Shown here in pieces: positions 1 to 64,000 of a DNA stretch of 64,000 nt. The notes under the pieces are model-generated. The model was not told the DNA's origin. It ran no database searches and saw only the letters and a list, made by a program, of their open reading frames with translations. Source of the DNA: Sneathiella chungangensis (GTDB lineage Bacteria > Pseudomonadota > Alphaproteobacteria > Sneathiellales > Sneathiellaceae). The translations under genes and the position numbers were made by a program. The stretch is from assembly GCF_009882935.1 (NCBI RefSeq), contig NZ_WTVA01000004.1, forward strand, positions 369,117 through 433,116, read 5' to 3'. The first letter of the stretch is position 1; each line of letters opens with the position of its first letter.

Positions 1-882
1 CTCAATCCGCTGCTGAATGGCGAAACCCGTTCTTCCTTCGCGATGACGGAGCCCGATGTTGCCTCGTCAGATGCGACGAATATCGCGACGGAAATACGGG
101 AAGAGGGGGATGAGCTTGTTCTCAATGGCCGCAAATGGTTCGCGACCGGTGGCGCCCATCCCGATTGTTCCTTCCTTATTGTCATGGGCGTTAGCGATCC
201 GGATGCCGGCCGCACGGCGCAGCACAGCATGGTCCTTGTCCCGATCGATACCCCCGGTCTTACCCTCGTGAGGGAGCTCCGCTTTATGGGTTGGGAGGAT
301 TTCGTCGCTCCGATCGGCGAATTCCGGCTGGAGAATGTCCGTGTCCCGAAGTCGAACCTCCTGGGCGAGCGCGGGCAGGGGTTCAAGGGGGCGCAGGTGC
401 GCCTTGGTCCGGCCCGGATACATCATTCGATGCGCTGTATTGGTATGGCGGAAATGGTGCTGGCGCAGATGATCGCACGGGCCCATGAGCGAAAGACATT
501 CGGCCGTACCGTCGTCGAATATGACACGGTGCAGAAATGGATCGCCGAGGCGCGCATTGATATCGACCTTAACCGCCTCTTCATCCAAAAAGCCGCCTGG
601 CTGCTTGATACCAGCCCGCACAACAACACCTGGCGCGCCGTTTCGCAGGTCAAGGTTTCTGTACCGCGAATGCTGCAAAAAGTTACAGACCGCGCCATCC
701 AGCTGTTCGGCGCCATGGGCGGCACCGACGATACGCTGATCCACCATGCGCATAGCTATGCGCGCTGGTTTCGCATCGGCGACGGTCCGGACGAGGTGCA
801 TCTCCGCCAGATATTCAAGACCGAGCCGGTCCCGGAATGGAGCATCGCAGAATGTCCCTACATCGCGCCCGGCGGGTTTTAG
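1..882 (+). CDS. Acyl-CoA dehydrogenase, ACAD10/11-like (5' partial)
   Basis: The reading frame is open from the first base, so the start lies upstream and at least the N-terminal helical domain is missing. The visible part contains the middle beta domain, with FAMTEPDVASSDATN near its beginning, and the C-terminal helical bundle ending in the segment DGPDEVHL, typical of the ACAD10/ACAD11-like and plant IBR3-like families. Such enzymes use FAD to introduce the alpha-beta double bond into acyl-CoA and pass electrons to ETF. The gene ends 16 bases before the TRAP permease start, so the two are probably co-transcribed, which suggests that the imported acid is a substrate of this pathway. The acyl-CoA dehydrogenase call is secure; the substrate is unknown. 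Confidence 0.9.
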   Translation, partial: LNPLLNGETRSSFAMTEPDVASSDATNIATEIREEGDELVLNGRKWFATGGAHPDCSFLIVMGVSDPDAGRTAQHSMVLVPIDTPGLTLVRELRFMGWEDFVAPIGEFRLENVRVPKSNLLGERGQGFKGAQVRLGPARIHHSMRCIGMAEMVLAQMIARAHERKTFGRTVVEYDTVQKWIAEARIDIDLNRLFIQKAAWLLDTSPHNNTWRAVSQVKVSVPRMLQKVTDRAIQLFGAMGGTDDTLIHHAHSYARWFRIGDGPDEVHLRQIFKTEPVPEWSIAECPYIAPGGF

Positions 883-898
883 GAATAGGAGCGTATCG

Positions 899-2803
899 GT
901 GGATATCAATTTTAAATCATTGGTGACCTGGGCCGTTTCGCTGATCGGTGTGGCGCTCGCGCTGCAGGCGATTTATGTGGCAATCGTCGGCGGTTGGGAC
1001 ATTACCTACGGACGTTCCTGGATACTTTGCGGCGCGGTTATCATTGCCCTGCTCGGCAATTCACTGGCGGACAGAGCGACCGGATCCCGCCATCCGGTTT
1101 TAAGCAAGGCGCCTCTGTGGCTTCTCTGGACAATTGACCTGATCCTGATCGCCATCTTTGTCTACGGAACGCTCAAATTCATCGAGATCCAGATCCTCAT
1201 TGAAGAAACCATATTTGAGTATGACCCGAAGGATATCGCGATTGCCTTTGCGGCGGTGATTGTCCTGCTGGAGGCAACGCGCCGACTGTTTGGCCTGCCC
1301 ATCGTGATCATTGCCGCCCTCGGTATTCTCTATTGTCTCTACGGACAGTATCTTCCGGGGTTCCTCCACCATTCCGGCTTCACGCTTAATCGTTCCATGC
1401 AGACAATCTGGTACAGTTTCCAGGGAGTTTTCGGCCTGCCAATGGGGGTTGTGCTGCAGGTCGTGCTGATTTTTGTCGTTTTTGGTGTCATTCTGGAAAG
1501 TACCGGCGCAAGTGATGCGCTGATCCGCGCCTCCGTTGCGCTTACCGGTAAGACACGCGGGGGGCCTGCCCATTCCGCCGTTGTCGCCAGCGCCGTTTTC
1601 GGCAGCATGTCGGGAAGTGTCACCGCCAATGTGGTCGGTACCGGTTCCTTCACAATTCCGATGATCAAGCGCCGCGGATTTTCGCCGGCCATGGCGGGCG
1701 GCGTCGAAGCGGCGGCGTCAACCGGCGGCCAGATCGTTCCGCCCGTGATGGGCGCGGCGGCATTTCTGATGGCCGATCTGACGGGGGAGGCCTATACGAC
1801 GATCTGTATCGCAGCCCTGATTCCGGCACTCTTTTATTATGGATCGCTTTTTGCCTCCATCTCCATTCAGGCGGGCGCGGACGGGATCGAGCCGGTTCCG
1901 GAATCAGAGCGGCCTCCGCTTAACCGCAAGGACCTGATCGCCTGTCTGATGTTTATCATTCCCATCGCGACAATCGTTTTCGTGCTGGTGATGGGACGTT
2001 CGCCTGCGCTTGCGGGATTCTGGGCGATTGTCGCGGCCGTGATTCTCGGCGCCTTCAACAAGCGCAATCGGGAGAATCCGGCGGTTATCTGGGAGACGCT
2101 GAAAAAAGCGGGCCGGTCCTGCGCCTGGATTATTGTGGCAGTGGGTTGTATTGGCGTCATTCTCGGCGTATTGAACCTGACCGGGCTTGGCATTTCCTTC
2201 GCCTCCGTGGTCGCGGAATTTAGCGAATTCTCGTTGCTCGCCGCGCTGATGACGACGGCGCTGGCCGCACTGGTTCTCGGCATGGGCATGCCCACGTTAC
2301 CCGCCTACCTGATTATTATTCTCGTGCTCGGTCCGGTCATGCAGAGGCTGGGGGCGGAACTCTTGGCAACGCATATGTTCGTCTTCTATTTCGGCGTTCT
2401 CTCGGCGATTACGCCGCCGGTTGCCATCGGCGCCTTTGCGGCCGCACCGATTGCCAATGCTCATCCATTTACGACAGCGGCGATTGCTGTGCGACTCGCA
2501 CTGGTCGGATTTATCATTCCGTTTATTTTCGTTTATGAGCCGTCGTTGCTGTTGGTCGGGACGTTCGACCCTGTCAGTTTTTTGCGGGTAACAATATGTC
2601 TGTCTCTCGCAATCTGGCTCATTAATACAGCCCTGATAGGGTATGAGAGGCAGCTACTCGGGAAACCGGAGAGGTTGTTGCGCGGACTTGCAGGCGCGGG
2701 CCTGTTGATCCAGATACCGACTTTGCAGATTGCCTTCCTGGTGATCGGCCTGTCACTGATCACTTTCGGCACCATCCGGTCCCGCCGCAAATTACCAGGT
2801 TAG
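899..2803 (+). CDS. TRAP transporter permease, fused DctQ-DctM (4TM/12TM) type
   Basis: This is a fused small and large membrane subunit of a tripartite ATP-independent periplasmic transporter, which takes up organic acids using an ion gradient. I chose a GTG start at 899 because GGAATAGGAG lies just upstream; the open frame extends further upstream only by overlapping the preceding dehydrogenase. The 634-residue product has a run of N-terminal transmembrane helices (about residues 10-150), then a large DctM-like domain with conserved glycine-rich segments such as SMSGSVTANVVGTG and AAASTGGQIVPPVMGAAAFL, which form the transport site in this family. Fused permeases usually pair with TAXI receptors, and one follows 42 bases downstream. 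The substrate cannot be read from the sequence. Confidence 0.93.
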   Translation: MDINFKSLVTWAVSLIGVALALQAIYVAIVGGWDITYGRSWILCGAVIIALLGNSLADRATGSRHPVLSKAPLWLLWTIDLILIAIFVYGTLKFIEIQILIEETIFEYDPKDIAIAFAAVIVLLEATRRLFGLPIVIIAALGILYCLYGQYLPGFLHHSGFTLNRSMQTIWYSFQGVFGLPMGVVLQVVLIFVVFGVILESTGASDALIRASVALTGKTRGGPAHSAVVASAVFGSMSGSVTANVVGTGSFTIPMIKRRGFSPAMAGGVEAAASTGGQIVPPVMGAAAFLMADLTGEAYTTICIAALIPALFYYGSLFASISIQAGADGIEPVPESERPPLNRKDLIACLMFIIPIATIVFVLVMGRSPALAGFWAIVAAVILGAFNKRNRENPAVIWETLKKAGRSCAWIIVAVGCIGVILGVLNLTGLGISFASVVAEFSEFSLLAALMTTALAALVLGMGMPTLPAYLIIILVLGPVMQRLGAELLATHMFVFYFGVLSAITPPVAIGAFAAAPIANAHPFTTAAIAVRLALVGFIIPFIFVYEPSLLLVGTFDPVSFLRVTICLSLAIWLINTALIGYERQLLGKPERLLRGLAGAGLLIQIPTLQIAFLVIGLSLITFGTIRSRRKLPG

Positions 2804-2845
2804 AAGACGTAATTGTAAAACTAGAAAAGAAAAAGGGAGAAACCA

Positions 2846-3880
2846 ATGAGAAGAAGAAGTTTACTTAAATCAATGGGGGCGGCCGTCGTCGGATTGGCGG
2901 CAACGCTGGCTGTGACGCAAACAGTTGGCGCAGCCGAGTCGTTCAAGATGGCGTCTCTTGGCTCGGCGTCTCCGTCGACAACTTTCTCGATTGCAGCGAT
3001 TGAGATCCTGAAAAAGGAATATGGCTACAAGATTCAGCTTTCAACCGGCGCCCCGGCAACCCGGCAGGCTGTTGACGCGGCCAAGAAAGACCTTGATCTG
3101 TTCGTGACTGCTGTATCGATCAATCACTTTATGAAAACCGGCACCAAGATGTATGCCAAGATGGCCGACTCAAAGGAGCTTTTCGCGGAGCTTCGCGGTA
3201 TCCTCAACTATCCGCTCGGTTCCTACCATGGGATTGTTTGGGCTGATTCCGGTATCGAAACCCTTGATGATATCAAAGGAAAGCGCATCTTTACCGGCCC
3301 GCCGTCCGGCGCGGCGCGGACTGTCGTCGAACAGATAATCAAGGGCTCGACGGGCTATGAGCCGAAGAAAGATTTTGACGCCATTAATTTGGATTGGAGT
3401 TCTGCCCTGCAGGCATTCCAGGATAAGCAGGTCGACGTCTATTTCGTGCCGACCTCCATTCCCAGCCCGCAGGTCGCCCAGCTGGCGACGATCGGCAAAA
3501 TCCGGATTCTCGGAATTCCTGATTCAGCCCTCGACTCCGAAGAGATGAAGGCCGCATCAAGCTTGCCGGGGCGTGGCTTCGTCACTCTGCCAAAAGGTCA
3601 ATATGAAAATCTCGTCAATGAAACCGATGTACGTGTCCTGAACACAATGGTTGGTCTCGGCACGAACAAATGGATGAGTGAAGAAGATGCCTACAAGATC
3701 ACAAAAGGGATTTTCACCCATAATGCAGAGCTCGCTCAGGCCGCTGCCTGGATGAAGAATATCACCCCTGAAACCGGGCTGCAGCAAATGAATATGCCGC
3801 TGCATATCGGTGCTTATAAATACTACAAGGAAGTGGGTGTTGAGGTTCCGGATGAATTGATTCCGCCGGAAGCAAAATAA
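2846..3880 (+). CDS. TAXI-family TRAP transporter solute-binding protein
   Basis: This is a periplasmic substrate receptor that delivers solute to the fused permease encoded just upstream. The 344-residue product starts MRRRSLLKSMGAA, a twin-arginine-like signal (RRSLLK) followed by a hydrophobic stretch and a likely cleavage near VGAAES, so export through Tat is plausible. The mature part begins FKMASLGSASPSTTFS and has the two-lobed TAXI fold, with GKRIFTGPPSGAARTVVE in the middle. GGGAG lies at normal spacing before the ATG. A strong hairpin terminator follows, closing the dehydrogenase-permease-receptor transcript. The ligand is unknown; a cyclic or branched carboxylic acid would suit the neighbouring genes, but that is inference. 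Confidence 0.93.
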   Translation: MRRRSLLKSMGAAVVGLAATLAVTQTVGAAESFKMASLGSASPSTTFSIAAIEILKKEYGYKIQLSTGAPATRQAVDAAKKDLDLFVTAVSINHFMKTGTKMYAKMADSKELFAELRGILNYPLGSYHGIVWADSGIETLDDIKGKRIFTGPPSGAARTVVEQIIKGSTGYEPKKDFDAINLDWSSALQAFQDKQVDVYFVPTSIPSPQVAQLATIGKIRILGIPDSALDSEEMKAASSLPGRGFVTLPKGQYENLVNETDVRVLNTMVGLGTNKWMSEEDAYKITKGIFTHNAELAQAAAWMKNITPETGLQQMNMPLHIGAYKYYKEVGVEVPDELIPPEAK

Positions 3881-3892
3881 GCTTTCTCCCAG

Positions 3893-3939
3893 GAATTGCG
3901 CCGCTTGCGCTTATGCGTGGCGGCGCAATTCATGTTTTT
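3893..3939 (+). terminator. Rho-independent terminator after the TRAP receptor
   Basis: Arms GAATTGCGCCGC (3893-3904) and GCGGCGCAATTC (3920-3931) form a perfect 12-bp stem, and TTTTT follows at 3935-3939. It starts 12 bases after the receptor stop codon and 29 bases before the next gene. Confidence 0.85.
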
Positions 3940-3967
3940 GGACTTATTTAACTAACGTGGAAAATTA

Positions 3968-4945
3968 ATGATGCGCGCCCTCATCTGTACGGACTTCGCT
4001 GGCCCCCCCTCCCTTCATGTGGAAGACGTACAGACGCCCAGGCCCGAAGCCGGCGAAGTGCTGATCGAGGTCGTTGCCGCGGGTATCTGCTTTGCCGATA
4101 CGCTGATGAGCCGCAACAAGCACCAGAACAAGCATGAACCGCCTTTTTCGACCGGAATGGAGGTGGGCGGGATCGTTGCCGGCCTCGGGCCGGATGTCGA
4201 TGGATTAAAGATTGGCGATTCCGTCGCGGCGCTGGTCTATGACGGTGGTCATGCCGAATATGTTTGCGCTAAAGCCTACGAAACATTTCTCCTGCCGGAA
4301 GGGTGCGATCCGGTTCAGGCCGCAGCCCTCCTGTCCGTCGCGCTGACCTCGGAAATTGCGCTTGTTGAAAAGGGGCGGGTCGCGCCCGGTGATACCGTTC
4401 TGATCGGCGGCGCCGCGGGCGGGGTCGGACTGTCGGCTGTCCAGCTTGCAAAATTTCACAGCGCGAGAGTCATTGCCGCCGTCAGCGATGATGCGAAAGC
4501 GGCCGCCTGTCTCGCCGCCGGCGCCGACGCGGCAATCATCTACGGTCCCGACCTTCGCGAGCAGGTGAAAGCGGCAAATGAGGGACGGGATGTCGATATT
4601 GTCCTTGATCCGGTCGGCGGATCCTTTGCCGAGCAGGCCGCCCATTGCCTCGATTGGGACGGACGCTACCTCGTCATCGGCTTTGCCGGTGGGGGTATTC
4701 CGAATTTCGCCGCCAACCGATTGTTGGTCAAGAACCGATCCGTACTCGGTGTTGTGCTCGGCTATTATCGCTGGCGCAAGCCCGCTCGCCTGGCCGAGGC
4801 TGCCGATGTCGTGCTGCAAGCGATCCGTGACGGCGCGCTCAACGTCCCGACTGCCCCCCTCGAAGGTCTGGAAGCCGTTCCGGGGGCCATGCTCCGGATC
4901 GAGAACCGGCAGATGATCGGCAAAGCCGTCGTCAAACTCACCTGA
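3968..4945 (+). CDS. Quinone oxidoreductase / zinc-independent MDR-family reductase
   Basis: This is a medium-chain dehydrogenase/reductase of the NADPH:quinone oxidoreductase (QOR) group, 325 residues, the usual length. The N-terminal GroES-like domain has GICFADTLMSRNKHQ, which lacks the cysteines of the zinc-binding alcohol dehydrogenases. The Rossmann domain begins at VLIGGAAGGVGLSAVQLAK, the AAGGVG nucleotide-binding motif of QORs, near residue 142. It probably reduces an enone, quinone or enoyl-CoA with NADPH. The frame begins with two ATG codons (3968 and 3971), and either could be used. A terminator lies upstream, so the gene is likely transcribed separately; it converges on the monooxygenase gene with 6 bases between them. 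Confidence 0.88.
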   Translation: MMRALICTDFAGPPSLHVEDVQTPRPEAGEVLIEVVAAGICFADTLMSRNKHQNKHEPPFSTGMEVGGIVAGLGPDVDGLKIGDSVAALVYDGGHAEYVCAKAYETFLLPEGCDPVQAAALLSVALTSEIALVEKGRVAPGDTVLIGGAAGGVGLSAVQLAKFHSARVIAAVSDDAKAAACLAAGADAAIIYGPDLREQVKAANEGRDVDIVLDPVGGSFAEQAAHCLDWDGRYLVIGFAGGGIPNFAANRLLVKNRSVLGVVLGYYRWRKPARLAEAADVVLQAIRDGALNVPTAPLEGLEAVPGAMLRIENRQMIGKAVVKLT

Positions 4946-4951
4946 GGCGGC

Positions 4952-6619
4952 TTAAGCCAGCGATTTTTCAGGCTCTTGCGGTTGTGACGCCGGATCCCCC
5001 GCGAAGCGGATCCCCTCATAATCGTTGCCGGCGATCGCGGAAATCCGGGCGTTGTATTTCGGTGTTCCGCCGTTATAGACGAAATAGCGGATGCGCCCGG
5101 CCTCATGTCCCTTGACGTTGGAGTTGTAGCCGGTAAACCAGGATTTGGCCTTGCGCATCAGCATGATCTTGTACATCTCGGCGACTTCATGGGTCCAGTC
5201 CGCCTCCGCCTCGGCCGTTGCTTCCGCGCGTTGGTAGCCATGGCTCCAGATATATTCGAGTAGGTCCATGCACCAATTGACACCGCTTTCGATACCACGG
5301 GGATAATTGGTGGAAGCGGAGCCGCTTTGCGGGCCGTTCGGCATCAGCAGGTTCGGGAAGCCGTGAACAAGCATACCTAAGAATGTTTCCGGGCCATCCT
5401 CCCATTTATCCTTGAGTTTCGTGCCGCCGACGCCGCGGATGTCGATATGATCATACGCGCCGGTCATCGCATCGAAGCCTGTAGAATAGACGATCACGTC
5501 GAGGTCATAGTCTTGCGCCGTTGTTCTCAAACCCGTTTCCGTGACGCGTTCAAGCGGCGTTTCGGCGAGGTCGACCAGATGAACGTTGTCGCGATTATAG
5601 GCTTCGAAATAGCCGGTCTCCAACGGTACGCGCTGCACGCCGAAGCCGTGATCTTTCGGAATGAGCTTGTTGGCGACCACCTGGTCCTTCACCCGCTGGC
5701 GGATGCGGTTCGCGATATATTCGGAAAATTCGGCATTCGCCGCCTCATCCATGAAGATTTCGCGGAAATTGCTGAGCCATATGCCGAAGCCGGGTTCGTC
5801 ATAAAGGCGATCCCATAGGGCGATCCGCTCTTCCTTCGTCACATCATAGAAGGAGCGGCGGTCCGGTCGATGCACGAAACCGCCGGGCGTCTTGCTGCAG
5901 ATATCGAAGATTTTATCGTATCGGGAGCGGATATCCGCCATTTCCTCTTTCGAGATTTCGCTGTTGTTAAGCGGCGCGCTCCAGTTCGGGCGGCGTTGAA
6001 AGACGAAGAGGTCTCCCGCGTCCTCGGCGACGACCGGTATAATCTGGATGGCCGTCGCGCCGGTTCCGATAATTCCGACCTTCTTGCCCTTGAGATCGAT
6101 CCCATCATGCGGCCAGTAATAGGTATGGAAAGACGGCCCCTTGAAATCGTTGATACCTTCCAGTTTCGGTAGCGTTGGCTGAGAGAGAAGGCCAACGGCC
6201 ATGATCACGAAACGGCAGGTTAGTTCCCGCCCGTCGCCGGTCTTTAGCCGCCAGATATTCTCATTCTCCTCAAAATAGGCTGCCTCCACCTTGCAATTGA
6301 ATTGCATATTATCGCGCAGGCCGAATTTGTCGGCGACGAAATTAAGGTAGCGGAGATTCTCCGGCTGGCTCGAAAACCGTTCTTTCCAGTGCCATTCATC
6401 GAGAACTTCGGGCGAGAAGGAGTAGCCATATGTATAGCTTTCGGAGTCGAATCTGGCGCCGGGATAGCGGTTATTATACCAGGTGCCGCCCAGATTATCG
6501 CTGGCCTCCAGCACCGTCGCACGAATACCTTTGTCGAGGAGGCGCTTGATCTGGTATATCCCGGCAACGCCGGCGCCAATGACAATTACCTCATAATCCG
6601 TTTCATGCCGTTGGGTCAT
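4952..6619 (-). CDS. Type I Baeyer-Villiger monooxygenase (cyclohexanone monooxygenase-like)
   Basis: This flavoprotein probably inserts oxygen next to a ketone carbonyl, giving an ester or lactone, using FAD, NADPH and O2. With the start at 6619 it is 555 residues, the family's usual size. That start has AGGAGC seven bases upstream, whereas the frame's first ATG at 6661 has no good ribosome site. Visible motifs are the FAD Rossmann site GAGVAG (about residues 15-20), the complete BVMO fingerprint FxGxxxHxxxWP at residues 159-170 and the second Rossmann site GTGATAI that binds NADPH. The fingerprint separates it from simple flavin N-hydroxylases. Together with the CoA-handling genes around it, it suggests degradation of a cyclic or long-chain ketone; the substrate is not known. 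Confidence 0.92.
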   Translation of the reverse strand: MTQRHETDYEVIVIGAGVAGIYQIKRLLDKGIRATVLEASDNLGGTWYNNRYPGARFDSESYTYGYSFSPEVLDEWHWKERFSSQPENLRYLNFVADKFGLRDNMQFNCKVEAAYFEENENIWRLKTGDGRELTCRFVIMAVGLLSQPTLPKLEGINDFKGPSFHTYYWPHDGIDLKGKKVGIIGTGATAIQIIPVVAEDAGDLFVFQRRPNWSAPLNNSEISKEEMADIRSRYDKIFDICSKTPGGFVHRPDRRSFYDVTKEERIALWDRLYDEPGFGIWLSNFREIFMDEAANAEFSEYIANRIRQRVKDQVVANKLIPKDHGFGVQRVPLETGYFEAYNRDNVHLVDLAETPLERVTETGLRTTAQDYDLDVIVYSTGFDAMTGAYDHIDIRGVGGTKLKDKWEDGPETFLGMLVHGFPNLLMPNGPQSGSASTNYPRGIESGVNWCMDLLEYIWSHGYQRAEATAEAEADWTHEVAEMYKIMLMRKAKSWFTGYNSNVKGHEAGRIRYFVYNGGTPKYNARISAIAGNDYEGIRFAGDPASQPQEPEKSLA

Positions 6620-6744
6620 GTTTTGCTCCTGGTCTTGTTTATTTTTATTGCCGGTTCGCAAATCAAAGATGAGCAGTTCTTTATATTAAAGATCATTACG
6701 GGCCGTGTCACAAGGTACTTTTCATGGGGCCGAACGCGTGCAGA

Positions 6745-6773
6745 TTGACAGGGGCAAAGCAAGACAGTAATCA
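6745..6773 (+). promoter_or_regulatory. Possible sigma-70 promoter for the transglutaminase-ECH pair
   Basis: TTGACA at 6745-6750 is followed, after 17 bases, by TAATCA at 6768-6773, about 60 bases before the start codon at 6834. The -35 is perfect and the -10 is poor, so this is a tentative call. It lies in the 214-base divergent gap between the monooxygenase and this operon; I saw nothing else clear there. Confidence 0.3.
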
Positions 6774-6833
6774 GGAAGACGCAGTAGAACCCCGAATGCT
6801 GTCGTTCTGTCGCCAAAAAAAGGATCAATAAAG

Positions 6834-7568
6834 ATGGCGCGCCAAAATGACTTTCAACCCGACGCGGAAGAATATCTCGCTCCCGCGGAATATGTCGACA
6901 GCGACGCCCCCGCCGTTCGGGATTTTGTCGCCGCCGCCTTGAAAGGATTGCCGGCTGACGCATCGGCCAGCGACAAAGCCATTCGATTGTTCGAGGCCGT
7001 GCGGGACGGATTACGCTACGATCCCTATAAGATTTCGCTGGATCCTGACGCCTATCGCGCGAGCACGATTGCGAAGGCTGACGCAGGATATTGTGTGCCT
7101 AAGGCGATCCTGCTGACCGCCTGTCTGCGCGCGGCGGGAATTCCGGCGGCGCTCGGCTTTGCCGACGTGCGCAACCATCTCAACACGGCAAAGCTTACCG
7201 AACTTATGGGCACCGATCTGTTTATCTATCATGGGTACGTACAGCTCTGGCTCGGCAATGAAAGCTACAAGATTACGCCGGCCTTCAATATTGAGCTGTG
7301 CGAGCGGTTCGGCGTAAAGCCCCTTGTTTTCAACGGAACGTCAGATGCCCTCTTTCACGAATACAATCAGAACGACCAACGGCATATGGAGTATGTGAAT
7401 GATCGCGGGCTTTTCAGGGATGTTCCGATCGATCAATTCCTCAAGGATTTTCGCGAAGCCTATCCGAATATGGTCACCCATATCGACAGGGGAGAGGCAC
7501 GAGACATCAAAGACACCTTTACAGCCGATGAGAGCCGGAAGGAAAAAAAAGGGGAGATATCCGCATGA
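6834..7568 (+). CDS. Transglutaminase-like domain protein
   Basis: This is a cytoplasmic-looking 244-residue protein with a transglutaminase/protease-like core. The cysteine motif is [22 protein letters not shown] (Cys87) and the histidine motif is [11 protein letters not shown] (His133). In canonical members a catalytic aspartate follows the histidine strand; here that place reads KITPAFN, with no aspartate visible, so the triad is altered. Many bacterial homologues are of unknown function and sit beside acyl-CoA metabolism genes. The stop overlaps the start of the enoyl-CoA hydratase by four bases (ATGA), so translation of the two is coupled. Function in this pathway is unknown; hydrolysis or transfer of an amide or thioester is possible. 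Confidence 0.8.
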
Positions 7569-8374
7569 CCGATCGCTACGCCGCGTATACGAAGCTGAAG
7601 TTTGACTATCCAGCGCCGCGCGTCCTTCGCCTGACATTCAACCGGCCGGAAACCTTCAATTCGGTCGATGCCGAGACGCATACCCAGATCACCGACGTCT
7701 GGCGGGACATCGATCGGGACCCCGACGTCAACGCGGTCATCGTGACGGGAACCGGCAAGGCTTTTTCCGCCGGTGGCGACTTCGGAATGATCGAGGATAT
7801 GACCGGTAATTTCGATGCGGTGATGCGCACCTGGAAAGAGGCAAAGGATCTCGTCTACAATATTATCAACTGCAACAAGCCGATCATTTCTGCGATCAAC
7901 GGCCCGGCGGCGGGGGCGGGACTGGTTGTCGGTATCCTTGCGGATGTATCGATCGCCGGCAAGGCGGCAAAAATCGTTGATGGTCATCCGCGCCTTGGTG
8001 TGGCGGCCGGCGACGTCGCGGCGATCATATGGCCGCTCCTCTGCGGCATGGCGAAGGCGAAATACTATCTTCTCACCTGCAAGGCGGTAAGCGGAGAGGA
8101 AGCTGATCGTATCGGACTTGTCTCCATGTGCGTCGAGGATGATGTCCTGCAGGAAACGGCCCTGCAGATCGCGACGGATCTCGCCAGCGGATCACAAAGC
8201 TCTATCCGCTGGACCAAATATTCCCTGAATAACTGGCTTCGTCAGGCGGGACCGATTTTTGACACGTCGACGGCCCTCGAAATGCTTGGCTTCATGGGCG
8301 AGGATGTGAAGGAGGGGGTTGCCTCCCATCGCGAGAAACGCCCGCCCGAGTTCCGCAAGGATTGCCCGCTTTGA
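7565..8374 (+). CDS. Enoyl-CoA hydratase/isomerase (crotonase family)
   Basis: This is a 269-residue crotonase-fold enzyme acting on a CoA thioester. It has the family landmarks [12 protein letters not shown] near the N terminus, [16 protein letters not shown] for the first oxyanion-hole region (about residues 60-75) and the segment [21 protein letters not shown] for the second. In typical hydratases the second segment carries a catalytic glutamate (AxGGGxEL); here that place is occupied by glycine/valine. The downstream region reads [10 protein letters not shown], where hydratases have LPE, so it may not be a standard hydratase. Other crotonase reactions (isomerase, hydrolase, ring-opening) are possible. 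It is translationally coupled to the transglutaminase-like gene. Confidence 0.88.
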
Positions 8375-8383
8375 ACGGGTCGC

Positions 8384-9145
8384 CTAACCATGCATGGTGA
8401 GACCGCCTGATACGGAAATTGTCTGGCCGGTGATGAAACCGGCGTCGTCAGAGGCCAGAAAGCAGACAATCCCCGGAAAATCCGAGGGCTCAGCAAGACG
8501 GCGCATCGGGATGGCCCGCTTTAACCCTTCCGCGATTTTCGCTCCCTTGTCGCCGACCGCGACGGCCGCAAAAAGGGGCGTGTCCGTCGGGCCGGGGCAG
8601 ACGACATTTACTTGAATTCCGGCGCGGGCCAGCTCCCGTGCGACAGTTTTGCTAAAAGATATGATCCCGCCCTTGCAGGCCGAATAGACCGCTTCGCCGG
8701 AAGAACCGACGCGGCCGGCATCGGAGCTGATGTTGATGACCCGGCCGCCGCCGTTTTTGACCATTCCGGGAAGCACAGCGTGATGCATATGAAGCGGGCC
8801 GTAGAGATTGATATCAATCACTTTTTTCCACAGATCCACATCCGTTTCGAGAAATGTTTCCATCCGGTCCCAGCCGGCGTTATTCACCAGAAAATCGATG
8901 GGACCGCTGTCTTCCGCGGCCCTTACTGCCGCGTCTATCTGGGCTCTGTCCGTAATATCAACCGCAAATGCCGACGCGTTTCCGCCGGCGGCTTCGATCA
9001 TGGCGACGGTTTCCTCGGCGCCGGGGCCATTTGCGTCAAAGATAATGACGTCCGATTCTTCTTCTGCGAAACGACGGGCGATGCTGCGCCCAATACCACT
9101 TGCGCCGCCCGTTATAATAACGCGCTTTCCTGCCAGTCCCCGCAT
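8384..9145 (-). CDS. SDR family oxidoreductase, BadH-like
   Basis: This is a classical short-chain dehydrogenase/reductase of 253 residues. Visible motifs are the cofactor site TGGASGIG (about residues 12-19), NNAG near 88, the catalytic Ser and Tyr-x3-Lys in ISSDAG...VYSACKGG, and the C-terminal VVCPGPTDTPLF. That last motif and the overall pattern resemble 2-hydroxycyclohexanecarboxyl-CoA dehydrogenase (BadH) of anaerobic cyclic-acid degradation; resemblance to BadH is from memory, not a search. GGGAG sits before the start codon. It diverges from the tandem TetR gene, a classic arrangement for a regulator and its target. It may oxidise a hydroxyacyl-CoA made in the neighbouring pathway. Confidence 0.9.
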   Translation of the reverse strand: MRGLAGKRVIITGGASGIGRSIARRFAEEESDVIIFDANGPGAEETVAMIEAAGGNASAFAVDITDRAQIDAAVRAAEDSGPIDFLVNNAGWDRMETFLETDVDLWKKVIDINLYGPLHMHHAVLPGMVKNGGGRVINISSDAGRVGSSGEAVYSACKGGIISFSKTVARELARAGIQVNVVCPGPTDTPLFAAVAVGDKGAKIAEGLKRAIPMRRLAEPSDFPGIVCFLASDDAGFITGQTISVSGGLTMHG

Positions 9146-9167
9146 TAAAATCTCCCTGGTTAAACCG

Positions 9168-10589
9168 ATGATTGATTTGCGTTCTTATTTGCGTTTAACT
9201 CCGCTCCGATTTAACGTTATCGCACTGTCCGATGGACTGTCCAGCGATCTGGAAATAAATGGGAACTGTTCTTTGAGCGCGAAGCACGACAGGGAGACTG
9301 GCGGGAAAAGAGGGCGCCACAAGTCCGCGCAGACACGGGACATGATCCTCGCCGCCGCCGCGCGGAGCTTTCGCAGCAAAGGCTATTCCGCAACAAAACT
9401 CAAGGAAATAGCCGCCGCCGCCGGTATCGAGGCGGGCAGCCTTTACTACTATTTTTCTTCAAAAGAAGAATTGCTTGACGATGTCCTTGATATCGGCTGC
9501 CGGTCGGTGATCAAGGCCGTTGGAAATGCGCGGGCTGGCAGCGAAGCCAGCGGAGGCAGCTTTCGCGAGACTTTCGGTGCCATGGTCTATGAGCATCTGA
9601 ACTATATCCTCCAAGCCGACGATTTCACCGCGGCGAATATGCGCAATTTTTCCATGCTGCCGCCACCGATCAGGGCGCGCCATCGCCGGGGCTTCGATGA
9701 ATATGGAAAAATCTGGTTCGATTTTCTGACCAAAGCCCGGGACAATGGTGATCTTCGATCCGATATGGATATCAGAACGTTGAGGCGGGTCATCTTTGGC
9801 GCGCTTAACTGGTCAGTCGAATGGTTCAATACGGAGCAATTCTCGGTCCGGGAATATGCGGAAAAGGCAACGTCGTTGATGCTCGATGGCATGCTGATCC
9901 CGACGCACAGGTGGAAGGGACAGATCGCCTCCGGCGTTCATGTAGAGCCGATGTCCGCCGAACTGGCGGGCAAATCGAAAGCCGCGCAAACCAGACTGCA
10001 TATTCTGATTTCGGCCTCACGAGTCCTTCGCGAAAAGGGATATGAAGGAATAACGTTGCGGCATATCGCCGAAGTTGCGGGCATAGAAGCGGGAAGTATT
10101 TATTATCATTTCGCCTCGAAGGACGAAATTATTGACGAAGTGCTCACAGGGGGGCTCAGGGAAATTACCTCTGGCGTCACCGAAGTGCTCGAAAACGAAA
10201 CCGACTACCCGGAGACAATCGAGCGCATAGCGGCGGGTGTCCGGGCGCATATGCTGTATCTTTATGCCCGCAATGACTTTGTCACCATGAATATCCGGAT
10301 TTACGGTCAGTTACCGCAAGAGGTTCGACAGCGGCACCGGCCGATCCGGCAGCAATATGTCGGGATCTGGAGCCGTATTCTGAAACAAGGGCAAGCAACC
10401 GGTAAGATACATACAGATCTGGATATCGTTCCGGCGCGTCAGCTGATGCTAGGCGCCCTAAATTGGACCACAAACTGGTTTAATCCCGAATTCAACTCGA
10501 TGTACGAATCTAAATCGCTGGAAGATCTGATCAATTTGATCCTGATATTGTTCATGGACGGGTTAGACGGACGCCGCGAGGACAGGTAA
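9168..10589 (+). CDS. Tandem double-length TetR/AcrR transcriptional regulator
   Basis: One 473-residue frame contains two complete TetR-type units. The first helix-turn-helix starts near residue 52 (KSAQTRDMILAAA) and includes AGIEAGSLYYYFSSKEEL; the second starts near residue 270 (KAAQTRLHILISA) and includes AGIEAGSIYYHFASKDEI. Each HTH is followed by its own ligand/dimerisation domain, with matching segments FGALNWSVEWFN and LGALNWTTNWFN, so the protein looks like an internal duplication giving a covalent dimer. The start is uncertain: ATG 9168 has no ribosome site, while TTG 9273, with GGGA upstream, would still leave 16 residues before the first HTH and give room for promoters. It probably controls the divergent SDR and possibly the catabolic genes around it. 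Confidence 0.88.
   Translation: MIDLRSYLRLTPLRFNVIALSDGLSSDLEINGNCSLSAKHDRETGGKRGRHKSAQTRDMILAAAARSFRSKGYSATKLKEIAAAAGIEAGSLYYYFSSKEELLDDVLDIGCRSVIKAVGNARAGSEASGGSFRETFGAMVYEHLNYILQADDFTAANMRNFSMLPPPIRARHRRGFDEYGKIWFDFLTKARDNGDLRSDMDIRTLRRVIFGALNWSVEWFNTEQFSVREYAEKATSLMLDGMLIPTHRWKGQIASGVHVEPMSAELAGKSKAAQTRLHILISASRVLREKGYEGITLRHIAEVAGIEAGSIYYHFASKDEIIDEVLTGGLREITSGVTEVLENETDYPETIERIAAGVRAHMLYLYARNDFVTMNIRIYGQLPQEVRQRHRPIRQQYVGIWSRILKQGQATGKIHTDLDIVPARQLMLGALNWTTNWFNPEFNSMYESKSLEDLINLILILFMDGLDGRREDR
9233..9243. promoter_or_regulatory. Palindromic operator candidate (TGGACTGTCCA)
   Basis: An 11-base palindrome with a single central base lies between the SDR start and the TTG candidate start of the TetR gene. 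ACTGTCC also occurs 12 bases earlier (9224-9230), giving a direct repeat. It is short and could be chance; it would make sense as an operator only if the TetR protein starts at 9273. Confidence 0.25.
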
Positions 10590-10638
10590 TTCGTTTCTTC
10601 TGCCTGTTTCGCGCCTTATCGGCGGGGGACAAAAATGA

Positions 10639-11202
10639 TCAGTTTATCGTCCGACTGTATTTCCAGACGCTTGCAGGAGGCAGATTCCGAAAGACAGTTG
10701 TCGCCCGTTCGCCTTTAAGGCCAAAGCGGCTCGTCATTTCATCCGAAAACGGCGCCCGGGCGGAATAGGTATATTGTATCAGCGTTCCGCGCTCGTCCAG
10801 AAGTGCAACGATCTGCTCGAGTATGCTGATCCTGTCGGCGGTATTCATGTTGAGAAGCGGCAGGCTCGAAAAAACGATATCGATCGCGCCTTCGCTGTTC
10901 ACCTCGATCAAGCCGGAAACGGCCCGCGCATCGCCCGTTATAACCCGGATGTCCGGGAATTTTACGGCGAGATATTTGGCAAGCCTGTTGTCCCGCTCAA
11001 GCAAGCAAAGGTGCTTGCGCGACGCGCCGCTCGCCAATAATGCTTCGGTTATGGCACCCGTGCCCGGACCGATTTCTAATATTCGCTTGCCGGCCAGATC
11101 AACGGCCCTCGCCATGGCGCGCGCCAACGGTTGACCGCTCGGGGCGAGAGCGCCGATCTGGCGGGGGTTGCGCAACAGAGCCAAAACAAAGGATTGATAC
11201 AT
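10639..11202 (-). CDS. PmtA-like phospholipid N-methyltransferase / SAM methyltransferase
   Basis: This is a 187-residue class I SAM-dependent methyltransferase. The N terminus RNPRQIGALAPSGQPLARAMA is typical of the Rhodobacter/Sinorhizobium PmtA type of phosphatidylethanolamine N-methyltransferase and of rRNA-dimethylase-like relatives. Motif I is ILEIGPGTGAITEALL (about residues 41-56), an acidic residue follows at the end of strand 2 (CLLERD), and FSSLPLLNM is the motif IV position. The likely role is methylation of membrane phosphatidylethanolamine on the way to phosphatidylcholine, but substrate assignment rests on remembered family features. It stands alone, facing the TetR gene tail-to-tail. 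The 290 bases upstream (11203-11492) contain no gene I can support. Confidence 0.75.
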   Translation of the reverse strand: MYQSFVLALLRNPRQIGALAPSGQPLARAMARAVDLAGKRILEIGPGTGAITEALLASGASRKHLCLLERDNRLAKYLAVKFPDIRVITGDARAVSGLIEVNSEGAIDIVFSSLPLLNMNTADRISILEQIVALLDERGTLIQYTYSARAPFSDEMTSRFGLKGERATTVFRNLPPASVWKYSRTIN

Positions 11203-11492
11203 ACGAAATTCGGGGCCTCGCAGCAGGCAGGGTTTCTTAGTTGGTTACGTCCGATCAGGTCCTATTGGGATTAGATCATAAAGTTCCGGCTGACGGAAGA
11301 GCTTCGGCGCAACATGATACAGTTGTTTATTTCATTTTACCGGAAATCATGAAATTTTCATGGCGAAACGCGAAAGAAAAAAGGGCTATGGGCATGGATA
11401 TGCGGCCTGCGGGAACGGGTCCATAGCTACCGGCTCCGTCATCAATGTCGATGGCGGACCTGTTGGCAACCTGGGCCGTATTACCTGCTTGA

Positions 11493-13178
11493 TCAGGCGG
11501 CCACGCCGTTGCGTAGGAGCTTGCCTGGCAGTGCCGCGATGTCTGGAACAGCCTGATTGTCGTCGATCAGCAACTCGCCATTGACGATTACCTTATGAAT
11601 ACCGCGTGCCGGTGCAACAAGTCGGTCGGCGCCCGCGGGCAGATCATGGACCCGTTCCAAACCTCCCGCGGCAATCTTCCCGGGATCGAAAATCACCATA
11701 TCCGCCATCTTGCCCTCGGCGATGACGCCACGCCCCTCGATGCCAAACAACTCCGCTGGTTTTTGCGTTAGCATGTGGATGGCATGCTCAAGTTGAAGCG
11801 TTCCGCGCTCCCGCACCCAATGGCCAAGAAGATGGGTTGAATAACAGGCATCGCAAAGCTGGCTCGCATGCGCTCCCGCATCGGAGAGGCCGAGAATCAT
11901 ATTGTCATCCTGCAGCAGTTCCGCAACTTCTTCCTCGTCGTAATTCAGGATGGGGAAGCGGAAACGAGCGACGAAATCGGTCTCAAGAGACAGATCAAGC
12001 GCGAAATCGACGGGATCTTTGCCCTGACTTTCCGCGACGTCGCGAAGCGGTCGCTCTTCCCATTCTGGATGGTCCGGCGCCATGGAAACCACACAACGCT
12101 CGATCCAGCCCGCCACCGCATTCCGCGCGCCACTTGCCGTATCCTCGCGGAACGCGTCACGGAAGGCCGGATCGCGATACAGCGCCTTGCGGCCGTCGCG
12201 ATCCGCTTGCATCACCTGTTTAAACAGGGGGCGCATCTCGAAGGGGAAGGGCTCGTTGAACTCGAAATCGAAATTGATCGGGCGGCAGGCAACCTGTGGA
12301 TAAATTCTGGTTCCTTCCTCCCGCTGACGCCGGGTGATTTCCTGATGCCGCCTGTGGGAACCGGGCCCTGACATGCCGGAGAGCAGCGCCGTCCAGGTAA
12401 CCGGAATATCATGCTTTTGCGAGAGGAGTGAAAGCTGGTCGTGAAACAGCGTGGGGCCAACGGTTGCCTGCACGATTTTTGCGCCGCCCAGTCGTGCGGC
12501 GGAAACCAACCTGTCGATTTCAATCAAATCGGCAAGCCGGCTTGGAACCGGCTTTCCGCCATAGCCATGATGGGTCGTGGCCTGAGAGGTGGAGAATCCG
12601 ATGGCGCCTGCCTCCATCGCCTCGCGAACGATTGTCGCCATGCTGGCGACCTCTTCATCTTCGGCTATGCGCTCCACGGCGTCGGGTCCCATGACATAGG
12701 TCCGGATCGGAGTATGGCCGGCGAGAACCGCCAGATTGATGGCGCTCCCCTTTGCTTCGATCGCGTCCATATATTCGGCGAAGCTTTCGAACGGCCAGTC
12801 ATCACCGAGACCGTCTGAAAGTGCGTCAAAGGACATGCCTTCCACTTTTTCGAGGGTGCGCATTATTCCGGTCCGGTGCTCCGGCCGGGTTGGCGCAACG
12901 CCGAAACCGCAATTGCCGATGACCGCCGTGGTCACCCCGTGCCAGGGAGAGATGGACAGCATCCGGTCCCAGATAACCTGCGCATCGTAATGGGTATGGA
13001 TGTCGACAAAGCCCGGCGCGACATAAAAGCCGTCCGCGCTTATTTCGCGCGTTGCCTCGCTGTCAATCTCACCGATGGCAACGATCCGTCCATCCTTAAT
13101 GCCGATATCACCCTTAAAGGCAGGGGCGCCGGTGCCGTCGATAATCATGCCGCCGGTAATTTTGAGATCCAGTGTCAT
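11493..13178 (-). CDS. N-acyl-D-amino-acid deacylase family amidohydrolase
   Basis: This is a 561-residue metal-dependent hydrolase of the amidohydrolase superfamily, D-aminoacylase group (Amidohydro_3). It has the opening IIDGTGAPAFKGDIGIKDGRI and the metal motif PGFVDIHTHYDAQ (HTH near residue 60), followed by GVTTAVIGNCGFGVAP. The late aspartate motif is GLSDAGAHAS, and the small beta-sandwich closes with the C terminus (ADMVIFDPG and GIHKVIVNGELL). The family hydrolyses N-acyl amino acids, hydantoin-like rings or related amides. No signal peptide is seen, so it is cytoplasmic. It lies 61 bases downstream of the two dehydrogenase genes on the same strand and is probably part of their transcript. 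The true substrate is unknown. Confidence 0.88.
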   Translation of the reverse strand: MTLDLKITGGMIIDGTGAPAFKGDIGIKDGRIVAIGEIDSEATREISADGFYVAPGFVDIHTHYDAQVIWDRMLSISPWHGVTTAVIGNCGFGVAPTRPEHRTGIMRTLEKVEGMSFDALSDGLGDDWPFESFAEYMDAIEAKGSAINLAVLAGHTPIRTYVMGPDAVERIAEDEEVASMATIVREAMEAGAIGFSTSQATTHHGYGGKPVPSRLADLIEIDRLVSAARLGGAKIVQATVGPTLFHDQLSLLSQKHDIPVTWTALLSGMSGPGSHRRHQEITRRQREEGTRIYPQVACRPINFDFEFNEPFPFEMRPLFKQVMQADRDGRKALYRDPAFRDAFREDTASGARNAVAGWIERCVVSMAPDHPEWEERPLRDVAESQGKDPVDFALDLSLETDFVARFRFPILNYDEEEVAELLQDDNMILGLSDAGAHASQLCDACYSTHLLGHWVRERGTLQLEHAIHMLTQKPAELFGIEGRGVIAEGKMADMVIFDPGKIAAGGLERVHDLPAGADRLVAPARGIHKVIVNGELLIDDNQAVPDIAALPGKLLRNGVAA

Positions 13179-13239
13179 TGCGTGATACTCCCTAGTCGCG
13201 GCCGGACGGTTCGTCGCCTCTTGCGCCGCTAATATTTTT

Positions 13240-14295
13240 TCAAGTCGGCCGTGTCGTCATCCAGGGCCAGAGATTGTCGGCCTCCTGTTCGAGGACGAGG
13301 CCGCCGATCCAGTCGGCCCAGTAGCTGTCGGAGCCGAATTCATCCCGCCAGGACCAAAGCCGTCGGGTTCGGAAATGCAGATCATGCTCATAGGTGAAGC
13401 CGATGGCGCCATGAATCTGATGGGCGTGGGATGCGACGACGCCGGCCGCTTCACTAATCCGGGTTTTGGCAGCAGCGGCTTCGAACGTGCCGTCTATCTC
13501 GCCGGAAGCCGCAAGATCTGCCGCCTGGAAGGCGCCAAGCGCGGCGGCGCCGGAGGCGGCGGCAAGGCCGGCCATCTCCGCCATGTTCTGTTGGATGGCC
13601 TGGAACTTGCCGAGCGGACGGCCGAACTGGACACGGTCATTGGCATATTGCACGCTTGCCTCCAATATCCATTCAATCGCCCCCGCCATTTGCGACGACC
13701 GCATCATTGCGCCAAGCGCAAGGACGGCGAAAGACGTCAGACCCGCTGGGTCTTCTCCGGCGGCAACCACGGCCGAGTTGTCGAATTGGAGGGTATCCCG
13801 CGGTTCCGCCGCGATGCTCTGGTTTTCCGTGATTGAATAGGTTCCACCCCGGACCAGCGCGATGCCCTGATCCGTCACGACAACGACATGATCCGCCTTG
13901 CGGCCCCAGGGAACGCGCGTCGCCGTTCCTGTGACACAGTCTTTATCAAGCGTCAGTTTTTCGTCGATGCGGACGGGCGCAAGCACTGTAATGCCTTCAG
14001 GAGGCTCGATCCCGGCCTGCGCGAGAAGGTAATTCGCGAGTATATTTTCGACAACGGGAAGCGGTACTGCATGACGACCAACGGCGCGGGCAATAACTTC
14101 TGCATCCGCGAACTGGCCCCCCACGCCACCCATATTTTCCGGCACCAGGACATGCAAAAGACCGTTCTCGGCAATCGCCTTCCACAATTTTTCAGGAAAG
14201 ACGGAAGTTTCCGCTGCTTCCTTCATGTCTTTCGTTACCTGATCGGAAAACAGCTTTTCCACCGTATCGGCCATGATTTGTCGAAGTTCGTTCAT
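13240..14295 (-). CDS. Acyl-CoA dehydrogenase, divergent subunit (FadE type)
   Basis: This is a 351-residue acyl-CoA dehydrogenase-like protein, somewhat shorter than usual. It keeps the N-terminal helices (ENGLLHVLVPENMGGVGGQ) and the C-terminal FAD-contact region (QIHGAIGFTYEHDLHFRTRR). The middle beta domain is degenerate and lacks a clear TEPxxGSD motif. Such proteins commonly form heteromeric dehydrogenases with a canonical partner, as in actinobacterial FadE pairs for steroid side chains. The partner here is the upstream gene, whose stop overlaps this start by four bases (ATGA). The pairing suggests an alpha2beta2 enzyme acting on a bulky acyl-CoA. Confidence 0.88.
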   Translation of the reverse strand: MNELRQIMADTVEKLFSDQVTKDMKEAAETSVFPEKLWKAIAENGLLHVLVPENMGGVGGQFADAEVIARAVGRHAVPLPVVENILANYLLAQAGIEPPEGITVLAPVRIDEKLTLDKDCVTGTATRVPWGRKADHVVVVTDQGIALVRGGTYSITENQSIAAEPRDTLQFDNSAVVAAGEDPAGLTSFAVLALGAMMRSSQMAGAIEWILEASVQYANDRVQFGRPLGKFQAIQQNMAEMAGLAAASGAAALGAFQAADLAASGEIDGTFEAAAAKTRISEAAGVVASHAHQIHGAIGFTYEHDLHFRTRRLWSWRDEFGSDSYWADWIGGLVLEQEADNLWPWMTTRPT

Positions 14296-15443
14296 CGCAG
14301 GCCGAGCCCCCGTGCAATAATTCCCCGCAATATTTCCCGTGTTCCGCCCCGCAGCGAAAAGGATACGGCCGCCTGTGTGATGTAGGCGCGAACCTGTTCG
14401 AAATCGCTGGCGGCGGTAAGGCTTGCCTCGCCGCGGCCATACCGATGGGCGATCTCCGGCATATCCTGCTCGTAGATGGCGCCGAGATCCTTGACGACGG
14501 AGGCTTCAAGCGCCGGGTTCGATTGACTTTCCAGCTTGCCCGCAACCGAAATGGACATTCGTCGCAACGTCGCAAGATGGGCAATCAGGCGTCCGATCTG
14601 CTCCTGCGCGCGGCGGCTCGGGTCCATTTTTGCTTCCCGGATCAGCTCGATCAGCAGCTGGATCGACGACATATACCGTTCAGGACCGGAACGCTCGAAC
14701 GCGAGCTCGGCCGTTACCTGCTGCCAGCCATCTCCTTCCGCGCCGATGCGGTCTTCCTCAGGCACGAAGAAATCTTCGAAAACCACCATGTTGAAATGTT
14801 TCTCACCGGCAAGATTCTTGATCGGATCGATGGTCAGGCCTTTGGTCTGCTTCAGGTTGATCAGGAACTGGCTCATCCCGGCATGCCGGTTTTCGGAGGG
14901 CGGGCTTGTCCGTACCAGCGCGATCATCCAATCGCAGTGATGGGCCCCGGTTGTCCAGACTTTAGTTCCGTTGATGAGATAACCGCCATCGACCTTTTCC
15001 GCTTTGGTGCGGATTGAGGCAAGGTCGGAGCCGCTATCCGGCTCACTCATCCCGATGCAGAAGAAAGATTCCCCCTTGATGATGCCGGGGAGGATGCGGT
15101 GGCATTGCTCCTCGGTTCCGAAGCGGAGGATCGTGGGGCCGCTCTGGCGGTCGGCGATCCAGTGGCTGCCGACCGGCGCGCCGTAGGCCAGCACTTCCTC
15201 CAGCAGGGCGTAGCGCTCAAAAAAGCTCCGTTCGCCGCCGCCGTATTGTTTCGGCCAGGTCATGCCGATCCAGCCTTTTTCGCCCATCTTGCGGGAAAAG
15301 TCGGGATCAAGTCCTGCCCAGGACCTGGACCTCAACACTGCCGGATAGTCGGCGAGTTCCGTTAGTAGAAAATCGCGCACTTCCTGCCGAAGGGCCTCCG
15401 CCTCCGGCGGCAGGCTGTATGGATCAAAATTGAAATACTGCAT
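14292..15443 (-). CDS. Acyl-CoA dehydrogenase
   Basis: This is a canonical 383-residue acyl-CoA dehydrogenase. Visible features are the substrate-domain sequence WPKQYGGGERSFFERYALLEE, the FAD/substrate motif IGMSEPDSGSDLASIRTKA (about residues 133-151), NGTKVWTTGAH and the C-terminal LRGGTREILRGIIARGLGLR with the TxEI FAD site. It is the first gene of a minus-strand operon and is translationally coupled to the divergent dehydrogenase subunit. The deduced role is alpha-beta oxidation of an acyl-CoA with electron transfer to ETF. The 172-base gap to the divergent MFS fragment should carry its promoter, but I could not pick one out. Confidence 0.92.
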   Translation of the reverse strand: MQYFNFDPYSLPPEAEALRQEVRDFLLTELADYPAVLRSRSWAGLDPDFSRKMGEKGWIGMTWPKQYGGGERSFFERYALLEEVLAYGAPVGSHWIADRQSGPTILRFGTEEQCHRILPGIIKGESFFCIGMSEPDSGSDLASIRTKAEKVDGGYLINGTKVWTTGAHHCDWMIALVRTSPPSENRHAGMSQFLINLKQTKGLTIDPIKNLAGEKHFNMVVFEDFFVPEEDRIGAEGDGWQQVTAELAFERSGPERYMSSIQLLIELIREAKMDPSRRAQEQIGRLIAHLATLRRMSISVAGKLESQSNPALEASVVKDLGAIYEQDMPEIAHRYGRGEASLTAASDFEQVRAYITQAAVSFSLRGGTREILRGIIARGLGLR

Positions 15444-15615
15444 GGTAATCCGGTGTCCTCAAGTAACTTGTTATTATTTGTATGTGTCACCTGAATTGTA
15501 ACGTCGTTCCTCAATTTATGACGGGTTAAGCCGATAACGTCAATTGATTGGCGCTTGTCGTGTCAATATACTGTTCGGATGATCGTGGAAAATTGACGGG
15601 GGAGAGGGTTATTTT

Positions 15616-16062
15616 TTGACGGCAAAGTCCTCCCAGAGCAAAGCGAAATATGTCGGGCTGGTCGGCGCGGTCTGGATTTCCGCATTTCTTGTCAGCCTTG
15701 ATTATTCGGCCGTGACGCTCGCCTTGCCGACGATCGCCGTCCATTTTCATGCCGGGACCAGCATGGTTTCATGGGTCTCGATTTCTTATATGCTTGTGAC
15801 GATTTCGCTGATGTTGCTTGCGGGCCCTTTTATCCGGCGGATCGGGTACCGGCGGGCGCTCTTTATCGGACTGTCGTTATTTACGATCGGCGCTATCGCC
15901 GCCGGATTCGCGTCGTCCCTCTTGATCTTCATCTTGATGCGTGTCTTCATCGGCTTGTCCCGCGCGTCTATTCCGGGATCGGCAGTTCTGCTTTCGCTTT
16001 TCGCGGCGGTGTGCGAAGCAGGAGCAAAAGCGGCGCCGAGGCCAGCATCACCCACATCATGA
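15616..16062 (+). pseudogene. Truncated MFS drug-transporter gene (N-terminal fragment)
   Basis: The frame opens with a TTG codon at 15616, preceded by GGGGGAGAGGG, and encodes the first four transmembrane helices of a major facilitator: FLVSLDYSAVTLALPTIAVHF, then the loop motif GPFIRRIGYRRALFIG and RVFIGLSRA. About residue 117 the similarity stops, exactly where the frame enters the 3' end of the oppositely oriented emrB gene (stop at 15968). The remaining residues are only the antisense of emrB. A complete transporter would need roughly 300 more residues. I read this as a gene broken by deletion or inversion that joined it to the efflux operon. A short expressed protein is possible but unlikely to work as a transporter. 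Confidence 0.7.
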
Positions 16063-17503
16063 GGCTGAAATCATTGAGGAAGGCGATGGTTGCGGCCTGA
16101 CGGGTTATTTCTTCATTCAGCGCGATAAGTCCGCTTGGTAGATGCCAGTTCCAGGCGTCCGGCAGCCAGGGCGATTGCATCGCGGCTCGGAAGGGAGTCA
16201 TCCTGTCGGCCATACTGGCATGGTTCACTTGCGTATTCCGGGCCAGCATCGTGAAGACGATGGAGATGCCGATACTGCTGCCGATATTGCGCATCAGGCT
16301 GAACATGGCCGTCCCCTCATTGCGAAAATGCGGGGCAAGCGTCGAGAAGGAGAGGGTGCTGAGCGGCACGAAGATAAAGCCGAGACCGATCCCTTGCGTG
16401 ATCCCGGTCCAGACAATGGTCGAGATGGATACTTCCGTCGTGAAACCGGACATTTCCCAAAGGGAAAACGAGGTCAGGCTGATACCGAACAGGATCAGGA
16501 GACGGGTATCCACCCGGCCCATGAGGCGGCCGACAACCACCATGGCCATCATCGTCCCGATGCCCCGCGGCGCCAGCACATAACCGGTCGTCAGCACCGG
16601 GAAGCCCATGAGGTTCTGCATAAACGGCGGCAGCAGCGCCATGGTCGCGAGCAGGATGACGCCGACCAGGAAGATCAGGATGAGGCCGACGGCGAAATTC
16701 CTGTCCTTGAACAGGCCGGGCTCGATGAAGGGCATTTTCGCCGTATACATATGGACGAGAAACATATAGAGGCAAAGGCCGGCAACGACCGCCTCGATGA
16801 GGATTTCATTGGACGAAAACCAGTCCTGGGACTGGCCACGGTCGAGCATCATCTGCAAGGAGCCGATGGCAAGGCTGAGAAGCGCAAAGCCGAAAAAATC
16901 GAAATTGCGCGCCTTGTCGCGTACTGTTTCGGGGACGAACGCGAGGATGCCGAGGAGTGCCAGAATGCCGAAGGGCAGGTTGATATAGAAAACCCAGCGC
17001 CAGTTGTAATATTCAGTGAGATAGCCGCCGAGGGTCGGGCCGAGGATCGGGCCAACCATGACGCCCATGCCCCACATGGCCATGGCGGAGCCATGCTTCT
17101 CCGTCGGGTAGGTATCGAGAAGGACGGCCTGCGAGAGCGGCACCAGCCCCGCACCGAAGACACCCTGAAGCAATCTGTAGAAAACAAGTTCGGTGAGCGA
17201 CGTCGCCGCGCCGCAGAGCATTGAGGTGATGGTGAAGCCGGTGACCATGATCGCGAACAGGCGCTTGCGTCCGATGCGCGCGGCCAGCACGCCGGTCGGC
17301 GGTGTCATGATCGCGGCGGCCACGATATAGGAGGTGAGCACCCAGGAAATCTGGTCCTGGGTCGCCGACATGGTGCCTTGCATATGGGGCAGCGCCACAT
17401 TGGCGATCGTCGTATCGAGCGCCTGCATGATCGTCGCCAGCATGATGGAACCGGTGATCAGGCCGCGCTCAAGAGGGGTGCTCCCGGTCGCCTGGGCGGT
17501 CAT
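15968..17503 (-). CDS. emrB: DHA2 family multidrug efflux MFS permease, EmrB type
   Basis: This is a 511-residue, 14-helix drug:proton antiporter of the EmrB/QacA (DHA2) group. Typical segments are MQALDTTIANVALPHMQGTM in helix 1, the loop RIGRKRLF, the antiporter motif GVFGAGLVPLSQAVLLDTYP and WRWVFYINLPFGILA. It acts in the inner membrane together with the EmrA adaptor encoded just upstream; their genes overlap by four bases (ATGA). With an outer-membrane TolC-type channel this system exports hydrophobic toxins. The operon begins with a MarR repressor. Its 3' end abuts the broken MFS gene on the other strand. Confidence 0.93.
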   Translation of the reverse strand: MTAQATGSTPLERGLITGSIMLATIMQALDTTIANVALPHMQGTMSATQDQISWVLTSYIVAAAIMTPPTGVLAARIGRKRLFAIMVTGFTITSMLCGAATSLTELVFYRLLQGVFGAGLVPLSQAVLLDTYPTEKHGSAMAMWGMGVMVGPILGPTLGGYLTEYYNWRWVFYINLPFGILALLGILAFVPETVRDKARNFDFFGFALLSLAIGSLQMMLDRGQSQDWFSSNEILIEAVVAGLCLYMFLVHMYTAKMPFIEPGLFKDRNFAVGLILIFLVGVILLATMALLPPFMQNLMGFPVLTTGYVLAPRGIGTMMAMVVVGRLMGRVDTRLLILFGISLTSFSLWEMSGFTTEVSISTIVWTGITQGIGLGFIFVPLSTLSFSTLAPHFRNEGTAMFSLMRNIGSSIGISIVFTMLARNTQVNHASMADRMTPFRAAMQSPWLPDAWNWHLPSGLIALNEEITRQAATIAFLNDFSLMMWVMLASAPLLLLLRTPPRKAKAELPIPE

Positions 17504-18711
17504 TTCCGGCTGGCCGTCTCGTCGGCGGTGGCCGCCGATACGCCATCAAACCACGTCAGCGCCGTGCGCACGAATTCGGGCATTGCGCGTTGGTGGCCCG
17601 TGTCGACCTCTATGGTCGCGCTCATCCCGGCCCGGAGCGGCGGATCATCCTTGTTCGCGATTACCTTGATCCGCAAGGGAATGCGCTGGACGACCTTGAC
17701 CCAGTTCCCGGTCGCGTTTTGCGGGGGGATCACGGAAAATTCGGCGCCGGTCGCCTGACTTAGGCTCAGGACGGTGCCTTGCCATTCGCGATCCGGATAG
17801 GTGTCGACATGGATCGTCGCTGTCTGGCCGGGCTTGACATGGGTGAGGTCGGTTTCCTTGAAATTGGCCTCAACCCAGAAGTCCTTGTCAGCAATCAGGC
17901 TCATCACCGGGCTGCTGAAGGCGCCGTTGCCAATAACCTGCTGGCCGACGTCGGGCGTATTGCTGGCGATGCCGGCAAACGGCGCGCGGACGACTGTGCG
18001 CTCGAGGTTGAGCGCCGCCCGGTCTTTTGCCGCCATGGCGGCCTGATACAGCGCGTGCTCTTCAACGGGGATATCCGGATTGCCGCCAAGCTGCGCGGTG
18101 ATTTCCGACATTTCCTGCTTTATGACGCGGACCTGTTGCTCCGCGACATCAAGGTCATGACGCGTCGCATCCAGCTTGCTGCGGGACAACGCGCTGCTCG
18201 CGATCAGTTTTGCCTGGCGTTCATATTCCTTTTTGGCATAGCCGATATTGGTGCGGGCGAGGGTTAGCTCCTCGCGTTTCTGGCGGTAGGTGGCTTTCAG
18301 GCTGGCGATTTCATCGCGCGCGCCGGCAAGGCCGGCTTCGGCTTCGGCAATGGCGATCCGGTAGGGCCTGTCATCGATGGTGAAGAGCACATCTCCGGCG
18401 GCAACCGGCTGGTTCTCATGCACGGGGACGGAGGAAATAAGGCCTGAAACTTCCGCCGCGATCATTACTTTATCCGCCTTGACATAGGCGTTGTCCGTCT
18501 CGACATAGCGGCCGCCGGTGATATAGATGGCGCCGCCGACGATAATGACCAGAAGCGGGCCGAGCAGCAGCAGCGCGTTCCGGATCCAGCGTTTTGAACG
18601 CGGGGGCGCTTTGCTGTCCTCTGCGCCCAGGTTCACGATCGCAGGTGTATCGGGCTTGCTTTCGTCCGGCACCGCAGGACTTTGCGATGGATCAGCTGCT
18701 CTTCGCGGCAT
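17500..18711 (-). CDS. emrA: HlyD/EmrA family membrane-fusion protein
   Basis: This is the periplasmic adaptor of the efflux system, 403 residues when started at 18711 (MPRRAADPS), where AAAAAGGG precedes the ATG; the frame extends slightly further upstream but only inside the marR gene. There is one transmembrane anchor (LLLLGPLLVIIVGGAIYITGG), then YVETDNAYVKADKVMIAAEV, the lipoyl half-motif with VHENQPVAAGDVLFTIDD. A long coiled-coil hairpin follows (about residues 120-200) and then the second half-motif VVRAPFAGIASNTPDVGQ. It overlaps marR by 20 bases and emrB by 4, so the three are one operon and translationally coupled. Confidence 0.92.
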   Translation of the reverse strand: MPRRAADPSQSPAVPDESKPDTPAIVNLGAEDSKAPPRSKRWIRNALLLLGPLLVIIVGGAIYITGGRYVETDNAYVKADKVMIAAEVSGLISSVPVHENQPVAAGDVLFTIDDRPYRIAIAEAEAGLAGARDEIASLKATYRQKREELTLARTNIGYAKKEYERQAKLIASSALSRSKLDATRHDLDVAEQQVRVIKQEMSEITAQLGGNPDIPVEEHALYQAAMAAKDRAALNLERTVVRAPFAGIASNTPDVGQQVIGNGAFSSPVMSLIADKDFWVEANFKETDLTHVKPGQTATIHVDTYPDREWQGTVLSLSQATGAEFSVIPPQNATGNWVKVVQRIPLRIKVIANKDDPPLRAGMSATIEVDTGHQRAMPEFVRTALTWFDGVSAATADETASRK

Positions 18712-19189
18712 TTGCAAGCCCTTTTTCTTCAAGATCATCATCCGCATCCACCCGGCAGCCTTCCGTTATCAGCAGGCTTTGCTTTATCCGTTGCAGCGAC
18801 TTGATGAGATTTTCTCTCTCAGTCACCGAAAGATCGGCCATGGCGTCGTCCTGCGTCTTGGCTGCGCGTTCCCACATTTGGTCGAGCAGGGGCTGCGCTT
18901 CCGCCGTCAGGTATAACCGCACCGCGCGCCGGTCGTCCGGATCGGGCCGCCGGGTGACAAGACCTGCCTCCTCCAGGCGGTCGATCATCCGGGCGAGGGT
19001 AATCGGCTGCACCTCCAGTGAATCGGCGAGGGTAATCTGCTTCACCCCTTGCTTCCGCGACAGAAAGGCGAGGGCTCGCCATTGCGCCTGTGGAAGGCCC
19101 AGATCCTGCGCTCGCCGGTTAAGGTTCCGCCGCATCAGCCGCGTCACATCATTAATCAGAAAGCCGATGCTCTTCTCGGGGTTTTGCAT
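18692..19189 (-). CDS. MarR family transcriptional repressor
   Basis: This is a 165-residue winged-helix regulator of the MarR group. The recognition region reads LADSLEVQPITLARMIDRLEEAGLV, followed by the wing TRRPDPDDRRAVRLYLT with the conserved DxRxxxxxLT signature. As first gene of the emrAB operon it most likely represses the operon until a toxic ligand binds, and it probably controls itself through the palindromic site directly upstream of its start. This is the standard layout for EmrR/MprA-like control of EmrAB. Confidence 0.93.
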   Translation of the reverse strand: MQNPEKSIGFLINDVTRLMRRNLNRRAQDLGLPQAQWRALAFLSRKQGVKQITLADSLEVQPITLARMIDRLEEAGLVTRRPDPDDRRAVRLYLTAEAQPLLDQMWERAAKTQDDAMADLSVTERENLIKSLQRIKQSLLITEGCRVDADDDLEEKGLANAAKSS

Positions 19190-19199
19190 ATGAGTTCCT

Positions 19200-19234
19200 T
19201 ATACTAAGGTATACATATAGTAAGCATAGTATAT
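19200..19234 (-). promoter_or_regulatory. MarR operator/promoter candidate
   Basis: Starting 11 bases upstream of marR is the inverted repeat TATAC-TAAG-GTATA (19200-19213), continued by further alternating TA-rich sequence with a second ATAGTA/ATAGTAT pair up to 19234. The AT-rich palindromes stand out sharply against the GC-rich surroundings and resemble MarR-type operators overlapping a promoter. Confidence 0.55.
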
Positions 19235-19257
19235 GAAATTTCAATAGCCTTAATCAC

Positions 19258-19292
19258 AAAAAAACGCGCGCAGAATTTTTTTCAACGCGCGT
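19258..19292 (-). terminator. Rho-independent terminator of the fadA-fadJ operon
   Basis: Read on the minus strand, ACGCGCG and CGCGCGT form a 7-bp GC stem (plus-strand arms 19264-19270 and 19286-19292) around a 15-base loop, followed by a run of T residues (19258-19264 on the complement). It lies about 40 bases after the fadJ stop. Confidence 0.75.
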
Positions 19293-19331
19293 CCTTCCTG
19301 TATTCCCCGGTCCGGGATGGTCGTCGCCAGC

Positions 19332-21479
19332 TTAGGCGGCTTTTTTCTCGCTTGCCCGTAGTTTGTCGAGGGCGCCCCGGGAAATATTGAAACGCTCGCC
19401 ATATGCATCGGCAAGCTCCGCCGCCCGTTTGGCGAAGGCATCTATTCCAACGCCATGAACAAACTGGAGCGCGCCGCCGGTATGCGCCGGGAAACCGATG
19501 CCGAAAATGGAGCCGACATTTGCCTCCACCTCGTTTCGCAATACACCCTCATCGTAACAGCGAATTGTCTCGATCACCTGGCGGTATATGATCCGGTCCT
19601 CGACATCCCGCATCGGGATTTCGCTATTGCCCTTCATGAACTGCTCGACGCCGCGCCAGATGGATTTGCTGCCATCCGGGTTATAATCATAGAAGCCGCC
19701 ACCATACTGTCGGCCACCGCGCTGCATTTCGACCATCTTGTGGTTGACGGCGATCGTGGCATCATTCCGGCTCGGGAAGCCGTTTTCAAGGCCGAGCCTC
19801 TTGTCGAGAACCTTATGCGTATCATGCACCTTTTTCTGCAGCACAAGGCTCACTTCATCCGCAACCGCGAGAGGTCCGACGGGCATGCCGACTTTCCAGG
19901 CCGCCCGCTCGATCAGGACCGGATCGACACCATCGACAATCAGGCTCGCCCCTTCGTCGGTGAAGGTGCCGAAGACGCGGGACGTGAAGAAGCCGCGGCT
20001 ATCGTTGACGATGATCGGGATCTTGCCGATCTGCATGACATAGTCATAGGCCTTGCGGACGGTTTCTTCGCTGGTCTTTTCGCCGACGATCAGCTCCACG
20101 AGTTGCATCTTGTCGACAGGGGAGAAGAAATGTATGCCAATGAAACGCGCCGGATCCGGGCAGGATTGTGCCAGCAGGGAAATCGGCAAGGTTGAGGTAT
20201 TGGAGCCGTAAATTCCGTCCGGCCCGAGTTGCTTGAAGGTTTCGGGGATGACTTTTTCTTTAAGCTCGATATCTTCGAAAACCGCCTCGATAATGATATC
20301 GGCACCCTCGAAATCGGCGTCATTGTCCGTCGGCGTTATGCGATCCAGCAATTCCTTGCCGGCCGCTTCTTTCATCTGGCCGCGTTTAATCCGTTTCTCG
20401 ACGAGACCCTCGGAATAGGCCTTGCCCTTTTCCGTCTTCGCCATATCGGTATCTTTGAGGTAGACCGGCAGCCCGCGCGAGGCATGGGCCCAGGCAATCC
20501 CGGCGCCCATCATTCCGGCGCCGAGAACAGCGGAGCTTTTCGCTGCCCAGCGGTCGCCGGCCGGGCGCAGCTTGCCGTTCTTGATACCGTTGAGGCCAAA
20601 GAAAAAGGTGGAGATCGCCGCCTTGGCCTCGGGCGTTGCGACGAGGGCGCAGAGACCCCGGCTTTCCTGCCGAAGCGCACTTTCAAATCCCATGCGCATT
20701 GAATTCACGGCGATATCGACAATTTTCTCGGGCGCTGGCATCAGTCCTCGCGTCCGCTTGAAGAGCAGTGTCGGGGCCACCGTCGCCGTCATGCGGATGT
20801 TCGGTGCGTCCGCGTGCCCTCCCGGATATTTGAACCCTTTCTGGTCCCATGGCTGCGCTGCATTGCCGGGATTGGCCTTGATCCAGGCCTTCGCGGCCGG
20901 AACAAGGTCCTCTTCCGTCGCGACGATTTCATCGACCATGCCTTCCTTCAGCGCATCGGCGGGCTTGGCCGGCTTGCCTTCAAGGAGGCGCGGCAGCGCC
21001 TTTTCAAGGCCGAGCAGCGCGGTCAGGCGGACAACGCCACCGGCGCCTGGCAACAGTCCAAGCGTCACCTCGGGAAGCCCGACGATGGCCTTGGGGTTGT
21101 CAACGACAATGCGATGATTACAGGCGAGGCAAAGCTCATATCCGCCGCCGAGCGCCGCGCCGTTGATGGCGGCGACGACCGGTACCGGCAGTTTCTCGAT
21201 GCGCCGGAAATACCCCTTGGAAGTCTCAATATAATTGAAGAAATCTTCCGTGCTCGTGCCGGTGCTGAGGATGGAGTTGAGATCGGCGCCGGCAAAAAAC
21301 GTATTCTTGGCAGAGGCGAAGATGACGCCTGTGAGACCTTCTTCCGTTTCGAGGCGGGAAATCGTCTCGCTCATGAAGCCGTCATAGGCGTCGCTCATGG
21401 TATTTGCCGATTGGCCCGGCATATCCATGGTCACAGTGACGATGCCGTCAGCGTCTTTTTCAAAAATAAATCCTGACAT
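19332..21479 (-). CDS. fadJ: Bifunctional enoyl-CoA hydratase / 3-hydroxyacyl-CoA dehydrogenase
   Basis: This is the 715-residue alpha subunit of the fatty acid oxidation complex. The N-terminal crotonase domain (about residues 1-200) has both catalytic glutamates, in GGGYELCLAC and GLPEVTLGLLPG. The NAD domain starts at AVLGAGMMGAGIAWAHASRG (about residue 315), and the dehydrogenase histidine lies in GIHFFSPVDKMQLVELI, followed by two C-terminal helical 3HCDH domains. It catalyses hydration of trans-2-enoyl-CoA and oxidation of the L-3-hydroxyacyl-CoA. It is 14 bases downstream of the thiolase gene and is followed by a terminator, so fadA-fadJ form one transcript. Confidence 0.95.
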   Translation of the reverse strand: MSGFIFEKDADGIVTVTMDMPGQSANTMSDAYDGFMSETISRLETEEGLTGVIFASAKNTFFAGADLNSILSTGTSTEDFFNYIETSKGYFRRIEKLPVPVVAAINGAALGGGYELCLACNHRIVVDNPKAIVGLPEVTLGLLPGAGGVVRLTALLGLEKALPRLLEGKPAKPADALKEGMVDEIVATEEDLVPAAKAWIKANPGNAAQPWDQKGFKYPGGHADAPNIRMTATVAPTLLFKRTRGLMPAPEKIVDIAVNSMRMGFESALRQESRGLCALVATPEAKAAISTFFFGLNGIKNGKLRPAGDRWAAKSSAVLGAGMMGAGIAWAHASRGLPVYLKDTDMAKTEKGKAYSEGLVEKRIKRGQMKEAAGKELLDRITPTDNDADFEGADIIIEAVFEDIELKEKVIPETFKQLGPDGIYGSNTSTLPISLLAQSCPDPARFIGIHFFSPVDKMQLVELIVGEKTSEETVRKAYDYVMQIGKIPIIVNDSRGFFTSRVFGTFTDEGASLIVDGVDPVLIERAAWKVGMPVGPLAVADEVSLVLQKKVHDTHKVLDKRLGLENGFPSRNDATIAVNHKMVEMQRGGRQYGGGFYDYNPDGSKSIWRGVEQFMKGNSEIPMRDVEDRIIYRQVIETIRCYDEGVLRNEVEANVGSIFGIGFPAHTGGALQFVHGVGIDAFAKRAAELADAYGERFNISRGALDKLRASEKKAA

Positions 21480-21493
21480 GTCAGCGGCCTCCC

Positions 21494-22702
21494 TTATACG
21501 CGTTCAATGATGGAGGCGATCCCCATGCCACCGCCGACACACATGCACAGAAGCGCCCGCTTCAATTTGCGCCGTTCAAGCTCGTCCAGCATCGTTGAGA
21601 CGAGACAGCCGCCGGTTGCGCCGAGCGGATGGCCCATGGCGATTGCGCCGCCGACCACATTGAGCTTCTCGTCCGGCACGTTGAGATCGCGCTGCAGGCG
21701 GAGGGCGACGGAGGCAAAGGCCTCGTTGATTTCGACAAGGTCGATATCGTCAATGGTCAGGCCCGCCTTTTCCAGCGCCTTCTTCGACGCAGGACCGGGG
21801 CCCGTCAGCATGATCGTGGGATCGGTCGCGGTCAGTGCGATGGCGCGAACCCGTCCGCGAGGTGTCAGGCCAAGTTCCTTGCCAATCTTTTCATTGCCGA
21901 CCATCACGAGCGACGCCCCGTCCACGATGCCCGAGGAATTGCCGGGCGTATGGACATGGTTGATCCGCTCGACATGGGGGTAGCGGACGAGCGCCACCTC
22001 GTCATAGCCCATTGCGCCCGGACCCGCGAAACTCGGCTTCAGGCTGCCGAGAGTCTGCATATCGGTATCCGGTTTGATGAAATCATCTTTTTCCAGAATG
22101 ATCAGGCCGTTTTCGTCGCGAACCGGGACGACGGACCGGTCGAACCATCCGCTGTCCCGCGCCTTCGCGGCAAGCTTCTGGCTGCGAACGGCGAATTCGT
22201 CGACGTCATCGCGGCTCCATCCCTCGATCGTTGCGATCAGATCGGCGCCGATGCCCTGCGGCACGAAACCGGTCGCAAGCACCGTTTCAGGATCTTCCGC
22301 GAAAGGGCCGCCGTCGCTTCCCATCGGTACACGGCTCATGCTTTCGTAGCCGCCGGCGCAGACGAGGTCTTCCCAGCCACTTGCGACTTTTGCTGCGGCG
22401 GTATTGAAGGTATCGAGGCCGGAGGCGCAGAAACGGTTGAGCTGCGCGCCCGGCACACTTTCGTCCCAGCCGGCGACCTGCAGGGCCACCTTCGGGAGCA
22501 CCGAACCTTGTTCCTTGACCGGCGCAACGCATCCGAGCATGACGTCATCGACGCGGGAGGTGTCGAGGTCATGCCGCCGCTGCATTTCGTTCAGCAATGT
22601 CGTTACGAGTTGGATGGGTTTCACTTCGTTGAGCGAGCCGTCCGCCTTGCCCTTCGATCGGGGCGTGCGGATTGCGTCATAAATGAAGGCTGCTTCTGTC
22701 AT
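21494..22702 (-). CDS. fadA: Acetyl-CoA C-acyltransferase (thiolase)
   Basis: This is the beta-oxidation thiolase that cleaves 3-ketoacyl-CoA with CoA. The product is 402 residues from the ATG at 22702, the better-placed start, with AGGAG nine bases upstream; an ATG at 22708 is too close to that site. The catalytic residues are visible: the nucleophilic cysteine in [13 protein letters not shown], the histidine in [14 protein letters not shown] and the second cysteine in [11 protein letters not shown]. The sequence opens [19 protein letters not shown] as in FadA proteins that form a complex with FadB/FadJ. It is the first gene of the fadA-fadJ transcript. Confidence 0.95.
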
Positions 22703-22771
22703 TGCCATTATCTCCTGATGAGGTACCTTGCCGGTCCTGATTATTCTTTTTTTCGGCGACAAATAGGGCAC

Positions 22772-22817
22772 CAGTCTACGCCCGGGCGCGCCGGGGCGTC
22801 AATGGCGACAGACTGGC
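22772..22817. repeat. Long imperfect hairpin between fadA and the adenylation gene
   Basis: CCAGTCT (22772-22778) pairs with AGACTGG (22811-22817), and nested inside ACGCCC (22779-22784) pairs with GGGCGT (22795-22800), with an unpaired segment on one side. There is no T tract on the minus strand, so it is not a standard intrinsic terminator; it may still separate the two minus-strand transcripts. Confidence 0.35.
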
Positions 22818-22851
22818 AGCAGGAAAATAAAATGAAGAAAGGCGAGCTGGA

Positions 22852-24681
22852 TTAAGCCTGGTCTTTCAACGCCGCGCCGATAAATTCCATCGCATCGCCG
22901 AGAGAGGCAATTCCGGCGATTTCGGCGGCTGAAAACTGCATGTCGAAGGTGTATTCCAACTCCTCGATCAAGGCCATATGGGCGAGGGAATCCCAGCCGT
23001 CCGTATTGAAGGGCGTCGAGTCGGCCGACAGGCCCGAAGCATCGACGTTGAAGCAGCTGGCGGCGACCGCGCAGACTTTTTCTTCGAGACTGGCGGTGTC
23101 ATCGACGGCTTCCGCTCCGCTTCCGTCGACCTCAGGCGCTGCCTTAGCGGCAAGCGCCTTCAGCTCCGCCATCTGGACCTTGCCGGAGGCACCTCGCGGT
23201 AACGCGTCCATGATCCGGAATTCGGCGGGCGTTCGCTCGGCGCTTAAGTGCTGACGACAGAAGGCGAAGGCGTCGGCGGCGGTAATCGTCTGTCCGGGCT
23301 GCGGCGCAAGGGCGGCCACCAATTTCTCTCCGCGTGTTGCATCGGGAAGGCCGAAGGCAACGGCCTCGGCAACGCCCGGCATCGTCGAGAGGACGATTGT
23401 TATCGATTCCGGATGGATCGTCGCGCCCGCAGAGACAATCGCCGTTTTCTTCCGGCCGACAAACTCATAAACTCCGTCGCTGCCAACCCGGACATAATCG
23501 CCGGTATGAAAGGCGCCGTTGCGCAGGACTCCCGCCGTTATCTCCGGCGCGTTGAAATAGCCGCGCATGATGGTCGGCCCGGATAGGACGAGTTCGCCGA
23601 ATTCCCCCTCCGCAACCGGCTGGAGATTGTCATCAAGGACGGCGGCGGTGCAGCCATAGGGCCGACCGAGCGATCCTATCCGCCGCGTCTCGTCCGCAGG
23701 TCCGGCAAAAAGCGCGTCGCAAACGACTTCGCTCAGGCCATAGGCATTGACGACGGGTACGCCGAAGGTCTCCTCGACGTGGCTCCAAAGCTGCGCATCA
23801 AGGAGGTCGGCGCTGCAGAGAATGAAGCGGAAATGATCTCCTTGAAAGGCGTCTTTTCGATCACCGGCAAGGCGCGCCACGATCCGGAGCATGGCGGGCA
23901 CCGTAATGAAATGGGTTATCTTCTCGGCGCGGATCGCATCGAGGATGGTCGGAACATTCTGGACCGAGAAGGGAATGCGCCGGTAGAGCGAACCGCCGAA
24001 CCACAGGGCGGATAGGGGACCGCGGATCAGTCCGTCCACATGATGGAGCGGGAGCAGATTCAGCAGCCGCATTTCGCTATCAAAGCCATAGACATCCGCA
24101 AAGATGGCAAGCTGCGCGATCAGATTTTCGTAAGTCAGTTCCACCGCCTTCGGCGTCGAGGTTGTCCCGGAGGTCAGAACCAGAAGCGCGACGTCCGGTT
24201 TTTGTCCGGCGTCCGGCCATGGCACCGGGTCCGTATCCGCCAATGCGGCCGACAAGAATTCCCTGATTTTCCGGATACGGGGGGCCGCCATCACGCCATC
24301 CAGATTGGCGGCCGTTATCATGCTCTCATCTGCGAAGAGCGCGGCGGGATCGCAAACGCCGATCAGCTCAGCGAGTTCCGGCCCGGTTGTTTGCGCATCG
24401 CCGATGACCGGCGTGATGCCGGCACGGAGTAGGGTGAGGAAATATTTCACCGTCGCATCCTCGTCCTTGGAGACGATCAGAACGCGGTCTCCGGGCGTAA
24501 GGCCGAATTCAAGGAGGGCTGTCCCGAGGCGGTCAATATCGGTCGCGAGATCGCGATAGGTGAGGGAGCCGTTCGCGAGGTCAGCAAACGGCTTTTGGCG
24601 GTTCTCGCCGAGTGCCGCGTCGAAACGGGCGCAGAAAAAATCGAAGGGATGAATGCCAGGATTGATCGGCATCTCAAACAT
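22852..24681 (-). CDS. NRPS-like adenylation domain fused to acyl carrier protein
   Basis: This is a 609-residue adenylate-forming enzyme with a C-terminal carrier domain. The adenylation domain (about residues 1-505) shows the ATP loop LVLTSGTTSTPKAVELT, the motif NAYGLSEVV, FHTGDYVRV and GRKKTAIVSAG, and the catalytic lysine loop PRGASGKVQ. The carrier domain (about 530-605) has the phosphopantetheine serine in DGWDSLAHM. The enzyme should activate an acid as AMP ester and load it on its own carrier, as in NRPS starter modules. It overlaps the thioesterase gene by eight bases and is the last gene of a four-gene operon. No condensation domain is present. The acid substrate cannot be deduced. 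Confidence 0.88.
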   Translation of the reverse strand: MFEMPINPGIHPFDFFCARFDAALGENRQKPFADLANGSLTYRDLATDIDRLGTALLEFGLTPGDRVLIVSKDEDATVKYFLTLLRAGITPVIGDAQTTGPELAELIGVCDPAALFADESMITAANLDGVMAAPRIRKIREFLSAALADTDPVPWPDAGQKPDVALLVLTSGTTSTPKAVELTYENLIAQLAIFADVYGFDSEMRLLNLLPLHHVDGLIRGPLSALWFGGSLYRRIPFSVQNVPTILDAIRAEKITHFITVPAMLRIVARLAGDRKDAFQGDHFRFILCSADLLDAQLWSHVEETFGVPVVNAYGLSEVVCDALFAGPADETRRIGSLGRPYGCTAAVLDDNLQPVAEGEFGELVLSGPTIMRGYFNAPEITAGVLRNGAFHTGDYVRVGSDGVYEFVGRKKTAIVSAGATIHPESITIVLSTMPGVAEAVAFGLPDATRGEKLVAALAPQPGQTITAADAFAFCRQHLSAERTPAEFRIMDALPRGASGKVQMAELKALAAKAAPEVDGSGAEAVDDTASLEEKVCAVAASCFNVDASGLSADSTPFNTDGWDSLAHMALIEELEYTFDMQFSAAEIAGIASLGDAMEFIGAALKDQA

Positions 24682-25492
24682 TGTCTTGTTCCTTATTTGT
24701 TAACAGTTGTCGTAGCTTGCCGGCCAGAACCGCCGCATTGTCCGGATTGCTGAGCATGGTCAGATGATCGCCCGGCACGGTTATCAGCGATAAGGGACCG
24801 TCGATCATGGACGACCAGCCCAGGTCATCCAGACGATGACCCCAGCGTAAATCCATTGCGCGAAAGACAGTTGCTGAGCCGGTCCAGGGGCGGGGTCGGT
24901 ATGTCGCCATCTTTCCATAGAGTTGGCGAATAATCATCCGGTGTGCTTCGGCATGCCGGCTTAGATCCATTCTGATCTGGCCATAGCGATGCAGGATCAA
25001 CGGGTTCTGCCCCCCGGGTAAAAGACGTTTCCAGTTATGTGCGATAAAGCGGGCGCAATAGAATAATTCCTGCACGGGATAGAGTCTCAGACGGGCCAGG
25101 AATTCCCTTGGCTGGATGCGCATGTCGAGAATAATCAGCTGTCCCGCATTTGCGGCCGGATCATTTACATGCCGTGCTGTCTCAAAAGCAAGCAGACCGG
25201 CGAAAGAAAATCCGGCGATATGAAGGGGTTGCGGCAGATTTGCGCGTCGAAGGTCCTCTGCGAAGCGTTTTGCAATATCGACAAGGCTCAATCTATCAAG
25301 ATTTTCCACCATCTCCGGCGCAAGACGCATGCCGTAACAGGAAATGTCTTCCACAAGTGCCCGCACCAGCGGTTGCGCATAGATCACATTCCCGCCAAAA
25401 TCTGGCAGAAACACAAGACTGCCGGCCTTCGCCGTCTTGTTCATCCGGACAATAGTGCGCGGCATTTCGGGCGCGGTCATTTGCATATTCAA
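24674..25492 (-). CDS. NRPS/PKS-type thioesterase (alpha/beta hydrolase)
   Basis: This is a 272-residue alpha/beta-hydrolase of the thioesterase family found in or beside non-ribosomal and polyketide synthases (COG3319-like). The opening SLVFLPDFGGNVIYAQPLVRAL places the oxyanion region; the nucleophile elbow is IAGFSFAG (Ser96), and the catalytic histidine is in TVPGDHLTML. It would release or edit the acyl group held on the carrier domain encoded by the next gene, with which it overlaps by eight bases. Its start overlaps the stop of the COG3146 gene by four bases. Substrate unknown. Confidence 0.82.
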   Translation of the reverse strand: MNMQMTAPEMPRTIVRMNKTAKAGSLVFLPDFGGNVIYAQPLVRALVEDISCYGMRLAPEMVENLDRLSLVDIAKRFAEDLRRANLPQPLHIAGFSFAGLLAFETARHVNDPAANAGQLIILDMRIQPREFLARLRLYPVQELFYCARFIAHNWKRLLPGGQNPLILHRYGQIRMDLSRHAEAHRMIIRQLYGKMATYRPRPWTGSATVFRAMDLRWGHRLDDLGWSSMIDGPLSLITVPGDHLTMLSNPDNAAVLAGKLRQLLTNKEQDNV

Positions 25493-26673
25493 ATCCCGTT
25501 TTCCTTGTGCGCGACTTTATGAAAAGGGAGCCGCGCATTGCCGGTGGTGCGTTCAATTTCGGCGGCATCGCATTTTCGCTTGAGGCCGGCTTCGGCAATC
25601 TCGTTAAATTCAGGTTCGCGAAACCAGAAGGCATTGTAGGTCGCTTCAAGCCCCACGCCGCGTTCCGCTTTATGTTCGCCGGTCGTTCCGAAATCAACCG
25701 CCTCTACGCCTGTTTCAATCGCGTATTCGATGGTCTGGTATAACCCTTGTTCGAAATGGAGAAAGCGGATTGTCCCGTCATGTCCCCAATGTTGACCAAA
25801 GAGCTTGTCGGGGGCAATAAACGTGAGCTGCGCCGCGACCGGTTCCGTTCCCAGATAGGCGATAGTAAGTTCGAGGTTCTCTGGCATGGTCCGAAATAAT
25901 TGTTCGAAATAGGCCTTATTATGCCAAATTTTCGTATGATTATAATCGTATGTCGACTGATATAGTTTAAAGAATAAGGGCGCCAGTTCCGGGATAACCG
26001 ATTTGTCGCAGTAACGTTTGAAGCAGATGTTTTGTTCGCTGATTTTGCGGCGTTCCTTCCGAATGCGATGTCGGCCTCGCTTATTCATACGCGTCAGGAA
26101 ATCTTCGAAACTTTTGTCTCCGGCCTGGCGCCAGACATAGACGTTGCCTTCGCTTTGCAAAAAACCGGCGGCGTTTGTGGCATCCCTGTCCACCGCCGTC
26201 ATATAAGCAATCTGGACCGAAGAGGCATTTTCTTTTTCAGCGAGCTTTTTAAGCGTTTCAAGAAGCATACTGCGTGATCGTGTTTCATTAACACCTTCGC
26301 GGACAAGAAGTCGCGGGCCGGTGATGGGAGTCATCGGCACTTCAACTTGCAGTTTCGGATAATAGGGCCCGACGGCGCGTCCGTGAGCCATAGCGAAACC
26401 AAGATCGACGCCAAGCTCGCCTTCCGAATGCTCCTTGAGATATGCCGGCGCCGCCGCGATGGCCTGGCCCATGGCATCACGGATCAGGATATGGCGGGGA
26501 GTAAAGCCGTTTTCGGTGCTGACAATTCCGCTTTCTTCAAGTGCGAGGAGATGCTGATGCCAAACATAAGGATTGGTCGGTCCGGCGCACAAATCCCAAT
26601 CTTCGGGCGCGATATCGGAGATTGCTTCGTGGATGGTTACGGTCCAGCCGTCAATATTCGAAACGGCGTTCAT
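25489..26673 (-). CDS. COG3146-type N-acyltransferase (FemAB/GNAT-like)
   Basis: This 394-residue protein looks like the COG3146 family, often labelled peptidoglycan-biosynthesis or GNAT-fold N-acyltransferase. Family hallmarks in order are EDWDLCAGPTNPYVWHQHLLALEESG, an AAPAYLKEHSEGELGVDLG segment, YYPKLQVEVPMTPITGPRLL and GQHWGHDGTIRFLHFEQGLYQ, ending near KAERGVGLEATYNAFWF. The exact reaction is not established for most members; an amide-forming acyl transfer is likely. Here it is coupled by ATGA overlaps both to the gamma-glutamyltransferase-like gene upstream and to the thioesterase downstream, which suggests it uses the acyl group activated by the adenylation-carrier protein. Confidence 0.75.
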   Translation of the reverse strand: MNAVSNIDGWTVTIHEAISDIAPEDWDLCAGPTNPYVWHQHLLALEESGIVSTENGFTPRHILIRDAMGQAIAAAPAYLKEHSEGELGVDLGFAMAHGRAVGPYYPKLQVEVPMTPITGPRLLVREGVNETRSRSMLLETLKKLAEKENASSVQIAYMTAVDRDATNAAGFLQSEGNVYVWRQAGDKSFEDFLTRMNKRGRHRIRKERRKISEQNICFKRYCDKSVIPELAPLFFKLYQSTYDYNHTKIWHNKAYFEQLFRTMPENLELTIAYLGTEPVAAQLTFIAPDKLFGQHWGHDGTIRFLHFEQGLYQTIEYAIETGVEAVDFGTTGEHKAERGVGLEATYNAFWFREPEFNEIAEAGLKRKCDAAEIERTTGNARLPFHKVAHKENGI

Positions 26674-28394
26674 TTGTCCGTCCTCTCGGGTTTGCTTGAC
26701 TTTAGGCGCTGACCGCTCGCTCTGCGAGGGTCGGCGACAGCCTGCAGGCCGTCGCTGGGATCATCGGCGACAAGGCAGATGGAGGGGCGACTGATACCGC
26801 TTGCGGCACCAAACGCTGATTTGTGGCCACGTGCCGTCAGGGCATCCAGAAAATCTTCATTGATGGCCTCTTCCACCATGACCTTATCGGCTGAGGCGAG
26901 GTGCGGTTCGGTTGACGACGGAATGCTATGCGTAAAAACACGGGGCGCGGCAACGGCATCGACAAGGGGGAGACCCTGGGCAATATGTCCGGCGAGAGTT
27001 TGTGCCATCGCCTGCAATTGCAGGTCCGCGCCGGGACCGCCGCCGGCGATGACGCCGCCGTTGGCCGTTTTAAATATCATCGGATAGGCGCTGACGCGGG
27101 GGCGTTTGCCGGGCCGGAGGGAGGCTGGATGATCACCCGCGACATAACTTTGCGCACCGCGAGTGGAAAGAACAAAGCCAAGCTCCGGGACCACGGGTCC
27201 GTCAAAGGATGCGTCGCTTGGTGTCGACGCAAAGATGTTCCCCTCGCCGTCGATAATGGCCGCTACGGAGGTATCGAGTGACAATTCCCCGGTCTCCGGT
27301 GCCGTCATTCCGCTTCTCATGGCAGTTGAGTGCCCCCGAAACTCCCCCGCCGGAGGGAGCGGGCTGGCGGCTTTATGTTTGTCGATCAATGAGGCGCGCG
27401 CTTTCGTATATTCCGGTGACAGCAATTCCGTCAATGGGACATCGATGAATTCCGGATCACCGTAATAGGCCTCCCGATCGACGAGCGCGAGCTTGAGTGC
27501 CTCAATGATCAGGTGAAAGGCATCGACCGAGCAAGAAGGTAATTTACTGATCCCATAGGCGTCCAGAATCTGCAGCGCCTGCGACAGGGCGGGGGCCTGC
27601 GTCCAGGGACCGGGGGTGAAGAGGGTTCCGCTGAAAACACTTGCGGTGGTCGCGGATACAACGGGCGTTTTGTGGGCGGCCAGATCGGCATGCGTCAGCC
27701 ATCCGTCATGATTCTTGACGTGACGGATCATGATATTGGCCATGTCGCCCTTGTAGAAAAGATCGCGGACGGCCTGAAGTCCGCCGGTTCGTCCCTTTTT
27801 TGCGCTGCCTTTGCGATCCGCATCAACAAGCGTGCCAATGCAGTCGGCGAGTTTCGACTGGACAAACAAGTGGCCGACGTCTATCGGCGCGTCATTCACG
27901 AGCCAGAATTTGGCATTTTCGCCCATCCGCATGTACGACCGCTGGAACTGGGCGGAGCAGGCCGCAAGATCCTCATGCGCGGGGAATCCCTCTTTCGCCA
28001 GCGATTGTGCGGGAGACGCCACATCGGCAAAACTCATGCTGCCAAAGCGCGCGAGCGCCGTGAGCCAGGCATCGGGTGCCGCGGGAACCACGGTCCTGAG
28101 AATGCCTTGCGGGATCCGGCCGCGATGGTTGGTTTCAAAATATTGTGGATCGGCGCTGGTGGGCCATCGGCCGGCGCCTTCAATGGAATAGCAGCGGTCT
28201 TCTCCGGCGAGATAGACGAGGATGGGCGCAACGCCGCCGAACTGGACCTGTTCGGAATGCAGAACCGTCAGCGCGATGGAGGCGGCTACTCCGGCGTCGA
28301 CGGCATTGCCGCCGACATCAAGAATATCTGCGGCAATTCCGGCGGCCAGATCATGGCCCGCGGATACCGCATAGCTGTTGTTTTTCGTAGCCAT
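26670..28394 (-). CDS. Gamma-glutamyltransferase-like Ntn hydrolase
   Basis: This is a 574-residue member of the gamma-glutamyltransferase family, first gene of the four-gene operon. I place the start at 28394 (MATKNNSYAVSAGHDLAAG); earlier codons give no family similarity. No signal peptide is seen, so it is cytoplasmic, unlike the periplasmic enzyme of E. coli. The N-terminal half has DVGGNAVDAGVAASIAL. Autoprocessing should occur before DTSVAAIIDGEGN, but in the usual DTT/DTS alignment the nucleophile position is Ser376 rather than threonine (Thr375 precedes it). The small subunit keeps GGVIAGGGPGADLQLQAM. It may act on gamma-glutamyl or N-acyl amides made by the operon. Confidence 0.82.
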   Translation of the reverse strand: MATKNNSYAVSAGHDLAAGIAADILDVGGNAVDAGVAASIALTVLHSEQVQFGGVAPILVYLAGEDRCYSIEGAGRWPTSADPQYFETNHRGRIPQGILRTVVPAAPDAWLTALARFGSMSFADVASPAQSLAKEGFPAHEDLAACSAQFQRSYMRMGENAKFWLVNDAPIDVGHLFVQSKLADCIGTLVDADRKGSAKKGRTGGLQAVRDLFYKGDMANIMIRHVKNHDGWLTHADLAAHKTPVVSATTASVFSGTLFTPGPWTQAPALSQALQILDAYGISKLPSCSVDAFHLIIEALKLALVDREAYYGDPEFIDVPLTELLSPEYTKARASLIDKHKAASPLPPAGEFRGHSTAMRSGMTAPETGELSLDTSVAAIIDGEGNIFASTPSDASFDGPVVPELGFVLSTRGAQSYVAGDHPASLRPGKRPRVSAYPMIFKTANGGVIAGGGPGADLQLQAMAQTLAGHIAQGLPLVDAVAAPRVFTHSIPSSTEPHLASADKVMVEEAINEDFLDALTARGHKSAFGAASGISRPSICLVADDPSDGLQAVADPRRASGQRLKSSKPERTDK

Positions 28395-28442
28395 AGTTGC
28401 GCTCTTCTGGCTCGCTTTATTTCCCAATTTTATATTCCAAGC

Positions 28443-28452
28443 TGACCGGTCA
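28443..28452. promoter_or_regulatory. Palindrome upstream of the GGT-like operon
   Basis: TGACCGGTCA is a perfect 10-base palindrome. On the minus strand it is followed six bases later by AATATAAA, which could be a -10 element, about 50 bases before the operon start. Operator status is a guess from position. Confidence 0.3.
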
Positions 28453-28549
28453 CGGATTGTTGCCGCAGTATGGCGCAAATTGGGTTAAAATTTTCTTTAA
28501 TGGCACATCAATGGGGGCTGGCAGGAACGCAGAAAGCTGCAAATTTCGG

Positions 28550-29530
28550 CTAGTAACAGCCCAGCAATCGGGCTTTTTGCCGAAGCAGCGCAACCACCGT
28601 ATCGATGGTCGGCGTTTCATGGCCGGTAATCGCGCCCAGTTCCTGAACAGCGGTGACGAGTGCGTCAATTTCCATCGGCCGGCCGCTTTCCATGTCGACC
28701 AGCATCGAGGTTTTGTGCGGGCCGACCCCGGCGGCGCCCTCAATCCTTTTGTCGACGTCAATTGCAAATTTGACGCCAAGGGATTCGCCGATAGCTTGCG
28801 CCTCTACCATCATACGCCGCGCAACCGCGCGTGTCTCCGGATTACCCGTGATTTTATCGAGCGTGGCATGCGTCAACGCCGAGATTGGATTGAAGCTCAG
28901 ATTGCCCCAGAGCTTTACCCAGATATCGGAGCGGATATCGGTCCGGACCGGAGCCTTGAGCCCTGCGCCAATCAGAAGGCTGGAGAGCGTCTTCACGCGC
29001 TCCGTCCGTTCTCCCGTGGGTTCCCCGACGGGAAACCGGTCGCCCGCCATATGAGCGATAACCCCCGGTCGGGGGACGTCCGCCGCCTGGTAAATGACGG
29101 CGCCGATGGCCCGCTCGGGCCCGATGCCGTCCCAGATTTTCCCTTCCGGATCCACGGCCTTGACACGCTGGTTTTCCTTATCGCCCTTGAGCCCATAAAA
29201 ATACCACCATGGAACGCCATTTTGCGCGGTGACAACGGCGGTATCCGGTCCCAGAAGAGGTTGCATCTTATCGACTATCGCCGCGACGGAATGGGCCTTC
29301 AGCGCGACGATCACATAATCCTGTGGCCCAAGTTCGGCGGGATTGTCCGTCGCCCGGATGTTATCGAGAGTGAAATTCCCGTCCGGCCCTTCTATCCGGA
29401 GGCCTTTTTCGCGAATGGCCGCCAGATGGGGGCCGCGAGCAATCAGCGAGACCTCCGCATCGCCCTTTCTCGCAAGAAGTCCGCCGACAAGACCGCCGAT
29501 GGCACCGGCGCCGTAAATACAGATTTTCAT
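28550..29530 (-). CDS. 2-dehydropantoate 2-reductase family protein (PanE/ApbA)
   Basis: This is a 326-residue ketopantoate reductase-type NADPH enzyme. The nucleotide site MKICIYGAGAIGGLVGGLLA is at the very N terminus; KAH, near residue 79, and QNGVPWW follow as in PanE. The C-terminal helical domain has the lysine/asparagine/serine region WVKLWGNLSFNPISALT and the substrate-binding segment KTSMLVDMESGRPMEIDALV, both standard. True PanE makes pantoate for CoA synthesis. However, the gene overlaps the stop of a CoA ligase by one base (TAATG), so it may instead reduce another 2-keto acid in catabolism. Confidence 0.85.
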   Translation of the reverse strand: MKICIYGAGAIGGLVGGLLARKGDAEVSLIARGPHLAAIREKGLRIEGPDGNFTLDNIRATDNPAELGPQDYVIVALKAHSVAAIVDKMQPLLGPDTAVVTAQNGVPWWYFYGLKGDKENQRVKAVDPEGKIWDGIGPERAIGAVIYQAADVPRPGVIAHMAGDRFPVGEPTGERTERVKTLSSLLIGAGLKAPVRTDIRSDIWVKLWGNLSFNPISALTHATLDKITGNPETRAVARRMMVEAQAIGESLGVKFAIDVDKRIEGAAGVGPHKTSMLVDMESGRPMEIDALVTAVQELGAITGHETPTIDTVVALLRQKARLLGCY

Positions 29531-31050
29531 TATGCCAATCCCAGTTTCTCGGCGAGGCCGATCCGTTGCAGTTTTCCCGTGGCTCCCTTGGGAATTTCAT
29601 CGAGCAGGGTGATGCTGCGCGGCACCTTGAAGGCGGCGAGGCTTTTTGCCGCAAATTCCCGGAGTTCCGCCTCACTGGCGCTCTGCCCGTCCTTCAGGAC
29701 GACGGCCGCGGCAACGTCTTCTCCAAGTTTCTCGTGGGGCAGGGCGAAGGTGACCGCCTGCTCGACCGACGGGTGGTTCATCAGTATTTCGTCCACCTCG
29801 CGCGGGGAAATCTTCTCGCCGCCCCGGTTGATGATCTCTTTCAGGCGCCCTGTTATGGTGAAATATCCCTCTGCCGTCATAATCCCCTGATCGCCCGTCC
29901 TGAACCAGCCGTCCGTGAAGGCTTCCGCATTGGCTTTCGGATTGTTCTCATAACCTTTCGTGACGTTCTCGCCGCGGATGACAATCTCGCCGGTCTCGCC
30001 GGGCCCCAGTAATCGTCCGTCTTCCGACATGATGGCGACGTCCGGTCCCGAGGCGATGCCGACGCTGCCGGCAATGCGTTTTGCCGGCGGGAGCGGATTT
30101 GCCGCCATCTGGTGGGAGGCCTCGGTCATGCCATAGGCTTCGATCACCGGACAGCCCCACATTTCCTCAAGCGATTTCATGACCTGCGGCGGGAGCGATG
30201 CCGAGGATGAGCGGATGAACCGGAGCTTTGCCTTGGCGACCGTCTCCTGATTGCGTGCGCCGCGCGCGAGGATGGCCTGGTGCATGGTCGGCACGGCGGT
30301 GTACCAGCTCGGCTTCACTTCGTCGAGCCAGGAGAAGAATTTGAGCGCGTTGAAGCCGGGCGTGCAGGTCACGCTCGACCCGGCGCGGAGCGAGGACAAT
30401 ACCGCCGCAATGAGCCCGTGAATATGAAACAGCGGCATGATATTGAGGCATTTGTCATTCTGTGTCAGTGCGAGGGATCGAGCGATGTTGCGCGCCGAAG
30501 CGGTGACATTCCGGTGGCTCAGCGGCACGATTTTTGGTCGCGAGGTTGTGCCGGAGGTATGCAGGATAAGGGCCGTATCTTCGGCCCCGGCGGCGCCGGA
30601 CTTTGATGCCTGTCCGATAGGCTCCCCCTTCAAGACGAAGGCGCCCGCCGCCGCGCCCTCAGGCACGGCAAGCTCGATAATCGCAATGCCCAGCTTTTCC
30701 GCGACCGCAATGGCCGGGCTGGCGCTTCCTTCCTCGACAAGGAGTGCTTTCGCCTTGAGATCATCAAGATAGAACTCAAATTCTTCGGCCTTGTAATCGG
30801 GATTGAGCGGTGCGGTCGTCGCCGCGCAGGCCACGGTTACGAAGGCGCTCGCCATTTCCGGGCCATTGGGGAGCACGATGGCAACGCGATCGCCGCGCCC
30901 GATACCGAGCGCGTTAAGCTGTTCAATCACGCCGGACGCCAGGCTTCGAAACCCGTCATAGCTAAGCGCATCCCGCCCCGGCGCTCCGATCGCGGGATCT
31001 GTCGCAGCGCCGGTCGTGATAAGTTCAATCATGGTTTTGGCATCAGTCAT
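29530..31050 (-). CDS. AMP-dependent acyl-CoA synthetase (FCS/oxalyl-CoA ligase-like)
   Basis: This is a 506-residue ANL-superfamily ligase that activates a carboxylic acid as the CoA thioester. The P-loop is ALILHTSGTTSRPKIVPLSHRN (about residues 165-185), followed by PLFHIHGL, the AYGMTEASHQM motif and WFRTGDQGIM; the hinge and catalytic lysine are GRLKEIINRGGEKISPREVD and PKGATGKLQ. The LFHIHGL pattern and length recall the plant AAE3/oxalyl-CoA synthetase and feruloyl-CoA synthetase-like group, but the substrate is uncertain. It starts the transcript that also encodes the PanE-like reductase. Confidence 0.9.
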   Translation of the reverse strand: MTDAKTMIELITTGAATDPAIGAPGRDALSYDGFRSLASGVIEQLNALGIGRGDRVAIVLPNGPEMASAFVTVACAATTAPLNPDYKAEEFEFYLDDLKAKALLVEEGSASPAIAVAEKLGIAIIELAVPEGAAAGAFVLKGEPIGQASKSGAAGAEDTALILHTSGTTSRPKIVPLSHRNVTASARNIARSLALTQNDKCLNIMPLFHIHGLIAAVLSSLRAGSSVTCTPGFNALKFFSWLDEVKPSWYTAVPTMHQAILARGARNQETVAKAKLRFIRSSSASLPPQVMKSLEEMWGCPVIEAYGMTEASHQMAANPLPPAKRIAGSVGIASGPDVAIMSEDGRLLGPGETGEIVIRGENVTKGYENNPKANAEAFTDGWFRTGDQGIMTAEGYFTITGRLKEIINRGGEKISPREVDEILMNHPSVEQAVTFALPHEKLGEDVAAAVVLKDGQSASEAELREFAAKSLAAFKVPRSITLLDEIPKGATGKLQRIGLAEKLGLA

Positions 31051-31087
31051 TGACGGTATCTCTTTCTTTTAATATTCCGGCGTGTCT

Positions 31088-32677
31088 TTACGCCTCAATC
31101 GTCGGCAATCTTTCCCGCAATTCGTTCTTGGCGATTTTCTCAAGCGTCGAGCGTGGAAAATCGTCGAGGATGATAACATCACGTACGACTTTGAAATCAG
31201 CCAGATTTTGCCGGCAGGCATCAATCAGGCTGTCCTTCAGGTTTTCCGGCGCGCCCGCCTTCGGAATGACGAAGACGACCGGGACTTCGTCAAGCATGTA
31301 ATGTTTCTGGCCGACCACGGCGCATTCCTCGATCCAGCCGGTTTCCATGACAACCGTTTCTATTTCGGACGCCGCGACATTCTCCGCGCCGACTTTCAGC
31401 ATGTCCTTCTCGCGATCGCCGAAGTAGAGATTTCCCTCTTCATCCATACGGATGACATCGCCGGTTTCGAACCAGCCCTCCGCATCGAAAGCTTTGGCAT
31501 TGGCTTCGGGATTGCGGAAATATTCCTTGAACATGCTGACCCCGCGTACCCCGCGGATATAGAGGAGGCCGCGCTCTCCGGGCTTTATATGGTTGCCGTC
31601 CGGATCGCGGATTTCGATATCATATCCGGGCGCAACGCGCCCGATGCCCATCGCCGGACCGGGTTGTTCAATATCGCCGACAATGCCTTGCGTGATGGTT
31701 TCCGTCATTCCCCACCAGCCATAGGTCTTGATGCCGTAAATTTCTTCAACGTCGGGAAGGCGCACAGCGGGACACCAGAAGCGGAAGCTGTGGTCGGGCG
31801 GTGGATCCTGCGCCAGCAGCGCCTTCACGCAGAAGGGGATCAGGGACGCCCACGTACATTTATTTCTCCGCGCGACATCCCAGAATCGGGAGGCGGAGAA
31901 CTTCGGTTGAACAACAACCGTGCCACCTACCCATAACATACTCAGCATTGAATATGATTGTGCATTGGTATGAAAGAGCGGGAGGAAACAAAGACAGATA
32001 TCATCACAGGAAAGCCGCATATTCGCGACATTTGCCTGCGCCCCCCAGATGGCATTTGCGTGGGTCCAGAGCACCGCCTTGGGCCGCGACGTTGTGCCGG
32101 ACGTGAATTGTACGCCGAGATCCGCGAAGGGATCTGTCGGTCGTGTCGGGCAGGGGCTGGTCTCGGCGCGCAGATCGGCGAAGAGGATATGCGGAACGTC
32201 CGCCGGAACCGGCGCCGGAACTCCCGCGTCATTATCGGTAACAGACAGAAACTTGATGTTTGGCGCCGACTCAAATACCAGCTTCGCGAAGGAGGGCTGG
32301 GTGATGGCCGCGACAATCTGCGCATGATCGGCAAAATAGGTCATGTCACGGGCGACGGAGCGCGTGTTCGTGGATACCGCCACAGCGCCGATATGGGCGC
32401 AGGCAAACCAGGAGATGAGGAATTCAGGGCTGTTGTCGAGATGCAGCATCACCTTGTCGCCGAACGCCACGCCGTTTTTATGAAGTGCCGCCGCAACGCG
32501 CTCCACCTCGGCGCTGAATTCCGCGTAGCTGAAACTTTCCGATTGACCGTCGAACGGTTCCCAGATCAGAAAGGTCGTGTTGGGGCGACGCTCCACCCAC
32601 TGGCGGAGTAGCCAGGGAATATCGCGTCCTTCGACCATTGCCTTGTGGGATTGCTCAATCGCTGTGATTAATGTCAT
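31088..32677 (-). CDS. ATP-dependent acyl-CoA ligase (CaiC-like)
   Basis: This is a 529-residue ANL ligase resembling the crotonobetaine/carnitine-CoA ligase group. I use the ATG at 32677 (TLITAIEQSHK follows), with GAGGGA seven bases upstream; the frame runs on upstream through the divergent promoter region without family similarity. Motifs are VQFTSGTTSRPKAVLWTHAN, YGWWGMTETITQ, WFETGDVIRM, GDREKDMLKVGAENVAASEIE and the lysine region RSTLEKIAKNELRE near the C terminus. It ends 37 bases before the next ligase gene starts, so both may be co-transcribed. The substrate is not predictable. Confidence 0.9.
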   Translation of the reverse strand: MTLITAIEQSHKAMVEGRDIPWLLRQWVERRPNTTFLIWEPFDGQSESFSYAEFSAEVERVAAALHKNGVAFGDKVMLHLDNSPEFLISWFACAHIGAVAVSTNTRSVARDMTYFADHAQIVAAITQPSFAKLVFESAPNIKFLSVTDNDAGVPAPVPADVPHILFADLRAETSPCPTRPTDPFADLGVQFTSGTTSRPKAVLWTHANAIWGAQANVANMRLSCDDICLCFLPLFHTNAQSYSMLSMLWVGGTVVVQPKFSASRFWDVARRNKCTWASLIPFCVKALLAQDPPPDHSFRFWCPAVRLPDVEEIYGIKTYGWWGMTETITQGIVGDIEQPGPAMGIGRVAPGYDIEIRDPDGNHIKPGERGLLYIRGVRGVSMFKEYFRNPEANAKAFDAEGWFETGDVIRMDEEGNLYFGDREKDMLKVGAENVAASEIETVVMETGWIEECAVVGQKHYMLDEVPVVFVIPKAGAPENLKDSLIDACRQNLADFKVVRDVIILDDFPRSTLEKIAKNELRERLPTIEA

Positions 32678-32776
32678 GCCCGTGTCCCTCATTCTTGTTT
32701 TTTGAAAATCATAGGAAGGAAACGCGGGAAATTCCAGCGCCGTATTGTGGAAGGCCTGCTTTTTCACATCATGAAA

Positions 32777-32804
32777 TGATCCGGTTCGCCGGGGAGTTCG
32801 TAAA
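32777..32804 (+). promoter_or_regulatory. ECF11 (RpoE) promoter of the SDR-SnoaL operon
   Basis: TGATCC at 32777-32782 and CGTAAA at 32799-32804 are separated by exactly 16 bases, the same pattern seen twice more in front of rpoE and of the FAD oxidoreductase. The start of transcription would be near 32811, giving a leader of about 80 bases. Confidence 0.8.
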
Positions 32805-32835
32805 TGGGTATATGAAACAACTAAGGAGATGCCGG

Positions 32836-32895
32836 ATGCCGAGACAAGGACGGACCGCGTGGGGCGTACGGTGCTTCCGGGGCGCGGCAACATGA
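32836..32895 (+). CDS. Short leader ORF coupled to the SDR gene (19 aa)
   Basis: The ATG lies seven bases after AAGGAG (32823-32828), the best ribosome site in this leader. The frame encodes MPRQGRTAWGVRCFRGAAT and its stop overlaps the SDR start codon as ATGA. The SDR gene itself has no clear ribosome site, so its translation may depend on ribosomes finishing this mini-ORF. The peptide is arginine-rich and resembles nothing I know. It could alternatively be a chance frame beneath a badly placed SDR start. Confidence 0.4.
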   Translation: MPRQGRTAWGVRCFRGAAT

Positions 32896-33641
32896 CAAAC
32901 GACTCCATCTGGATCGTCGGCGCCAGTTCGGGAATTGGCCGGGAAGTCGCCAGGCAGCTCGCGGATAACGGCAATAACGTAATCATTAGCGCGCGAACCG
33001 CCGATGCGCTGGCGGAATTTGCGGCATCAAAACCGGATGCGCTCTCTGCTCTCCCGCTTGATGTGGCGGACAAAGCGTCGGTCACAGCCGCCGTCGATCG
33101 GCTTTACGCGGCTGACGCAGGACCCGAAACCGTCCTTCTGAATGCGGGCTCCTATCAGCCTATGTCATTCGATCATTTCTCGGCCGAAAAAGCCATGCAT
33201 CTGATGGATGTGAATTATTTCGGGGTTGTCCGGGTAATCGAGCAACTTCTTCCCCGTTTCCTTGAACGCAAAGCCGGACGGATAATCGTCGTGGCTTCGG
33301 TAGCCGGATATCAGGGGCTACCGCTTGCCCTGGCTTACGGCCCGTCCAAAGCGGCGTTGATCAATTTATGCGAAGCGTTACGCGTCGAGCTTGAGGGGAG
33401 CGGGGTGACGATACAGCTGGTCAATCCGGGTTTCGTCAAAACGCCGCTGACGGCCGGCAACAAGTTCAAAATGCCGTTTCTGATGGAGGTTGAAGACGCC
33501 GCGAGCCGAATCATTCGCGGAATGGAAGACAACGCTTTCGAGATTGCCTTCCCACGCCGCTTTGCCTGTATCCTCAAGTTTATCCGAATGTTGCCTTATG
33601 CCATATCCCTGCCGCTCATACGAAAAGGAACAGGTGGATGA
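32892..33641 (+). CDS. SDR family oxidoreductase in the RpoE regulon
   Basis: This is a 249-residue short-chain dehydrogenase. The cofactor site IVGASSGIGREVARQL is near the N terminus; LNAGSYQP replaces the usual NNAG; the catalytic serine lies in VVASVAGYQG and the Tyr/Lys pair in ALAYGPSKAALINLCEALRVEL. The C terminus has hydrophobic stretches (ILKFIRMLPYAISLPLI), suggesting membrane association, as in lipid-modifying SDRs. It overlaps the following SnoaL-like gene by four bases. An SDR of this type often accompanies the cfa-DUF1365-FAD oxidoreductase set in alpha- and gammaproteobacteria, and it carries the same RpoE-type promoter. It probably acts on a fatty acyl or phospholipid substrate. 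Confidence 0.88.
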   Translation: MTNDSIWIVGASSGIGREVARQLADNGNNVIISARTADALAEFAASKPDALSALPLDVADKASVTAAVDRLYAADAGPETVLLNAGSYQPMSFDHFSAEKAMHLMDVNYFGVVRVIEQLLPRFLERKAGRIIVVASVAGYQGLPLALAYGPSKAALINLCEALRVELEGSGVTIQLVNPGFVKTPLTAGNKFKMPFLMEVEDAASRIIRGMEDNAFEIAFPRRFACILKFIRMLPYAISLPLIRKGTGG

Positions 33642-34084
33642 CGATACCTGAAAACCGCCGCCGTCTTCTTGATGATTATGTCCGTTACTTCGAGGCGCTG
33701 ACGCCCGAGACGATTGACGATCTGGACCGGCTCGCCGCCGAGGACATGATTTTTGAAGATCCCTTTAACCGGCTGACGAGGCGGAGTGACGTCAAACGAC
33801 TGTTCCGCGAGATGTTTGAAGATACGAAAAATCCCGCATTTAAAATCAGCGACATATTCTGGTCGCCGGACGCCACGAAGGCTATTTTGAAATGGCGCTT
33901 TACCGGAAGCGCGCGGGTGATCGGGGCGTTCGATTTCGACGGTTTGTCGGAAATCTGCTTCGACGAGACCGACCGCGTCTGCAGCCATATCGATTACTGG
34001 GAGGCGGCGACGCATTTCTATGGGCGGATTCCCGTCATCGGCACATTGATCAGGCTTGTCCGTAACCGGCTGCGCCTTTCCTGA
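33638..34084 (+). CDS. SnoaL-like / NTF2-fold protein
   Basis: This is a 148-residue protein with the cone-shaped NTF2/SnoaL fold pattern: N-terminal helices LLDDYVRYFEALTPETIDDLDRLAAEDMIFEDPFNRLT, then strands ending in FDETDRVCSHIDYWEAATHFY. Proteins of this kind often stand next to the SDR, FAD oxidoreductase, DUF1365 and cyclopropane synthase genes, with unknown biochemical role. Its start overlaps the SDR stop (ATGA), so it belongs to the RpoE-driven operon. It converges with the cfa gene, with only 18 bases between the stops. Confidence 0.85.
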   Translation: MTIPENRRRLLDDYVRYFEALTPETIDDLDRLAAEDMIFEDPFNRLTRRSDVKRLFREMFEDTKNPAFKISDIFWSPDATKAILKWRFTGSARVIGAFDFDGLSEICFDETDRVCSHIDYWEAATHFYGRIPVIGTLIRLVRNRLRLS

Positions 34085-34102
34085 ACCTCCCATTCGGGGT
34101 GA

Positions 34103-35350
34103 TTACCGGTGGATTTCGAATATCACGACGTCGATTGTTTGCTGGCGAAAGCCGGCCTCGCAATATTGCAAATAGAATTCCCACATGCGCTTGAACCGCT
34201 CATCGAAGCCGAGTGGCTCGATCTGGTCCCATTTCTCAAGGAATTTCTCTTTCCAGATTTTTAGCGTTGCAGCGTAATCCGCGCCGAACTCCTCCGCAAT
34301 ATGTGCAGTAAGTCCATTCCTCGCGGCTGCATCGATGAAGGCGGTCTTGGACGGCAGCTGACCGCCCGGAAAAATATATCGCTGTATAAAATCAGCTGAC
34401 TTTCGATAATTTTCGTAGCGGTCATCGGCGATGGTGATCACCTGGACGACGGCGCGTCCGCCGTCCTTGAGGTTGCGTTTTATTGTCTGAAAATAGCTGT
34501 CCCAGTTTTCTTCGCCCACCGCCTCGAACATTTCAATCGAGACAATGGCATCGAAACTTCCAGCCTGGTCGCGATAGTCGCGGAAATGGAATCTGGTTTG
34601 ATCTTCCATTCTTAAATGGCGGGCTTGTGCTTTGGCGTAGCCGAGCTGTTCTTCGGAAAGCGTAATGCCATCAATCGTCGCGCCATAGTCCGTCGCGGCG
34701 AGACGGGCAAACCCGCCCCAGCCACATCCGATTTCGAGAATTTTCGCGCCATCACCGATGTTCGCGAGATCGGCAATGCGCCGATATTTTTGCAATTGTG
34801 CCTCTTCAAGCGGCTGGTCCGGATGATCGAACAAGGCCGCCGAATAGGTCATGGTCCCGTCAAGCCAGTGACGGTAGAAACTGTTCCCAAGGTCGTAGTG
34901 ATAGGCAATATTTCGTCGGCTGCCCGAGCGGCTGTTGCGCGCGCGCAGATGCCGCATGAAATTGACGAAACCGGAGAGCCATTTGCCGACCATCGCGGAT
35001 TTCAAGGCGGCTTCATTCCGGAGCGCCAGCTCTATGAGGCCCGTCACATTATCGCAAGACCAGTCACCGTCAATATAGCTCTCGCCAAGTCCGATCCCAC
35101 CTGACTGAAGAATCCGCTTGGCGGCACGGGCGCGGTGAAGTTGAACCGAGACTTCCGGCAAATCGTCGTCTTTCTCGCCAAAGCAAATCTGCTGGCCCGA
35201 GGGCAGGGTAAGCGCTAGGCGGCCGACCGCGAGCCGAGACAGCGCCATCGTCAACGCCTTCAGCCACGGATCGCGCAATCGCAGTTGCGCAGAAATTCCA
35301 TCCTGTTGACCGCTCCCTATGAGGCGGGTTTGCGACGTGACGTCAGTCAT
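34103..35350 (-). CDS. cfa: Cyclopropane-fatty-acyl-phospholipid synthase family methyltransferase
   Basis: This is a 415-residue CFA-type SAM methyltransferase that modifies unsaturated acyl chains of membrane phospholipids. Seen are the N-terminal lipid-binding domain, NIAYHYDLGNSFYRHWLDGTM, the SAM site LEIGCGWGG at residues 205-213, SIEMFEAVGEENW and the C-terminal FIQRYIFPGGQLPS. It is the last gene of the FAD oxidoreductase-DUF1365-cfa operon, which is transcribed from an RpoE-type promoter. In Rhodobacter, homologues of this operon are induced by singlet oxygen and some take part in furan fatty acid formation; whether this one makes cyclopropane or a methylated precursor is open. Confidence 0.92.
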   Translation of the reverse strand: MTDVTSQTRLIGSGQQDGISAQLRLRDPWLKALTMALSRLAVGRLALTLPSGQQICFGEKDDDLPEVSVQLHRARAAKRILQSGGIGLGESYIDGDWSCDNVTGLIELALRNEAALKSAMVGKWLSGFVNFMRHLRARNSRSGSRRNIAYHYDLGNSFYRHWLDGTMTYSAALFDHPDQPLEEAQLQKYRRIADLANIGDGAKILEIGCGWGGFARLAATDYGATIDGITLSEEQLGYAKAQARHLRMEDQTRFHFRDYRDQAGSFDAIVSIEMFEAVGEENWDSYFQTIKRNLKDGGRAVVQVITIADDRYENYRKSADFIQRYIFPGGQLPSKTAFIDAAARNGLTAHIAEEFGADYAATLKIWKEKFLEKWDQIEPLGFDERFKRMWEFYLQYCEAGFRQQTIDVVIFEIHR

Positions 35351-36151
35351 TCATTTCTCCTGAGTCTTTTCGATCAAAGGCGGGTTGACTTCGGGCAAGC
35401 GTATCGCATTCTCCGTTGATCGCTTCACAAGCTTCACTCCTTTCAGGAAGAGTTTTAACGCCTCCCAATGGATGCCGGCGATCACTTTGAGGCTGTTGAA
35501 CGGCAACCTTACCAAGGCGGCGGCAAGATGGCGGCGATCAAGGGGGGCGCGGTCGCCGACGAAGGACGCGTTCAGGATCGGTTGTTCCTCGGTGAACTGG
35601 CGGATTGAAAGGGCAATCGTTTCGCCCGGCGGCAGGACGGAAAAGTCGTAGCGGCAGTTCATGGGCAGGAAGGGGGAGACATAGAATTCCTTCCGGCATG
35701 TCTGCCGTATCAGGCCATTTCTGCCTGCCGTACAGGCGGGAAGGACATAGCTGTGTCGCTCCCCAAAAGTGTTGCTCACCGCATAGACAAGGGCGACAAG
35801 ATTCTCGTCCTTGTCGAAGCAGTAATATGTGCTGAGGGGGTTGAAGGAATATCCGAAAATTCGCGGAATGCAGAGAAGCCGGACAGAAGCAACCGCGCCA
35901 TCGAGCCCGTTCTGCAGCAGGCTGTCGAGGACATATGCTTTCAGATCAGCGGGACTCCGGGCGCCGAAATCCTTCTCGGAAAAGGAAACAAGATTGCGGC
36001 GGTTTATCGAGAAAAAGGGAATATGCTCACTGATTTCCCCGAGTTCGTCGAGGTCTATCAGCAGATAGAAGATCTTGTAATTCAGGCTATGCCCCACAGG
36101 CTGAAGACGGCGGTGGCTGACGGTTCCGTTATAAAGGGCACTCTTTCGCAT
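35351..36151 (-). CDS. DUF1365 domain protein
   Basis: This is a 266-residue member of DUF1365. It starts SALYNGTVSHRRLQPVGHSLNYKIFYLLIDLDEL, and the characteristic central segment is CIPRIFGYSFNPLSTYYCFD, followed by VSNTFGERHSYVLP and KEFYVSPFLPM. No biochemical activity is firmly known for the family. It almost always lies between an FAD-dependent amine-oxidase-like gene and cfa, as here, with 5-base and 0-base gaps, so a role in modifying or stabilising unsaturated membrane lipids under photo-oxidative stress is inferred. Confidence 0.92.
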   Translation of the reverse strand: MRKSALYNGTVSHRRLQPVGHSLNYKIFYLLIDLDELGEISEHIPFFSINRRNLVSFSEKDFGARSPADLKAYVLDSLLQNGLDGAVASVRLLCIPRIFGYSFNPLSTYYCFDKDENLVALVYAVSNTFGERHSYVLPACTAGRNGLIRQTCRKEFYVSPFLPMNCRYDFSVLPPGETIALSIRQFTEEQPILNASFVGDRAPLDRRHLAAALVRLPFNSLKVIAGIHWEALKLFLKGVKLVKRSTENAIRLPEVNPPLIEKTQEK

Positions 36152-36156
36152 TGTCG

Positions 36157-37488
36157 TTACGCGACCTGTGAAAACGGAAGGCCGTTTCCATCCTTCGGAA
36201 GGTAGATGCGCGACGCTGCGGGATCACTTTGCCAGGGGCGCTTCTCTCCGCCCAGGGCTTCGGCGGCGGCAAGACCGGACTGGATGCCGTCTTCGTGAAA
36301 ACCGTAGCCGAAATAGCTGCCGCAGAACCAGAGGTTCTTCTGACCCTGCAAATTCCACAGCATTTTCTGTGCGGCCATTGCGGCATTGTCGAAAAGCGGA
36401 TGATCATAGGGAAAACTGCGAATCACGGTTCCCTCGCGAGGCTCATGGGCCGGGTTGAGCGTTACAAAATAGTCGGTGCCGGTCTTCAGGTTTTGCAGCA
36501 GGTTCATCCAGTAGCTGACGCATAGGCTTGCTTTGCCGCCCGGTTGGGCCGGCTGCGCACCAAGATAGTTCCAGCTCGCCCATGCCTTCCTCCGTTTCGG
36601 CATCAGGGTAGGGTCGCGATGAAGGATTGCAAGATTCTTCTCATAAGCGAAGGCGCCGAGCAGCTTCCGGTGCGCCGGCGTCGGTTCCGCCAACATCGCC
36701 AATGCCTGATCAGCATGGGTTGCGATCACCACGTCGTCAAATTTCTGAACATGGCCGTCCCGGCATTCGACGAGAACGGAATTTATGTCCGTGTGGATTT
36801 TGGCGACGGCACTATTGAGACGGATATGCCCCTTCAGAATGTCGGCTATGGCCATCACATACTGGCGGCTGCCGCCGGTCACGGTGCGCCATTCCGGTCG
36901 ATCCTTCAGCTGCAGCAGGCCATGGTTGCGGCAAAACCGGATAAAGGCCGCCGCCGGATAATCCAGCATGTCGGCGGTCGGCGTCGACCAAATCGCTGCC
37001 CCCATGGGCAGCAGATGCTGGTCCGTAAAGGCCTCCCCGTAATTGCCTTTCGCAAGAACGTCGCGAAGTGTCCAGTGGTTGTTTTCCGCAAGCTCAAGCA
37101 GGTCCGGGGCCTCGCGGTAAAATCTGAGGACGTCGCGGATCATGCCCCAGTAGGCGGGTTTGAACAGGTTTGTCTTCTGGGCGAACATGGTTGCGAGTGA
37201 CGTTCCGGCATATTCCGTCGCCCCGCCGTTCAGCGACACGCTGAAGGACATGCCCGTCGCCTCGGTTGCGATCCCGAGATGATCGAAGAACGCAACAAGG
37301 TTCGGGTAGTTCATCTTGTTATACACAATGAAACCGGTGTCGATCGCCACGCCTTCAACGTCAACAGTATTGCTGTGGCCGCCCAGACGGTCATCCTTCT
37401 CGAACAGCGTCACGTCGTGGTTGCGGGCGAGCAGCCAGGCCGCCGACAATCCGGAAATTCCGCTTCCGATCACTGCAATTTTTTTCAT
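36157..37488 (-). CDS. FAD-dependent oxidoreductase (amine oxidase-like), RpoE regulon
   Basis: This is a 443-residue flavoprotein with the Rossmann site IAVIGSGISGLSAAWLLAR at the N terminus, then FEKDDRLGGHSNTVDVEGVAIDTGFIVYN as in the NAD/FAD-dependent amine oxidase-like family. The C-terminal FAD contact reads LWFCGSYFGYGFHEDGIQSGLAAAEAL. It is the first gene of the operon with DUF1365 and cfa. Homologues in Rhodobacter belong to the RpoE singlet-oxygen regulon and have been linked with desaturation steps of furan fatty acid synthesis; I give that role as inference. Its promoter is the minus-strand TGATCC-N16-CGTAGG just upstream. Confidence 0.9.
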   Translation of the reverse strand: MKKIAVIGSGISGLSAAWLLARNHDVTLFEKDDRLGGHSNTVDVEGVAIDTGFIVYNKMNYPNLVAFFDHLGIATEATGMSFSVSLNGGATEYAGTSLATMFAQKTNLFKPAYWGMIRDVLRFYREAPDLLELAENNHWTLRDVLAKGNYGEAFTDQHLLPMGAAIWSTPTADMLDYPAAAFIRFCRNHGLLQLKDRPEWRTVTGGSRQYVMAIADILKGHIRLNSAVAKIHTDINSVLVECRDGHVQKFDDVVIATHADQALAMLAEPTPAHRKLLGAFAYEKNLAILHRDPTLMPKRRKAWASWNYLGAQPAQPGGKASLCVSYWMNLLQNLKTGTDYFVTLNPAHEPREGTVIRSFPYDHPLFDNAAMAAQKMLWNLQGQKNLWFCGSYFGYGFHEDGIQSGLAAAEALGGEKRPWQSDPAASRIYLPKDGNGLPFSQVA

Positions 37489-37522
37489 CTATCCATCCAG
37501 TGGCACATCTTTATTGTCCAAT

Positions 37523-37550
37523 CCTACGCTGTTTGCGCCGGTGTGGATCA
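37523..37550 (-). promoter_or_regulatory. ECF11 (RpoE) promoter of the FAD-DUF1365-cfa operon
   Basis: On the minus strand TGATCC (complement of 37545-37550) and CGTAGG (complement of 37523-37528) are 16 bases apart, about 35 bases before the FAD oxidoreductase start. It lies back-to-back with the rpoE promoter in the same 161-base gap. Confidence 0.8.
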
Positions 37551-37568
37551 CAAAAAGTTCGCCTGGAA

Positions 37569-37596
37569 TGATCCGATTACGAGAATCGGCCGTAAT
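37569..37596 (+). promoter_or_regulatory. ECF11 (RpoE) autoregulatory promoter of rpoE-chrR
   Basis: TGATCC at 37569-37574 and CGTAAT at 37591-37596 are 16 bases apart, about 53 bases before the rpoE start. The same element in front of the sigma factor's own gene indicates positive autoregulation, as in Rhodobacter sphaeroides. Confidence 0.82.
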
Positions 37597-37649
37597 AGGG
37601 TAAACTGAAGCGTGAAAGACAAAGGCGGCTGGAGTTGTTAAAGGCAAGC

Positions 37650-38243
37650 ATGACGTCAGCGGACGGTATCAGGCAAGACGCGGCAGCGGACAAGGCTCGT
37701 TCAGAAGAACTTGAACGGGACCTTCTGGCTGTGGCGAACACGCGGGATTTGCAGGCATTCAAACGGCTGTTTGCGAATTTCGCGCCGCGTCTCAAGTTTT
37801 TCCTGGTGAAACGGGGAATGACCGAAAATACCGCTGAAGACGTTATGCAGGAAACCATGTTGAAGGTCTGGCGCAAGGCCATGCTGTTCGACGGGACCAA
37901 AGCGTCTGCGTCAACCTGGATCTATACGATCGCGAGGAATGTCAGAATAGACAGGCTGAGGAAGGAGCTGCGTCCAGAGCCCGATCCGAATGACCCTTGT
38001 TTCGTTCCGGATGATCCGGAAACCGGTGAGCAGGCGATGAGCCGCAAGCAGGACCGGGAGCGCATCAGGAAGGCGATGTCTGTTCTGCCGCCAGATCAGA
38101 TGACGATTATTAAAATGTCTTTTTTTGAGGAAAAATCGCACGGAGAAATCAGCAGCGAGCTGAATATTCCCCTCGGCACCGTCAAGTCCAGAATGCGACT
38201 TGCCTTCGGGAAAATCCGTGCGGAACTGGAGGTCACATCATGA
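37650..38243 (+). CDS. rpoE: ECF11-type RNA polymerase sigma factor
   Basis: This is a 197-residue extracytoplasmic-function sigma factor. I use ATG 37650, with AAAGG five to six bases upstream, rather than the TTG 15 bases earlier. Region 2 is seen in RLFANFAPRLKFFLVKRGM...AEDVMQETMLKVWRKA and STWIYTIARNVRIDRLRKE; region 4 is in LPPDQMTIIKMSFFEEKSHGEISSELNIPLGTVKSRMRLAF. It is coupled by ATGA overlap to chrR, the matching zinc anti-sigma factor. Together they form the singlet-oxygen-responsive RpoE-ChrR switch, which should activate the three TGATCC-N16-CGTA promoters nearby. Confidence 0.95.
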   Translation: MTSADGIRQDAAADKARSEELERDLLAVANTRDLQAFKRLFANFAPRLKFFLVKRGMTENTAEDVMQETMLKVWRKAMLFDGTKASASTWIYTIARNVRIDRLRKELRPEPDPNDPCFVPDDPETGEQAMSRKQDRERIRKAMSVLPPDQMTIIKMSFFEEKSHGEISSELNIPLGTVKSRMRLAFGKIRAELEVTS

Positions 38244-38911
38244 ACATACGGCACCATGTTGGCGACGATACGCTGATGGCCTATGTCAACGGAACGCTTC
38301 CCGAAGCGCTCTCTGTGGTTGTCGCCACGCATCTTGCAATTTGCCCGGATTGCCGGCGAAGCGTTGCGATGATGGAAGATATGGCGGGACTTCTTTTAAT
38401 GGAGTCCGAACCAGCGGAACTTTTGGCCGCCGAAAAGTCGCTCGCCGAGATATTCGAGGGCGGCGAGGAACAGGCCCCGGCCAGTGACGACAAGGCTGTG
38501 TCTGCCGACCGTTATCATACCGGTGTGCCCCGGCCGCTTGCGGACCGGATGCCGACGTCGCTCGATAATATTCCGTGGCGGTCGCTCCTTCCCGGGATAA
38601 GCCATTATCCGCTTGCGCGCGGCAGTGCCGGTAAGGGGAAGGGGACACTTCGCCTGCTGAAGATTGCGCCGGGCAAGACAATTCCGGTGCATAGCCACAC
38701 AGGGCAGGAATTGACGCTGATTCTCCGCGGATCCTACATCGACGACCTCGGCCGGTTTCAGGAGGGCGATATCGCCGATCTTGACAGCGATATCCAGCAC
38801 CAGCCGGTTGCGGATACGGCAGCCGATTGTATCTGCCTGATCGCAACAGATGCGCCGCTCAAATTCTCGGGCTTTTTCAGCCGCCTCCTGCAACCGGTTT
38901 TCGGCATTTAA
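38240..38911 (+). CDS. chrR: ChrR family anti-sigma factor, zinc cupin
   Basis: This is a 223-residue anti-sigma factor that holds RpoE inactive until singlet oxygen or organic hydroperoxide is sensed. The N-terminal zinc anti-sigma domain has ligands His6, His31, Cys35 and Cys38, the same positions as in Rhodobacter ChrR. The C-terminal cupin has His151, His153, Glu157 and His187, spaced exactly like Rhodobacter His141/143, Glu147 and His177 with a shift of ten residues. Both zinc sites therefore look intact. It overlaps rpoE by four bases. Confidence 0.95.
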   Translation: MNIRHHVGDDTLMAYVNGTLPEALSVVVATHLAICPDCRRSVAMMEDMAGLLLMESEPAELLAAEKSLAEIFEGGEEQAPASDDKAVSADRYHTGVPRPLADRMPTSLDNIPWRSLLPGISHYPLARGSAGKGKGTLRLLKIAPGKTIPVHSHTGQELTLILRGSYIDDLGRFQEGDIADLDSDIQHQPVADTAADCICLIATDAPLKFSGFFSRLLQPVFGI

Positions 38912-38996
38912 CCGAACCCTGAGCGCCAAATTTCACCTCGGCAGGCCTCTCTGAGGCCGCCCTCTTATACTCCTTTTTCGATAAGTTTTGCAGAAA

Positions 38997-39009
38997 TGAC
39001 AAATTGTCA
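38997..39009. promoter_or_regulatory. Palindrome upstream of the Cache protein
   Basis: TGACAAATTGTCA is a palindrome around a single central base, and the symmetry extends imperfectly outward as GAAA/TTTC. It lies in the 185-base gap after chrR, about 90 bases before the Cache gene, in an unusually AT-rich stretch that likely holds its promoter. It is an operator candidate for an unknown regulator. Confidence 0.35.
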
Positions 39010-39096
39010 ATTTCATTAGCAATCTTTTAATAAATTTCTCTCTATTAATGATTTGTCCTCGCAAGGATCAATTAAATCTAGAATTAGGAGTGAAGC

Positions 39097-39549
39097 ATGT
39101 TCCGTGTAATGTCTCTCGTTTTGAGTCTCGGTGTTTTTCTCGTTGCCGGCGTCGCGAATGCCGCTGACAAGAAAGAGACTGTCGTCGAAATGATGAACGG
39201 CGCAGTAGCGCATTATGAACAGGTAGGCCAGGATCAGGCCTTCCAGGATTTCGCAGTCAAAGGTAGTGACTACAATAAGGGCGAATATTATGTTTTTGTC
39301 ACTGAAATCAAAGACGGTAATCTGATTTTCCATGGCGCCAACGAAAAGCTGGTCGGCAAGAATCTCGAAAAGCTGAAAGACACGGACGGCAAACCGTTTG
39401 TTGTTGAGATGCGTGAAGTTGCCGAGGGCCCGGGCGTCGGTTGGGTTGACTACAAATGGACCCATCCGGAAACCAAGAAAATTGCCCAGAAGCATACCTA
39501 TGTTAAGCGCTCTGGCGATGTCTATTTCGGCATCGGCTACTTCGACTAA
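39097..39549 (+). CDS. Secreted single-Cache-domain protein
   Basis: This is a 150-residue periplasmic protein. Residues 1-22 form a signal peptide (MFRVMSLVLSLGVFLVAGVANA). The mature part is a type-2 single Cache sensor domain: EYYVFVTEIKDGNLIFHGANEKLVGKNLEKLKDTDGKPFV, then GVGWVDYKWTHPETKKIAQKHTYVKR and GDVYFGIGY. Such domains usually form the sensing part of chemoreceptors or kinases; here it is a free soluble protein. AGGAG precedes the start. It is 77 bases ahead of a chemoreceptor gene, so it may bind a ligand and present it to that receptor, but it might also work alone. Confidence 0.85.
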   Translation: MFRVMSLVLSLGVFLVAGVANAADKKETVVEMMNGAVAHYEQVGQDQAFQDFAVKGSDYNKGEYYVFVTEIKDGNLIFHGANEKLVGKNLEKLKDTDGKPFVVEMREVAEGPGVGWVDYKWTHPETKKIAQKHTYVKRSGDVYFGIGYFD

Positions 39550-39626
39550 CAGACATTTTTCTTAGTGCGGTCGCGTCACGCGGCCGTACTAAACCTTTCA
39601 TTCGCGAGTTGAGAAGGTAGAGGCTC

Positions 39627-41408
39627 ATGAGCGTCCAGAATCTGAAAATATCCACGAAACTATTTATTGCGCCGATGATTTTCGTCGCCTCCCTGATTGT
39701 GCTGGGCGTCGTCGCTTACGTCGGTTTGAAGGATACGCAGTCCACCATGGTTGACCTGCACAAGCAGGACACCCAGAAGATTGGCGCGGCCCTCCGCTTT
39801 CAGCGCGACCTGCAGGCTTTCAATGGTGGCCTGTTTCGCCTTATTTCGGAAACCACTGCCGGCGTAGACGAAGAAAAGCTCGCCAAAGAACGGGAAACCG
39901 ACCTGGCAACGCTCGCCAAATTGACAGATGCCTTCAACGGTGCCGTTGAAAATGGCCGGTTTACCGAAGCTGAACTGGAAATCCTGACGAAAGCGCAGAA
40001 AGAGTTGAAAAGTTACAGCGTCGCTGCCGCTGAAGTTATCGAGATGACAGAGCTCGATACTTCGACGTCTGTGATTATGATGGTCGATACCGACCAGCAA
40101 TTCCGCACGATGTACAAGACGCTGGACGAAATGACAGCGCTCTGGAGTGCCGCGGGTGAGGCGTCGATGGCACATGCCGTGTCCACGGTCGACAACACAG
40201 TTATCACCTTCATTATTATCGCCGCGATTGCGCTGGCGATCTCCGGGGCGGTTTCCTATGCCACGATGCGCATGATCACCCGGCCTATCGGCGGAATTAC
40301 CCAGGTTATGGCGAAGCTCGCCGAAGGCGACAATACGGTTGAAATTGATGCCCAGGACCGGAAGGATGAGATTGGCGAAATGGCGCGGGCGGTCCAGGTG
40401 TTCAAGGACAACGCGCTTGAACGCCAAAGGCTGGAAGCAGATGCGAAACGCGCGGCCGAGGAACGGGCGGAGCATGAGCGTCTTGAGCTTGAGCGCAACG
40501 CCAAGCGAGAAGCCGATGAACGCGCCCGCGAGCAGGCAGAGAACGCGGCCAAGCAGGCTCGGGCCGAAAAAATCTCGAACCTGATCATGACGTTCGAGGG
40601 CCGGGTGCAAGAAGTCATGGAGACGGTGATCCGGGCAGTCCGCGAATTGCAGGACACGGCCAATTCCATGACGGCAACGGCCGGAATGTCGCAGGAGCTT
40701 GCTGAAGCCGTGGCCATGGCCTCAGGTGAGGCATCCGCCAATGTGCAGACAGTTGCCTCCGCGGCGGAGGAGTTGACGTCTTCGATCAACGAGATCAGCC
40801 GCCAGGTCCAGCAGGCGAATAATGTCTCTGAGCAGGCAGTGACGGAAGCGGCCAACAGCACGAGTTCGGTGTCGCGCCTTGCGGAAACGGCGAAGAAGAT
40901 CAGCGATGTGGTCAACATGATCAATGACATCGCGGGTCAGACCAACCTTCTTGCCCTCAACGCGACGATCGAGGCGGCGCGCGCCGGTGAGGCGGGCAAG
41001 GGCTTCGCGGTTGTAGCGTCCGAAGTGAAGAGCCTCGCCACACAGACGGCGCGGGCGACGGAGGAGATCGGCGGCCAGATCAACGATATGCAGACGGCAA
41101 CGGAAGAAGCCGTCTCGGCGATCGGCAATATCGACGGGGTGATCAACACGATCCGGGAAAGCACCGTTAGTATCTCCTCGGCGATTGAGGAGCAAAGCGC
41201 GGCGACGAACGAAATTTCCCGGAATGTGCAGGAAGCATCCGGCGGAACGACGCAGGTGTCTGCGAAGATCGGCGAAGTTTCGGCGAAAGCGGGAGAGACC
41301 GGCGCGGCGGCATCGCAGGTACTTGCGGCCTCCACCCGGCTCGAGGAACTCTCCGGAAATCTCCGTTCTGATATCGAAACCTTCCTCAAGGAAGTGCGGG
41401 CCGCCTAG
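39627..41408 (+). CDS. Methyl-accepting chemotaxis protein
   Basis: This is a 593-residue chemoreceptor. It has transmembrane helix 1 at about residues 11-33 and a periplasmic helical domain to about 190, with no Cache domain of its own. Helix 2 is [15 protein letters not shown], followed by a HAMP domain and a long charged coiled coil (about 255-315, rich in Ala, Glu and Arg). The signalling tip is [40 protein letters not shown], which couples to CheA and CheW. It lacks an obvious C-terminal CheR-binding pentapeptide. The Cache protein encoded just upstream could be its ligand partner. A terminator closes the transcript. Confidence 0.93.
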
Positions 41409-41443
41409 CGACGCGACCGGAAAACTTCGACCAACAATAGAGA

Positions 41444-41479
41444 AGCGGTTCATGGTAATAATCCATGGGCCGCTTTTTT
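41444..41479 (+). terminator. Rho-independent terminator of the chemoreceptor gene
   Basis: AGCGGTTCATGG (41444-41455) pairs with CCATGGGCCGCT (41463-41474) over 12 positions, two of them G-U, and is followed by a run of T at 41474-41479. It is 36 bases after the stop codon. Confidence 0.9.
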
Positions 41480-41515
41480 ATGCACGCCCTATCCCGTCAT
41501 CCAAAGTGGCGCAGC

Positions 41516-41529
41516 TTGACTCTGATCAA
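41516..41529. promoter_or_regulatory. FNR/CRP-family box TTGAC-N4-ATCAA
   Basis: TTGACTCTGATCAA matches nine of ten defined positions of the FNR consensus TTGAT-N4-ATCAA and lies 58 bases before the phosphorylase start codon. It would place an activator such as FnrL, ANR or DNR at a usual distance for class II activation. A second box of the same kind precedes the next operon. Confidence 0.7.
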
Positions 41530-41587
41530 GGCGATCGATCAAATTGCGGGTTAAACAGAGGTGAAATGAAGGGGCGCCATCCGGACT

Positions 41588-43081
41588 ATGCTGAAACTCA
41601 AGCGCATCGCCATCGATACTTACCGCGATAATGTCGCTTTTCTTGCGCGCAAGTGCCGTCATTACCGTCCGGAAGAGTTTCAGGCGTTGAAAAAAATCGA
41701 GATCATGAATGATCATCATCATCTCCTGGCGTCCCTGCTGGTGGTGGATGACGATCAGATTGTCGGGCCGGATGAACTCGGCCTGTCGGAGCAGGCCTTC
41801 CGCCGGATCGGGCTTGTCGAAGGGACAACGGTATCCATCGCGCCCGCGGAACCGCCCGAAAGCGTGGAATTCCTGCGCAACAAGATCCATGGTCATACGC
41901 TTGATTCAGGCCAGATTCGCGGGATCATCACGGATATCGCGAATTACCGCTATTCGGAGCGGGAGATCGCCGCCTTTCTAGTCTCCTGCGCCGGTTTCAT
42001 GACGACCTCCGAAATGCTCTCCCTGACGAGCGCGATGGCGGAAGTCGGGACGCAGCTCCATTGGGACGCGCCGGTCGTTGTCGACAAGCATTGCATCGGC
42101 GGCATTCCGGGGAACCGCACGTCGATGATTATCGTGCCGATTGTCGCGGCCCATGGCCTGACCATCCCCAAAACTTCCTCGCGCGCCATTACGTCGCCGG
42201 CCGGGACGGCGGATACCATGGAAGTGCTGGCCAACGTTGATCTGTCATTGCCGGAAATGCGGCGCGTCGTCGAGGAATGCAAGGGCTGCGTCGTCTGGGG
42301 CGGTCATGTCAATTTGTCCCCCGCCGACGATATACTGATCTCGGTCGAGCGGCCGCTGGCCATCGATACGCGTGAACAGATGGTCGCCTCGATCCTGTCG
42401 AAGAAGCTTGCCGCCGGGTCGACCCATCTGCTGATCGATCTGCCGATTGGACCGTCGGCCAAAGTCCGGGGGCATGCCGACGCCATGCGGCTTCGCAAAC
42501 TCTTCGAATATGTCGGCGATCAGGTTGGCCTGGCCATTGACGTCACGGTGACGGACGGCGAGCAGCCGATTGGCAATGGTATCGGTCCCGTGCTGGAGGC
42601 GCGCGATGTCATGGCGGTATTGCGCCGGGAGCCGGATGCGCCCAGGGATTTGCGCGAAAAATCGCTGCGGATGGCGGGGATGCTTCTCGAATCCGACCCG
42701 GCCCTTCGCGGCGGCGCCGGTTATGCGCGGGCGCAGGAGATTCTGGACAGCGGCGCGGCGCTTGAAAAGATGGAACAGATTATCGAGGCGCAAGGAAAAG
42801 CCGCGACGGCCGCCTGCGTCGGGGAATTGACCCAGGACGTGTTGGCGCCCTGTGACGGTTCGGTAACGGCGATTGACTGTTACCGCCTCGCGCGTCTCGC
42901 CCGGCTTGCCGGCGCGCCGATGGACAAGGGGGCGGGGATCGATCTATTCAAAAAGATCGGCGATGTGGTCAGCGAGGGAGAACCGCTTTACCGCATTCAT
43001 GCCTGTTTCAAATCGGACTATAAATTCGCGGTTAATTTTGCGGGCGAGGGCAGTGGCTATAGGATCGGCGGTTCCGCATGA
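41588..43081 (+). CDS. AMP/thymidine phosphorylase family protein
   Basis: This is a 497-residue nucleoside/nucleotide phosphorylase. It has the extra N-terminal domain (about residues 1-85) found in archaeal AMP phosphorylase and absent from ordinary DeoA. The catalytic core shows [26 protein letters not shown] and [23 protein letters not shown], plus RGHADAMRL and the C-terminal barrel-sandwich domain ending in [13 protein letters not shown]. It probably phosphorolyses AMP or other NMPs to base and ribose 1,5-bisphosphate. It is followed without gap by PRPP synthetase and a beta-CASP nuclease (ATGA overlaps), suggesting a nucleotide salvage unit. Confidence 0.88.
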
Positions 43082-43971
43082 AGTCGCCGACCCTCCATTT
43101 CCTGCCGGGATTTCGAAGCAGTGCTTTAGATCTCGCGTCTCACTTGAATATTCCGTCATATCCCATTGAAATACATAAATTTCCCGACGGAGAGAGTAAA
43201 ATTCGTGTGGAGCCCGTTGACGGTACCGTCATTCTTTACGCGAGCCTCGACCGGCCGAATGAAAAACTCATCCATCTGGCCTTCGCCGCCGCGACCTTCC
43301 GCGATCTGGGCGCGCAGCGACTGGTGCTCGTGGCGCCCTATCTTTGCTACATGCGTCAGGACAAGGCCTTTGTATCCGGCGAGGCCGTCAGCCAGCGGAT
43401 TATCGGGCGATATCTTGCCAGTTATTTTGACAGGGTGATTACTGTCGATCCGCATCTTCACCGGATCGACAACCTGCAATCGGTTTTCGGAAATTGCCGC
43501 GCCGACGCCCTGACCGCGACGGGCATCATTGCGGACACGCTTGCCGCGGAGGGGGTCGAGAATATGCTGCTGGCCGGACCGGATGCGGAATCCGAGCAAT
43601 GGGTCAGCGCAATCGCGGGTCCATTATCGCTTCCCTATGTTATCGGCGCTAAAGTCAGGAGCGGTGATCGGGATGTCGAGGTGAGTTTCTCCACCGACAG
43701 GGATATGCGCGCGGCACGGATTATTCTGCTCGACGATGTCATCTCAAGCGGGAAAACGATTTGCGAAGCCGCCGCGTCGCTTAAAAAAATGGGCGCGCAG
43801 GATATTGAAGCGGTTACTGTCCATATGCTGGCGAATAACCAGGATGTCGCGGCGATCCACGCGGCGGGCGTTTCCACCATTCGGTCGACGGACAGCGTCG
43901 CGCATGAAAGCAACAGCCTGTCACTTGCCCCGCTTCTTTGCGAGGCCCTGCTTGAGGAGAAGGAACAATGA
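43078..43971 (+). CDS. Ribose-phosphate diphosphokinase (PRPP synthetase) family
   Basis: This is a 297-residue PRPP synthetase-like protein, slightly shorter than housekeeping Prs (about 310). Seen are [17 protein letters not shown], the flexible-loop region [15 protein letters not shown], the metal-binding DPHLHRI and the PRPP loop [19 protein letters not shown]. It makes PRPP from ribose 5-phosphate and ATP, or possibly uses another phosphoribose in this operon. Sequence is divergent enough ([10 protein letters not shown] rather than YARQDRK) to suggest a specialised paralogue. It overlaps both neighbours by four bases. Confidence 0.88.
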
Positions 43972-45554
43972 CGGTCCGTATCAAATTCTGTGGCGCGGCG
44001 GGAACGGTGACAGGCTCCTGTTACTGGATCCAGACGGCGGACCGGCAATTCCTCGTCGATTGTGGTCTCTTTCAGGGCACGAAAACCGTCAAGGAATTGA
44101 ACTATGGTGATTTTCCGTTCAATCCGGTGGAGATTGATTTTGTCCTGGTGACCCATGCCCACGCGGATCATGGCGCGATGATCCCGAAGCTGATCAAGGC
44201 GGGCTTTGACGGGCCGGTTTATGCGACGGCGGCCACCCGCGATCTGCTCAGTTATATGTTGCCGGACAGCGGCTACATCCAGGAAGTCGAGGTGGAGCGG
44301 CTCAATCGCCGCAACCAGCAACGCGGTAAAGCGGCGGTGCAGCCGATTTATACCCGCAAAGACGCCGAGGCCTCGATTTCGCAGATTCACCCGGTTGAGT
44401 TCGAAGACTGGCTGACGCCGGAGACGGGTATCCGCGCGCGTTTCTGGAATGCTGGGCATATTCTCGGTGCGGCGTCAGTCGAACTTGAAATCGAGGACGG
44501 GAGAGATACCTTGCGCCTCCTGTTCTCCGGCGATATCGGGCCCGACAACAAGCTGTTCCATGATGATCCGGAAGCGCCAAGCGATTTAGATTATGTGTTT
44601 TGCGAATCCACCTACGGCGGCCGTTTTCGCGATCCCATCACGGCCTTTCAGCGGCGCGACATTCTGGCGCGCGAGATTTCGTCGGCCATGAGGGCAGGCG
44701 GGGCGCTGGTTATTCCCTCCTTCGCTGTCGAGCGGACGCAGGAACTTTTGTTGGATATCGACCATCTTCTCGATCAGAATGAAATAAACTGTTCCGCCGT
44801 TTTCCTGGATTCCCCTCTCGCGATCCGCATAACCTCTGTCTTTCGCGAGCATTTGGCCGACCTTGCGGATGTGGAAACGGGCGAACATCCCTTCAGGAAC
44901 CCGAAGTTCCATTTCACCGAAAGCGTTGATGAAAGCAAGGCGATTGCCCGGTTCACCGGGGGTGTCATCATTCTGGCGGCGAGCGGGATGTGTGATGCCG
45001 GCCGGATCCGCCATCATCTCAAGAACCATCTCTGGCGGCCGGAATCGACGGTTCTGCTTGTCGGGTATCAGGCCGAGGGCACCTTGGGCCGGATGCTGGA
45101 GAAGGGTTTCAAGAAAGTCCGCATTCAGGGAGAGGAAATCAAGGTGCACGCCCGCATCCGTTCCATCGATACCTATTCCGGCCATGCGGACGGCCATGAA
45201 CTTGTGGCCTGGCTGAAGGCGCGTGAACCGGTCCGGCAAGGCATCTTTCTCACGCATGGATCGCGGGAATCCCTTGCCGCACTCGCCTCCGATCTGCAGG
45301 AGCAGGGCGTCAAGAAGGATCATATTGTTATTCCAGAGCTTGACGATATGTATGAACTCACCAAATCCGGATATACGAAGCGACAGCGCGGGGTGTTTCG
45401 CCGTATTGCCGCGGAAGCGGTCGATCGGCCGGACTGGCATAACGATCTTGCCCAACTCACGCTGGACATCCGAAGCTCGCTCGAACATCTGCCGGACGCG
45501 CAGAAAAAGCGATTGCTCTCCCGTCTCAAGAAAGCGCTGCGCGGGGCGTCCTGA
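43968..45554 (+). CDS. Beta-CASP metallo-beta-lactamase RNA nuclease
   Basis: This is a 528-residue MBL-fold protein of the beta-CASP RNase group (YsnE/CPSF-like, not RNase J). The zinc motif HAHADH is at residues 63-68; the metal histidine in FWNAGHILGAASVELE and the aspartate in FSGDIGPD complete the site. The beta-CASP cap carries CESTYGGRFRD and VIPSFAVERTQELL, motif B is in DTYSGHADGHELV and motif C in FLTHGSRES. It should cut or degrade RNA to 5'-mononucleotides. Its place after the AMP phosphorylase suggests that it supplies the substrate of that enzyme, which is an inference. Confidence 0.9.
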   Translation: MTVRIKFCGAAGTVTGSCYWIQTADRQFLVDCGLFQGTKTVKELNYGDFPFNPVEIDFVLVTHAHADHGAMIPKLIKAGFDGPVYATAATRDLLSYMLPDSGYIQEVEVERLNRRNQQRGKAAVQPIYTRKDAEASISQIHPVEFEDWLTPETGIRARFWNAGHILGAASVELEIEDGRDTLRLLFSGDIGPDNKLFHDDPEAPSDLDYVFCESTYGGRFRDPITAFQRRDILAREISSAMRAGGALVIPSFAVERTQELLLDIDHLLDQNEINCSAVFLDSPLAIRITSVFREHLADLADVETGEHPFRNPKFHFTESVDESKAIARFTGGVIILAASGMCDAGRIRHHLKNHLWRPESTVLLVGYQAEGTLGRMLEKGFKKVRIQGEEIKVHARIRSIDTYSGHADGHELVAWLKAREPVRQGIFLTHGSRESLAALASDLQEQGVKKDHIVIPELDDMYELTKSGYTKRQRGVFRRIAAEAVDRPDWHNDLAQLTLDIRSSLEHLPDAQKKRLLSRLKKALRGAS

Positions 45555-45712
45555 CACTCTGGGCGGAGGGTGGCCGAGGGAGTGGCGGGCCTGAGGCGCA
45601 ATATGCCCGCTCGGCCCGTCTGTCAGCAGTCACCAACACGCGTCTTTTTGCAATCGTCGGCTTTGAGGCGCTGTAGAATACGTGGTAAAACAAACCCGAA
45701 GGCGATGCTGCT

Positions 45713-45726
45713 TTGATCTGTGTCAA
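45713..45726. promoter_or_regulatory. FNR/CRP-family box TTGAT-N4-GTCAA
   Basis: TTGATCTGTGTCAA matches nine of ten defined positions of the FNR consensus and lies 78 bases before the HlyD start in the 249-base gap after the nuclease gene. With the box at 41516 it suggests shared low-oxygen control of the two operons. The rest of the gap shows a GC-rich hairpin-like stretch near 45590 but no gene. Confidence 0.7.
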
Positions 45727-45803
45727 TGCCTTGCCTGGTGTGATAGGTAGGTTGCTGGTTGTTGTGCAATGCAACATTAAAAGGTGAGGGGTGGTGGTTA
45801 GAT

Positions 45804-46790
45804 ATGAAGAACCTGAAAAAATGGGGTTTTATCCTGATCCTGATCGCGGTGTTCGCGGGGGGCGCATTTTTCTACTGGAAAAATGAGATTGCCGGCCGGT
45901 TGCCCGACGGCATTGTCATGAGCAACGGGCGTATTGAGGCAACCCAGATCAATATCGCCGCGAAACTGCCGGGCCGACTCGAAGAGGTGCTCGTCAACGA
46001 AGGCGAGATGGTGGAGCCGGGCCAGGTTCTCGCACGGCTTGATGCAAAGGAAGTGATGGCGCAGCTCAGAAGCGCGGAGGCGGAAGTGCGCCGTCTTGAG
46101 CGTAGCCGGGAAGAAACAGAAGCGGCGGTCAAAAGCAGCCGGAGCCAGTTGAAGCTCGCCGAACAGATGCTGGCGCGTGCGAAAAAGCTGGTGAAGGATA
46201 ATTTTACCAGCAAGGAAACCGTCGAGCAGCGGACAACGGAATTTCAGGCGGCGGAGGCCAACTACACCTCGGCGCTTGCCCGGGTCGAGGAAACCGGCGA
46301 GCAAATCAACGCGGCCCGGGAGCAGGTTATCCAGATCGAGGCGCAACTTGACGATCTCGTACTGCGGGCGCCGCTGCGCGGGCGGATACAATACCGCCTC
46401 GTGGAACCGGGCGAAGTCGTTGCGGCGGGCGGAAACCTGTTCACGCTTCTGAACCTTGCCGATGTTTACATGACCGTCTTTCTTCCCGCCGCCGATGCGG
46501 GCCGACTGGCGCTCGGCAGTGAGGCCCGGCTAATTCTCGATCCAGTTCCTGAATATGTTATTCCGGCAAAAGTAACCTTTGTCGCCGCCGAGGCGCAGTT
46601 TACGCCCCGCACTGTGGAAACAGCAGACGAGCGGGAAAAGCTGATGTTCCGGGTCAAAATCAGCATTGATCCCGAGCTTCTCCGGAAATACGAGGATCGG
46701 GTGAAGGCCGGGGTGAGGGGCGATGCCTATGTGATGCTGCCGCCTGCCGAAAGCTGGCCGGAATTCCTGCAAGTCAAGCTTCCGGAATGA
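45804..46790 (+). CDS. HlyD-family adaptor of an ABC exporter (YhiI/YbhG-like)
   Basis: This is a 328-residue periplasmic membrane-fusion protein from ATG 45804; the frame's earlier start has no ribosome site. The anchor helix WGFILILIAVFAGGAFFYW is followed by SNGRIEATQINIAAKLPGRL, the lipoyl half-motif with VNEGEMVEPGQVLARLD, and a long coiled-coil hairpin (about residues 80-180). The second lipoyl half has LRAPLRGRIQYRLVEPGEVVAAG. It overlaps the ABC gene by four bases. The three-gene order matches E. coli yhiI-rbbA-yhhJ, so it links this transporter to an outer-membrane channel. Confidence 0.92.
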   Translation: MKNLKKWGFILILIAVFAGGAFFYWKNEIAGRLPDGIVMSNGRIEATQINIAAKLPGRLEEVLVNEGEMVEPGQVLARLDAKEVMAQLRSAEAEVRRLERSREETEAAVKSSRSQLKLAEQMLARAKKLVKDNFTSKETVEQRTTEFQAAEANYTSALARVEETGEQINAAREQVIQIEAQLDDLVLRAPLRGRIQYRLVEPGEVVAAGGNLFTLLNLADVYMTVFLPAADAGRLALGSEARLILDPVPEYVIPAKVTFVAAEAQFTPRTVETADEREKLMFRVKISIDPELLRKYEDRVKAGVRGDAYVMLPPAESWPEFLQVKLPE

Positions 46791-49543
46791 ACGCCCCGGG
46801 GGAAAGTTCCGTTCGGCTTGAGAATGTCTTCCATCGCTACGGGGACGTTCTCGCGCTGGATGACGTGTCGCTGGATTTCCCCGCCGGTCGCATGATCGGG
46901 CTGATCGGGCCGGACGGCGTCGGCAAATCGACATTGCTGGCGCTTATTGCTGGCGTTCGAAAAATACAGACCGGCACCGTCGAAGCGCTCGGCGGCGATA
47001 TGGCCGACAAGCGTCACCGGCGACGTTCCGTCTATAACATCGCCTATATGCCGCAGGGGCTTGGCAAGAACCTCTATGCGACGCTCAGTATTCATGAAAA
47101 TCTGAGTTTTTTCGGTCGCTTATTCGATCAGAATAAAGCAGAACGTGAGCAACGGATTGACCGTCTCCTGGCGGCAACTGGCCTCACCCCTTTCAAGAAC
47201 CGCCCGGCGGGCAAGCTATCGGGGGGCATGAAGCAGAAGCTTGGTCTTTGCTGCGCCCTGATCCACGATCCGGATTTGCTGATCCTGGACGAGCCGACGA
47301 CCGGTGTCGATCCGCTCTCCCGGCGTCAGTTCTGGGACCTTATCTCCGATATCCGGCGCGAACGGCCGCAAATGACCGTGCTGGTCGCCACTGCCTATAT
47401 GGAAGAGGCGGCGGTGTTCGACTTAATCGCCGCGATGGATGAGGGAAAGGTCATTGCACAGGGCACGCCGCAGTCCCTGCTTGAGAAGACCGGCGCCGCG
47501 GCGCTTGAGGAGGCTTTCATTCAACTGCTGCCGGCCGACAAGCAGGCAAGCCATCAACCGGTTGTCGTGCCGCCCCGGCCCGGCGATGGCGGCGACATTG
47601 CCATTGAAGCCATCGGGCTTACCAAACGCTTCGGTGATTTTACCGCCGTCGATCATGTGGAGTTCGCGATTGAACGCGGGGAGATATTCGGCTTCCTGGG
47701 ATCCAACGGCTGCGGCAAAACGACGACCATGAAAATGATGACCGGTCTCAGCCCGGCGACGGAGGGGGAGGCGCGGCTTTTCGGCAAGGTGCTTGATGCC
47801 CGGGATATGCAGACGCGTCGGCGGGTCGGCTATATGTCGCAATCCTTTTCCCTTTACGGGGAACTCACGGTTTTCCAGAATATCGAGCTGCATGCCCATC
47901 TCTTTGACCTCTCAAAGGAAGAAATGGGGCCGCGCATTCGCGAGGTGCTGGAACGCTTCGAACTCGAGACCGTCAAGGACAGCAAGCCGGACAGCCTTCC
48001 GCTTGGCGTGAAACAGCGCTTGCAACTTGCCGTCGCGGTATTGCATCGGCCGGAGATGCTCATCCTTGACGAGCCGACGTCGGGGGTGGATCCCATCGCG
48101 CGGGATAATTTCTGGCGGCTTCTCATCACCCTTTCGCGGGAGGAGGGGGTGACCATCTTCATCTCGACGCATTTCATGAATGAAGCGGAACGGTGCGACC
48201 GTATTTCGCTGATGCATGCGGGCAAGGTGTTGGCCGTCGGCTCCCCTGACGCGCTGAAAGAAAGCAAGAAGGCGGATAGCCTGGACGATGCCTTTGTCGA
48301 TTACCTGAAGGAAGCAAGCGGGATTGATGCGAAAGCCGTTTCCCCGTCCGAGCGGACGGGTCCGCTCGTGAGTTCCGGCGAAAGCGGAGAAAAGGCGGCG
48401 AAAGACGGCGCGGGCGGATTTCATCTGCGCAGCATGCTTGCCTACGCGCGGCGGGAGACGAAGGAGCTGCTGCGTGATCCCATCCGGCTCGCCTTTGCGC
48501 TTATCGGGCCGATCATCCTTCTGATTACCTTCGGCTATGGGATTTCCTTTGACGTGGAAGAACTTCCCTATGTTGCGATTGATCAGGACAGATCGACCCA
48601 GAGTCGCGAGTTTCTGGAGAATTTTAGCGGCTCACGCTATTTTGAGGAGCGACCCTCCGTCAGTACGCCTGCGGCGGCCCATGATCTGTTGCGCAGCGGA
48701 GATGTAAGTATTGTAATCGAGATTCCCGCCGGATTTGGTCAGGATCTCTTCGCGGCGCGCCAGCCGGAAATCGGGGTGTCGATAGACGGCGCTATGCCCT
48801 TTCGCGCGGAGACGGCCCGCGGCTATGTGGAGGGCGTCACGCAAGCCTATATCAGTGATCTGGCGCGGCGAAATCTCGGAATAGAAATTGTCTTTACGGA
48901 AGTCGATATAAAAATCCGGTATCTGTATAACCAGGCCTTCAAGAGTACCAACGCCATCACGCCCGGCATTATCATGCTGCTCTGCAGCCTGATCCCGTCG
49001 ATGCTGACAGCCGTCGGGATTGTCCGGGAAAAGGAGCTTGGATCGATCACCAATTTCTATGCCACGCCGGTCACCCGAACCGAGTTCCTGCTCGGTAAGC
49101 AGATCCCGTATGTCGTTATTTCCTATATCAGTTTTCTGTCCCTTGCCACCGTGGTGATGAGCGTGTTTGCGGTGCCGATTAAGGGCTCGTTGCTTGCCCT
49201 CAATCTGGGGGCATTGGCATATGTCTGGGCGACGACGGGCCTCGGTATCCTGGTCTCGACATTTGTGAAGACACAGATCGCGGCCGTGTTCGCAGCGGCG
49301 ATTGTTACAATGCTGCTGACGATGAACTTTTCCGGCTTCCTGACTCCGGTTTCGAGCCTAAGCGGCGGCGCCATTTTTATGAGCAAGTTGTTCCCGGCGG
49401 CCTATTTTCAGCAAATCAGTGTCGGCAGCTTTACAAAGGCGCTTGATTTCTATGATCTGTTGCCGGAGCTCATTGTGCTTGTTGTCTTCGCGTTCGTGTT
49501 CTTCTTCCTGTCGGTCCTTCTGTTAAAGAAGCAGGAGCGGTGA
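46787..49543 (+). CDS. rbbA: ABC exporter with two ATPase domains fused to a permease (RbbA-like)
   Basis: This is a 918-residue fusion, the length of E. coli RbbA. ATPase 1 (about 1-240) has Walker A GPDGVGKST and signature LSGGMKQKLG with LLILDEPTTGVDP. ATPase 2 (about 270-500) has GSNGCGKTTT, but its signature reads LPLGVKQRLQ instead of LSGGQ, with MLILDEPTSGVDP intact. From about residue 548 there is an ABC-2 permease: one N-terminal helix, a periplasmic domain (about 600-710) and a bundle of five helices. It exports an unknown substrate together with the HlyD protein and the next permease. The ribosome-association role claimed for RbbA cannot be judged from sequence. Confidence 0.9.
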   Translation: MNAPGESSVRLENVFHRYGDVLALDDVSLDFPAGRMIGLIGPDGVGKSTLLALIAGVRKIQTGTVEALGGDMADKRHRRRSVYNIAYMPQGLGKNLYATLSIHENLSFFGRLFDQNKAEREQRIDRLLAATGLTPFKNRPAGKLSGGMKQKLGLCCALIHDPDLLILDEPTTGVDPLSRRQFWDLISDIRRERPQMTVLVATAYMEEAAVFDLIAAMDEGKVIAQGTPQSLLEKTGAAALEEAFIQLLPADKQASHQPVVVPPRPGDGGDIAIEAIGLTKRFGDFTAVDHVEFAIERGEIFGFLGSNGCGKTTTMKMMTGLSPATEGEARLFGKVLDARDMQTRRRVGYMSQSFSLYGELTVFQNIELHAHLFDLSKEEMGPRIREVLERFELETVKDSKPDSLPLGVKQRLQLAVAVLHRPEMLILDEPTSGVDPIARDNFWRLLITLSREEGVTIFISTHFMNEAERCDRISLMHAGKVLAVGSPDALKESKKADSLDDAFVDYLKEASGIDAKAVSPSERTGPLVSSGESGEKAAKDGAGGFHLRSMLAYARRETKELLRDPIRLAFALIGPIILLITFGYGISFDVEELPYVAIDQDRSTQSREFLENFSGSRYFEERPSVSTPAAAHDLLRSGDVSIVIEIPAGFGQDLFAARQPEIGVSIDGAMPFRAETARGYVEGVTQAYISDLARRNLGIEIVFTEVDIKIRYLYNQAFKSTNAITPGIIMLLCSLIPSMLTAVGIVREKELGSITNFYATPVTRTEFLLGKQIPYVVISYISFLSLATVVMSVFAVPIKGSLLALNLGALAYVWATTGLGILVSTFVKTQIAAVFAAAIVTMLLTMNFSGFLTPVSSLSGGAIFMSKLFPAAYFQQISVGSFTKALDFYDLLPELIVLVVFAFVFFFLSVLLLKKQER

Positions 49544-49545
49544 TC

Positions 49546-50676
49546 ATGTTCAGGCGGATTAGCAATATATATCGTCTGGGTGTGAAGGAACTTTATAGTG
49601 TCCGGTCGGATCCAGTGCTGGTTTTCCTGTTGATCTGGGCCTTTACCTTCATGGTCTACGAGGTTGCGGAAAATGCAAAGATAGAGGTTGTGAACGCCGC
49701 TGTCGGTGTGCTGGACGAAGATCAGTCGGCACTGTCGCGGCGGATTATCGACAGTATTCTGCCGCCCTATTTCAAACCGGCGGAGGAAATCGATGGTCGC
49801 GACATGGACCGACTTCTCGATAACGGCGACTATATCTTCATCATCGATATCCCGCCGCGGTTTGAATCAGATCTGCTGGCGGGAAAACGTCCGGAAATCC
49901 AGGTCAATGTCGATGCCACCGCGATGGCGATCGCCGGCAATGGATCCTCCTATCTCGCGAGTATCATCAATTCCGAAGTGTCGAATTATCTCGATGCGGA
50001 TGGCGGAGAGTCGAGCCTGCCTGTCGATCTGATTGTTCGCGTTGCCTTCAATCCGAATGTGAACTCGACCTGGTTCATGTCGGTGATGGCGATTATCAAC
50101 AATGTGACATTGCTTGCCATGATCCTGACCGGGGCCGCCCTGATACGGGAGCGCGAGCATGGCACAATTGAACATCTGCTCGTCACGCCGGTGACCAGCG
50201 TGGACATCATGATTTCCAAAGTCTGGTCGAATGGCCTGATTATCATTGTCGTGGCGTCGGTGTCGCTGGTGATGGTTGTCGAAGGGATCCTTCAGGTGCC
50301 GATCTTTGGATCGAAGCCGCTTTTTATTCTCGGAGCCGTCGTTTACCTGTTTTCGGTAACGTCTTTCGGTATATTGCTGGCGACCCTAGCGGGTTCGATG
50401 CCGCAGTTCGGCCTTCTGGTTGTCCTGACCTATATCGTTATGAACCTTCTTTCGGGGAGCACGACGCCGCTTGAAAGCATGCCTGAGTGGCTGCAATTCG
50501 TCATGCAGTTCGCTCCCTCGACCCATTATGTGAGTTTTTCGCAGAGCGTCCTTTTCCGTGGGGCGGGGATCAATATCGTCTGGCCGGAACTGTTTGCCAT
50601 GGCCGGTATTGGCGCCGCTTACTTTCTTGCGGCCTTCTCTCGCTTTCGCAAAGTCCTCGACAGTTCGTCGGGATAA
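49546..50676 (+). CDS. ABC-2 type permease (YhhJ-like)
   Basis: This is a 376-residue membrane subunit. The ATG at 49546 is eight bases after AGGAG and is preferred to the GTG at 49540, which overlaps the preceding stop too closely to use that site. It shows an N-terminal helix (PVLVFLLIWAFTFMVYE), a long periplasmic loop (about residues 45-170), and five C-terminal helices with GAALIREREHGTIEHLLVTPVTS, the linker typical of ABC-2 permeases of the YhhJ/YbhR family. It pairs with the permease half of the RbbA-like fusion. A new transcript starts downstream. Confidence 0.92.
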   Translation: MFRRISNIYRLGVKELYSVRSDPVLVFLLIWAFTFMVYEVAENAKIEVVNAAVGVLDEDQSALSRRIIDSILPPYFKPAEEIDGRDMDRLLDNGDYIFIIDIPPRFESDLLAGKRPEIQVNVDATAMAIAGNGSSYLASIINSEVSNYLDADGGESSLPVDLIVRVAFNPNVNSTWFMSVMAIINNVTLLAMILTGAALIREREHGTIEHLLVTPVTSVDIMISKVWSNGLIIIVVASVSLVMVVEGILQVPIFGSKPLFILGAVVYLFSVTSFGILLATLAGSMPQFGLLVVLTYIVMNLLSGSTTPLESMPEWLQFVMQFAPSTHYVSFSQSVLFRGAGINIVWPELFAMAGIGAAYFLAAFSRFRKVLDSSSG

Positions 50677-50818
50677 AATCCCACAAAACTTTCGGTTGAT
50701 CAGAAAAAACTTGGTTTCTCACTGGCATTTCAGTCCTTTGGGTTGTAAATCTTTGGGCAGCCGGAAAGCCCGACCGGAGAATCGGGCGTCGAATTTCAGT
50801 CTTTGGAGGAACGATAGT

Positions 50819-51226
50819 ATGAAAAAGTTTTTTAATCTTGCAGTGGTGGCGGTGCTGGCGGTTATGCTCAGCGGCTGCTTCGGGCGTGTTCAGCCTGTTT
50901 ACAATGCCGAGGCAAACCCGATTCCGGTCAAACTACAGGAAACGTCGGTGGAAAATATCGGCAATATCATCCAGACATCTGCCATCAACCGTGGCTGGAC
51001 CGTCAGTGATGTTTCGCCGGGCAAGATGAAGGCGACCCTGCATAGCCGGACGCATGTTGCCGTTATCGAAATTACCTATTCCAAGACGGATTATTCGATC
51101 AATTATGTTTCCAGCGTTGATTTGCTGTATGATGGGGCGAATATTCACCGGAACTACAATAAATGGATCCGGACCCTGCAAAATGATATCAACAAGAACC
51201 TGAACGTCGCCGCCCTCAAAGTTTGA
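50819..51226 (+). CDS. Small lipoprotein ahead of the aryl polyene genes
   Basis: This is a 135-residue lipoprotein from the ATG at 50819, with GGAGG nine bases upstream. The signal MKKFFNLAVVAVLAVMLSGC has a lipobox with Cys20. The mature part begins FGRVQPVYNAEANPIPVK and continues with a small alpha-beta domain (IIQTSAINRGWTVSDVSPGKMKATLHSR), like many short envelope lipoproteins. It is ten bases from the first ape gene, so it is probably translated from the same transcript, but it is not a known aryl polyene component. The 142-base gap before it must hold the operon promoter; a near-repeat of TTTCAGTCCTTTGG is the only thing that stands out. Confidence 0.8.
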   Translation: MKKFFNLAVVAVLAVMLSGCFGRVQPVYNAEANPIPVKLQETSVENIGNIIQTSAINRGWTVSDVSPGKMKATLHSRTHVAVIEITYSKTDYSINYVSSVDLLYDGANIHRNYNKWIRTLQNDINKNLNVAALKV

Positions 51227-51236
51227 GGATTACTTG

Positions 51237-51971
51237 ATGGAGACGGGAGTTTCTTTCTCAGTTCAGCGATGGTCCGCCTGGGCACCATCGTTGGACAGTC
51301 CTGACGCCTGGCAGCGTTGGGCCGAAGGCGGCGCCCTCTTGCCGGATCAGGATGGGCTGCCAGATGTGAGGGATTTGCCGGCCGGGCTTCGCCGGCGTCT
51401 TTCCCGGCTGGGGAAAATTGCCCTAAGGGTCGCCATGGATATCGGCACTGATGAAAAGCCCCGGGTCGTTTTCTCATCCCGCAACGGCAATGTCACGCAG
51501 ATGCTCCAACTGCTGGAGAGCCTTGCGGTGGACGAGCCTATTTCCCCCACCGGATTTGGCATGTCGGTCCATAACTCGCTCGCGGGGATGCTGTCGATCA
51601 TGACGAAAAACCGGGAGGCGCAAACGGCGATTGCCGCGGGAGGAGAGAGCCTTTGCCTGGGCTTGATCGAGGCGACGGCCTGGCTCCGTGAAGATCCGTC
51701 GGCGCCGGTACTGCTGCTGCATGCGGACGAGACGCTTCCCGAATTCTATTCACCTTTTCGGGATCCGGACGTCCCGGTATGCGCGCTGGCGCTCCTGCTC
51801 GCACCGGCGGACGAGGGGTCGGGGGGTTATCGCTTCGGTTTCTCCGGCACGTCGACACGGGCGGCAGCGGGGGATCCGCTGCAAAGCTTCATCCGGTTCC
51901 TGCTCCGGGGCGAAATTGACTGGAACTGGTCCGGCGCGCAAGGTAACTGGTGGTGTCAGCGCCATGCTTGA
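51237..51971 (+). CDS. apeC: Aryl polyene ketosynthase chain-length factor (ApeC-like)
   Basis: This is a 244-residue beta-ketoacyl synthase N-terminal-like protein, far shorter than a full ketosynthase (about 400). The ketosynthase fold is visible in VVFSSRNGNVTQMLQLLESL and FGMSVHNSLAGMLSIM, but the place of the catalytic cysteine is TAIAAGGES, so it cannot condense. In aryl polyene systems ApeC pairs with the active ketosynthase ApeO, as the chain-length factor does in type II PKS. ATG 51237 is nine bases after GAGG. It overlaps the acyltransferase gene by eight bases. Confidence 0.87.
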   Translation: METGVSFSVQRWSAWAPSLDSPDAWQRWAEGGALLPDQDGLPDVRDLPAGLRRRLSRLGKIALRVAMDIGTDEKPRVVFSSRNGNVTQMLQLLESLAVDEPISPTGFGMSVHNSLAGMLSIMTKNREAQTAIAAGGESLCLGLIEATAWLREDPSAPVLLLHADETLPEFYSPFRDPDVPVCALALLLAPADEGSGGYRFGFSGTSTRAAAGDPLQSFIRFLLRGEIDWNWSGAQGNWWCQRHA

Positions 51972-52737
51972 CCGTCTCAACTATATCTGGCGGCTGATCG
52001 GTACGGGGATCGCTTTCGCAAGCTTTGGCCTCGGCGGGCTGTTCATGAGTGTCTTCATTTTTATCCCTATCGCGCTGTTTACGAAAGACGAGGCGACGCG
52101 TATCCGGCGTGTCCGGGGTGTGATCTACCGGGCGTTTCGCGTATTCGTCTATTTCCTGCGCGTTGGCGGCATTATCGATTCCCGCTTTCACGAAACGGAG
52201 AAGCTAAAAGACGTGCGTGGTGCACTGATCGTAGCCAATCATCCGTCGCTGCTTGATACGGTCTTCCTGATGTCGCGGATGCCCGATGTCCAATGCATCG
52301 TCAAGCATGAGCTCTGGGACAATCCCTATCTTGGCGGCGTGATGCGGGCGGCGGGTTATATCCGCAACGATGGTGACGCCGAAATGATGCTCAGACAATG
52401 TGAAAAGGCCCTCGGCAGCGGGCAGAACATTCTGGTTTTCCCCGAAGGAACCAGATCGGTGCCCGGGCAGGCGCTCAAGTTCCAGCGCGGGTTTGCGAAT
52501 ATCGCCACCCATTTCAATGCGCCGATACAGCTGGTTACGATAAAATGCGAGCCGTCAACTCTGACGAAAGGAAGTCCATGGTATGCAATTCCGCCACGTC
52601 AGGCGCGCTTTGACATTACATTTAACGAACAACTGGACATGGCGGATTATCTAAGGCATGAACCCAGATCATTAAAGGTTCGAAAGCTCACGCGTGAGCT
52701 GGAGCAATATTATATTGGAAAACTCTGCAATGAATGA
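51964..52737 (+). CDS. apeD: 1-acyl-glycerol-3-phosphate acyltransferase family protein (ApeD-like)
   Basis: This is a 257-residue PlsC-type membrane acyltransferase. After two N-terminal helices (IGTGIAFASFGLGGLFMSVFIFIPI) it has the catalytic HX4D motif NHPSLLDT and FPEGTRS. In aryl polyene clusters such a protein is thought to place a polyene or fatty acyl chain on a glycerol or sugar-lipid anchor. The start lies inside the apeC stop (8-base overlap) and the end overlaps the first carrier gene. Confidence 0.87.
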   Translation: MLDRLNYIWRLIGTGIAFASFGLGGLFMSVFIFIPIALFTKDEATRIRRVRGVIYRAFRVFVYFLRVGGIIDSRFHETEKLKDVRGALIVANHPSLLDTVFLMSRMPDVQCIVKHELWDNPYLGGVMRAAGYIRNDGDAEMMLRQCEKALGSGQNILVFPEGTRSVPGQALKFQRGFANIATHFNAPIQLVTIKCEPSTLTKGSPWYAIPPRQARFDITFNEQLDMADYLRHEPRSLKVRKLTRELEQYYIGKLCNE

Positions 52738-52999
52738 ATTTGAACTTGAAATTAAAAAACTGGTGATCAAGACCCTCAATCTTGAGGACATCACTCCTGA
52801 AGAAATAGATAGCGAGGAGCGGCTGTTCGTCGATGGGCTCGGGCTCGATTCAATCGATGCGCTGGAGCTCGGTGTTGCCATCCAGAAAACCTATGGCATC
52901 AAGATTAACGCCAAGAATGAAGATTTGAAGGACCATTTTGCCTCTGTCCGCAGCCTCGCCCAATTTATTACTTCCGAAAGGAAGGAGATGGACGCATGA
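52730..52999 (+). CDS. apeE: Acyl carrier protein (ApeE-like)
   Basis: This is an 89-residue carrier protein with the phosphopantetheine attachment serine in GLGLDSIDALELG (about residue 43). The acidic helix 2 and the short helix 3 are typical. It starts at the ATG at 52730, eight bases before the apeD stop, and overlaps the second carrier by four bases. Two carriers in tandem are a hallmark of aryl polyene, flexirubin and xanthomonadin clusters. Confidence 0.9.
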   Translation: MNEFELEIKKLVIKTLNLEDITPEEIDSEERLFVDGLGLDSIDALELGVAIQKTYGIKINAKNEDLKDHFASVRSLAQFITSERKEMDA

Positions 53000-53241
53000 G
53001 CCGCGATGAAATTTATGACAAGCTCCGCGAGTATCTTGAGGATATGTTCGAAGTGCCGCCGGAGCTCATCACGCCGGATGCCCAGCTTTATGACGATCTG
53101 GATCTCGACAGCATTGATGCCGTTGATCTGGTGGTCAAGTTGCAGGATCTGACAGGAAAGAAAATCCCGCCTGACGAGTTTCGCACGGTGCGTTCCGTGG
53201 GGGATGTGGTGGACCGGGTTCATGCCCTTTTGGCGGCGTAA
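52996..53241 (+). CDS. apeF: Acyl carrier protein (ApeF-like)
   Basis: This is an 81-residue carrier protein with the phosphopantetheine serine in DDLDLDSIDAVDLVVKLQ (about residue 39). It would carry the growing polyene chain. It overlaps the preceding carrier by four bases and the following membrane protein gene by 20. Confidence 0.9.
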   Translation: MSRDEIYDKLREYLEDMFEVPPELITPDAQLYDDLDLDSIDAVDLVVKLQDLTGKKIPPDEFRTVRSVGDVVDRVHALLAA

Positions 53242-53800
53242 ACTGCGGCCGCTGGACCTTCTGCTTGTCCTGATCAGCCTGGCCTATCCTTTCGTTGTGT
53301 ATTTCGGCCTGATGAAATTCTCGCCCTTGACGGTCGGACTGGCCCTCGTGATTTTCCTGATCCTGCGCCTCGTTCTTCAGCGTCAGCGGCGAGAACGGCG
53401 GCCGGAAATCGGGATTTACCTGATCGTTCTGGCGGCAATTATCCTGCTGCTGTCCGTTGACGAGATGCTGGCGATCAAGGCGTATCCTGTGCTGATCAGC
53501 CTCTCCTTCGCGACCCTGTTCGGCTATTCGCTGATTTTTCCGCCGCCGATCATTGAACGCTTTGCCCGGATGACGGAAGGAGAACTCGACGCCCACGCGC
53601 AGCGCTATACCCGCCATGTGACAGAGGCCTGGGTGGTATTCTTCCTGCTGAACGCCGCTGTGTCGGTCTGGACGGCGCTCTATGCGAGCCTTGGCGTCTG
53701 GACGCTTTACAACGGCTTCGTTTCATATGTCTTGATCGGCCTGATGCTCGGCGGTGAATTCATTCTTCGCCAGTTCGTCAAACGCAGAAAAGTGAGTTGA
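53222..53800 (+). CDS. apeG: Aryl polyene cluster membrane protein (COG4648, ApeG-like)
   Basis: This is a 192-residue integral membrane protein with about five helices (LDLLLVLISLAYPFVVYFGL, GIYLIVLAAIILLLS, AYPVLISLSFATLFGY, AWVVFFLLNAAVSVWTALYASL, FVSYVLIGLMLGGEF). It belongs to the COG4648 membrane proteins found in aryl polyene and xanthomonadin clusters. Its function is unknown; a role in moving or anchoring the lipid-linked product is possible. I use ATG 53222 (PFWRRKLR follows), overlapping the second carrier gene. Confidence 0.85.
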   Translation: MPFWRRKLRPLDLLLVLISLAYPFVVYFGLMKFSPLTVGLALVIFLILRLVLQRQRRERRPEIGIYLIVLAAIILLLSVDEMLAIKAYPVLISLSFATLFGYSLIFPPPIIERFARMTEGELDAHAQRYTRHVTEAWVVFFLLNAAVSVWTALYASLGVWTLYNGFVSYVLIGLMLGGEFILRQFVKRRKVS

Positions 53801-53803
53801 GAA

Positions 53804-55171
53804 TTGTACATTCCCGTATCGAAACTGCTTGCTTCCGACAGGTCTGGGGCTGCCGCTGTCGCCCGTATCGCCAGGCAAGATGTCACCTTCGCCGAATTCA
53901 AGGCGGAAGTCGCAGATTTACGTGCGCGGATAAAGAAAAGGGGCGTCACGCAAGTGGTTCTTGCGACGGAAAGCAGTTATGCCTTCGCAACTGGCATGCT
54001 TGCGGCCTTTGACGCCGGGTGTCGCGTTACCGTGCCGCCGAATGCTCTGCCGGGCATGCTTGCGCGGTTCGTCACGCCGGAGTGCCCACTTCTCTCGGAC
54101 ATCAAGGACGAGGCCCATAGTGACGACCACATTCTCATCGACGGTGCGAAGGCGGCGGAGGCGAGTTTTCGCGAGCTCGATCCTGACGCCTGCTCTCTTG
54201 ATTTCTATACCTCGGGCTCCACGGGTGAGCCCAAACGCGTGCCAAAGAGCCTCGCGCAAATCGAAAATGAGCTGACGGTTCTCGACCAGGTATTTGGTGC
54301 GCGGCTCGGCGCCGCCGCGACACTCGGCACTGTCAGCCATCAGCATATCTTCGGCCTCTACTTCAAATGCCTCCTGCCACTCTCGGAGGGAAGGCTGTTT
54401 TTCCCGGAAACCTTCGAGATATGGGAGGAATTGCTGGCCTTCGCGCCGCCGGGCGCCTGTATCGTCTCAAGCCCCGCCCATTTGACCCGTATACCGCCGC
54501 TCGATCCCCTGCCGACGTCCGCACAGGCGCCCGTGATTTTCACGGCGGGCGGGCCGCTGCCATTTGAGGCCGCGCAAACCTCTGCCTGGATGTTCGGGCC
54601 GCTTCCAACCGAGATTTACGGCAGTACCGAAACGGGGGGGATCGCCCATCGCCAGCAGGAACGCGCCACAACACCCTTCCGGCCGCTTCCCGGAATGGAG
54701 ACACGCGTTGATGAGCAGGGGAGTCTCTGGGTAAAGTCGAACTACACGGACAACGGTGACTGGGACAAGACAAATGATATTGCCGAGCTTTTCCCTGATG
54801 GCAGTTTTCTCCTCGCCGGTCGCGCCAACCAGTTCGTCAAGATAGAGGGCAAACGGATATCCCTTGCCGAAATCGAAAAATTTCTGACGGCATCAGACCT
54901 CGTGAAAGACGCGGCGGTGCTCGTACTGACCTCGCCGCGCGACACGCTTGCGGCGGTTGCGGAATTGACCGAGGAAGGATGGAGGCGCCATGCGGAGATC
55001 GGCGCTTTCCGGCTCGGCCGGTTCTTGCGCAAGGAGCTGTCGCCCAATCTCGAGAATGCTGCGTTGCCGCGCCGCTGGCGGTTTGTCGACCGGCTTCCGG
55101 TCAATTCGCAAGGCAAGCGCCAGCAAACCGCGCTTCATGAACTGTTTGCAGGTGGTGAAGGGGCGGACTAA
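53804..55171 (+). CDS. apeH: AMP-ligase activating the aryl starter (ApeH-like)
   Basis: This is a 455-residue adenylate-forming enzyme that should activate an aromatic acid, such as 4-hydroxybenzoate or a coumarate, and load it on a carrier. Motifs are LDFYTSGSTGEPKRVPKSL, IYGSTETGGIAHRQ, LAGRANQFVKIEGKRISLAEIE and PVNSQGKRQ with the catalytic lysine. It is shorter than CoA ligases at the N terminus, as expected for this family. The start is the TTG at 53804, since no ATG or GTG occurs near; it follows apeG by three bases and no strong ribosome site is seen, so coupling is likely. Confidence 0.88.
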   Translation: MYIPVSKLLASDRSGAAAVARIARQDVTFAEFKAEVADLRARIKKRGVTQVVLATESSYAFATGMLAAFDAGCRVTVPPNALPGMLARFVTPECPLLSDIKDEAHSDDHILIDGAKAAEASFRELDPDACSLDFYTSGSTGEPKRVPKSLAQIENELTVLDQVFGARLGAAATLGTVSHQHIFGLYFKCLLPLSEGRLFFPETFEIWEELLAFAPPGACIVSSPAHLTRIPPLDPLPTSAQAPVIFTAGGPLPFEAAQTSAWMFGPLPTEIYGSTETGGIAHRQQERATTPFRPLPGMETRVDEQGSLWVKSNYTDNGDWDKTNDIAELFPDGSFLLAGRANQFVKIEGKRISLAEIEKFLTASDLVKDAAVLVLTSPRDTLAAVAELTEEGWRRHAEIGAFRLGRFLRKELSPNLENAALPRRWRFVDRLPVNSQGKRQQTALHELFAGGEGAD

Positions 55172-55174
55172 ACT

Positions 55175-55564
55175 GTGCTGGTCATGGAAAAATCTACCGA
55201 AATCACCTGGCCCGGCAGCCCGACGGAACCGGAAATCCGTTCCGAACGGAGTGACGGCGATATTGTTTCGCTTGAAATTTTCGTTGACGAAAAACTGTTC
55301 CAGTTTCAGGGCCATTTCCCGGGCGAGCCGGTTCTGCCCGGCGTCGCCCAGATCGACTGGGCGGCAAAATGCGCCGTCCGTTATTTCGGGGTTCCGGCGA
55401 GATTTTCGCGTATCGGCCAGCTTAAATTTTCGAAATTGATTGTCGCCAATTCGGTTCTGTCGCTCCGTCTTGAATATAAGCGGGACAAAGGCCGCATCAT
55501 CTTTTCCTTCTCGGAAGGGGGGGAGGTATGCTCGTCCGGTTTTTTTGAACTGGCGGCGCAATGA
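55175..55564 (+). CDS. apeI: Dehydratase subunit, FabZ-like (ApeI-like)
   Basis: This is a small hotdog-fold protein, 129 residues from GTG 55175 (an ATG at 55184 is the alternative). The catalytic segment GHFPGEPVLPGVAQIDWAAK matches FabZ/FabA-type 3-hydroxyacyl-ACP dehydratases, with the histidine intact. In aryl polyene synthesis ApeI acts together with ApeP to dehydrate the beta-hydroxyacyl carrier, creating each double bond. It overlaps apeJ by four bases. Confidence 0.85.
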   Translation: MLVMEKSTEITWPGSPTEPEIRSERSDGDIVSLEIFVDEKLFQFQGHFPGEPVLPGVAQIDWAAKCAVRYFGVPARFSRIGQLKFSKLIVANSVLSLRLEYKRDKGRIIFSFSEGGEVCSSGFFELAAQ

Positions 55565-57261
55565 GTTTTTCGCTTGCGGCGGTTGTGCCCACTTATAATC
55601 ATTATCGTCATATCGACAGGGTAATAGACGCGCTCCGCGCCGAAGGCCTGCGGATTTTCATCATTGATGACGGCAGCGCGGAACCAGCGAAATCCGAAAT
55701 TGCGAAGTTTGACGATCCGGCGCGGGGCATCAGTCTTCACCGGCTGGAAAAGAACGGCGGAAAAGGGGCGGCCGTCATGACCGGCTTTCGCCTAGCGGCG
55801 GCCGAAGGTTATACCCATGTCATTCAGATCGACGCGGACGGGCAACATGATCTGGACGCCTTGCCCGCGCTCATCCAGCTCGCGAAAATCCACCCGGATA
55901 CGCTGATAAGCGGTCAGCCCGTTTATGATGCGTCCATTCCGACATCGCGGAAGATCGCCCGCTGGATCACCCATGCCTGGGTTTGGGTGGAAACCCTGTC
56001 GATGGCGATTACCGACAGCATGTGCGGCTATCGCATATATCCGCTTGCCGCGGCGCTTGCGGTGATCGAGACGGAAACCGTCGGCCATTATATGGATTTT
56101 GATACGGAAATCATGGTGCGGATGAACTGGCGGGGGACGCCTGTCCGGATGCTGCCGATCCGGGTGACCTATCCGGAGGACAACATCTCGAATTTCCGCC
56201 TCGGCGCCGATAACTGGCTGATTACGAAAATGCATACGCGGCTCGTTTTTGGCATGCTGGCGCGATTGCCGCAGGTACTCCGCAACCGGCCCGTGGCCAA
56301 AAGGGGAGTCCGCCATTGGGGGCGCATTAATGAGCGCGGGGCGACAATCGGCCTCAAGACACTTTTCGCCTTCTACCGGATCGCCGGAAAACGGATTTGC
56401 TGGTATGCGATGCAGCCTGTCCTGCTCTATTTCTTCGCAACCGGCGCGACGCAGCGTCGGGCCTCAAAGGAATATTGGCGGAGGCTTTACGCCGCGAGGG
56501 GGGAGGCGCGGGACGTCAGCCTCTGCCAGGTCTGGCTGCACTACCGGTCATTCGGGGCAATGGCGCTTGATCGGCTGGCAGGCTGGCTTGGCGATATTCG
56601 GCCGGCTGACTTTCTCGGTGACGATCTTTCCACCCTCGATACGATCGCCCGGAGAAAACAGGGCATCATGGTCGTCACCTCGCATCTGGGGAATGTCGAC
56701 GTCCTCCGTGCTATTGGCGCCGCCCGCGGTATCGATAATGTGACGGTCTTCGCCCATACCCGTAACGCCGTCAAGTTCAGCCGCATGCTGAGCGATGCCA
56801 ATCCCGCGGCCACCGTTGACATTATGGAGGTGGAGGATATCGGCCCCGCGACGCTGATTGAACTTGAGGAGAAACTGCAAGCCGGCAACTGGATCGTCAT
56901 CGCCGGCGATCGTATTCCGCTCACCGGCGGCAAGCGGATCAGGTTGATGGAATTCCTGGGCGCCTCGGCGCCGTTTTCCGAAGGTGCCTGGATTATCGCG
57001 GCGCTTTTGCGGTGCCCAGTCTATCTATTGCACTGCCTGAGTGAAGAGGGGAAATACCGCATCCTGTTCAGCAAGATCGCGGACAGGGTGGAGCGGGGGC
57101 GGGCACCACGGGACGGCCTTGCCGCGCCGATGACCGCCTATGTCCGGAAACTTGAGGAAAGCTGCCAAAAATATCCGGAACAATGGTACAATTTTTATGA
57201 TTTCTGGGCAAATCCCGACGACGGGCGAAAACAGGAAGAAAGGCATAGTGAAAAACCATGA
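55561..57261 (+). CDS. apeJ: Glycosyltransferase family 2 fused to lipid acyltransferase (ApeJ-like)
   Basis: This is a 566-residue two-domain protein. The N-terminal GT-A glycosyltransferase (about residues 1-240) has AAVVPTYNHYRHI, FIIDDGSAE and the metal-binding QIDADGQHD. The C-terminal domain (about 280-560) is an LpxL/HtrB-type acyltransferase with its HX4D motif in TSHLGNVDVLR and GDRIPLTGGKR. This fusion is characteristic of aryl polyene clusters and probably attaches sugar and acyl groups to the lipid-anchored pigment. It overlaps both neighbours by four bases. Confidence 0.92.
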   Translation: MSFSLAAVVPTYNHYRHIDRVIDALRAEGLRIFIIDDGSAEPAKSEIAKFDDPARGISLHRLEKNGGKGAAVMTGFRLAAAEGYTHVIQIDADGQHDLDALPALIQLAKIHPDTLISGQPVYDASIPTSRKIARWITHAWVWVETLSMAITDSMCGYRIYPLAAALAVIETETVGHYMDFDTEIMVRMNWRGTPVRMLPIRVTYPEDNISNFRLGADNWLITKMHTRLVFGMLARLPQVLRNRPVAKRGVRHWGRINERGATIGLKTLFAFYRIAGKRICWYAMQPVLLYFFATGATQRRASKEYWRRLYAARGEARDVSLCQVWLHYRSFGAMALDRLAGWLGDIRPADFLGDDLSTLDTIARRKQGIMVVTSHLGNVDVLRAIGAARGIDNVTVFAHTRNAVKFSRMLSDANPAATVDIMEVEDIGPATLIELEEKLQAGNWIVIAGDRIPLTGGKRIRLMEFLGASAPFSEGAWIIAALLRCPVYLLHCLSEEGKYRILFSKIADRVERGRAPRDGLAAPMTAYVRKLEESCQKYPEQWYNFYDFWANPDDGRKQEERHSEKP

Positions 57262-57668
57262 TATCCGCCGAAGTTGACGTGAAATGCCAGTTCTATGATC
57301 TCGACCCGATGGGAATCGCCTGGCACGGAAATTATGCCCGCTTCTTCGAACAGGCCCGATGTGCCCTGCTTGACGTCATCGATTATAATTATGAACAGAT
57401 GAACGATAGCGGCTATGCCTGGCCTATTGTCGATATGCGGATAAAATATATCCGCCCGATCCGTTTCGGTCAGGTCGTGGCGGTGGCGGCGACATTGGCC
57501 GAATATGAAAACCGCCTGAAAATCAATTATCAGATCAATGACCGTGAAACCGGCGAGAAACTAACCCGGGGATTTACAATTCAGGTGGCGATTGATAAGA
57601 ACGCGGGGGAAATGCTATTCCAGTCCCCACCAATACTTTACCGAAAAGTTGAAGCTCTGTTGTGCTAA
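57258..57668 (+). CDS. apeK: Acyl-ACP/CoA thioesterase, 4-hydroxybenzoyl-CoA type (ApeK-like)
   Basis: This is a 136-residue hotdog thioesterase. The catalytic motif YDLDPMGIAWHGNYARFFEQAR contains the aspartate of 4-hydroxybenzoyl-CoA thioesterases, and IKYIRPIRFGQVV follows. In aryl polyene clusters it is an editing or release thioesterase. It overlaps apeJ by four bases and apeL by seven. Confidence 0.9.
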   Translation: MISAEVDVKCQFYDLDPMGIAWHGNYARFFEQARCALLDVIDYNYEQMNDSGYAWPIVDMRIKYIRPIRFGQVVAVAATLAEYENRLKINYQINDRETGEKLTRGFTIQVAIDKNAGEMLFQSPPILYRKVEALLC

Positions 57669-58270
57669 GAACGATCCGTCTGTTAATCATTATCGTCATG
57701 GCCGCCGCCATATTTCCGGCCCAGGCCGCACCGGTGGCGCTGAAGGAGGGCGAAGGCCTGATGGGGCGCTTTCAACAGGCCCGGTATTTGCGCGGATTCG
57801 ATAAACCCATCCTGTCAGAAGGCGCGTTCTATTTGCTGCCGAAATCAGCCTTGATCTGGCAGACAGAAAAGCCGTTCTTCAGCCGCATGGTCATTGACGA
57901 AACCGGCTTGAGCCAGGCGCTGAAAGGCGCGGAGGTGACCCGTCTCAGTTTCAAGCAGTTCCCGGGGTTCAAGCTGTTGCGCGACACCTTCGAAAACAGC
58001 CTTGGTGGCAACTGGGCGCCGCTTGAGGAGATGGCGGGCGCGAAATTGCTGCCGGTGGACGGCGGATATACGCTGCGCTTCGCTCCCAAGGCAAGTGGCC
58101 TCAACCTTCCTTTTGCCTATCTCAATTTTGAAATCGATGATTTCCTGAAAACAGTCGAGATCGTGAAAAGCAACGGTGACCGGGACGTGATCACCTTTTC
58201 CGACCAACGGGTGGCGTCGGCTGAGGATATTAACCAGGCGGCCCAGACAAACCGGGAAAAGCAGCCGTGA
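57662..58270 (+). CDS. apeL: LolA-like outer-membrane lipoprotein carrier (ApeL-like)
   Basis: This is a 202-residue secreted protein starting with GTG at 57662, with a signal peptide (LLIIIVMAAAIFPAQAAP). The mature part follows the LolA-like beta-barrel pattern (RFQQARYLRGFDKPILSEGAFYLLPKSALIWQTEKPF). It would carry the lipidated polyene across the periplasm to the outer membrane. It sits between the thioesterase and the MMPL exporter and overlaps the latter by four bases (GTGA). Confidence 0.88.
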   Translation: MLRTIRLLIIIVMAAAIFPAQAAPVALKEGEGLMGRFQQARYLRGFDKPILSEGAFYLLPKSALIWQTEKPFFSRMVIDETGLSQALKGAEVTRLSFKQFPGFKLLRDTFENSLGGNWAPLEEMAGAKLLPVDGGYTLRFAPKASGLNLPFAYLNFEIDDFLKTVEIVKSNGDRDVITFSDQRVASAEDINQAAQTNREKQP

Positions 58271-60591
58271 GCCGGGTCGGGCTCTGGGTATATGTCTCGC
58301 TGCTCTGCGCCGCCATTGCGGTTATCGGATGGCGGCTTCAGGATGGCCTGCCGCTTGATACCAATATCGTCGCGATGTTGCCGCAGTCGGACCGGGCGGA
58401 ATGGGTCGCCCGCGCCGAAGCGGCTGAAAGAACACAGGGAACGGATCAGCTTATTGCACTTGTCGGTCACGCTGATTTCGAAACGGCGCGGGCCGCGGCG
58501 CTGGAACTCGGACAGGCGCTCGTCGACGGGGGCATTCTTAAATCCGCGCAGTCCGACACGGGACTGTCGACACTCAAGCATCTTAATGAAATCCTGTTCC
58601 CGCATCGCACCGAACTTCTTTCGGAGGGGGATCGGCGGCTTCTCGCCACGGGGCAGGAGCAGGTCCTCATCGACCGGGCGCTGGTACAGATCTTATCCCC
58701 CCTGTCCCTCGCAGACGCGGAGCTGATCCGCCGCGACCCGTTTCTCCTGCTTCCCAATTACCTCTCGGCAAGCACGGAGAATCGCTCGAAGCTTCTAAGC
58801 CGGGCGAATGTGCTGGCGGTTGAGGAAAAAGGGAAATGGTATGTCCTGGTCCGCGGCAAGCTGGTCGGGAATCCGTTCGATAAGGGGTTCCAGACCCGGA
58901 CGCTGCAGGTTTTCGAAGATACTGCGCGTAAACTCGGTAAATCTCATGGCGATATAACGATCTTGAAGACGGGCGCGGTTTTCTATGGAGAGCATGCCTA
59001 TCGCCAGGCGGAGAATGAAGCCGGGTTTATCGGCATGATTTCGCTGATCGGGATTATCGTCCTCAATTTTTTCGTTTTCCGAAGCTTCCAGCCGCTGGCC
59101 CTCAGTCTGCTCGCCATCGCTTCGGGGATCGCCGGTGGCCTCGCGGTTACGCTTCTCTTTTTTGGAACCCTGCAACTTCTCGCGCTCGTCTTCGGGGCTG
59201 GCCTGATTGGTATTTCGGTTGACTATGCCTTTCATTATTTTTGCGAACGTTTCAAAAAGGAAAACTCTGTTCCCGCCGCGCGCGCCCGAGCGATCCGGTC
59301 CGGGTTGACTCTCGGTCTGGTAAGTTCCGTGCTTGGCTTCATAACCTTGGCGCTGACGCCGTTTCCCGGGCTTCAGCAGATTGCCCTGTTTTCGGCATCG
59401 GGGCTGACGCTCGCCTATCTCACCGTGCTGTATGCTTTCCCTTATCTCGACCGCGCGAAGCCATTTACCCATGGCGATAAATTCCTCGCGTTCTCCATGC
59501 TGCTTCATCATTTTTGGTGGCGTCCGGAGCATCGGAAATGGCGGTATCTTCTCGTCAGCCTTTTGGTGCTTGCCGGGCTTTTTGGCGCCACGCGGATTGT
59601 CGTCGATGACGATGTCCGCCGGCTGCAGTCGTTGCCACAGGCCTTGCAGGCGGAGGAACAGGCGATCCGGCTCCTCGCCGGGATCGAGAACCAGACACAT
59701 CGTTTCTTCGTCCGGGGCTCCAATACGGAGGAGGTCCTGCAAACAGAAGAGGCGCTGGCGATCGATCTTGCCGCGTTGCGCGCAAGCGGGAAGATCGGCA
59801 ATTACCGGATGATATCGCAATTCGTACCGTCGCGGGTGCGGCAGCTTGAAAATCAAAAGCTGATCGACGAGACATTAATGCCGAAATTGGATGAGCAGAT
59901 GGCGGTCATCGGTCTCTCCGGGGCTCCACCTTACCATCGCGCGGACGGTGTTTTAACGCTCGACCAGCTCAGCGCCGCCGCGTTGCCGGGCCTGTTTTCA
60001 CAGCTTCGCATTTACACGACCCCCGGGATCGTCGTCCATGCGGTGACGCTTTCCGGGGTCAATGACAGAACGGCACTATCCGCTCTCGCCGAGAAATCGG
60101 AAAACATCGCCCTGATCAGCCAAGCTGACAGCCTTAGCAAGACCTTCGGCGCCTATCGTCTTCGCGCGTTGATCATGCTCGCAATTGCCTATTGCGTGGT
60201 CTGGGTTTTCCTTTCCCTGCGCTATGGAATTTTCGGGTCTATCAAGGTTATGATGCCGTCGATGAGCGCGGTGTTGCTGGCGCCCTGCCTCCTTGCGCTG
60301 ACCGGTGAGCCCTTTACTTTTTTCAATGCCATGTCGCTGATGCTGATATTCGCCATCGGCCTTGACTATGCGCTTTTCAACCGAGAATCCTCGGGGGAGC
60401 GGCAGCGGCGGGCGATGCTGGCGAACGGACTTTCGACCATATCGACCCTGCTCGCCTTCGGCCTGCTCTCTTTAAGCGAAACCTTCGCAATACATGCCTT
60501 CGGGATTACGATCCTGGTCGGGATCACGCTTGCCTATGTGCTGGCGCCCCTGGCGTCTGACCTTGACCATCCGATGACGGAGCCTTTGTAG
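58267..60591 (+). CDS. apeM: MMPL/RND-type exporter (ApeM-like)
   Basis: This is a 774-residue membrane exporter of the RND/MMPL superfamily. One N-terminal helix is followed by a large periplasmic domain, then helix bundles near residues 255-400 (IGIIVLNFFVFRSF, FGAGLIGISVDYAFHYFCE with the typical GxxxDY motif), a second periplasmic domain and a second bundle (MLIFAIGLDYALFNRE). Duplicated halves with GxxxDY in both are seen. It probably moves the aryl polyene lipid out of the inner membrane to the ApeL carrier. GTG start overlapping apeL. Confidence 0.92.
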   Translation: MSRVGLWVYVSLLCAAIAVIGWRLQDGLPLDTNIVAMLPQSDRAEWVARAEAAERTQGTDQLIALVGHADFETARAAALELGQALVDGGILKSAQSDTGLSTLKHLNEILFPHRTELLSEGDRRLLATGQEQVLIDRALVQILSPLSLADAELIRRDPFLLLPNYLSASTENRSKLLSRANVLAVEEKGKWYVLVRGKLVGNPFDKGFQTRTLQVFEDTARKLGKSHGDITILKTGAVFYGEHAYRQAENEAGFIGMISLIGIIVLNFFVFRSFQPLALSLLAIASGIAGGLAVTLLFFGTLQLLALVFGAGLIGISVDYAFHYFCERFKKENSVPAARARAIRSGLTLGLVSSVLGFITLALTPFPGLQQIALFSASGLTLAYLTVLYAFPYLDRAKPFTHGDKFLAFSMLLHHFWWRPEHRKWRYLLVSLLVLAGLFGATRIVVDDDVRRLQSLPQALQAEEQAIRLLAGIENQTHRFFVRGSNTEEVLQTEEALAIDLAALRASGKIGNYRMISQFVPSRVRQLENQKLIDETLMPKLDEQMAVIGLSGAPPYHRADGVLTLDQLSAAALPGLFSQLRIYTTPGIVVHAVTLSGVNDRTALSALAEKSENIALISQADSLSKTFGAYRLRALIMLAIAYCVVWVFLSLRYGIFGSIKVMMPSMSAVLLAPCLLALTGEPFTFFNAMSLMLIFAIGLDYALFNRESSGERQRRAMLANGLSTISTLLAFGLLSLSETFAIHAFGITILVGITLAYVLAPLASDLDHPMTEPL

Positions 60592-60592
60592 C

Positions 60593-61825
60593 ATGGTGAA
60601 CAAGAACGAGCGGTTTGATGTCGTCATTATCGGTGCCGGTCCGGCGGGTGCGCTCGCCGCGAAGCGGCTGGTGCAGGAGGGGCTCAAGGTCGCGATCCTC
60701 GAGAAAAGCGTCTTTCCGCGCTTCGTGATTGGCGAGAGCCTTCTGCCGCAATCGATGGTGTTTCTGGAAAAAGCCGGGCTTCTGGCGAAAGTTGCCGCCG
60801 CTGGCTTTCAGCACAAGAACGGCGCCAACTTTTCCGATGATCGGCGCTTCAGTTCAATCGACTTTTCGGAAAAATTCACGGAAGGTCCCGCGACCACCTA
60901 TCAGGTGTCACGCGATAAATTCGATATGCTGCTGGCGACCGCCGCCAAAGACGCCGGCGCGGACCTCCGCTTTCAGCAGGATGTGACCGATGTCCGCTTC
61001 GACGGCGCGGGTGTGACTGTTCTCGGGACGGGCCCGGAGGGCGATTTCGAATTGTCGGCACGTTTTCTGGTGGACGCGAGCGGCTACGGACGGGTCTTGC
61101 CGCGATTGATGAAGCTGGACACGCCCTCCGATTTTCCGGTCCGGCATGCGTTGTTCACCCATGTCGAGGACCAGCTGGCGGCGCGGGACTTTGACCGCAA
61201 TAAGATCCTGATCACCGTTCATCCGACATGCCGTGACATCTGGTTCTGGCTTATTCCATTTGCCGATGGGATATCCTCCATCGGTGCCGTTGTCCCACCC
61301 GAACAGCTGGCAAATTATCCAGGCGATAAGTCCGAAAAACTATGGGCGATAATCCGCGAGTCGGCGGATTTAACGACGCTTCTGCAGGGCGCGCGGGAGA
61401 TACGTTCCGTCGGTGAAATTTCTGGCTACTCGACGAAAGTCTCCCGCATGGCCGGGCCGCAATTTGCGCTTCTCGGCAATGCCGGGGAATTTCTGGACCC
61501 GGTCTTTTCCTCCGGCGTAACCATCGCCTTCAAGTCCGCGGATCTGCTGATCGACCCGTTGATGCGCCAGCTGAATGGCGAGGCGGTTGATTGGGAGGCG
61601 GATTTCGTCGCGCCGCTTAAAATCGGGGTGGATTGCTTTCGCATCTTCGTCGAGGCCTGGTATCGCGGTGATCTGCAGGAAATTATCTTCAATCCGCCGG
61701 GTGATGCCAATCCGATCAAGCGGATGATTGTGGCGATCCTGGCGGGCTATGCCTGGGATGAGAAGAACCCCTTCGTCACGCAGGGTCGCCGGTATCTCGA
61801 TATGGTGGCGTTGCAATGCTCGTAA
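60593..61825 (+). CDS. Flavin-dependent halogenase-like oxidoreductase in the aryl polyene operon
   Basis: This is a 410-residue FAD protein with GAGPAG at residues 14-19, GESLLP at 47-52 and FQHKNGA around Lys75. The motif WFWLIP at 217-222 fits WxWxIP, a signature of flavin-dependent halogenases, and FxxKxGA resembles the lysine region of halogenases that act on carrier-bound substrates. The FAD-binding DPVFSSGV region follows (GNAGEFLDPVFSSGVTIA). It may chlorinate or brominate the aryl ring or polyene, which would match xanthomonadins and flexirubins. Some related hydroxylases and reductases share these motifs, so a non-halogenating role remains possible. It is inserted between apeM and apeN, one base after the apeM stop, and overlaps apeN by ten bases. 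Confidence 0.8.
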   Translation: MVNKNERFDVVIIGAGPAGALAAKRLVQEGLKVAILEKSVFPRFVIGESLLPQSMVFLEKAGLLAKVAAAGFQHKNGANFSDDRRFSSIDFSEKFTEGPATTYQVSRDKFDMLLATAAKDAGADLRFQQDVTDVRFDGAGVTVLGTGPEGDFELSARFLVDASGYGRVLPRLMKLDTPSDFPVRHALFTHVEDQLAARDFDRNKILITVHPTCRDIWFWLIPFADGISSIGAVVPPEQLANYPGDKSEKLWAIIRESADLTTLLQGAREIRSVGEISGYSTKVSRMAGPQFALLGNAGEFLDPVFSSGVTIAFKSADLLIDPLMRQLNGEAVDWEADFVAPLKIGVDCFRIFVEAWYRGDLQEIIFNPPGDANPIKRMIVAILAGYAWDEKNPFVTQGRRYLDMVALQCS

Positions 61826-62322
61826 GATGTCTGCTTGTGTTGATCGCGGTCATCGGCATCGCCGGTTGCGCGACGGAGTCGGCGCGGGAGTTGGAGGTCG
61901 CTCCCTGGCGCCTGCCGGAGGGGCCGCCGCGGGAAGTCGTGCAGATCCTGAATGGACATTATGGGGACAAGGCGTTCGCACTCCAGGTGCGCCTCAGCAT
62001 GTCAGAAGAAAAAATGCTTGTTGCCGGGCTTGATTCGCTTGGTCGCCGCGCCTTTGATATCCTCTGGGACGAAACAGGCGTTCGCGCGGGCAAGGCGGAC
62101 TGGGTGTCGGAGGACCTGAACGCCGCCGATATCCTGAAGGTGATCGTCGCGACATACTGGCCCGAGGACGACCCGATGCAGGCTTATGTGAGGGACAGGG
62201 CGAAGGACCTCGAGATCAGCTATCAGAGCGAACGGGCGAATGCCTGGAATGAAACCGTTGAAATCCGCAATCCCAGGTCGGGTTACGAAATGACAATCAT
62301 TTCCTACGAACTGAAGCAATGA
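61816..62322 (+). CDS. apeN: DUF3261 lipoprotein (ApeN-like)
   Basis: This is a 168-residue lipoprotein. The signal LVRCLLVLIAVIGIAGC ends in a lipobox (IAGC). The mature protein fits DUF3261: REVVQILNGHYGDKAFALQVRLSMSEEKMLVAGLDSLGRRAFDILWDETG and later ILKVIVATYWPEDD. DUF3261 lipoproteins occur regularly in aryl polyene operons and probably act in outer-membrane assembly with ApeL and ApeM, by analogy with LolB. The letter N is assigned by position. Confidence 0.8.
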   Translation: MLVRCLLVLIAVIGIAGCATESARELEVAPWRLPEGPPREVVQILNGHYGDKAFALQVRLSMSEEKMLVAGLDSLGRRAFDILWDETGVRAGKADWVSEDLNAADILKVIVATYWPEDDPMQAYVRDRAKDLEISYQSERANAWNETVEIRNPRSGYEMTIISYELKQ

Positions 62323-63500
62323 TGATGACCTTTTATCTTAATGCGCTCGGCCTGATCAATGCGCTGGGACAGGGCAAAGAGGAAATTAGCCGCCGCCTGT
62401 TTACCGGTGATACCGGCGGTATGACGCGTAAAGACGGGTATCTTGCGGATCGTGCCGTTATGGCGGGGGCGATTGAGGGGGAGTTGCCGCCGATTTCCGC
62501 GGACTTAGTCCGTTATGACAGCCGGAACAACCGGATGCTGCTTGCCGCATTGTTGGAGATCGAGCCGGATATCAGGGCGGCAATCGCAAAATACGGCGCC
62601 GAGCGCGTCGCCGTGATCCTTGGCACCAGCACGTCCGGTATCGGCGATAATGAACCGGGAATTGCAGAGAAGGTTAAAGGCGGTTCCTTCCCGGAAGGTT
62701 TTGACTATGACCGGCAGGACAATGCGTCGCTCGCCTATTTCGTCCGCAGCTACTTCGGTCTCACCGGGCTGGCCATGACGATCTCAACCGCCTGCACGTC
62801 GAGCGCCAAAACGCTTGCATCGGCGCGGCGGATGATTGCGGCGGGCTTTTGCGATGCGGCGATTGTCGGCGGGGCGGACACGCTCTGCCGCCTGACGATG
62901 AACGGTTTCGCGTCGCTTGATCTGGTTTCCGGGGACCTCTGCAACCCGTTCAGCCAAAACAGGGGCGGCATTAATATCGGTGAGGGGGCCGCCGTTTTCT
63001 TGATGAGCCGGGAGAAATCGGGCGTGCGCGTCGCCGGAATTGGCGAGACGTCCGACGCCTATCACATGAGCACGCCGGATCCGGATGGAAGAGGCGCCTT
63101 CACCGCGATGGAGCGGGCATTGACCGAAAGCGGCCTTGCGCCGAAAGAGATCGCCTATCTCAATCTTCACGGCACGGCGACGGAATTGAATGACAGCATG
63201 GAAGCAAAGGCCGTCTACGAACTACTGGGCCCGGTTCCCTGCAGTTCAACCAAACCCTTGACGGGCCATACCCTCGGCGCGGCCGGCGCAACCGAGCTTG
63301 CGTTCCTTTATCTCGCTCTTGGATCGGAGGACGGACTGCTGCCGCCCCATGCCTGGGATGGCGCAACGGATCCGTCTTTACCTCCCCTCCATCTGGTGGC
63401 ACCGGGAGAAAGAGTGCCGGGCGCCCGGGCGATGATGACGAATTCCTTTGCTTTCGGCGGCAACAATATTAGCGTTATCCTCAGCAAAGAGAGCGATTGA
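62319..63500 (+). CDS. apeO: Beta-ketoacyl-ACP synthase (ApeO-like)
   Basis: This is the catalytic ketosynthase, 393 residues. The active cysteine lies in TISTACTSSAKTLASARR, the two histidines in LNLHGTATELNDSMEAKA and KPLTGHTLGAAGATE, so the Cys-His-His triad is complete. GINIGEGAAVFL is also present. Paired with the cysteine-less ApeC it should extend the polyene by malonyl units. The frame begins with three ATG codons; it overlaps apeN by four bases. Confidence 0.93.
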   Translation: MMMTFYLNALGLINALGQGKEEISRRLFTGDTGGMTRKDGYLADRAVMAGAIEGELPPISADLVRYDSRNNRMLLAALLEIEPDIRAAIAKYGAERVAVILGTSTSGIGDNEPGIAEKVKGGSFPEGFDYDRQDNASLAYFVRSYFGLTGLAMTISTACTSSAKTLASARRMIAAGFCDAAIVGGADTLCRLTMNGFASLDLVSGDLCNPFSQNRGGINIGEGAAVFLMSREKSGVRVAGIGETSDAYHMSTPDPDGRGAFTAMERALTESGLAPKEIAYLNLHGTATELNDSMEAKAVYELLGPVPCSSTKPLTGHTLGAAGATELAFLYLALGSEDGLLPPHAWDGATDPSLPPLHLVAPGERVPGARAMMTNSFAFGGNNISVILSKESD

Positions 63501-63919
63501 TGCAGCCTTGTCTCTACGATATCACCGAAATACTCTATCACGCGCCGCCGATGATCCTGATTGACCGGATCGAGGCCTACGATGATACGACAGTGATGTC
63601 GTCGGTTGAAATTACCGAGACCTCTCCCTTTATGGCGGAGGGAGAGGTGCCCGCCTATATCAGTATTGAATATATGGCCCAGTCGATCGCCGCCTATAGC
63701 GGGATAAAGGCGCGCAACGCCGGTGGAGAGGTGAAAATCGGTTATCTGGTCAGCACCCGGAGCATGACGCTCGGCTGCCCGGCCTTCCATCCAGGAGACA
63801 GGCTGAGCGTGACCGTTCACCTTGTTTATGACGAGACGCCCATGGCGGTCTTTGATTGCGCGATAACCCGGAATGAAAAGCTTGTCGCTGAAGCGCGGCT
63901 TAATGTATATCAACCCTGA
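63500..63919 (+). CDS. apeP: Dehydratase subunit, hotdog fold (ApeP-like)
   Basis: This is a 139-residue 3-hydroxyacyl-carrier dehydratase-like protein. It starts YDITEILYHAPPMILIDRIEAYD, and the helix region is AYISIEYMAQSIAAYSGIKA with the glutamate of the YISIEYMAQ motif. It pairs with ApeI as a heterodimeric dehydratase in aryl polyene systems. The ATG at 63500 overlaps the apeO stop by one base (TGATG). Confidence 0.88.
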   Translation: MQPCLYDITEILYHAPPMILIDRIEAYDDTTVMSSVEITETSPFMAEGEVPAYISIEYMAQSIAAYSGIKARNAGGEVKIGYLVSTRSMTLGCPAFHPGDRLSVTVHLVYDETPMAVFDCAITRNEKLVAEARLNVYQP

Positions 63920-63937
63920 AATCACAGGTGAGAATAG

Positions 63938-64000
63938 ATGCAAAGAAGAATTCTGGTCACCGGAGCAAGCGGCGGCATTGGCCGGGCGATTGCGCTTCGG
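63938..64000 (+). CDS. apeQ: 3-oxoacyl-ACP reductase (ApeQ-like), 3' cut by window end
   Basis: Only 21 codons are in the window: MQRRILVTGASGGIGRAIAL. The cofactor motif TGASGGIG is that of FabG-type short-chain ketoreductases, which in aryl polyene clusters follow apeP and reduce the beta-keto group. It starts 18 bases after the apeP stop. The rest lies outside the window. Confidence 0.85.
   Translation, partial: MQRRILVTGASGGIGRAIALR

Follow-up and report, generated by a model that had tools for sequence, protein, structure and literature searches.

Published work ranks aryl polyene (APE) gene clusters as the most widespread family of bacterial biosynthetic clusters. Head groups of APEs can carry halogen, and xanthomonadin is a halogenated pigment (PMC8253772). 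Clusters of Xanthomonas contain a halogenase gene and yield pigments with zero to two bromines; in Lysobacter enzymogenes the cluster has no halogenase gene, and no bromine pattern was reported for the pigment (PMC3691225). The arcA gene of Azoarcus bears a halogenase annotation, yet the pigment arcuflavin is C41H52O4 and halogen-free (PMC3949708). Brominated aryl polyene peptides are known from Pseudoalteromonas (PMC7551054), and in Acetobacteraceae the genes associated with APE ketosynthase genes include 'a probable halogenase' (PMC8776678). The type of halogenase gene described below goes without mention in the excerpts of PMC11964084, PMC10286705 and PMC7551054, and our literature search, which covered open-access papers, found none testing it.

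The window (the whole 64,000-nucleotide stretch of Sneathiella chungangensis DNA analysed here) holds a cluster whose core ape genes agree in set and order with those of the published E. coli CFT073 cluster (APE_Ec; gene names in part from PMC8253772). Acyl carrier proteins (ACPs), a ligase, ketosynthases, the dehydratases ApeI and ApeP, a KR, an exporter and Lol-like proteins lie together in one operon (Table 1), in which PF22817 and PF22818 score above their cut-offs, ApeG, ApeL and ApeM are assigned weakly or from position, and the names apeM and apeN are taken from position and homology. Whereas the E. coli APE is tailored by methylation (PMC8253772), a tblastn search with three query sequences found no ApeB-like methyltransferase in the window. 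Between apeM and apeN lies a gene for a flavin-dependent-halogenase-like (FDH-like) protein, which an earlier note on this DNA had described as a 410-residue reading frame belonging to the operon. We confirm both the reading frame and its place: one base separates the apeM stop from the FDH start, the apeN start falls within the last FDH codons to give a 10-base overlap, and the neighbours are recognised as ape genes by Pfam and NCBIfam. The motifs listed in that note are also present, namely GESLLP (residues 47-52), F72-Q-H-K75-N-G-A78 and WFWLIP (217-222), as are GAGPAG (14-19) and F300-L-D-P303-V-F-S306-S-G308.

Table 1. Aryl polyene operon and FDH-like gene of the window, with the basis of each assignment.
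Feature	Position	Strand	Basis or remark
apeA-like small lipoprotein	50819..51226	+	lipobox-like N-terminus; no Pfam match; name from position
apeC-like ketosynthase-like protein	51234..51971	+	PF13723 Ketoacyl-synt_2, 179 bits
apeD-like acyltransferase	51967..52737 (start codon approximate)	+	PF01553, 77 bits
apeE-like acyl carrier protein	52730..52999 (ATG 52730)	+	PF00550 on 52694-52999
apeF-like acyl carrier protein	52996..53241	+	PF00550, 51 bits
apeG-like membrane protein	53204..53800	+	weak PF04279 and VC0807 family, both below cut-off; position
apeH-like AMP-forming ligase	53804..55171	+	PF00501
apeI-like dehydratase	55175..55564	+	PF22818 ApeI-like, 49.6 bits (cut-off 28.5)
apeJ-like glycosyltransferase/acyltransferase	55561..57261	+	PF00535
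apeK-like thioesterase	57258..57668	+	PF13279
apeL-like LolA protein	57662..58270	+	weak PF03548 and weak NCBIfam flexirubin LolA2, both below cut-off
apeM-like RND/MMPL exporter	58267..60591	+	weak HpnN/RND NCBIfam matches; no Pfam family; position conserved
APE-type FDH-like gene	60593..61825	+	ATG to TAA, 410 aa
K75 codon of the FDH-like gene	60815..60817	+	60593 + 74 x 3; lysine position of PltA, 5buk and 3e1t in the alignment
apeN-like DUF3261 protein	61816..62322	+	PF11659, 57.8 bits
apeO ketosynthase	62319..63500	+	NF006618, 503 bits (cut-off 407)
apeP dehydratase	63497..63919	+	PF22817, 57.6 bits (cut-off 27)
apeQ (KR) and apeR (KS)	L007 55-2012, beyond the window end		after apeP

A consensus scan of positions 50500-64000 returned no promoter-like site on the plus strand (both strands together gave 2, against a shuffle mean of 5.5) and 17 terminator-like sites against a shuffle mean of 15.8. 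As for enzymes that might provide the aromatic starter acid, the ape cluster contains no ammonia-lyase match, and the UbiC (chorismate lyase) family has none in the window's genome, in a search that detected the E. coli control. On either side of the operon, two groups of genes were read by eye. Directly upstream on the same strand (45759-50676) are an HlyD-like protein, a double ABC ATPase/permease fusion and an ABC permease, probably a separate exporter; downstream of apeR (L007 3410-9576) are one ORF of BamA/TamA type and a long one resembling TamB, outer-membrane assembly genes adjoining an operon for an outer-membrane pigment.

A GxGxxG FAD site, WxWxIP and FxxPxxSxG are hallmark motifs of FDHs, in whose characterised members the active-site lysine is catalytic, and the window protein has all four. 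The proposal that it is a flavoprotein of the FDH superfamily was borne out by its match to PF04820 (Trp_halogenase; 74.2 bits against a gathering cut-off of 21) and by the PDB, where 3nix was matched over the full length at 1e-96, followed by ChlB4, 5buk (which we take to be Mpy16) and PltA at 3e-40 to 4e-43. When a profile of 40 family rows was searched against the PDB, 14 distinct sequences were found at 1e-20 or better, 12 of them named as halogenase or alkylhalidase, the others being ChlB4, with no function in its name, and 3nix. No NCBIfam cut-off was reached among the 25 models listed of the 69 matching, and the best match among those listed was the CmlS equivalog NF033113, at 138 bits against 900.

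Alignment places K75 on K76 of 5dbj (PltA), K75 of 5buk, K76 of 3e1t and K73 of 3nix, i.e. at the halogenase position, as the earlier note had asked to be checked. Across the family alignment K75 is invariant (78/78 rows), as are W217, W219, I221, P222, F300, P303, S306 and G308. PltA (5dbj), 5buk and ChlB4 (7fco; in alignments only) share the FDH fold family, the lysine, WxWxIP and FxxPxxSxG with the window protein, whereas PltA and 5buk have GD where it has GN. This asparagine, N296, occurs in 78/78 APE-type rows, against an aspartate in 14/14 more distant alphaproteobacterial FDHs, and GN is a diagnostic signature of the APE-type clade, within which W356 and Y357 are also invariant. Because other FDHs have an aspartate at this position, the chemistry of the APE-type proteins could differ from theirs.

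These proteins form a single clade. A tree was computed from 96 rows, among them 78 family rows, 3nix and PltA/5buk, with ChlB4 left out; the 78 family rows and 3nix made up one 79-row clade (100/100) that includes the window protein. The crystallised relative 3nix, presumably from Cytophaga hutchinsonii and so from another phylum than the window's, has in common with the window protein the lysine, the motifs and GN, and is deposited as 'Flavoprotein/dehydrogenase', without a halogenase function. Within the clade, the window's genus groups with most rows of its class (23 rows, 100/94; the same-class row L024 falls outside), and 3nix pairs at 100/94 with an Aureispira (Bacteroidota) protein, both presumed non-proteobacterial. 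The APE-type clade spans several phyla-level groups. Assignment of the window protein to the PltA-type carrier-protein pyrrole halogenases was rejected, PltA and 5buk forming a pair of their own (100/100) apart from the 79-row clade. The branching order among FDH groups is unsure, because long branches meet between the APE-type clade and PltA/5buk. The Aureispira gene, on a plasmid (L167, 9998-11251), is adjoined within a few kb by an MMPL/acyltransferase/methyltransferase fusion and an AMP-binding protein, and the plasmid also has a second FAD oxidoreductase.

The window's genome contains one copy of the FDH gene and four further weak matches. At the family level, the gene was found in 15/25 genomes, all of one genus and including the window's, the 14 others being 66-80% (11 genomes) or 49-51% (3 genomes) identical to it. 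Wider samples, which overlap in some genomes, gave 23 matches at 1e-30 in the class (385 genomes; 9 at 48% identity or more, 14 at 30-36%) and 62 matches in the phylum (398 genomes), 47 of them at 45% identity or more. Using ApeP (PF22817) above its cut-off as the APE marker, which was present in 71 phylum-sample and 19 class-sample genomes, we found the FDH gene in 46/71 and 9/19 of these, respectively, and conversely ApeP in 46/47 and 9/9 carriers of the FDH gene (Fisher p = 9e-41 and 2e-13, both inflated by the related species in the samples). The two genes were no more than 5 kb apart in 9/9 class-sample carriers, and no more than 5 kb apart on one strand in 40/46 phylum-sample carriers; in the other six, all of one family (f203, taken as Vibrio/Vibrionaceae from the tree nearness of one member), the FDH gene was about 14-15 kb from ApeP on the opposite strand. 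Weaker FDHs (29-35% identity) showed no such tie, with ApeP above its cut-off in 1/15 phylum-sample genomes. In a family that is probably of the Enterobacterales (f199), the FDH gene was absent from all 11 APE genomes of the sample.

Gene neighbourhoods gave the same picture. Among 73 loci compared by tblastn, the window included, 47 had the FDH gene, which in 43 stood directly after the ApeM match and before a ketosynthase match; the exceptions were two divergent loci of Vibrio type, one locus without an ApeM match and one without APE genes. In named genomes, an ApeO- or ApeJ-like gene was present within the fetched flank at 75 of the 80 loci examined, these being the best 80 of at least 589 confirmed relatives, and absent from it at L071, L072 (a 4.7-kb contig), L073, L126 and L150. 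As a further observation, in some Burkholderiaceae the FDH gene is separate from APE genes, with no ApeO/ApeJ-like gene within 10 kb (L071, L073, L126 and L150), or is placed past the cluster end (L076 and L142). Broken or short-looking copies were seen at G885:C1 (about 688294-689503, two overlapping pieces), at G584:C1 (1028567-1029580, matching only from residue 72) and in Neisseria gonorrhoeae records of the plasmid collection (H21 and H22, two pieces). At the 65 loci with ApeC visible, a phylogenetically structured sample searched with the three methyltransferase queries, an ApeB-like methyltransferase was present at 2/42 loci with the FDH gene (both f203) against 6/23 without it, which is only suggestive of methyltransferase and halogenase as alternatives.

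Many APE clusters routinely include the FDH gene, and for the window alone its presence is ordinary. Because 46/71 and 9/19 APE genomes carry it, it is no mark of a special operon, and an APE cluster of alphaproteobacteria with a 'probable halogenase' has been published before (PMC8776678). The statement that Vibrio APEs go without a halogenase does not generalise either: in Vibrio fortis the gene is present, divergent, at the opposite end of the APE cluster.

The parallel with xanthomonadin is not one of orthology. In the Xanthomonadaceae-type family (f196, with Pseudoxanthomonas/Stenotrophomonas rows), 73/119 genomes have a match at 1e-15, most of them 32-37% identical to the window protein. 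Fourteen regions with this weaker FDH type, mostly of f196, were inspected, and 13 hold APE-like KR, exporter, glycosyl/acyltransferase or ACP genes, the exception being L281. The lysine is present in 17/17 xanthomonadin-type rows, and an aspartate stands at position 296 in 16/16 that are readable there. In the one region tested, the FDH gene is followed by a chorismatase of the FkbO/Hyg5 family (above the Pfam and below the NCBIfam cut-off), an order that matches the Xanthomonas cluster, in which an ACP, XanB1 ('reductase/halogenase'), XanB2 and an AMP-ligase follow one another and a second gene is also labelled halogenase (PMC3838355); by gene order, the xanthomonadin-type FDH would therefore be XanB1. 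It shares the FDH superfamily, the lysine and an APE-like cluster setting with the window protein, but forms a separate lineage in a quick tree, lies beside a chorismatase in the one region tested and is divergently oriented. XanB1-like orthology of the window protein was rejected on identity, on lineage and on the lack of a chorismatase match in the window's genome, XanB2-like chorismatase having been found in 0/5 genomes, the window's included, by a search that had no positive control. Since the APE-type clade excludes the xanthomonadin-type proteins, the xanthomonadin precedent does not come from an orthologue: the pigment known to carry bromine goes with a halogenase-like lineage other than the window's, with XanB1 as a putative brominating enzyme. 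In sum, the FDH family, operon membership and the lysine of the earlier interpretation are supported, halogenation is a prediction, and the comparisons with xanthomonadin and Vibrio need the corrections given here.

On balance, we consider it probable that the window protein is an APE-type FDH acting as a tailoring enzyme, most likely by halogenating the phenolic head of the APE. The match to Trp_halogenase above its cut-off, the halogenase structures in the PDB and the invariant K75 and motifs argue for this, as do the operon spacing, the co-occurrence with ApeP, far tighter than that of the weaker FDHs, and the published precedent that halogen can be placed on APE head groups (PMC8253772). 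The reading is weakened by the deposition of 3nix, the best structural relative, as a flavoprotein/dehydrogenase, by the NCBIfam scores, by the halogen-free arcuflavin (PMC3949708; arcA being a halogenase gene by annotation), by the asparagine at position 296 and by the lack of a flavin reductase within the ape operon. The FDH gene would be co-expressed with the whole ape operon, and its reduced FAD would come from a flavin reductase whose gene lies outside the operon, for which the window's genome has three candidate Flavin_Reduct homologues. Reduced FAD, O2 and halide would yield hypohalous acid, from which K75 may hand on the halogen in activated form; its target would be the electron-rich 4-hydroxyphenyl head, where the position ortho to the hydroxyl is the probable site. 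The substrate could be bound to the ApeE/ApeF ACPs or be the finished aryl-polyene acyl group, and the predicted product is a mono-halogenated APE lipid, exported via ApeL/M/N. Whether chloride or bromide is used cannot be told from sequence.

The most serious competitor, which we regard as unlikely, is an FAD monooxygenase of halogenase fold that transfers no halogen but hydroxylates the aryl head or the chain or oxidises it in some other way. The wider fold has such non-halogenating relatives, and the window protein scores 103.6 bits with the QhpG and 118 bits with the GG-reductase model of NCBIfam, both below their cut-offs; the dehydrogenase label of 3nix and the invariant GN in place of GD point the same way, as does the naming of the gene on plasmids and megaplasmids, where, in 23 records, it is an 'NAD(P)/FAD-dependent oxidoreductase' in 10 of the 11 that name it, a 'tryptophan 7-halogenase' in one (CP076682, with APE genes around it) and without a listed feature in 12. 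Against this, all 78/78 rows keep the lysine and the four FDH motifs unchanged, and hydroxylation would not obviously need them, given the role of the lysine in characterised FDHs.

Less probable still is an enzyme that halogenates conditionally (depending on halide, reductase or expression) or acts on a minor fraction, leaving the main pigment unhalogenated. Arcuflavin, which shows that an annotated halogenase gene in the cluster does not guarantee a halogenated pigment (PMC3949708), and the range from zero to two bromines in Xanthomonas (PMC3691225) are both consistent with it. In same-genus pairs, however, dN/dS is about 0.06-0.14 for 6/7 (dS > 1, close to saturation; the seventh pair gave no computable value), and this purifying selection, together with retention across a wide phylogenetic distance, speaks for a regular function. 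That an unrelated FAD gene sits in the operon by chance and does not act on the APE is very improbable: the five flanks without an ApeO/ApeJ-like gene, one of them on a short contig, and the single phylum-sample carrier without ApeP weigh little beside ApeP in 46/47 and 9/9 carriers and the fixed position between ApeM and ketosynthase matches in 43/47 loci.

The main interest lies in the family as a whole, a single clade whose FDH residues are invariant, whose GN motif is unusual and for which there is a solved structure. We tentatively suggest, as a possibility that may well not hold, that a large share of APE clusters, the window's among them, carry one ancient single-clade halogenase, marked by the invariant GN and distinct from the xanthomonadin type, and that halogenated APE lipids would be far commoner in the membranes of Gram-negative bacteria than one would gather from the handful of known cases. 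The halogenation question is directly testable, because the family has a solved structure (3nix) and APE-type clusters contain two clearly separate halogenase-like lineages. If the enzyme does halogenate, tailoring of APEs with bromine or chlorine would be frequent in Proteobacteria and no longer a chemotaxonomic oddity seen in Xanthomonas and in producers of flexirubin, and it would be worth re-reading the mass data of APE-producing bacteria for Cl/Br isotope patterns.
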